From IMG/VR virus record IMGVR_UViG_3300028025_003971, positions 1-27,015 of that record: a stretch of 27,015 nt of DNA. The stretch is one strand, 5' to 3'. The notes under the pieces were generated by a model. It was not told where the DNA came from. It did not search any database and worked only from the letters and a program-made list of their open reading frames with translations. Each line of letters starts with the position of its first letter. Position 1 is the stretch's first letter. This document shows, piece by piece, positions 1 to 27,015 of this stretch. Source of the stretch: a virus. A program made the translations under genes and the position numbers.

Positions 1-2
1 CA

Positions 3-428
3 CAAATTCAATTCTGGAATTGTCCAGTCGGTTCAAATACACTGGTAAACATTCTGACATTGAATGGTGATTCAGCAGAATTTTCTGGTGTAGTTAAACC
101 AGAAAAAGGTTTTATCTATACACCAAGAATACCTGCTGGCAATCAAACAGCAATTACAATTAATTACGCAACTGATTCAATGATTAAAGCCAACTTGGTC
201 GCAGACTTGACTGTTTCACATAGTAACTTTGTCACTGGTAAAGTAGTTGAAGTGTGGTTGGTTAATACTGGCGGCCTAGGCCGCACGGTGACTCATGGAT
301 TAACAGCACTGAATTCAACAACAAATTCAACAACATTTACTATTCCAGCAACAAGTTCTGCATACTTGAAATTCTTTAGCATTGATGGTGACTTAGCAAA
401 TACATTCGTATCCGTTGTTTTCTCATAA
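3..428 (+). CDS. C-terminal part of an unidentified phage structural protein (5' end outside window)
   Basis: The reading frame is already open at base 3 and runs to TAA at 426-428, so the window holds only the C-terminal 141 or so residues. A TTG at 60 could be called a start, but the frame upstream of it is open and codes for sensible protein (ending NILTLNGDSAEF), so I treat the gene as truncated by the window edge. The visible part is rich in Thr, Asn, Val and Ser, has no Cys-rich or catalytic motif, and alternates polar and hydrophobic residues as beta-sandwich virion proteins do (for example VTHGLTALNSTTNSTTF). It lies 13 bp upstream of the gp8-like gene on the same strand, so it is probably a virion protein of the same late operon. 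I do not recognise the family. It carries an exceptional GC-rich palindrome at 271-284. Confidence 0.7.
   Translation, partial: QIQFWNCPVGSNTLVNILTLNGDSAEFSGVVKPEKGFIYTPRIPAGNQTAITINYATDSMIKANLVADLTVSHSNFVTGKVVEVWLVNTGGLGRTVTHGLTALNSTTNSTTFTIPATSSAYLKFFSIDGDLANTFVSVVFS
271..284. repeat. 14-bp perfect GC-rich palindrome inside a coding sequence
   Basis: GCGGCCTAGGCCGC equals its own reverse complement and has 12 G/C of 14 bases in an otherwise AT-rich window. It codes for part of Gly-Gly-Leu-Gly-Arg in the truncated first gene. Function unknown; it could be a chance codon combination or a recognition site. Confidence 0.6.
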
Positions 429-441
429 TAAATAAAACACT

Positions 442-1809
442 ATGGCAAATAAAAATATTCTCACAAACGGTTCAAAAGTTTCTCAGATAGAACTGATGTA
501 CTATGCACCGGTGGCCGTGGTGCCACCATATTTGACTGAACCAATCAATGTGTTCTATTGTTTTCTAGCAAAACCATTGCCTTGGGATGATAATATAAAC
601 CCACCTGTTCCTGCAACCGACTTGAAATCACTCAAGCAGGTGTACAAGAATATGTTTATTGTAAAGAAAATAAAGACAAACGATATATCACCAGTCATTC
701 AGCGTGTAGATTGGACTTCGGGAATAGTATATGACTATTTTCAAGATGATGTTGATATGTTTGAGAAAGATGCAAACGGTTATATTACACAAATTTTTTA
801 TGTGAAAAACAAATATGACCAAGTTTTCAAATGTTTATGGAACAATAATGGTGAACCATCAACATCTGAACCATACTTTGAACCAGGTACATATACTGCA
901 AACAAAATGTTCCAAGGTGAAGATGATTATAAATGGAAGTTCATGTATACCATTGATACAGGCCTAAAACTGAAATTCATGGACAGAGAATGGATGCCAG
1001 TAGCAATTGGTTCAAACACACCAAACCCTCTAATCACATCTGCCGGTGCAGGTAGTCTAGATGTTATCAACGTCATTAATGGTGGTTCAGGATACGATCC
1101 TGGTAACTCCGTAGTAGAAATTATCATAACAGGTGACGGAACAGGTGCAGCTGCAACCGCAAATGTACAATCTGGTGTAATAACCGATATTGTGGTTACT
1201 AATCCTGGTGGTAATTACACTTATGCAAATGTTACCATTCGATCTGGTTTTGGTGCAAATGCAATTTTAACAGCGGCAACTTCACCTGTTGGTGGCCACG
1301 GTTTTAATCCAGTCTCTGAATTGGGATGCGACCATGTTATGATGACTTGTGAATTTGAAGGTGATGAAGGTGGTTTATTGCCAACAGACATAGACTTTCA
1401 TCAGTTGGGTATAATAGTTAATCCAACAACCAAACAATATAATCCAGTATATGCAAATGGTATCGCATATAGCACAACAACAGATATTGTCGTTGCTGCA
1501 GGTTCAGATATTGGTTTTGATATGGATGAAGTCATTTATCAAGGTGACTCTAGTAATCCATCATTTACTGCAACAGTTTTGTATTTTAATCAATCGACCA
1601 ACCTATTAAAGTTAATAAATACAAAAGGTGTTCCAGTGATTAATAGTCCTATTTTCGGTCAAACATCAAAGTCATCAAGAATTGTGCTATCATACAGTCT
1701 TCCAAATTTTGCAATTTATTCTGGCCATGTGGCATATATTGAAAATAGAACTGGTGTTCAAAGAAGTGATGACGGAATAGAACAACTCAAATTTGTATTA
1801 GGTTTCTAA
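442..1809 (+). CDS. gp8: Baseplate wedge protein, T4 gp8-like
   Basis: A 455-residue protein resembling the gp8 baseplate wedge subunits of T4-like phages. In T4, gp8 is a dimer in each wedge and binds gp6, gp7 and gp10. Diagnostic stretches are FKCLWNNNGEPS at about residues 134-145 followed by a YKWKFMYTIDTG segment at about 164-175 and EWMPV near 184, matching what I recall of cyanophage gp8 proteins. It is longer than T4 gp8 (334 residues), and much of the excess is a Gly-rich insertion at about residues 205-285 (VINGGSGYDPGN, then TNPGGNYTYANVTI), a module that recurs in the next gene. ATG 442 is the first in-frame ATG; it has no clear Shine-Dalgarno, so translation may depend on coupling to the gene ending 13 bp upstream. 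It ends 9 bp before the DUF4815 gene. The gp8 identity is inferred from motifs and from the neighbour. Confidence 0.78.
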   Translation: MANKNILTNGSKVSQIELMYYAPVAVVPPYLTEPINVFYCFLAKPLPWDDNINPPVPATDLKSLKQVYKNMFIVKKIKTNDISPVIQRVDWTSGIVYDYFQDDVDMFEKDANGYITQIFYVKNKYDQVFKCLWNNNGEPSTSEPYFEPGTYTANKMFQGEDDYKWKFMYTIDTGLKLKFMDREWMPVAIGSNTPNPLITSAGAGSLDVINVINGGSGYDPGNSVVEIIITGDGTGAAATANVQSGVITDIVVTNPGGNYTYANVTIRSGFGANAILTAATSPVGGHGFNPVSELGCDHVMMTCEFEGDEGGLLPTDIDFHQLGIIVNPTTKQYNPVYANGIAYSTTTDIVVAAGSDIGFDMDEVIYQGDSSNPSFTATVLYFNQSTNLLKLINTKGVPVINSPIFGQTSKSSRIVLSYSLPNFAIYSGHVAYIENRTGVQRSDDGIEQLKFVLGF

Positions 1810-1818
1810 GGGAAAAAA

Positions 1819-4800
1819 ATGGCTCTAAATTTTAACGTTGATCCTTACTATGATGATTTCGATGATACGAAAAACTTTCATCGAATTTTATTCAAACCAG
1901 GTAAGGCTGTACAGGCCAGAGAATTAACACAGGCACAAACGATTCTACAGGATCAGATTACTAAGTTTGCCAATAATATATTCAAAGAAAATTCTCCAGT
2001 AACTGGCGGACAAATAACAACCAATTTCAATTGTTTTTATATTAAACTACAAACCACCTACAATGGTGCAACAATTGATGTTACCGATTTTGATGGTTTA
2101 TTGTTAACCAATGCATCAGGAACAATCAAAGCCAAAGTTGTTGCAGTTGCACAACCAACAGGCACCGCAGATGAGGGTGATCCACCAACATTGATTGTTG
2201 TTTATAAATCAGGTACACGTTTCACTGACAATGACATTATCTATGATGTAAATTCTAATAAAACTTGTCAAGCAATTACAAATGGTTCAACAGGAGAATC
2301 TTCTGTAGTTTCTATTGCTAAAGGTGTTTTCTATGTTCTTGGTAACTTTGTACAAATCGAGCCAACAACAATCATATTAAGTAAGTATGACAGTACACCA
2401 TCCAAAAGGGTTGGTTTGGAAATTACTGAAACAATTTATGACTATGCAAACGATGCATCGTTGTTGGATCCTGCAGTTGGTGCATCAAACTACCAAGCAC
2501 CCGGCGCAGACAGATATGTAATCAGTCTTGATCTTACGTCAAAGCCATTGTATTTTGGTGATGACCAATTCTTCATTGAATTGCTTCGCATTGAAGATGG
2601 TAACGTTTTCAAAATGGTTGATGGTTCAGTTTATGCAGTAATCGATGACTATTTTGCAAAACGTGATTATGAAACGAATGGTGATTATATCATCAACGAT
2701 TTTACTTTGACACCAAAAATTGATCCAGATAATGATGACAATTATCTTTTGGGTGTTGGTAAAGGCCTTGCGTATGTGCATGGTTATCGTGTGGAGAATC
2801 CATCACCAATTAATTTGACGTCAAGTCGTGCAAGAACACAAGCGGAAAAGCAAAATGATACAACAGTTATAAACTATGGTAGTTATTTTATTGTGTCAAA
2901 TGTGCATGGTGCAAACTCAAAGACATTTGATGTAACATCATCAAACACAGTAGATTTTCATTGTGTTTCATCAAATAATGTACATACAGCCAACGCAACA
3001 ACCTATAATTCTACATTGGTGTCTAGAGGTTATATTCGTGGTTTAGATTATCAAAGCGCACCAACAGCCAATGCAAATACGCATATTTTCAAGGCAATGG
3101 TATATGACTTACAGAATCAAGCTTTAACCGGTACACTTGTTTCAGCAACCTCAACAGCTGTAGTTCTACCAGCAACAAACGGACAAACATCTTCATTCAA
3201 TGATGCTTATGTTGGTGTTGACATTTCAATCACAGCAGGAACAAATGCGGGTGAAACAAGAACAATCACCGCATACGTTGGCTCTACAAGAACTGCAACT
3301 GTAAATAAGTCTTGGAGTGTAACACCAGATGCTACATCAACTTTTGTACTGAATTTCAATACTGCCGATGTGGAATCTATGCTGCAAATTGATAGCAGTA
3401 ATTACACTGTATATGGCAAAGCGAAAATAGATGATACAGGAAAAGAAAATGGTTTACCTTCTGGTGATGCAATTTTCGAAAATCCAAATAAACCAGAATT
3501 AATATTTCCAATAGGCTTACCATATGTTGCTAGTATTACTGATTCATCATATACATCTTTTATAGAAATTAAAGGTGTTTCTTTCGGTGCTGCGGGCAGC
3601 ACACTGTCTGCAACATTACCATTGGATGGAAGTTATTTGGGTGTTATCAAACATATTGGCACAGAAAACACCACTCTTAGTGCAGATTTGGTTAGAGAAA
3701 ATTTCACAATCATTGTGACAAATGCACAATCTAATTCAAAGTTTGCAGCAGGTGACATTGTTAACTGGTCGGTATCTCCTAGAACAATCGCAATGAATGG
3801 TGATTTATCTGTTGCAACATTACAAACTACAACTGCTGATCTAACTGCATTTACTGCAACAATTATATTTAAAGTTGATGTGCCAGTTGCAACAAATTCA
3901 GGCTTAGTTTTAAAAATTAAAAATTTGGTCAATGCAAATGCAAACATTGTTATGGCCACTGCAGGAACACAAGTAAATACGTATACTTATGTTGATGATA
4001 GTGGTTCTTCTACTGGTCAAATTTATATACAAAATGCTGGTATTGCAAATCCAGGTGTAAAACAATCTTTATATCTTTCTGATGTAAAAAGAATTTGGAA
4101 AATTATTGATACCAAATCTTCAGGTACAACACCAATAACATCAATGTTTGATAATTCAACATATGATGTTACAAATAGATATTTGTTTGATAACGGACAA
4201 AGAGATGGTTATTATGACCATGCATCAATTACATTAAAACCTGGTGCTGCAAAGCCAGCTGGTAATTTATTGGTGTTGGTAGACTATTACAAGCACTCAG
4301 GTGGCGATGGTTATTTCAATAAAAAGTCTTATATTGATCTTTCAAATTCACCAGATGATTATAGAGAAATTCCAACATATACCAGTAAAAATGGTACAAC
4401 ATATTCATTAAGAGATTGTTTGGATTTTAGACCAGCTAGACAAAATGCCACAACAAATTTTGTTTTCCGTTATTCCAATCCATCAGACTCAAGATTTGGT
4501 TTCTTATTGCCTGTAGATTCTTCAAGTTTCATCTGTGATTACTCCTACTATCTTGGCCGTAAAGATAAATTAATTTTAACTAAAGATAAATCATTGCAGA
4601 TTATTGAAGGATCGCCTTCACTGAATCCGTTACTGCCGAATGAACCAGATGGTTGTTTAGTACTCGCAAGTATTACGCACAGACCTTTTACAAGTTACCT
4701 TCCAACGGAATTGGTATCTGGATTATCAGACTTATCTATTGAACAAACTCAACATCGCCGTTATACAATGTCGGATATTGCTGGTCTAGACAACAGGATT

Positions 4801-7800
4801 AATCGTATTGAATATTATACAGCACTTAATGTATTAGAACAAAACGCCAACTCATTGCAAATTTCTGATGCATATGGATTAAATCGATTTAAAAATGGTA
4901 TTATGGTTGATGATTTTTCTGGTTATTCAGCTTCGGATGCTAATATAACAGATTTTGGTGCATCCATTAATCGCAGAACAAAACGAATGACTGCGAGCCA
5001 AGTAGTAACAAATTATCCATTGAAAAATTTGGCTTTGGTTTATAACTTGAATAATCCATCACCAACTTACATTTCTTCTTTGAATTTTTATAGAAGTACT
5101 AATGGATTTACAAACTATTTTATGTTGCCATATACTTCAACAAATATGGCTTCACAAAAATTAGCAAGTAGAAAAGTTAATTTAAATCCTTTCTCCGTCT
5201 CAAATGCAAAAGGCACAATATCTTTATCTCCAAACGTTGATAATTGGGTTGATACGACATATTCACCTTCTTTATTGATTACTGATCCCAATTTACACAT
5301 ATGGCAAAGTTCAGACACAATAAGTACATTGAGTGCTGGCGACTGGCAAACTGTATCTGGAACAAGTACTCTGATAAAATCAACCTCTGCTGTAACAGGT
5401 AAATCTAGCAGAAATGTTCCAAATCATGGTGCTTTTGATGGTCCATTTGGTAGAAATGTTGGATATACAGAACATGTTACAGAAACAACAACAACATCAA
5501 CTTATAAAAATGTTGCTAACCAAACTCAAAATAACATATTGGGTAATTACACTCAATTGGACAATACATATTCATTAAACAACGGATATGTGACGGATAT
5601 TAGTATTCTTCCTTGGATGAGAAAACAAGAGATTGCAATTACCGCAACAAACATGTTGTATAACACTCAAGTTTTTAGTTTCTTTGATACTATCGGTGTT
5701 GATAATTATGTGAGAAAAACAAATATTATTGAATTAACTGATGTTACTGGAACATTCGAACAAAATGATGTTATTGGTTATTATTCATCTGGAACATTTA
5801 CACCAACAGGTGTTGTTATTGGAATATATGATTATCCAACCACAAACAACATGAGATTGTATGTTGCTGGTGATGGAAAAACAACCACATATCATAACTC
5901 ACTTGTACTACAAAATGCAAACTTCAATGGTGATGGTGTTTATCAAGGTAGGACAGCTTACGGAACTTTTGCTAGTCAAACACATTTTGGTGGACTAATT
6001 AGAAGTGCTAATAGTACAACTACAGTAACAATTTCTGCATTAGCAACCACCTCAAATACAACTTATGTTGGCCAAACTTTGTATATAACTTCAGGAACTG
6101 GCCAAGGATCTTCTGCAAACATTTCTTCATATAACGGAGTAACAAAACTTGTAACATTAGATACAGCTATAACTTGTGCAGCTGGTGACATTTATTCCAT
6201 TGGTACATTTACAACCAATGAAGAAGGTAGTTTCTATGGTATATTTACTGTGCCACCAAATACATTCCATACAGGCACAAGAGTGTTTCGTATGGATAAC
6301 CGTATAAATGGAAATGAAGGAACAATAACAACATTTGCAGAAGGTAGTTTCTATGCACAAGGATTGCAAACCAATAAACAAAATATTGATTTTGGTGCAT
6401 CTCCAGCTGGGGCAAAAGATACTTTCACACAAGTAAATAAAAGAGATGTAGTAACACTGTCTACACAAGCAAATGTAACTAAGAGTATTTACTATACACC
6501 ATACGATCCTGTTGCACAAACATTTATTATCGATGCAGCAAATTATCCTAATGGTGCATACATATCTTCTATTAGATTATTCTTTTCTTCAAAACCAGCA
6601 ACGGATACTGCGCCAGTAACACTTTCTATTGTTGGAACATTAAATGGATATCCAAATGGTACAACATTGGATAATTCAATCGTTACTTTACCAGCATATC
6701 AAATAAAAGTTTCCGACACACCACAATATCTAGATTCAACAACTTATACAGAATTTTTATTCGATTCACCAGTTTATATTCAGCCTGCAACACTTTACTC
6801 ATTTATCGTAAAGTCTTCTTCAAATGAATATAATTTATGGACAGCATCAAATGGTGACACAGCACTAGCATCATCAGTTAAGAATCTTTCAACTGATCCT
6901 TATCCAAGTTCAATTACAAAAATTTCCACAGCACCATATGTTGGTGCTCTGTTTATATCACAAAACTCACAAACTTGGACCGCAGATCAAAATCAAAGTA
7001 TGATGTTTACGATTGAACGTGCTAAATTTGATACAACCAAAACACCTACTATTAGAATGGTTGTTCCGAAAAAATTACCACAAAGAACATTGTTGGAAAA
7101 TAAAGTCGATTATTATAGTAATGCAAATACCATGACCAATACTATTGGAACAGTTACAAATACTGATTCGTTGATTGATGCATTTAATGTAACAACAACA
7201 GATTTTATACCATCAGCCACTTCAATTAATTATAATTATAGTGCAACATTACAGACCGGTGCTTCAACGAGTGCAGAATACATCAATCCAGGTAAATATG
7301 GAACAACAATGTATGACCACATTCATTTGGATGATAATCAGGGTGAAAGATTGTTGAGTGCAAATTCAGACACATCATTCTCATTGTATGCACAATTATC
7401 TTCAACCGATGATGCTGTGTCTCCTGTGGTGTCTGATGCAGGAACATCTTTATTTGCAATACAATACAATATTAATAATTGTGAATTATCAAACAGTTTA
7501 ATTTCAATTGTTTCTGGCGGCACTCAATATGCTACAGGTAACACAACAGTTTCTATTTCTGCACCAACAGGTGAAAACGGACAACAAGCTTATGCAACAC
7601 CAGTTATCGTTGGTGGTGTAATTACAGAAATTAATTTTACAAATACAGGTTCAGGATACATTGAGACTCCAACTGTTTCAATTAATGTTTCTGGAGGTTC
7701 CGCATCAGGTGCATCCGCAATTATTGCTGGAGAAACATCAAAAAATGGCGGACCAGCAGCAACACGTTATATAACTAAGAAAGTCGTACTAGATGCAGGA

Positions 7801-8187
7801 TTCGACTCTGGTGATTTGAGTGTGTATGTATCAGCATACCGTCCAGTTAATACGGATATATTGGTATACTATAAAATATTAAATAGAAACGATACACAAA
7901 GTTTTGATGATGGTTCTTGGCAATTAATGACTAAGACAAAGAATTCAAACACACTATATTCTAAAAATAGAGAAGATTTGTATGAATTCACATTTGCTCC
8001 AGGCACCAATGGTGTTGAACAAGGATATATTTCTTACCAATCCACAAATAATGGCCAAACATATAATTCATTCAATCAGTTTGCAATCAAAATTGTTTTG
8101 TTGACCACAGATAAAACTATCGTACCTTACTTGACAGATATGAGATGTATTGCATTACCTTCAAATATCAATAGTTCGATTGGTTGA
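1819..8187 (+). CDS. Giant DUF4815-type tail/baseplate structural protein
   Basis: A 2122-residue protein. Its N-terminus (NVDPYYDDFDDTKNFHRIL, then GKAVQARELTQAQTILQDQI) is the signature of the DUF4815 family of phage tail proteins; the core continues to about residue 360 (GLAYVHGYRVENP). Farther on are stretches I associate with large virion proteins of T4-like cyanophages: DNGQRDGYYDHASITLKPG near residue 793, YSLRDCLDFRPAR near 863, RRYTMSDIAGLDNRINRIEY near 978 and DDAVSPVV near 1868. Two related small beta insertions lie at about 438-514 and 1393-1466, and a Gly-rich GGTQY/GSGY module like that of gp8 at about 1895-1973. No membrane segment or signal peptide is seen. A Shine-Dalgarno AAGGG overlaps the gp8 stop codon, 6 bases before the ATG. 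Following gp8, it sits where T4 has gp9/gp10, so a peripheral baseplate or fibre-anchoring role is likely, but I cannot assign a T4 gene number. Confidence 0.75.
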   Translation: MALNFNVDPYYDDFDDTKNFHRILFKPGKAVQARELTQAQTILQDQITKFANNIFKENSPVTGGQITTNFNCFYIKLQTTYNGATIDVTDFDGLLLTNASGTIKAKVVAVAQPTGTADEGDPPTLIVVYKSGTRFTDNDIIYDVNSNKTCQAITNGSTGESSVVSIAKGVFYVLGNFVQIEPTTIILSKYDSTPSKRVGLEITETIYDYANDASLLDPAVGASNYQAPGADRYVISLDLTSKPLYFGDDQFFIELLRIEDGNVFKMVDGSVYAVIDDYFAKRDYETNGDYIINDFTLTPKIDPDNDDNYLLGVGKGLAYVHGYRVENPSPINLTSSRARTQAEKQNDTTVINYGSYFIVSNVHGANSKTFDVTSSNTVDFHCVSSNNVHTANATTYNSTLVSRGYIRGLDYQSAPTANANTHIFKAMVYDLQNQALTGTLVSATSTAVVLPATNGQTSSFNDAYVGVDISITAGTNAGETRTITAYVGSTRTATVNKSWSVTPDATSTFVLNFNTADVESMLQIDSSNYTVYGKAKIDDTGKENGLPSGDAIFENPNKPELIFPIGLPYVASITDSSYTSFIEIKGVSFGAAGSTLSATLPLDGSYLGVIKHIGTENTTLSADLVRENFTIIVTNAQSNSKFAAGDIVNWSVSPRTIAMNGDLSVATLQTTTADLTAFTATIIFKVDVPVATNSGLVLKIKNLVNANANIVMATAGTQVNTYTYVDDSGSSTGQIYIQNAGIANPGVKQSLYLSDVKRIWKIIDTKSSGTTPITSMFDNSTYDVTNRYLFDNGQRDGYYDHASITLKPGAAKPAGNLLVLVDYYKHSGGDGYFNKKSYIDLSNSPDDYREIPTYTSKNGTTYSLRDCLDFRPARQNATTNFVFRYSNPSDSRFGFLLPVDSSSFICDYSYYLGRKDKLILTKDKSLQIIEGSPSLNPLLPNEPDGCLVLASITHRPFTSYLPTELVSGLSDLSIEQTQHRRYTMSDIAGLDNRINRIEYYTALNVLEQNANSLQISDAYGLNRFKNGIMVDDFSGYSASDANITDFGASINRRTKRMTASQVVTNYPLKNLALVYNLNNPSPTYISSLNFYRSTNGFTNYFMLPYTSTNMASQKLASRKVNLNPFSVSNAKGTISLSPNVDNWVDTTYSPSLLITDPNLHIWQSSDTISTLSAGDWQTVSGTSTLIKSTSAVTGKSSRNVPNHGAFDGPFGRNVGYTEHVTETTTTSTYKNVANQTQNNILGNYTQLDNTYSLNNGYVTDISILPWMRKQEIAITATNMLYNTQVFSFFDTIGVDNYVRKTNIIELTDVTGTFEQNDVIGYYSSGTFTPTGVVIGIYDYPTTNNMRLYVAGDGKTTTYHNSLVLQNANFNGDGVYQGRTAYGTFASQTHFGGLIRSANSTTTVTISALATTSNTTYVGQTLYITSGTGQGSSANISSYNGVTKLVTLDTAITCAAGDIYSIGTFTTNEEGSFYGIFTVPPNTFHTGTRVFRMDNRINGNEGTITTFAEGSFYAQGLQTNKQNIDFGASPAGAKDTFTQVNKRDVVTLSTQANVTKSIYYTPYDPVAQTFIIDAANYPNGAYISSIRLFFSSKPATDTAPVTLSIVGTLNGYPNGTTLDNSIVTLPAYQIKVSDTPQYLDSTTYTEFLFDSPVYIQPATLYSFIVKSSSNEYNLWTASNGDTALASSVKNLSTDPYPSSITKISTAPYVGALFISQNSQTWTADQNQSMMFTIERAKFDTTKTPTIRMVVPKKLPQRTLLENKVDYYSNANTMTNTIGTVTNTDSLIDAFNVTTTDFIPSATSINYNYSATLQTGASTSAEYINPGKYGTTMYDHIHLDDNQGERLLSANSDTSFSLYAQLSSTDDAVSPVVSDAGTSLFAIQYNINNCELSNSLISIVSGGTQYATGNTTVSISAPTGENGQQAYATPVIVGGVITEINFTNTGSGYIETPTVSINVSGGSASGASAIIAGETSKNGGPAATRYITKKVVLDAGFDSGDLSVYVSAYRPVNTDILVYYKILNRNDTQSFDDGSWQLMTKTKNSNTLYSKNREDLYEFTFAPGTNGVEQGYISYQSTNNGQTYNSFNQFAIKIVLLTTDKTIVPYLTDMRCIALPSNINSSIG

Positions 8188-8189
8188 TT

Positions 8190-8411
8190 ATGACATATTT
8201 GAGGGTTGAAGGAACAAAATTGGTCAGAGATACCAGGAGTGGTGCAATCATAAACCAGGATAAAAATGGTTTGGATGAATATTTGAACAAGCGCCGAGCA
8301 CTAGAGTCTCAAAAAAATGAAATAAATAACATTAAGTCTGAAGTCAAAGAACTCAGAGAAGATATAACAGAAATAAAAAGTTTGTTATTAAAACTATTAG
8401 AAAAAGGTTAA
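8190..8411 (+). CDS. Small coiled-coil protein, likely virion-associated
   Basis: A 73-residue protein from ATG 8190. A TTG at 8184 would add two residues and overlap the upstream stop; I prefer the ATG two codons later. The N-terminal half (TYLRVEGTKLVRDTRSGAII) looks like a short beta hairpin module. From about residue 35 the sequence is a charged heptad-like helix (NEINNIKSEVKELREDITEI) ending in leucines, a probable coiled coil that could trimerise. It is wedged between the DUF4815 protein (TGA at 8185-8187) and the long S74 fibre (starts 2 bp after its stop), so it may bridge or help assemble the fibre. There is no strong Shine-Dalgarno, so translational coupling is probable. Family assignment is uncertain; I have the impression of similar small proteins in marine myoviruses but cannot name them. 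Confidence 0.7.
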   Translation: MTYLRVEGTKLVRDTRSGAIINQDKNGLDEYLNKRRALESQKNEINNIKSEVKELREDITEIKSLLLKLLEKG

Positions 8412-8412
8412 A

Positions 8413-11400
8413 ATGGCTAATACAGTATCCTCATTAAGTTATGCCAATACATTTGGTGATTGGATGGTTGCAACCAACAATCTGGTTACCGAAAACAATA
8501 TTCTTGCCAAAGAAAACTATGTCAAAGATTCTGGAACATTATTTCTTTCAGAGAATTCACAGACAGCTCTACAATCAAACGGCAATGTCATTATACAGAA
8601 AGTATTTTCGGTAACAGGTATTGGTTCTTCTGCAAGTATCCAAAACAATTTGAATGTACAAGGCCAAGGTTATTTCTCAAATGCAGGTTTAAGTATTTCA
8701 ACAACAGGAACTGCAAACGTTGGTAATGTATTACATGTTTTAGGATCAGACACAGCACTAAGAGTTGCAAACAATTCACGATTTGGTGGAAGCATTTCTG
8801 TAGTAGGCGGAACATTTACAGAAACACTACAATCAAACAATTCTGTTAATACTTCTAATGCTTCAATATACAACAGTTTATTTACAAACAGAATTCAGTC
8901 AAATACTAGTATTTTAACTGGTACACTTTCTGCAAACAATAAAGTATTCACTAATGATGTACAAGCAAACACAAGTATACTTACAGCAACAATTCAGGCC
9001 AATGCACATGTTACTACAACATCTGTTGGTGTAAGTGGCACAGCTTGGGTGAATGTATTACAAGCCAATACATCGACCAATACAGCCAATGCGTCCGTTA
9101 TACACACCTTGTATGCCAACGTTGTACAGGCTAATATATCTACAAACACAAGAACTGCTTCTGTAACTGGTACCACATTTACTGATGTATTACAAGCTAA
9201 CACATCATCTAATACATCTAACGCATCAGTTATACACACTCTATATGCAAATGTGGTACAGGCTAATATATCAACAAATACAGCAACAGCTTTTGTTACC
9301 GGTACTACATTCACGGATGTTCTACAAGCTAATACATCAGCCAATACTGGAACATTATCAGTTACTGGTACCACATTTACCGATGTATTGCAAGCAAACA
9401 CATACATCAATACAATAACAGCTTCTGTAATTGGTAGCACATTCACGGATGTTTTACAAGCTAATACATCAGCCAATACTGGAACATTATCAGTTACTGG
9501 TACCACATTTACCGATAGATTACAAGCTAATTCATCGACTAACACATCCAACGCATCTATCGTATGGACAGTGTATGCCAATGTTGTACAGGCTAATATA
9601 TCAACAAATACAGCAACAGCTTTTGTTACCGGTACCACATTTACTGATAAACTTCAAGCCAATACATCTGCAAACACCAATATATTATCTGTGTATGATA
9701 CCACATACACAGATAAACTTCAAGCAAACTCATTCATTAATACTAGCACATTGTCTGTATATGGTATCACATTCACTGATATATTACAAGCAAATTCTCG
9801 TGTTAATACAGTAAATGTTTGGGGAACTGACACAATAACATCAAGAACAATAAGAGCAAATACTGATGTTTATACTCCAAATGTTAGAGTTTCAGAATTA
9901 ATTGATGCTGAAAATGCCGAAGCAAGAGTTTATAATTTACAAGTTGGTGAAGGTGGTTTAAGTATTGCTGGTAACTTTACACTTAATGGACGAACAGTAT
10001 TTAACTCAAGTGAGTTTATAATAAGTCAAGGAACACCAAATCAAACATCAAAATTTAGTATTTTTAGAACAGCAAATGGTGCAGCAAATGGAGTTGCATC
10101 AAATGCATCTATTCGTTGGAATGAAACAGACAATTATTTTGATCTGAATGATGTTGATACTGGAACATATTATAGAATCATTACTGAACAACAAATTAGT
10201 GATTCTATATCAACTACTGATGGTACAAAAGCTGCATCATTAACTGCTGCGAATACTTTAAATAATAATATCATATCAGCAAATAATTGGTTAAGAAGTC
10301 GTTCAGATTCAGCATCATTGTATGCTAACGGTGCATTCCGTGACGCAAACTCTGCATCAACTTATGCTAACGGTGCATTTGGTGCTGCAAATTCCGCAAG
10401 TTCTTATGCAAATTCTGCCTTTGCGGCCGCTAACAATGTTGGTCCACAGATTGCACCTGCATTTGCACAGGCGAACGCAGCATTTGGTAAAGCCAATGCA
10501 GCAACTGCTGAGATTAAAGGCACAAGAGGTTCAATATCACCAACAAGTGCATCGTTGACATTTACATCTAATAACGGTATTGCAATTCATGCAACAGGTG
10601 CAAACACACTGGCAATTAGTACATCACAAGATTTACAAACAACTGCAACTCCGTCATTTACTGGATTGACAGTAACAGGAACTCCTATATCGGCATCATC
10701 TGGTGGTACAGGATCAACATCACTTGCAGCTGCATTTAATGCACTGGTTGCTGGTGCTACAGGTACAGCAAGTGGAACTTCAGGTTATGTTCTTGCAACT
10801 GGTGGTGCAGGCAATTTCTACTGGACTGCTGCTGGTGCAGGCGGTGCAGGTACACAACCTGGTACTAGAATTACATCTAATAGATTGTCTTACACTGGTG
10901 ATGGCACAACAACACAATATGACACACCAACATTCAGTCAAGCCAACCAGGTCAGAGTGTATATTAACGGTGTTCGTCAATTAGAATCTGAGTATACTCT
11001 AAATTCTGGTACTTCTAAATTAACAATGAATGTTGCACCAGTTGTTAATGATAAAATATTGGTCGAAGTTGATGGTTATGCAGTATATGAATACTTTGCA
11101 AACAATATTACATACGGACCAGGAACAGGTGCTCTTACAACAGGCACAATTCAAAATGCTATCGATACTTTAGAATCTGGTAAGATGCCAAAGACTGGTG
11201 GCACATTTACTGGTCAAGTTATTGGCCAAACAATTGACAAAGCGACTGCAAATACTTCATTGGCAACTGGAACATATGTACATAATTTAGCAAACTCTGG
11301 TTGGACATTTGCACACAGTATAACAGGTAATGCAGGCACAGTAACAAATGGTGTGTATACATCAAGCACTTATGCAAATCCATCGTTTATAACATCGTTA

Positions 11401-12831
11401 TCTGCGGATAAACTAACTACTGGTACAATTCCAGGTGCAACACTTGGTCTTTCAACAGTATACGTGGGTACAACTGCGATTGCATTAAATCGTGCAAGTG
11501 CATCACAAACATTAACTGGTGTAAACATCGATGGTAATGCAGGTACGGTTGGATTACTTTCAATAAACTCAGCTAATACCAACGCAACTGCTGACTCACT
11601 TGTACGTACTGATGCATCAGGTAATACTATTGTAAAAACTTTAGTTTCATCTAGACATGAAAAAATTGCAGCGAGTCCACTTTATGTAATGGCTTCAAAT
11701 AGCGCTGGATCAAGTGCAAATGTCACAACATATCAAACAGCTGAATTAAGTGTTAAATATGCAACAAACGCAGGTACCGCAGCAGTTGCTTCTGATGTGT
11801 ATGCATGGGCAAAAGCTGCAACAAGACCAACCTATACAAAGACTGATGTTGGTTTAGGTAGCGTTGATAATACAGCAGATGCAAACAAATCAGTACTTTT
11901 TGCAACAACAGCAGGTTCTGCATCGGCTAATGGTGGAACATCTAATTTTTCAAATCAAAGTTATAATTTACGTTTTGGTAGTTCTGGAAATTGGAACACA
12001 GATTTTACCAACACTACTGCTGGCAGTGTACGAATAGTCGGTGATGTAGACGGAGGCACTAATGCTCCCGCTACTGGATGGTGGTTCCAAGATAACTATA
12101 GGCACAATAATAGTAGTAATGCATGGGGAACTCAAGTTGCATGGGGATGGGAAGGTAATGCAAATAATCTTAGAACAAGAAATGTTCAAAATGGAGTTTA
12201 TGGTAGTTGGGTAAACTACTTAAATAGTGCAAATTATTCAACTTATGCATTACCAATTGCTGGCGGCACAATGACTGGTTTGTTGGCTAGTAAAGTTGGC
12301 AATGTTGTTGATATTAATCTTGCAAATGATGTTTCATTGTCCGTAAGAGGTGACACAACATACCCTGCGGTTATGTCATTCCATAGAGCTGGCGCATACG
12401 CTATTAATATGGGATTATCCAATACCAGCAATTTTGTGATTGGTGGTTGGTCCGCATCAAACAACGCATTTTCGATGACTGGCGCCGGTGCATTGACGAT
12501 GTTGAATAACATCACCGCCTTCTCGGATGAACGTGTTAAAACAAATTGGCGTGAACTTCCAGAAAACTTTGTTGATAAACTTGCAGAAGTTAAACACGGT
12601 ATCTATGACCGTACAGACCAAGTAAGCACTCAAGTTGGTGTTTCGGCACAATCTTTGCGTCCAATTATGGAACACGCTGTTATGGAGAATGAAGAAGGTG
12701 AATTGTCTGTAGCATACGGAAATGCAGCTTTAGTTGCATGTGTGAAACTTGCACAACGACTTTTGGAATCTGAAAAACAAATTAAAGAGTTGAAAGCTGA
12801 AATGGAAACATTAAAGGGACAAATTAAATGA
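8413..12831 (+). CDS. Long tail fibre with 22-residue repeats and C-terminal S74 intramolecular chaperone
   Basis: A 1472-residue fibre. Order of parts: N-terminal domain 1-136; fifteen 22-residue repeats of type xxLQANTSxNTxxxSVxGTTFT at about 137-477; an Ala/Asn heptad stretch at about 635-697 (ANSASSYANSAFAAAN); a beta domain at about 824-888 (YTGDGTTTQYDT to VEVDGYAVYEY); a stretch with fibre-typical phrases (KTDVGLGSVDNTADANKS, LPIAGGTMTG); and a C-terminal Peptidase_S74 chaperone starting at SDERVK. Ser1371 and Lys1376 have the spacing of the Ser-Lys dyad of this family, so the last 102 residues are predicted to help trimer folding and then cut themselves off. The end (LESEKQIKELKAEMETLKG) is the expected C-terminal coiled coil. 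The Shine-Dalgarno AAAGG lies 5 bases before the ATG. The TGA overlaps the ATG of the next fibre gene by 4 bases. It probably projects from the baseplate and binds the host surface; the ligand is unknown. Confidence 0.88.
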   Translation: MANTVSSLSYANTFGDWMVATNNLVTENNILAKENYVKDSGTLFLSENSQTALQSNGNVIIQKVFSVTGIGSSASIQNNLNVQGQGYFSNAGLSISTTGTANVGNVLHVLGSDTALRVANNSRFGGSISVVGGTFTETLQSNNSVNTSNASIYNSLFTNRIQSNTSILTGTLSANNKVFTNDVQANTSILTATIQANAHVTTTSVGVSGTAWVNVLQANTSTNTANASVIHTLYANVVQANISTNTRTASVTGTTFTDVLQANTSSNTSNASVIHTLYANVVQANISTNTATAFVTGTTFTDVLQANTSANTGTLSVTGTTFTDVLQANTYINTITASVIGSTFTDVLQANTSANTGTLSVTGTTFTDRLQANSSTNTSNASIVWTVYANVVQANISTNTATAFVTGTTFTDKLQANTSANTNILSVYDTTYTDKLQANSFINTSTLSVYGITFTDILQANSRVNTVNVWGTDTITSRTIRANTDVYTPNVRVSELIDAENAEARVYNLQVGEGGLSIAGNFTLNGRTVFNSSEFIISQGTPNQTSKFSIFRTANGAANGVASNASIRWNETDNYFDLNDVDTGTYYRIITEQQISDSISTTDGTKAASLTAANTLNNNIISANNWLRSRSDSASLYANGAFRDANSASTYANGAFGAANSASSYANSAFAAANNVGPQIAPAFAQANAAFGKANAATAEIKGTRGSISPTSASLTFTSNNGIAIHATGANTLAISTSQDLQTTATPSFTGLTVTGTPISASSGGTGSTSLAAAFNALVAGATGTASGTSGYVLATGGAGNFYWTAAGAGGAGTQPGTRITSNRLSYTGDGTTTQYDTPTFSQANQVRVYINGVRQLESEYTLNSGTSKLTMNVAPVVNDKILVEVDGYAVYEYFANNITYGPGTGALTTGTIQNAIDTLESGKMPKTGGTFTGQVIGQTIDKATANTSLATGTYVHNLANSGWTFAHSITGNAGTVTNGVYTSSTYANPSFITSLSADKLTTGTIPGATLGLSTVYVGTTAIALNRASASQTLTGVNIDGNAGTVGLLSINSANTNATADSLVRTDASGNTIVKTLVSSRHEKIAASPLYVMASNSAGSSANVTTYQTAELSVKYATNAGTAAVASDVYAWAKAATRPTYTKTDVGLGSVDNTADANKSVLFATTAGSASANGGTSNFSNQSYNLRFGSSGNWNTDFTNTTAGSVRIVGDVDGGTNAPATGWWFQDNYRHNNSSNAWGTQVAWGWEGNANNLRTRNVQNGVYGSWVNYLNSANYSTYALPIAGGTMTGLLASKVGNVVDINLANDVSLSVRGDTTYPAVMSFHRAGAYAINMGLSNTSNFVIGGWSASNNAFSMTGAGALTMLNNITAFSDERVKTNWRELPENFVDKLAEVKHGIYDRTDQVSTQVGVSAQSLRPIMEHAVMENEEGELSVAYGNAALVACVKLAQRLLESEKQIKELKAEMETLKGQIK
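8821..9843 (+). repeat. 66-bp tandem repeat array coding for 22-residue fibre repeats
   Basis: Fifteen in-frame units of 66 bp: three at 8821-9018, an 11-codon half unit at 9019-9051, then twelve at 9052-9843. The core is LQANTSxNT followed by a variable six and TGTTFTD. Units starting at 9316 and 9448 are almost identical in DNA. A second-order 132-bp period (ASVIHTLYA unit followed by a VVQANISTNT unit) occurs at 9052, 9184 and, in changed form, 9514. Confidence 0.9.
12523..12831 (+). other. S74 intramolecular chaperone segment, predicted self-released peptide
   Basis: This is the part of the fibre gene coding for Ser1371 to the C-terminus. The SDxRxK motif, the following two-helix region (STQVGVSAQSLRPI, AALVACVKLAQRLLE) and the terminal coiled coil are the family hallmarks. 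In studied members the serine attacks the preceding peptide bond after trimer formation; here cleavage is predicted, not shown. Confidence 0.8.
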
Positions 12832-14102
12832 CAACAAAGATTACGCCGTCAGTTCTTCAGAATACGGCTGTTACACCAACAACATATGGAACAGGTGCAG
12901 CTATTCCAACAATCACTGTTGATGCACAAGGTAGAATCACCGCTGGTTCAAACACCACTGTTGGTATATCCACATCTCAAGTAACTAGTGGTACATTTAT
13001 TGATGCAAGATTACCTGACCAAGGTTCTTTGACTGCGGCAAACTATTATGGTGATGCGGCCAAGACTGTTGCGATTGTTACTGATGCAAAAGGTAGGATT
13101 AAATCTGCGGCCAACGTTAGCATACAAATTGCAACTTCTCAAATCACTGGTTATCCAACATTTGTAGCTTCAGCAACTACAGACACAACAAATGCTAGTA
13201 ATATCAGTTCAGGCACATTGCCAGACGCTAGACTGAGTAATGCTGGTGTTAATACTGGTTCATTTGGTTCAGCATCAGCAGTTCCTGCAATTACAGTAGA
13301 TGCAAAAGGTAGAGTTACTGGCGCAGCAAACGTTGCAATTGCAATTTCTTCTAGTGCAGTTTCAGGATTAGCAAATTCAGCAACTACAGACACAACTAAT
13401 GCTAGTAATATCAGTTCAGGTACATTACCTGTAGCAAGATTGGCTGATTCAGGTGTAACTGCAACAACATATGGTACTGCAAGTTCGGTTGCAAAAGTAA
13501 CTGTTGATGCAAAAGGTAGAGTTACTGGTGCAGAAAACGTTGCAATTGCAATTGGTGCAGGTGCAGTTTCTGGTTTAGCAACTGTAGCAACAAGCGGAGC
13601 ATACGGAGATTTGACCGGAAGACCTACACTAGTAAATGCTGACTGGAATGCTACTACCGGTCTCGCACAAATTTTAAATAAGCCAAGTCTTGCAACAGTT
13701 GCAACATCTGGTTCTTACAGTGATTTAAGTAATAAACCATCAATACCAACTAATACCAATCAGTTGACTAATGGTGCTGGTTTTCTGACCTCTGCAACTG
13801 AAAGTGTTTCTATTGGTGTCGGGCAAACATGGTCATCACAATCTAGAGCATTAGCAACAACATACACGAATAGTACAGGTCGACCAATTGTTGTGCTTGC
13901 GACATTTCAAACTGTTGCGGTGAATAATTCTTATGTAACTTTTTATTTAAATGGTACAGCAATTTCTTATATTGGTGTAGGTTCTGCCGCAACACCATCA
14001 ATTTATATGCCATTCACATTAATTGTTCCAAATGGTGCAACATATAGGGCTGAAAAAACTGTTGGAAACCCAACAATTCTTGTATGGTGGGAACTTCGTT
14101 AA
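12828..14102 (+). CDS. Second tail fibre with VDAxGR repeats and a receptor-tip-like C-terminus
   Basis: A 424-residue fibre whose ATG overlaps the stop of the S74 fibre (ATGA, 12828-12831), with a Shine-Dalgarno AAGGGA 8 bases upstream. Residues 1 to about 255 hold four copies of a (V)xxDAxGRxxxAxN element, two of them inside a 69-residue repeat (TTDTTNASNISSGTLP). Residues 255-325 show fibre-type phrases (AYGDLTGRPTL, SYSDLSNKPSIP, NGAGFLTS). The last 95 or so residues (SIGVGQTWSSQSRALATTYT to VWWELR) match a compact beta-sandwich tip that I know from the ends of many phage fibres and side-tail-fibre proteins, so this is the likely receptor-contacting end. There is no S74 domain; folding help may come from the next gene. 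Tight coupling to the long fibre suggests both are made together, either as parts of one fibre or as alternatives. Confidence 0.82.
   Translation: MTTKITPSVLQNTAVTPTTYGTGAAIPTITVDAQGRITAGSNTTVGISTSQVTSGTFIDARLPDQGSLTAANYYGDAAKTVAIVTDAKGRIKSAANVSIQIATSQITGYPTFVASATTDTTNASNISSGTLPDARLSNAGVNTGSFGSASAVPAITVDAKGRVTGAANVAIAISSSAVSGLANSATTDTTNASNISSGTLPVARLADSGVTATTYGTASSVAKVTVDAKGRVTGAENVAIAIGAGAVSGLATVATSGAYGDLTGRPTLVNADWNATTGLAQILNKPSLATVATSGSYSDLSNKPSIPTNTNQLTNGAGFLTSATESVSIGVGQTWSSQSRALATTYTNSTGRPIVVLATFQTVAVNNSYVTFYLNGTAISYIGVGSAATPSIYMPFTLIVPNGATYRAEKTVGNPTILVWWELR
13171..13584 (+). repeat. Two 207-bp tandem units in the second fibre
   Basis: The stretch beginning CAGCAACTACAGACACAAC at 13171 recurs at 13378, exactly 207 bp (69 codons) later. 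The first about 50 bp differ by only a few third-position changes; each unit ends with a VDAKGRVTGAxNVAIAI segment. Confidence 0.8.
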
Positions 14103-14111
14103 GGATAAAAT

Positions 14112-14393
14112 ATGAAATACTACAAAGATTTACAAAATAACATATATGCATATGAACTAGATGGTTCTCAAGATGATACTATTCCCAGTGGTTTTATTCA
14201 AATTAATGCCGATGAGATGCAACGTTTATTAGATGAGGCAGAACAAACCAGATTGTCTCAACTATCATACACAGAGAAACGAATTGGTGAATATCCTTCT
14301 ATTTCCGAACAATTAGACATATTGTATCATAATGGTTTTGATACATGGAAAAGTGAAATTAAGAAAATCAAAGACAAATACCCAAAATCTTAA
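14112..14393 (+). CDS. Small fibre-assembly-chaperone-like protein
   Basis: A 93-residue, charged, Cys-free protein with Shine-Dalgarno AAGGA 6 bases before the ATG, starting 9 bp after the second fibre. The N-terminal half (YYKDLQNNIYAYE, then FIQINADEMQRLLDEAE) resembles small tail-fibre-assembly proteins that begin with a short beta part and continue as helix. The C-terminal half (KRIGEYPSISEQLDILYHNG, then WKSEIKKIKDKYPK) is a motif, YPxIxxQLDxLYH...IKxKYPK, that I have seen in many small phage proteins encoded beside tail fibres and annotated as hypothetical or assembly chaperones. Its position directly after a fibre lacking its own chaperone fits a helper role, analogous in place to T4 gp38 or Tfa proteins, though no sequence relation to those is claimed. 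It ends the first fibre block; hairpins follow. Confidence 0.7.
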   Translation: MKYYKDLQNNIYAYELDGSQDDTIPSGFIQINADEMQRLLDEAEQTRLSQLSYTEKRIGEYPSISEQLDILYHNGFDTWKSEIKKIKDKYPKS

Positions 14394-14406
14394 AATTTCG
14401 AATTTT
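14392..14406 (+). terminator. Weak AT-rich hairpin at the end of the first fibre block
   Basis: AAAATT-TCG-AATTTT overlaps the stop codon of the 93-residue protein gene and is followed by one more T. The stem is all A-T, so termination here is only a possibility. Confidence 0.25.
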
Positions 14407-14449
14407 TGCGTTCCGGCCCAAGAATTTTCTCCGGCAGCTCCAAAAGTCC

Positions 14450-14469
14450 AAAAAGTGATTTTACTTTTT
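14450..14469 (+). terminator. Candidate terminator hairpin before a late promoter
   Basis: AAAAAGT pairs with ACTTTTT around a GATTTT loop; the U-rich 3' arm doubles as a short U tract. It lies 15 bp upstream of the TATAAATA box, as expected for an end of one transcription unit. The stem has only one G-C pair, so confidence is limited. Confidence 0.4.
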
Positions 14470-14484
14470 AGCGTTTCCTTTCAG

Positions 14485-14492
14485 TATAAATA
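14485..14492 (+). promoter_or_regulatory. T4-type late promoter
   Basis: TATAAATA followed by CCTCC is an exact match to the T4 late promoter box read by the gp55 sigma-like factor. It sits 21 bp before the ATG at 14513, with a Shine-Dalgarno AGGGG at 14501-14505 in between. It is in the largest intergenic gap of the window, right after two hairpins. Expected transcription start is about 14498. Confidence 0.75.
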
Positions 14493-14512
14493 CCTCCAAA
14501 AGGGGTTAAACA

Positions 14513-14854
14513 ATGCCAGCTGGTTACCAAGAATTATTTTTAGAACAAGGTTCAAACTTTAGTACGTCCATCTCTTTGGACCAGGCCGATGGTTCACCTT
14601 TCACTCTAACTGGTAGTCAAATAAAAGCTGCCATGAAAAAATCATATTATTCTAGTAGTACAACAGCAAATTTTGTAGTAACAGTAAATGATCCGACAGA
14701 AGGTATCATACTATTATCGTTACCATATGCAAACACCGCAAACATTTCTGCTGGCCGTTATGTATATGACGTACTCATTAAAGATTCTTCTAACACAGTT
14801 ATACGGGTTTTAGAAGGAGTTGTGAATGTCTTACCCCAAGTTACAGTATTTTAA
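14513..14854 (+). CDS. Small beta-sandwich virion protein (BppU N-terminal-like)
   Basis: A 113-residue protein with an excellent ribosome site (AGGGG, 7 bases before the ATG) and its own late promoter. The sequence begins PAGYQELFLEQGSNFSTSI and ends SAGRYVYDVLIKDSSNTVI ... LEGVVNVLPQVTVF. This order, an early hydrophobic strand, a middle region of alternating residues (about 35-75), and a closing AGxYxYDxxIxD and LEGxxxVxPxVT, resembles the N-terminal linker domain of lactococcal-type upper baseplate proteins (BppU) and related small virion proteins of marine myoviruses. That fold usually links a receptor-binding part to the tail. No catalytic residues are seen. As first gene after the promoter it should be strongly expressed. 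The family link is by motif impression only. Confidence 0.7.
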   Translation: MPAGYQELFLEQGSNFSTSISLDQADGSPFTLTGSQIKAAMKKSYYSSSTTANFVVTVNDPTEGIILLSLPYANTANISAGRYVYDVLIKDSSNTVIRVLEGVVNVLPQVTVF

Positions 14855-14863
14855 AGGAATAAC

Positions 14864-15397
14864 ATGCCAACCGTAACTGTTAGACAACCAGCAACCGTAA
14901 AAGTTAGAGTTGAAGGCCAGAAAACTAAAGTACAGACATTATCCTATGGCACCAAAACACTTAGGAGTCTTACTGACCTTTCTTTGGAAGGTGCAAACAC
15001 TGGTGATGTAATTGTCTATAACTCACAAACCAAAACTTTCTCAACTAAAGGCCTTGGTGCTGATACTCCTGTACACGGTAATTTATTACCAACAGCATCT
15101 AGACAATTTGACCTTGGTAGCAGAACAAATAAATTCCGAAGTCTATATCTAAGTGGTAACACAATTGATTTGGATGGCACAGTTATTAAAGCTGATGAAG
15201 CCTCTGGTTCAATATCTTTTGCAGCACGACCTACTGAGGCACAGCCAAATCCAGTCGCTATTGTTGTGTCTCCTATTGGTGGTTTTGTACCTGTTCAAAC
15301 TGTTGCTGGTGTAATTCCAGAAGCAGCAATTCAGGCCGCAATAGCAAATTCAGTAACGTATTTGGCTTTCCAAGGTGCTGATTCAGGTTTCTTTTAA
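14864..15397 (+). CDS. Virion/fibre protein with LGS...FRSLYLSGN motif
   Basis: A 177-residue protein, Shine-Dalgarno AAGGA 5 bases before the ATG and 9 bp after the previous stop. It opens with a basic beta segment (TVTVRQPATVKVRVEGQKTK). In the middle is FDLGSRTNKFRSLYLSGNTI at about residues 83-102, a phrase found again and again in fibre proteins of aquatic phages, where it forms one turn of a repetitive beta shaft; here there is a single copy. The C-terminus (YLAFQGADSGFF) resembles the DGGxF ends of three neighbouring proteins. The next ORF begins directly at the base after its stop (TAAATG), so the two are translationally coupled. It is probably a short fibre or adaptor; the exact role is unknown. 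Confidence 0.65.
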   Translation: MPTVTVRQPATVKVRVEGQKTKVQTLSYGTKTLRSLTDLSLEGANTGDVIVYNSQTKTFSTKGLGADTPVHGNLLPTASRQFDLGSRTNKFRSLYLSGNTIDLDGTVIKADEASGSISFAARPTEAQPNPVAIVVSPIGGFVPVQTVAGVIPEAAIQAAIANSVTYLAFQGADSGFF

Positions 15398-15610
15398 ATG
15401 GCAAATACATCAATACAAATTCTCCGTTCGTATGCGAACACAACACCTCTATCATTAGCTGACGGAGAATTAGCGTATTCTTTTAAATCCAACACACTTT
15501 TCATTGGAAATACCACCAATCATGTGATACCGATTGGTGGTTTAGGTTATATCGAACAAGTTCCGGGTCCAGTCATAGAAAATAGTAGTTTTGACGGTGG
15601 CACATTTTAA
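15398..15610 (+). CDS. Stand-alone GELAYS-module protein
   Basis: A 70-residue protein that consists of little more than the N-terminal module of two larger fibres: MANTSIQILRSYANTTPL then GELAYSFKSNTLFIGN and IPIGG. The remaining 20 or so residues end in SSFDGGTF, sharing the DGGxF C-terminal motif with the 640-residue fibre and the coiled-coil protein. It starts on the base after the previous stop, with only a poor Shine-Dalgarno, so coupling is likely. Possible roles are a cap, an adaptor docking on the same virion site as the longer fibres, or a remnant of a fibre that lost its shaft. The frame is intact and the codon usage like that of the neighbours, which argues against a decayed gene. 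Confidence 0.7.
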   Translation: MANTSIQILRSYANTTPLSLADGELAYSFKSNTLFIGNTTNHVIPIGGLGYIEQVPGPVIENSSFDGGTF

Positions 15611-15616
15611 TAAATA
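15609..15616 (+). promoter_or_regulatory. T4-type late promoter
   Basis: AATAAATA overlaps the stop of the 70-residue protein gene and lies 42 bp upstream of the 640-residue fibre start, with a good ribosome site (AAGGA, 15646-15650) between. It is a one-base variant of TATAAATA and shares AATAAATAGA with the box at 19283. Confidence 0.55.
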
Positions 15617-15623
15617 GATCATA

Positions 15624-15635
15624 GGATTTAAATCC
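15624..15635 (+). promoter_or_regulatory. 12-bp palindrome in the predicted 5' leader
   Basis: GGATTTAAATCC is a perfect palindrome immediately after the expected start of transcription from the box at 15609. In RNA it could form a four-pair hairpin with a TTAA loop at the 5' end of the message, or it could be a protein-binding site. No function is known. Confidence 0.35.
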
Positions 15636-15657
15636 AACTAACAAAAAGGATAACAAC

Positions 15658-17580
15658 ATGTCAGGCGCAAATACCTCATTAAGAATTAAACGTTCCACCA
15701 CCACAGGCGTACCAGGTAGCCTGCAAGCCGGTGAATTAGCATATTCATATCAATCCAATACCATGTTTATTGGTTCACCTGCTGGTACAGGTGTTGTTAA
15801 TATCGGTGGTTTATATTACACATCAACAATTGATGCTGCAACCAGTGCAAATACTGTAGGTACACTTGTTAAACGTGATGCTGCAGGTAATATCTTTGTT
15901 GGCCACGCAAACGTTAGAAGTATTAGTTTTTCTGATGGTGGTGTATTAAGTACTGGTGCTTTCTCAGGTAATGCAAACTCTGCAACACAATTCCAGACAG
16001 ACAGATATATTAATGTTACTGGTGGTGACATTACTGCTTCTGCACAATTGTTTAATGGTACTGCAAATGCAACATTAAGTGCTGCACTAAATTCAATTGC
16101 TGGTCTTACTCCTGGTACATATGGTGGTTCAACAGTTATACCTATCATCCAGGTAGCCGCAAACGGTCGTGTTATGACGATTGCCAATTCGTCAACAATT
16201 TCAACTGCATTGACTGTTGCAGCTGATTCTGGTACAGCTGATGTTGTTAATCTAGCAACCGACACATTTACAATTGCTGGTGGTGCAGGCCTTACATCAA
16301 CTGTAACAGATAATACAGTTACTATTGATGTTGATAACACAGTTGTTCGTGCAAATACACCAAGTTTAAGACAAACAATTGATGGTGACGTTATCATCAG
16401 TGGTAACTTGTCCATCTTAGGTACATCAACAACATACAACGTTGAAACACTTACTGTTGAAGACTCATTGATTGCACTTGGTAAAAACAATGCATCTGAT
16501 GCAGTCGATATTGGTTTCTATGGCCACTACAATAATGGTGCAGACCGTCATGCAGGTTTGATGCGTCATGCTGGTGATGGTTTCTTCTATTTGTTTGACA
16601 ATTATAACGTAGAACCAACAGGTAACGTAATTAACGTTTCTGATGGAAGTTTCCGTCAAGCAAACTTGAAATCAAATTTGATTTCACAATGGGCAAATGC
16701 AACAGTATTACAAGTTGGTACATTGAATGTTGCAGGTGCAACAACACTTAAATCATTAAGTTTAACTGATGATTTAACAGTATCTAACGGTGGTACTGGT
16801 GCAAGTTCATTCACTGCTGGCGGAATTGTCATTGGTGACGGCACAGATTCATTAAAAGTGCTTGCTAACAGTTCATTTACTCCAACAGGTACTGGCGCAC
16901 AAAATAATACCATTACTTCTGTAACTGTTGATGCATATGGTAGAACAACTGCTGCAACATTCCAAGCAATTTCTGGTCTAAATGTTGACCAAGGTGGTAC
17001 AGGTAAATCTACTTTTGCTTCAGGTAAAGTTGTTGTTGGTAATGGCACAGGTGCTTTGTCTGAACTTGCAAACGTTACTTACACACTGACTGGTTCATTA
17101 AGTGCATCTAAAACAATTACATCATTGACTGTAGATGATTATGGTCGTGTAAGTGCTGCAACAGCAGCAGACATTTCTGGCCTAACTGTTACACAAGGCG
17201 GTACTGGTGTAAATACATTCACTAGCGGATTGATGTTGATTGGTAATGGCACAGGTGCAATTCAGTCTATTGCTAATGCTGGATATACATTAACTGGTAC
17301 ACTAGGTGCTGCAAAAACAATCACATCTTTGACTGTTGATGCTTACGGACGTGTAACAGCGGCAACTGCTGGTGACATTTCTGGTCTATCAGTTGCACAA
17401 GGCGGTACAGGTGCAGCAACATTCACTGCAAAGGGTATCGTATACGGTGATGGAACAAATGCATTGGCTGTTACAGCTGCATCTGGTTCAGCCGATCAAA
17501 CATGGTCTAATCAAATTCTTACAGTTACCAATGCAGGTGTGCCAGTGTGGTCATCAGCAATAGACGGAGGACAATTCTAA
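15658..17580 (+). CDS. Tail fibre with GELAYS module, LG/GHYN beta domain and four QGGTG repeats
   Basis: A 640-residue fibre. Residues 1-51 are the GELAYS module (GELAYSYQSNTMFIGS, NIGG). Residues 50-240 form a beta-rich region (VKRDAAGNIFVGHANV, LTPGTYGGSTVIPIIQV). Residues 242-341 are a domain that recurs twice in the 1334-residue fibre (VIISGNLSILGTST, IALGKNNASDAVDIGF, GHYNNGADRHAGLMRHAGDG). From residue 373 come four units with an exact 68-residue period (QGGTGxxTF ... GNGTGA ... SLTVDAYGRVTAAT), the last incomplete, ending in WSSAIDGGQF. No chaperone domain is visible. Shine-Dalgarno AAGGA is 7 bases before the ATG and a late promoter lies upstream. QGGTG and VDAYGR repeats are usual in trimeric fibre shafts; the N-terminal module probably docks to the virion. 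Confidence 0.82.
   Translation: MSGANTSLRIKRSTTTGVPGSLQAGELAYSYQSNTMFIGSPAGTGVVNIGGLYYTSTIDAATSANTVGTLVKRDAAGNIFVGHANVRSISFSDGGVLSTGAFSGNANSATQFQTDRYINVTGGDITASAQLFNGTANATLSAALNSIAGLTPGTYGGSTVIPIIQVAANGRVMTIANSSTISTALTVAADSGTADVVNLATDTFTIAGGAGLTSTVTDNTVTIDVDNTVVRANTPSLRQTIDGDVIISGNLSILGTSTTYNVETLTVEDSLIALGKNNASDAVDIGFYGHYNNGADRHAGLMRHAGDGFFYLFDNYNVEPTGNVINVSDGSFRQANLKSNLISQWANATVLQVGTLNVAGATTLKSLSLTDDLTVSNGGTGASSFTAGGIVIGDGTDSLKVLANSSFTPTGTGAQNNTITSVTVDAYGRTTAATFQAISGLNVDQGGTGKSTFASGKVVVGNGTGALSELANVTYTLTGSLSASKTITSLTVDDYGRVSAATAADISGLTVTQGGTGVNTFTSGLMLIGNGTGAIQSIANAGYTLTGTLGAAKTITSLTVDAYGRVTAATAGDISGLSVAQGGTGAATFTAKGIVYGDGTNALAVTAASGSADQTWSNQILTVTNAGVPVWSSAIDGGQF
16774..17580 (+). repeat. 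204-bp tandem repeats (68-residue QGGTG/VDAYGR units)
   Basis: Unit starts are 16774, 16978, 17182 and 17386, exactly 204 bp apart; the fourth is cut to 195 bp by the stop. DNA copies differ mostly at third codon positions while protein motifs (GGTG, GDGT/GNGTGA, SLTVDAYGRV, DISGL) are kept. Confidence 0.9.
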
Positions 17581-17588
17581 GCTGACTA

Positions 17589-17594
17589 TATAAT
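17589..17594 (+). promoter_or_regulatory. Possible -10 box before the coiled-coil gene
   Basis: TATAAT matches the sigma-70 -10 consensus 31 bp before the ribosome-site-bearing start at 17626 (AGGAG at 17615-17619). No acceptable -35 hexamer is seen at the normal distance, so this is weak; it could also be a divergent phage promoter. Confidence 0.25.
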
Positions 17595-17625
17595 GTAATA
17601 CATTTTTTTATGATAGGAGTTTGAT

Positions 17626-18348
17626 ATGGCAAATGATAAGTATTTAAATTATTATGTTGAGACTTTGACAACCACAATGACAGATTGCGTGGTTCGAAAT
17701 ATCTCAATGCAAGCAAATGCAAAAATAACTGATGAAGTTGTGAAAGAACAGTCGGAAAAGATTGATGCGTTGGTAAAAATTAATGGAGATTTACAAAATA
17801 CCGTTAAAGAATTGCAAGAAACTAACGCATCAAATGAAAGTACGACTGTTCAAGAACTAAAAAATAAATTGTTAGAAAGTGAAAAACTTGTAACAAAATT
17901 AGGTAACGATATTAACGAATCAAATAGTAAACATCGTACCGAAATTGATGAATTGACTAGTAAGTTTCGTGATTATGATAGTGTTAAGAATCAAGCTGTT
18001 CATGTGGAAACATTTAAAGGTGAATTGGTTAGAGCAAGAGAAGAAACCAATCAAGTTCGTTCAGAATTTGAAGGTAAAATCAATGCTCTTGCATCTGAAA
18101 ATACCGGAAAAATTAATGCTTTAATTGAACAAAATGATAAAACAGTTAAAGAATTGATTCAGAAACACGAAACTGAAAAAAGTGAATATAATAATAAAAT
18201 AGATGAATTAATTGCTAAAATTGATTACTTGCAACTACCTCCTGCCAAAAGAAAAAAAATTGATGAGCTAAATAAAGAAGTGGTACCAACAACCTTAACC
18301 GGTTTAATTGATACTGATGGCCCAATCAAGGATGGCGGATCGTTCTAA
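17626..18348 (+). CDS. Coiled-coil virion-associated protein with DGGSF C-terminus
   Basis: A 240-residue protein, start fixed by AGGAG 6 bases before the ATG. Residues 1-45 (NDKYLNYYVETLTTTMTDCV, then NISMQANAKITDEVVKEQ) form a conserved head that I recall from hypothetical proteins of marine T4-like phages. Residues 45-215 are almost entirely charged helix (KIDALVKINGDLQNTVKELQ ... EKSEYNNKIDELIAKIDYLQ), a long predicted coiled coil, interrupted by a basic PPAKRKKID. The end, TDGPIKDGGSF, shares the DGGxF tag with two beta-rich proteins encoded nearby although the rest is unrelated. It stands between two fibre genes that both carry the GELAYS module, so a fibre-holding, collar/whisker-like or assembly role is plausible but unproven. 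The single Cys is near residue 21. Confidence 0.7.
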   Translation: MANDKYLNYYVETLTTTMTDCVVRNISMQANAKITDEVVKEQSEKIDALVKINGDLQNTVKELQETNASNESTTVQELKNKLLESEKLVTKLGNDINESNSKHRTEIDELTSKFRDYDSVKNQAVHVETFKGELVRAREETNQVRSEFEGKINALASENTGKINALIEQNDKTVKELIQKHETEKSEYNNKIDELIAKIDYLQLPPAKRKKIDELNKEVVPTTLTGLIDTDGPIKDGGSF

Positions 18349-18352
18349 GTAA

Positions 18353-19279
18353 ATGTCAAATACAGCAATAAAGTTAAAGAAATCAGGCGTCACAGGAAAC
18401 ACACCAACAGGCTTGGCTAATGGTGAGTTGGCGTTAAATTTTGCCGATGGTAAGCTGTATTACAAAAACAGTCTTGGTGGAACATCATACATTTCCAACC
18501 AATTTTCTTTTGACACAATCAATGCTAATAGTTCCTTAATATTAGCCACAAGTGGTTCAGACACATTGTCTTTTGTTGCTGGTAACAATATTACTATCAG
18601 CACGAATACAACTACAAAAACAATCACAATCAATTCAACATCAGGTGGTGATCCTAGCTTCGCTTTTGATAAAGCGAACGCAGCATTTAACAAAGCGAAC
18701 AGCGCACTTGCTAACACTAATGGTGCCACATTCCAAGGTCAATTGAATATTACAGGAACACTTAGAGCTCTAACTCAAGGTGGAGATGAAGGTGGTGAAA
18801 TATTCTTAGACAAAGCAGAAACCAATACAACTTTGTCCGCTGGTGTAACAATTGACGTTTATCAAAATAAACTTAGAATTTTTGAAACTGGTGGTTCTGT
18901 TCGTGGTGCATATATTGACTTGTCTGCTGCAGGCGCAGGTGTTAGTAGCGATTTGTTATCTGGTGGGGGTGGTACAGTAGATACTACAGCAAGAGTAAGT
19001 GCAGCTGCAGCATTCTTACAAGCTAATTCAGCCTTCATTGCAGCAAACTCCGCATACGGCGCACAAAATACCACAGGTACATACGCAAACTCTGCATTTT
19101 CTTTCGCAAATGGTGCATTTATAGCTGCTAACTCAGCATCCAACTTTGCAAACAGTGCATTTGCGGCAGCCAACATTGCATACATTCATGCAAATGCGGC
19201 CTTCAATAAGGCAAATACTGGTACAACCGCACTTGATGTAAACGCCGATATTGTTGCATTTACAATCGCCTTTAGTTGA
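18353..19279 (+). CDS. Short fibre with GELA-type module and Ala/Asn heptads
   Basis: A 308-residue protein starting 4 bp after the coiled-coil gene, with no good Shine-Dalgarno, so coupling is likely. Residues 1-46 are a diverged copy of the GELAYS module (GELALNFADGKLYYKN). Then a beta part (SFVAGNNITISTNTTTKTIT), a short heptad piece (FDKANAAFNKANSALANTNG), a central beta domain at about 125-200 (GQLNITGTLRALTQGG, EIFLDKAETNTTLSAG, AYIDLSAAGAG), and from about residue 224 to 288 an almost perfect run of A-N-x-A-x-x-x heptads (ANSAFSFANGAFIAANSASN). It ends with VNADIVAFTIAFS, a short hydrophobic tail like the end of the 1334-residue fibre. It looks like a miniature of that fibre carrying the N-terminal module of the 640-residue one. 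Confidence 0.75.
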   Translation: MSNTAIKLKKSGVTGNTPTGLANGELALNFADGKLYYKNSLGGTSYISNQFSFDTINANSSLILATSGSDTLSFVAGNNITISTNTTTKTITINSTSGGDPSFAFDKANAAFNKANSALANTNGATFQGQLNITGTLRALTQGGDEGGEIFLDKAETNTTLSAGVTIDVYQNKLRIFETGGSVRGAYIDLSAAGAGVSSDLLSGGGGTVDTTARVSAAAAFLQANSAFIAANSAYGAQNTTGTYANSAFSFANGAFIAANSASNFANSAFAAANIAYIHANAAFNKANTGTTALDVNADIVAFTIAFS

Positions 19280-19282
19280 TGA

Positions 19283-19290
19283 AATAAATA
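19283..19290 (+). promoter_or_regulatory. T4-type late promoter
   Basis: AATAAATA in the 29-bp gap before the ATG at 19309, followed by the ribosome site AAGG at 19297-19300. Expected transcription start would fall about 12 bp before the ATG, giving a very short leader. Together with the box at 15609 it shares the longer string AATAAATAGA. Confidence 0.5.
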
Positions 19291-19308
19291 GAGGATAAGG
19301 AAATTTAA

Positions 19309-19635
19309 ATGGCAAATACTTTCAAAAATCAACTACAAGCAGCAGTCGGAACATCACCAACAACCGTATACACTGCTGGTTCTGGTGTGTCTACTACAGT
19401 TATTGGTATGACAATCGCAAACATATTGAACACTGCAATAACTGCAAATGTTATAGTAACATCTGGTGGTTCAGATTATTATATGGTTAAGATGGCGGCC
19501 ATCGATCCAGGTAATTCTTTAATCACCATTGGTGGTGAACAAAAATTGGTATTAGAAGCCAATGATGTACTTAAAGTTTCAACCAGTAATGCATCAGCAG
19601 CAGATGTTATTGTAAGTTTATTAGAAATAACATAA
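19309..19635 (+). CDS. Small beta-rich virion protein, paralogue of the protein at 23651
   Basis: A 108-residue protein with start fixed by AAGG 8 bases upstream. Sequence order: NTFKNQLQAAVGTSPTTVYT, a hydrophobic strand (VIGMTIANILN), TANVIVTSGGSDYYMVKMAA, DPGNSLITIGGEQKLVLEAN, DVLKV and a closing VIVSLLEIT. This is a recurrent small protein type in marine myoviruses: about 110 residues, all beta, beginning MAN, with a middle (I/V)xN and an end (L)EAxDxLxVxxS ... S(L/F)xEI. The second copy in this window (23651-24010) shares this order, and the two flank the giant heptad fibre, suggesting they decorate or cap it or attach to the same structure. Function is not established. Confidence 0.7.
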   Translation: MANTFKNQLQAAVGTSPTTVYTAGSGVSTTVIGMTIANILNTAITANVIVTSGGSDYYMVKMAAIDPGNSLITIGGEQKLVLEANDVLKVSTSNASAADVIVSLLEIT

Positions 19636-19636
19636 T

Positions 19637-22600
19637 ATGCAATTTACTTATATTGGCAACCAATCAAATAAAGATGTAAGGATAGCTGGTTCATTTGCCA
19701 ATGGTGCATTTGTAACTGCTAACTCAGCAGCCTCATTTGCCAATGGTGCTTTTGATAGGGCTAATGCTGCATATAATGCTGCAAATACCAGCAGTACAGA
19801 TTCATATGCAAGAAATACAGCTAATGCTGCATTTGTTACTGCAAATTTGGCATACAATACCATATTTACCAGTAACAATACTGCGGCTTTATATTACATA
19901 ACGAGAAACTTTACTGGTGATGGTAACACCAATACATTTTCAATTTCATCCAATACATCAGCAAACAGTATTCTTGTATTTGATAATGGTATTACACAAA
20001 ATCCAATAGTTGATTATAGTGTATCAGGAAACAATATTATTTTTGTGGATGCTCCGGCAAATGGAACAATAATACAGATACGTGAATTGTTAAGTAATGT
20101 TCCAGTAGTTACGGACAATTCCAATTCGGCATTCGATAGAGCTAATGCTGCATATGCAACTGCTAATGCAGCTTTCAATGCGGCAAATACTGGTAGTTCT
20201 AGTACAGATTCATATGCAAGAAATACAGCTAATGCTGCATTTGTAACTGCTAACTCAGCAGCCTCATTTGCCAATGGTGCATTCGATAGAGCCAATGCGG
20301 CCTATAATGCCGCCAATACAGCTACCGATCCATGGGTAAGAACTCAAGCAAACAATGCTTACGATGCAGCCAATTCATCTGGATCATTTGCTAATGGTTC
20401 TTTCGTTACAGCCAACGCAGCAGCCACTTTCGCTAATAGTGCATTTGATAGAGCTAACGCAGGATACAATGCAGCAAACTCAGCAGCCGCATTTGCTAAT
20501 GGTGCTTTCACAACAGCCAATTTAAAATTCAACTCATCTGGTGGCACAATTTCTGGTGATGTTTCTATCACAGGTAACCTAAGTGTACTAGGTAATACAT
20601 TCAGTACCAGTGCCACACAGATTGTTGCTAATGATACTCTGTTTATTATGGGAACAGGAAATTATTCTGGTGATGTACTTGATATTGGTTTTGTTGCACA
20701 CTATAATAATGGCGCCAATGCACATACTGGATTGATAAGAGATTCTGGTACCAAAGAATGGCAACTGTTTGAAGAATATACTCCAGAAGTTGGTTCAAAC
20801 AACAATATTAACATTACGGATGCATCATTCAAAATATCAACGTTAAATGCAAATGTAAAATCAACAACTATATTGATAAAAAATATTGATGTATTGCCTT
20901 ACATAAACAATGCATATGCAGCTGCAAATTCTGGTGCATCATTTGCTAATGGTGCTTTTGATAGAGCCAATGCAAGTTATGGTGTAGCAAATACAGGTTC
21001 TAGTTTTGCCAATGGTGCTTTTTTAACAGCTAATAGTGGGGCATCTTTTGCCAACGGTGCATTTGTAACCGCCAACTCAGCATCGTTGTTTGCCAATGGT
21101 GCTTTTATAGGGGCAAATTCTTCTTTCGCTGCAGCTAATTCCGCAAGTCTATATGCCAATGCAGCTTTCGATAGAACCAATGCAGCATTTGCTGTAGCAA
21201 ACTCAGCCGCATCTTTTGCTAATGGTGCTTTCAGTTCTTCTAATTCAGCTTCTAGTTACGCAAACGCATCATTTGGTGCAGCTAATTCCGCAAGTTTGTA
21301 TGCTAATGCTGCATTCGCTGCAGCAAATTCTGGTTCAAGTGCTACATCAGCGTTTAATCAAGCCAACGCAGCCTTTGCTCAGGCCAATGCCGCTTATGCA
21401 CAAGCTAATACTGGTGGTTCTAGTACAGATACATATGCCAGAAGTACAGCAAATGCAGCCTTTAGTAAAGCCAATTTAGCTTATGATACAATTGTTACTT
21501 CCAGCAACACAGCGGCACTATATTACATAACGAGAAACTTTACTGGTGATGGTAACACCAATACATTTTCAATTTCATCCAATACAACCGCTAATAGTAT
21601 TCTTGTTTTTGATAATGGTATTACACAAAATCCAATAACGGACTATAGTGTATCAGGAACTACTTTAACATTTGTTGAGGCGCCAGCAACTGGAACAATA
21701 ATACAGATACGTGAATTGTTAAGTAATGTTCCAGTAGTTACGGACAATTCCAATTCGGCATTCGATAGAGCTAATGCAGCATTCATCCAAGCCAATGCAG
21801 TCTTTAGTCAATCTAATAATCAAGTATGGCCACAAGCGAATGCTGCGTTTGATGCTGCAAATTCAGCAAGTTCTTATGCTAATGCTGCATTCGCTGCAGC
21901 AAATTCTGGTTCAAGCGCTACATCAGCGTTTAATCAAGCCAATGGAGCTTTCGACACAGCCAACTCTGCATCTTTGTATGCTAACGGAGCTTTCTTAGCA
22001 TCCAATACTGCTGATGGTAAAGCTATAAGTGCTAGTTTATATGCCAACGGAGCATTTATTGCAGCAAATACTGCTGATGGTAAAGCTATAAGTGCTAGTT
22101 TATATGCTAATGGTGCCTTTACGTCTGCTAATACTGCTGATAGTAAAGCTATAAGTGCTAGTTTATATGCTAATGGTGCTTTTGATGTAGCCAACTCCAC
22201 ATCATCTTTTGCTACCGGTGCTTTTATCAAGGCTAATTCTGCAAATGTGTTGGCGCAAGCTTCATTTGACAAAGCCAATTCAGCAGCTCTTTTTGCTAAC
22301 GGCGCTTTTGAATCAGCCAATTTAAAATTTAATACATCTGGTGGTACAATTTCTGGCGATGTTTCCATCACAGGCAACTTGAGTGTATTGGGTAACACAT
22401 TTAGTACAAGTTCAACACAAATTGTTGCAAATGATACTCTGTTTATTATGGGTACCGGAAATTACACCGGCGACATTTTAGATATTGGTTTTGCAGCACA
22501 TTATAACAATGGCACCAATGCACACACTGGTCTAATCAGAGATTCTGGTACCAAAGAATGGCAGTTGTTTGAAGAATACACACCTGAAATTGGTGGTGAT

Positions 22601-23641
22601 AACAATATCAATATTAATGATGCATCATTTAAGATTGCAACACTTAATGCAAATGTAAAATCAACTACAATAACAATTAAAGGTATTGATGTATTGCCTT
22701 ATGTGAACAGTGCATTTGGTGCAGCCAACTCTGCTGGAACATATGCTAACGGAGCGTTTAGTTCTTCCAATTCAGTATCTAGTTACGCAAACAGTGCGTT
22801 TATACAATCTAATTCTGCATTTGGTTCATCCAATTCAGCTAGTCTGTACGCTAATGGTGCATTTATCCAAGCAAACTCAGTTTACAACCAATCAAATAAT
22901 TTTGTTTGGCCACAAGCAAATGCTGCTTTCAATGCATCCAATTCAGCCAGTTCATATGCCAACTCTGCATTTGCAACAGCCAATACGGCTGACGATAAAG
23001 CAACCAGTGCTGGCCTATATGCCAACGGTGCTTTTGGTTCATCCAATTCTGCAAGTTCTTATGCAAATGCAGCCTTTGCACAAGCCAATGCGGCCTTTGC
23101 ACAAGCAAACACCGGCGGTGGCGGTGGTACAACAGACCAGTACGCACGAAATACAGCAAATGCTGCATTTGTAACAGCCAATTTAGCTTATAACACAATT
23201 GTTATCGCTAGTAATAGTGCATCAATTTATTATACAAGCAGAAACTTTACAGGTGATGGAAATACAAACACATTTACAATATCTGCTAACACAACAGCAA
23301 ATAGTATTCTTGTATTTGATAATGGTATTACACAAAATCCAATAGTTGATTATAGTGTATCAGGAACTACGTTAACATTTGTAGAAGCTCCAGCAAATGG
23401 ATCAATAATTCAAGTACGTGAATTGTTAAGTAATGTTCCAGTGGTTACAGAAAAGGCCAATTTAGCTTTTGATAGAGCTAATGCTGCGTTTGCAGCTGCA
23501 AACACTGGCGGATCGGATACATATGCTAGAGACACCGCAAATGCTGCATTCATTCAGGCCAATGCAGCATTCTCACAAGCAAATACAGGCGGCACATCAT
23601 TATCAAAGGCAATTGCAATGTCAATTGTTTTTGGATTCTAA
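19637..23641 (+). CDS. Giant Ala/Asn-heptad fibre with duplicated beta domains
   Basis: A 1334-residue protein starting 1 bp after the previous stop without a clear Shine-Dalgarno, so coupled. It alternates helical Ala/Asn heptads (A-N-x-A-x-x-x, as in ANGAFDRANAAYNAAN) with two kinds of beta domain. Type I (NFTGDGNTNTFSI, SILVFDNGITQNPI, DYSVSG, EAPATGTIIQIREL) lies at about residues 86-158, 629-701 and 1198-1270. Type II (GGTISGDVSITGNLSVLGN, DIGFVAHYNNGANAHTGLIR, EWQLFEEYTP) lies at about 302-424 and 902-1024, exactly 600 residues apart. The order is heptads-I-heptads-II-heptads-I-heptads-II-heptads-I-heptads, so the protein looks internally duplicated. It ends SKAIAMSIVFGF. The helical parts could form an alanine-packed trimeric bundle, the beta domains knobs along it. 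No enzyme motif or chaperone domain was found. Best read as a long, knobbed tail fibre. Confidence 0.8.
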   Translation: MQFTYIGNQSNKDVRIAGSFANGAFVTANSAASFANGAFDRANAAYNAANTSSTDSYARNTANAAFVTANLAYNTIFTSNNTAALYYITRNFTGDGNTNTFSISSNTSANSILVFDNGITQNPIVDYSVSGNNIIFVDAPANGTIIQIRELLSNVPVVTDNSNSAFDRANAAYATANAAFNAANTGSSSTDSYARNTANAAFVTANSAASFANGAFDRANAAYNAANTATDPWVRTQANNAYDAANSSGSFANGSFVTANAAATFANSAFDRANAGYNAANSAAAFANGAFTTANLKFNSSGGTISGDVSITGNLSVLGNTFSTSATQIVANDTLFIMGTGNYSGDVLDIGFVAHYNNGANAHTGLIRDSGTKEWQLFEEYTPEVGSNNNINITDASFKISTLNANVKSTTILIKNIDVLPYINNAYAAANSGASFANGAFDRANASYGVANTGSSFANGAFLTANSGASFANGAFVTANSASLFANGAFIGANSSFAAANSASLYANAAFDRTNAAFAVANSAASFANGAFSSSNSASSYANASFGAANSASLYANAAFAAANSGSSATSAFNQANAAFAQANAAYAQANTGGSSTDTYARSTANAAFSKANLAYDTIVTSSNTAALYYITRNFTGDGNTNTFSISSNTTANSILVFDNGITQNPITDYSVSGTTLTFVEAPATGTIIQIRELLSNVPVVTDNSNSAFDRANAAFIQANAVFSQSNNQVWPQANAAFDAANSASSYANAAFAAANSGSSATSAFNQANGAFDTANSASLYANGAFLASNTADGKAISASLYANGAFIAANTADGKAISASLYANGAFTSANTADSKAISASLYANGAFDVANSTSSFATGAFIKANSANVLAQASFDKANSAALFANGAFESANLKFNTSGGTISGDVSITGNLSVLGNTFSTSSTQIVANDTLFIMGTGNYTGDILDIGFAAHYNNGTNAHTGLIRDSGTKEWQLFEEYTPEIGGDNNININDASFKIATLNANVKSTTITIKGIDVLPYVNSAFGAANSAGTYANGAFSSSNSVSSYANSAFIQSNSAFGSSNSASLYANGAFIQANSVYNQSNNFVWPQANAAFNASNSASSYANSAFATANTADDKATSAGLYANGAFGSSNSASSYANAAFAQANAAFAQANTGGGGGTTDQYARNTANAAFVTANLAYNTIVIASNSASIYYTSRNFTGDGNTNTFTISANTTANSILVFDNGITQNPIVDYSVSGTTLTFVEAPANGSIIQVRELLSNVPVVTEKANLAFDRANAAFAAANTGGSDTYARDTANAAFIQANAAFSQANTGGTSLSKAIAMSIVFGF
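19890..20148 (+). repeat. Type I beta-domain repeat, copy 1 of 3
   Basis: It recurs in frame at +1629 bp (21519-21777) and +3336 bp (23226-23484). Against copy 2 it is identical at 19890-19957 (68 bp) and 20062-20148 (87 bp); against copy 3 it is identical at 19967-20030 (64 bp). The blocks do not overlap. Confidence 0.85.
20522..20910 (+). repeat. Type II beta-domain repeat, copy 1 of 2 in this gene
   Basis: The same domain recurs at 22322-22710, exactly 1800 bp downstream, with many synonymous differences. A more distant third copy is coded at about 16381-16680 in the 640-residue fibre. Confidence 0.85.
21519..21777 (+). repeat. Type I beta-domain repeat, copy 2 of 3
   Basis: Shares long identical DNA blocks with copy 1 at its two ends, but its middle (a TTTTTGATAATGG variant and ATAACGGACTATAG) differs from copies 1 and 3; it shares the TTLTFVEAP coding segment with copy 3. 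Confidence 0.8.
22010..22198 (+). repeat. 63-bp tandem repeat, three copies
   Basis: Units of 21 residues (ADGKAISASLYANGAFIAAN type) start at 22010, 22073 and 22136. The GCTATAAGTGCTAGTTTATA core is unchanged in all three, indicating a recent local expansion. Confidence 0.85.
22322..22710 (+). repeat. Type II beta-domain repeat, copy 2 of 2 in this gene
   Basis: Paired with 20522-20910 at a distance of 1800 bp. The protein sequence is nearly kept while third positions have drifted, so this duplication is older than the identical blocks of the type I repeat or escaped homogenisation. Confidence 0.85.
23226..23484 (+). repeat. Type I beta-domain repeat, copy 3 of 3
   Basis: Identical to copy 1 over 64 bp in the middle (23303-23366) but divergent from it at both ends, the reverse of the pattern between copies 1 and 2. 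Confidence 0.8.
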
Positions 23642-23650
23642 GGATTTAAA

Positions 23651-24010
23651 ATGGCAAACCCAAACATAGCAGCACTAACAACAATTAATGGAAATACACA
23701 AGTACAATCGGTAACAACATCAGCGACTTCGATTGCAAACAATCCTTCATCTAGTGGTAAAATATTAAAAATCAATTCGTTAATTATTTCCAATATTCAT
23801 GCAACTAGTGCGGCAGATATAACCGTTGATTTGTATAGAAGTGCAACTGCATATAGATTGGTTAGTACGATTTCAGTTGCAGCAGATACATCTTTTACAG
23901 CCATTGACAAAACACTTTCCATTTATTTGTTGGAAGGTGATGAATTGAGATTGACAGCAGGAACTAACAGTGTATTACAAGCCGTGTGTTCGTTTGAGGA
24001 GATCAGCTGA
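23651..24010 (+). CDS. Small beta-rich virion protein, paralogue of the protein at 19309
   Basis: A 119-residue protein with Shine-Dalgarno AAGGA overlapping the stop of the giant fibre. It begins ANPNIAALTTINGNTQVQSV, continues with NSLIISNIHATSAADITVDL and YRSATAYRLVSTISVAADTS, and closes with LEGDELRLTAGTNSVLQAVC and SFEEIS. The layout (first strand, ISN turn, ADxTVDLY, a strand ending in ADTS, EGDxLRLTA, final SFEEI) matches the protein at 19309 at low identity; I regard both as members of one small all-beta virion family common in marine myoviruses. Its leader also resembles that of the other copy. Its last bases contain GAGGAG, the ribosome site of the next gene, whose ATG overlaps its stop. 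Likely a virion decoration or fibre-attachment protein; not proven. Confidence 0.72.
   Translation: MANPNIAALTTINGNTQVQSVTTSATSIANNPSSSGKILKINSLIISNIHATSAADITVDLYRSATAYRLVSTISVAADTSFTAIDKTLSIYLLEGDELRLTAGTNSVLQAVCSFEEIS
23996..24001 (+). promoter_or_regulatory. Ribosome-binding site fixing the start of the LamG adhesin
   Basis: GAGGAG stands 8 bases before the ATG at 24010, which itself overlaps the previous stop (TGATG). It decides this start for a gene that is open at the window edge. Confidence 0.75.
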
Positions 24011-27000
24011 TGTTTAATGCCGGTGTTAGAGGCAAAAGAGCAAAAGATACAACAGGCCTTATTACAGTTGGTGAACATTTTAATCAACAACAATTTTTAA
24101 TACCTACTGTTACCCGTTTTGCGGTAACTGATGGCTCGTATGTTGACACAAATGATACCGCAGCAAACACAGTAGGTGGCCAAACAATCGTTTTGTATGG
24201 GTCAGGTTTCGCACCAGGTGCAACCGTTTTGGTTGGGTCTACTACGATAGGCGCAGTAACATTCCTGGATTCTGGTCGTTTAACATTCAGTTCTCCTGCA
24301 TTAGGTTCTGGTAGTTATACCGTTTTTGTTACCAATGCAAATGGTGGTACTGGTATTCTTGTTCCAGGTTTAGTTTATTCTGGTGTACCAACATTTACAA
24401 CAGCAGCTGGTTCATTGGGTAATGTGTATGAAACAACTGCAATCAATACAACAGTTGTTGCAACCGGTGATGAACCGATTACATATGCTTTATCTTCTGG
24501 TTCTTTGCCTTCAGGATCAACACTAAGTTCTGGTGGTACAATTTCAGGTACTGCACCTGTTGATGGTTCAAGTACAACATATTCATTTACAATACAAGCA
24601 TCTGATGCACAAAATCAAGATTCTGTTCGTTCATTTTCTCTTACAATCAACACAGATGTTGTTTCATTCTCATCACCAGCAAATAATACATCATATAATT
24701 TAACACAAAACTATAATATATCAAACGTAATAGTTACTGCAACTTCTGCGGCCGGTTATGGTGTATTGTACACATCAAGTGGATTGCCAACTGGTCTATC
24801 AATGAACACCTCTACAGGTATAATTTCTGGTACACCAACTATTCTTGCAAGTAATGCATCAATTATAACTGCAACCGCAAATACAACAAATAGAACTGCG
24901 GCACTATATTTGAACTGGACTATTAATCTTCCTGGTGACTTGTTTTGGAAATATGCTTCATTGTTATTGAGTGCAAATTCTGCGCCAAACGGAAACACTT
25001 TTAATACAGATTTAAGTACAATTAATAATGAAGTTGTGGTTACTGGAGACATAAGGCCAAGTGAATTTAATCCTTTTAAAGAAGGATATTACAGTAACAA
25101 TTTTGATGGTACTGGAGATTATTTAAGTTCAAATAATACAGGATATGCTTTTGGTACAGGCGACTTTACTATTGAATCATGGATCTATAGAACAGATACT
25201 GGAGTTCAACGAGCCATTGTTGACACCCGAGGTGGTGCCAGTAATGTTGGTGTGTTATTTTATATTACTACTAATAATAAATTAAATTTATTTGATGGTA
25301 CAACTGTTTGGTTAACCAGCAACAACACAATTTCAGCAAATCAGTGGGTGCATGTGGCGGCCGCAAGGTCTTCCGGAACAACTAAATTGTTTATTAACGG
25401 AACACAAGAAGCATCCGGTGCTGATGCTAAAACATATACAAGTGGTCCGAGTGGATTATATATTGGTAGACAATTTGGTAGCACTACTAATGATTGGGCA
25501 GGGTTTATTAGTAATTTAAGAATTATTAAAGGTAACGCATTATATACTGCGAATAACACACCAAGTACTACACCATTAACATATGTGGCCAATACTATAT
25601 TGTTAACGTGTCAATCTAATAAACTGATTGATAATTCAAATAATAATAGCACAATCACAAAAAACGGTGACACAAGAGTTAGTCCATTTGTTCCGTTTGA
25701 CGGTACACCAAAAACATTCACTGTACCTGGTGCAGATAATTACGGTATGTATTTTGATGGCACCGGGGATTATTTAACAGTTCCTAGTAATGCTAATTTA
25801 AATTTTGGTACAGGTAGTTTTACGGTAGAATTTTGGTGGTACCCAGCTTCAATTGCAACGGATCAAGGATTTTTGGGAGGCGACAGTGGATCCTACGATT
25901 TTTGTTGGAGAACATCTACTGGTTTCAATATAGGAAGAATTGCTACAGCATTTGATAATCAATTTGCTTTTACTCCTGCCGTTAATACTTGGTATCATGT
26001 AGCATACTGCCGTTCAGGAACTAGCATAAGAGTATTTGTTAATGGGGCACAAGTTGGTACCACTATTACAAATTCAAATTCCTATAATACGAATGGTAAT
26101 GGCTTAATTGTAGGTGGCTCTACATCATCTGCTCGTTTGATGACCGGATATATTAGTAACCTTCGTATAATTAAAGGCACCGCATTATATACAGGATCCA
26201 CATTAACTGTGCCAACTGAGCCACTAACAGCAATTGCCAACACCAGCTTATTGACCTGTCAAGCAAACACGGTAATTGACAAATCAACCAATGCATTTAC
26301 GATAACTACAACCGGTAATGCAGGGCCATCAAGAAACGGACCTTTTGCAAACACAACAACAGTTGATTTAGTTGGCAATGAAGGATCAGCATACTTTGAT
26401 GGCACTGGAGATTATTTAAGTATTGCAAATAATTCTGATTTTTCTTTAAGTGCTAGAAGTTATACAATTGAATTTTGGGTATATTGGAATAATTTGTCGG
26501 GTGAACAAGTTTTAGTTGAACGTTTTAGTGCTCCAAGTGGTCCAGGATATACATTTTATAAAAACGGATCAAATCAAATTTCTTTATATGGTTCTAGTAC
26601 TGTAGTAACAGGCACTACTGTGGTAACTACTAATACCTGGTATCATATTGCGCTAAGTTATAATGGAACAACTACACGTTTATTTGTTAACGGAACACTA
26701 GATGCGAGTGCTAATGCAAACCTTACAGACGGAGGTACTTCACTAATTATAGGTTCTCGTACCGGAGCAAGTGCCTTTTTTAATGGTTATATGTCTAATT
26801 TACGAATTGTTAAAGGCACCGCATTATACACAACACCTTTTGTTCCTACTTGGGCACCACTGACACCTGTGGCCAACACAGTATTGTTGACAACACAAAC
26901 AAATTCATCTTCAAATACAAAAGTGTTTGTTGATGAAAGTAATTTCAACAACATAATTACACCAACTGGAAATACAGCGTTAGGCACATTCACTCCATTT

Positions 27001-27015
27001 GGTTCTACATGGAGT
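24010..27015 (+). CDS. Adhesin with IPT/TIG, Ig-like and tandem LamG lectin-like domains (3' end outside window)
   Basis: The frame is open from ATG 24010 to the last base (1002 codons) with no stop, so the C-terminus is missing. Residues 1-33 are a basic head (MFNAGVRGKRAKDTTGLITV). Residues 34-125 look like an IPT/TIG domain (GGQTIVLYGSGFAPGATVLV, then VTNANGGTG). Residues 126-215 and 217-307 are two putative Ig-like (He_PIG type) domains with SGSLPSGSTLSSGGTISGTA and SGLPTGLSMNTSTGIISGTP. Then come three LamG/concanavalin-like units beginning at residues 365, 582 and 796, each with FDGTGDYL, an FTxExW strand, WxHxAxxR/WYHIALSY, LFxNG and a closing GxxSNLRIxKGxALYT. LamG folds bind sugars or proteins, so this is probably a receptor- or glycan-binding tail protein. 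The last visible residues are the linker that precedes each LamG unit, so a fourth unit probably follows. Confidence 0.85.
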   Translation, partial: MFNAGVRGKRAKDTTGLITVGEHFNQQQFLIPTVTRFAVTDGSYVDTNDTAANTVGGQTIVLYGSGFAPGATVLVGSTTIGAVTFLDSGRLTFSSPALGSGSYTVFVTNANGGTGILVPGLVYSGVPTFTTAAGSLGNVYETTAINTTVVATGDEPITYALSSGSLPSGSTLSSGGTISGTAPVDGSSTTYSFTIQASDAQNQDSVRSFSLTINTDVVSFSSPANNTSYNLTQNYNISNVIVTATSAAGYGVLYTSSGLPTGLSMNTSTGIISGTPTILASNASIITATANTTNRTAALYLNWTINLPGDLFWKYASLLLSANSAPNGNTFNTDLSTINNEVVVTGDIRPSEFNPFKEGYYSNNFDGTGDYLSSNNTGYAFGTGDFTIESWIYRTDTGVQRAIVDTRGGASNVGVLFYITTNNKLNLFDGTTVWLTSNNTISANQWVHVAAARSSGTTKLFINGTQEASGADAKTYTSGPSGLYIGRQFGSTTNDWAGFISNLRIIKGNALYTANNTPSTTPLTYVANTILLTCQSNKLIDNSNNNSTITKNGDTRVSPFVPFDGTPKTFTVPGADNYGMYFDGTGDYLTVPSNANLNFGTGSFTVEFWWYPASIATDQGFLGGDSGSYDFCWRTSTGFNIGRIATAFDNQFAFTPAVNTWYHVAYCRSGTSIRVFVNGAQVGTTITNSNSYNTNGNGLIVGGSTSSARLMTGYISNLRIIKGTALYTGSTLTVPTEPLTAIANTSLLTCQANTVIDKSTNAFTITTTGNAGPSRNGPFANTTTVDLVGNEGSAYFDGTGDYLSIANNSDFSLSARSYTIEFWVYWNNLSGEQVLVERFSAPSGPGYTFYKNGSNQISLYGSSTVVTGTTVVTTNTWYHIALSYNGTTTRLFVNGTLDASANANLTDGGTSLIIGSRTGASAFFNGYMSNLRIVKGTALYTTPFVPTWAPLTPVANTVLLTTQTNSSSNTKVFVDESNFNNIITPTGNTALGTFTPFGSTWS
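25102..27015 (+). repeat. Tandem LamG-unit repeat (about 215 codons each)
   Basis: FDGTGDYL starts at 25102, 25753 and 26395, distances of 651 and 642 bp. The closing SNLRI(I/V)KG segment is at 25510, 26155 and 26794. The units are related at protein level with moderate DNA similarity. Confidence 0.85.

Follow-up and report, generated by a model that had tools for sequence, protein, structure and literature searches.

A C-terminal DGG-x-F/Y peptide that probably docks successive parts of multi-protein phage fibres

Results

The fibre operon and its tagged proteins

The C-terminal peptide DGG-x-F/Y, carried by several proteins of a phage fibre operon, is probably a short docking element through which the parts of a multi-protein fibre are joined in series. 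A role of this peptide (hereafter the tag) as a functional linear motif at the C-terminus of unrelated proteins has strong support from sequence comparison, because it is retained in homologues collected without reference to it, occurs in 28 sequence clusters, and is encoded by freely varying codons. As the tag is nearly always found just ahead of a gene for a protein starting with a KRS-GELA domain, it is probably the standard plug between fibre pieces.

The window, i.e. the whole stretch of DNA analysed, is a 27-kb virus record, in which the fibre operon was the region studied (Table 1). The original prediction, made from this DNA alone, had noted that proteins of 70, 640 and 240 aa end in DGGxF and a fourth in GADSGFF; the ends and lengths were found to be correct, and the six frames of the window contained no DGGxF followed by a stop codon beyond these three. 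The left part of the window encodes proteins like a gp8-type baseplate wedge and an adjoining large structural protein, in the gene order of T4-like cyanophages. The Ig-like protein at the start of the module was matched over its whole length by the T5 p132-like profile phrog_3304, 'L-shaped tail fiber protein assembly' (E 7e-18, residues 7-111 of 113). In Pfam, LtfC (PF23926) scored 17.9 bits on the Ig-like protein (E 0.005; gathering score 27) and Mtd_N (PF18454) scored 14.6 bits on the 70-aa plug (E 0.033; gathering score 26.3); as both scores are under the cut-off, the Ig-like protein and the plug domain were not assigned to these families. A 1472-aa protein encoded outside the fibre module generated a Peptidase_S74 hit of 31.3 bits.

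Table 1. Positions of the fibre module proteins and their C-terminal tags in the window
Feature	Position	Strand	Basis or remarks
Ig-like anchor, 113 aa, untagged, start of module	14513..14854	+	Related to T5 p132 collar / LtfC group
Adaptor, 177 aa, directly upstream of the 70-aa ORF, ends GADSGFF	14864..15397	+	Homologues, alignment
Tag variant DSGFF (adaptor end)	15380..15394	+	ORF translation, homologues
Plug, 70 aa, ends ENSSFDGGTF	15398..15610	+	Beta domain of KRS-GELA type at the N-terminus (about residues 1-50), then a flexible linker and the tag
Tag DGGTF (plug end)	15593..15607	+	ORF translation
Beta fibre, 640 aa, ends SSAIDGGQF	15658..17580	+	N-terminal KRS-GELA domain 15658-15813
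Tag DGGQF (640-aa fibre end)	17563..17577	+	ORF translation
Coiled-coil protein, 240 aa, ends GPIKDGGSF	17626..18348	+	Homologues
Tag DGGSF (coiled-coil end)	18331..18345	+	ORF translation, homologues
Next fibre or tip-type protein, 308 aa, ends VAFTIAFS, untagged	18353..19279	+	KRS-GELA domain 18353-18508

Enrichment and retention of the tag

The coupler was defined as D-[G/A/S/C]-G-x-F/Y at the extreme C-terminus. Peptide patterns excluding the tag were used to collect relatives of the coiled-coil protein and the fibre from viral contigs, and 157 of the 1013 unique ORFs obtained ended in DGGxF, against 3.4 expected from the position-wise composition of the ends. The 120 listed loci retrieved with a scrambled control pattern contained no such end among 1594 unique ORFs (0.02 expected). 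When the tag pattern itself was scanned, real ORF ends with the tag were present at 96 of 120 listed loci, and the scrambled pattern GGTGATGG..TTTTAA coincided with real ORF ends at 31 of 120, mostly from one family; since each scan covers the 120 loci listed, the absolute counts of the two are not comparable. Chance or low-complexity ends are ruled out by the scrambled-pattern control.

For the conservation test, homologue sets were gathered by homology alone. All 43 adaptor homologues ended in D.G.[FY], which places the fourth protein in the series, and D173, G175 and F177 of the adaptor were invariant in an alignment of 24 rows. Strict DGGxF was present in 58 of 60 homologues of the coiled-coil protein, in which the 20 residues ahead of the tag were poorly conserved, and in 30 of 42 homologues of the plug, most of the others ending in DGG or DAG-x-F-S. 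Sixty-four homologues of the 640-aa fibre carried the strict tag; its untagged matches resembled other fibres with common repeats, the two groups not being formally separated. The untagged proteins of the module remained so in their families, with the tag in 0/50 homologues of the Ig-like neighbour and 2/90 of the following 308-aa fibre (absent in 88). As the conservation of the tag columns in an alignment of tagged rows is set by the selection of rows, the tag-blind homologue test is the valid one. Enrichment over chance and retention in close homologues, on which the original prediction had made a functional end depend, were thus both present in the homologues examined.

The last residue after DGG at positions -5 to -3 was F in 276 and Y in 9 of 285 distinct ORFs, and x was mostly T, S, Q or N. 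The tag codons GAYGGNGGN vary freely (20 combinations), and the gap from the tag gene to the next gene ranges from -1 to 293 nt, which together indicate selection on the peptide. It is very improbable that the nucleic acid carries the signal, as a ribosome binding site or coupling element for the next fibre gene with the peptide incidental: GGNGG does resemble a Shine-Dalgarno sequence and the tag does predict the next gene, but synonymous codons, stop codons and the distance to the next start all vary, and the terminal F/Y is required in 285/285 ORFs. A translation or DNA-level signal was rejected on the variation of codons, stops and spacing.

Distribution of the tag

Once the tag was removed, the 285 distinct tagged ORFs fell into the 28 clusters; these contain fibres, coiled coils and short adaptors, besides two families encoded away from fibre operons. 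Each of 23 whole contigs bearing the tag had one to four copies of it, nearly all in one operon, and a reversed control pattern was near zero in the same contigs. The tag was also found in the cultured Synechococcus phages S-B43 (which has two tagged adaptors), S-B05, DSL-LC02 and 72-kb S-CBS2, and in prophage-like loci of bacterial genomes including Limnohabitans MMS-10A-192 and Salinihabitans flavidus, and close variants of it were found in Methylophilales phage Melnitz. Cyanophages S-WAM1, P-TIM40 and S-CREM1 carried no tag and had only repeats in common with the window fibre. Internal DGGxF at fused junctions ahead of an internal acceptor domain was looked for and none was found, and neither the fibre nor the acceptor profile found relatives in searches of PDB sequences.

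Gene order and the gene following the tag

A recurring gene order was observed, consisting of an untagged Ig-like anchor, a tagged adaptor, one or two tagged KRS-GELA fibres, an optional coiled coil and an untagged tip. The coiled coil is often present in these modules, tagged or not, ahead of an untagged KRS-GELA fibre, and departs from the simple order of tag to next domain. A KRS-GELA protein was encoded immediately after 97 of 164 tagged and 72 of 663 untagged ORFs from the same loci (odds ratio 12, Fisher p 2e-36), and in a second set immediately after 57 of 101 tagged and 23 of 889 untagged ORFs (odds ratio 49, Fisher p 7e-46), the rows of both tests being related and not phylogenetically independent, which inflates the p values. 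As a rule, the tag gene lies directly upstream of a gene for a KRS-GELA-domain fibre, the exceptions being the two families outside fibre operons.

For a test independent of the tag, the 49-residue N-domain of a single tip was used to retrieve 80 loci. Among 48 unique tips with an upstream gene, which are not 48 independent events since the tip loci are mutually related, 43 directly followed a protein with strict DGGx[FY], one followed a variant and two followed DCGT[FY]. None of these 48 tips, found by N-domain alone, had a tag of its own. The same arrangement, a tagged protein preceding the tip, was seen in nearly all loci from bacterial genomes that include an upstream gene. Fibres whose N-domain is related but of another type (RRD, query from S-WAM1) had the tag upstream in 0/34 cases. 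One tip of the pattern-selected set (L195:10216-11640) carries a C-terminal Peptidase_S74 domain (22.5 bits against a cut-off of 22).

Exactly one tagged protein not starting with an acceptor domain was present in 108 of 111 modules; as the equality of tag and acceptor counts in these 108 is partly built in by the way modules were delimited, only the presence of exactly one adaptor is informative. In the pattern-selected set, 22 of 46 modules with room had no acceptor within three genes; about 13 of these represented the two non-fibre families, and the others mostly ran off their contigs.

Residue x and the junctions

In 35 dereplicated adaptor-fibre pairs, x was N in 19 of the adaptors and none of the fibres, and T in 24 of the fibres. 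When a tagged non-M gene such as the window coiled coil comes next, x was Q in 40 of 58 M-fibre tags. As x differs between adaptors and fibres, it marks the junction.

Tagged families outside fibre operons and the partner of the tag

Two tagged families were found in T4-like contigs with no fibre gene adjacent: a protein of about 340 aa with N-terminal membrane segments, whose gene lies between those for DNA polymerase and a UvsX-like protein, and coiled coils of about 70 aa encoded near an RNaseH-like gene. Homologues of the membrane protein in the isolates Mosig, XacN1, immuto, SCTP-2 and Mel-JY01 carried no tag. Serial docking alone leaves these two families unaccounted for; one possibility is that they, too, bind KRS-GELA N-domains during assembly.

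The main rival to serial docking, which we consider unlikely, is that all tags bind one shared partner, such as the Ig-like anchor, a fibre chaperone or a scaffold gathering the parts in assembly. The presence of the Ig-like anchor in most modules is consistent with such a partner, as is the tag on coiled coils and on the two stray families, which adjoin no acceptor gene and which a shared partner fits better than serial docking does. However, the presence of the tag tracks the N-domain of the next gene, the last protein of the chain has no tag, and x varies between the junctions of one phage. Because of these three observations, the next protein in the chain, recognised through a shared type of N-domain, is favoured as the likely partner of the tag over a single chaperone or scaffold. 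Of the original prediction that the tag is a short linear motif bound by a common partner, or a chaperone or scaffold signal, the linear motif therefore stands and the common partner is less likely than the next protein in the chain.

Structure models of the plug and the acceptor domain

In the AlphaFold2 (AF2) model of the 70-aa plug, ordered beta strands were predicted in residues 10-47 and the tag was disordered (pLDDT < 50); docking of the tag on the plug's own N-domain was not seen in this model. The isolated N-domain of the 308-aa protein was modelled with a pLDDT of 92. Positions K9, S11, P18, G24, E25 and A27 of the KRS-GELA domain are near-invariant. The best VIA-align match of this acceptor domain was streptococcal phage hyaluronidase 6x3m, residues 4-60 (Z 4.1, rmsd 2.9, 51 aligned residues), followed by a weak match to the Mtd N-terminal domain 1yu0 (Z 3.6, rmsd 3.1, 45 aligned residues), and further structural neighbours included the trimerisation domains of collagen XV/XVIII. 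Matches of Z about 4 are in the range of common arrangements and low even for so small a domain, so the models give a hint, not proof, that the KRS-GELA domain is a trimer-type fibre head.

The tag could also be an intramolecular C-terminal cap that sets the register or nucleates the fold of each non-final trimer and leaves the next protein untouched. The location of tags at trimer-prone fibre ends would suit a cap, and the C-terminus of at least one tip is formed by a different cap, an S74 chaperone domain. We nevertheless regard a cap as rather improbable, given that the tag is disordered in the plug model and is carried by short adaptors and helical coiled coils that are otherwise dissimilar, and that a cap leaves the association with the following type of N-domain unaccounted for.

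Discussion

In the serial docking model, which we favour as probable, the Ig-like (p132/LtfC-type) protein would anchor the module, to be followed by the adaptor, one or two fibre segments, sometimes the small coiled coil, and finally the tip or distal fibre, all of which we infer to be present in virions. Every non-final part would carry a flexible C-terminal tag, and at the start of each next fibre part a small beta domain of the trimer type (KRS-GELA), presumably trimeric, would receive it. The C-terminal peptide would make physical contact with a putative binding surface on the next protein's N-domain, either inserting into this domain or adding to it. The choice of junction would be tuned by x together with the residue preceding D, and the final fibre would require no tag. 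More tentatively, the tag may be a widespread coupler of aquatic myophages, siphophages and prophages, with x as a junction code that would let recombination exchange fibre segments between different phages, and the code borrowed by membrane and small coiled-coil proteins that might act on fibre assembly.

Multi-protein fibres themselves are already known. The T4 long tail fibre consists of several gene products in series that are encoded together, and we know of no common short C-terminal peptide described for it. Short flexible C-terminal peptides with a terminal hydrophobic residue are bound by folded domains in the case of PDZ ligands and docking-domain peptides. The tag would resemble these in its mode of action; unlike PDZ-type ligands it is phage-specific, and its putative acceptor is the N-terminal beta domain of a fibre.

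Attachment of the T5 side tail fibres is comparable in that a p132/LtfC-like Ig protein (phrog_3304) opens the window module. Collar protein p132 of T5 is part of one tail tip complex with the side tail fibres pb1, and both are missing from a fibreless T5 (PMC11313276); in contrast to the window module, no C-terminal DGGxF tag or chain of tagged adaptors is described there. The A-1(L) neck fibre gp82-gp81-gp80 is likewise a serial fibre of several co-encoded gene products, but no common short C-terminal peptide is described for it, and gp80 and gp81 are unmodelled in that study (PMC10966104). Any likeness to Mtd_N (PF18454) lies in the weak sequence match of the plug and in the low-scoring structural match of the acceptor domain. 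Bordetella phage BPP-1 mtd was rejected as a precedent: it is a genuine Mtd, and the upstream protein Bbp9 ends in LGGIA, not DGGxF. The N-terminal domain of HylP-type fibres is the best fold match of the acceptor domain, at low Z, with no tag system in evidence there. The original prediction knew of no description of the tag, and the open-access literature searched contained no account of it or of such a phage C-terminal motif. A short C-terminal coupler common to many unrelated adaptors, with a junction-dependent residue, therefore appears to be new.

Phage fibre genes evolve fast and are hence among the hardest to annotate. A tag on each non-final segment would let the order of a fibre be read from metagenome sequence, would reveal adaptors missed by every profile, and would predict which segments belong together. 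It would also offer a small, concrete interface for studying modular fibre assembly.

Control scan and further tagged proteins

For comparison with the scan for the C-terminal tag (DGGxF/Y), viral contigs were scanned with the scrambled pattern GDGxF-stop. Among the matches listed (L233-L352), most belonged to a single widespread family of about 207 aa (MKEQPNYYAIISAEVRYDKNL...HRHQKGGDYGDGKF), whose conserved C-terminus is its own.

The same tag was carried by coiled-coil proteins of 66-82 aa encoded near an RNaseH-like gene and distant from all fibre genes, most of these genes being followed directly on the 3′ side by a conserved 'MSRPKPT' gene. Proteins of about 310-455 aa with N-terminal membrane-like segments ended in LDGG[DK]F or similar, and their genes had a T4-type DNA polymerase gene on one side and a gene for a UvsX-like recombinase on the other; the tag was absent from their isolated-phage homologues.

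Fibre modules and large repeat proteins

In L117, a 257-aa ORF lies immediately after the tagged fibre (3077-4930, minus strand) and was judged by eye to have a GIY-YIG-like start (YVYIWFDKKHKRYYIGSHWG); it may encode a homing endonuclease that has inserted into the fibre module. In the window, the 93-aa ORF upstream of the anchor, the untagged Ig-like protein, also matched the tail fibre assembly family phrog_188 weakly. The 1334-aa protein, in which several blocks are duplicated, is likely another repeat-rich fibre, and the repeats of the last protein appear, from their sequence, to resemble LamG/concanavalin-like lectin domains.

Locations of the features described
Feature	Window position	Loci	Remark
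93-aa ORF	14112-14393		Upstream of anchor; phrog_9114 match, E 1e-15
1334-aa protein	19637-23641		Degenerate 'ASLYANGAFxxAN' repeats
Long protein	24010-27015		Extends past window end; three 'FDGTGDYL...' repeats
Tagged membrane-like protein		L120, L123, L135, L186, L200, L218, L223, L539-L541	
Tagged small coiled coils		L115, L125, L132, L138, L182, L191, L193, L206, L210, L231
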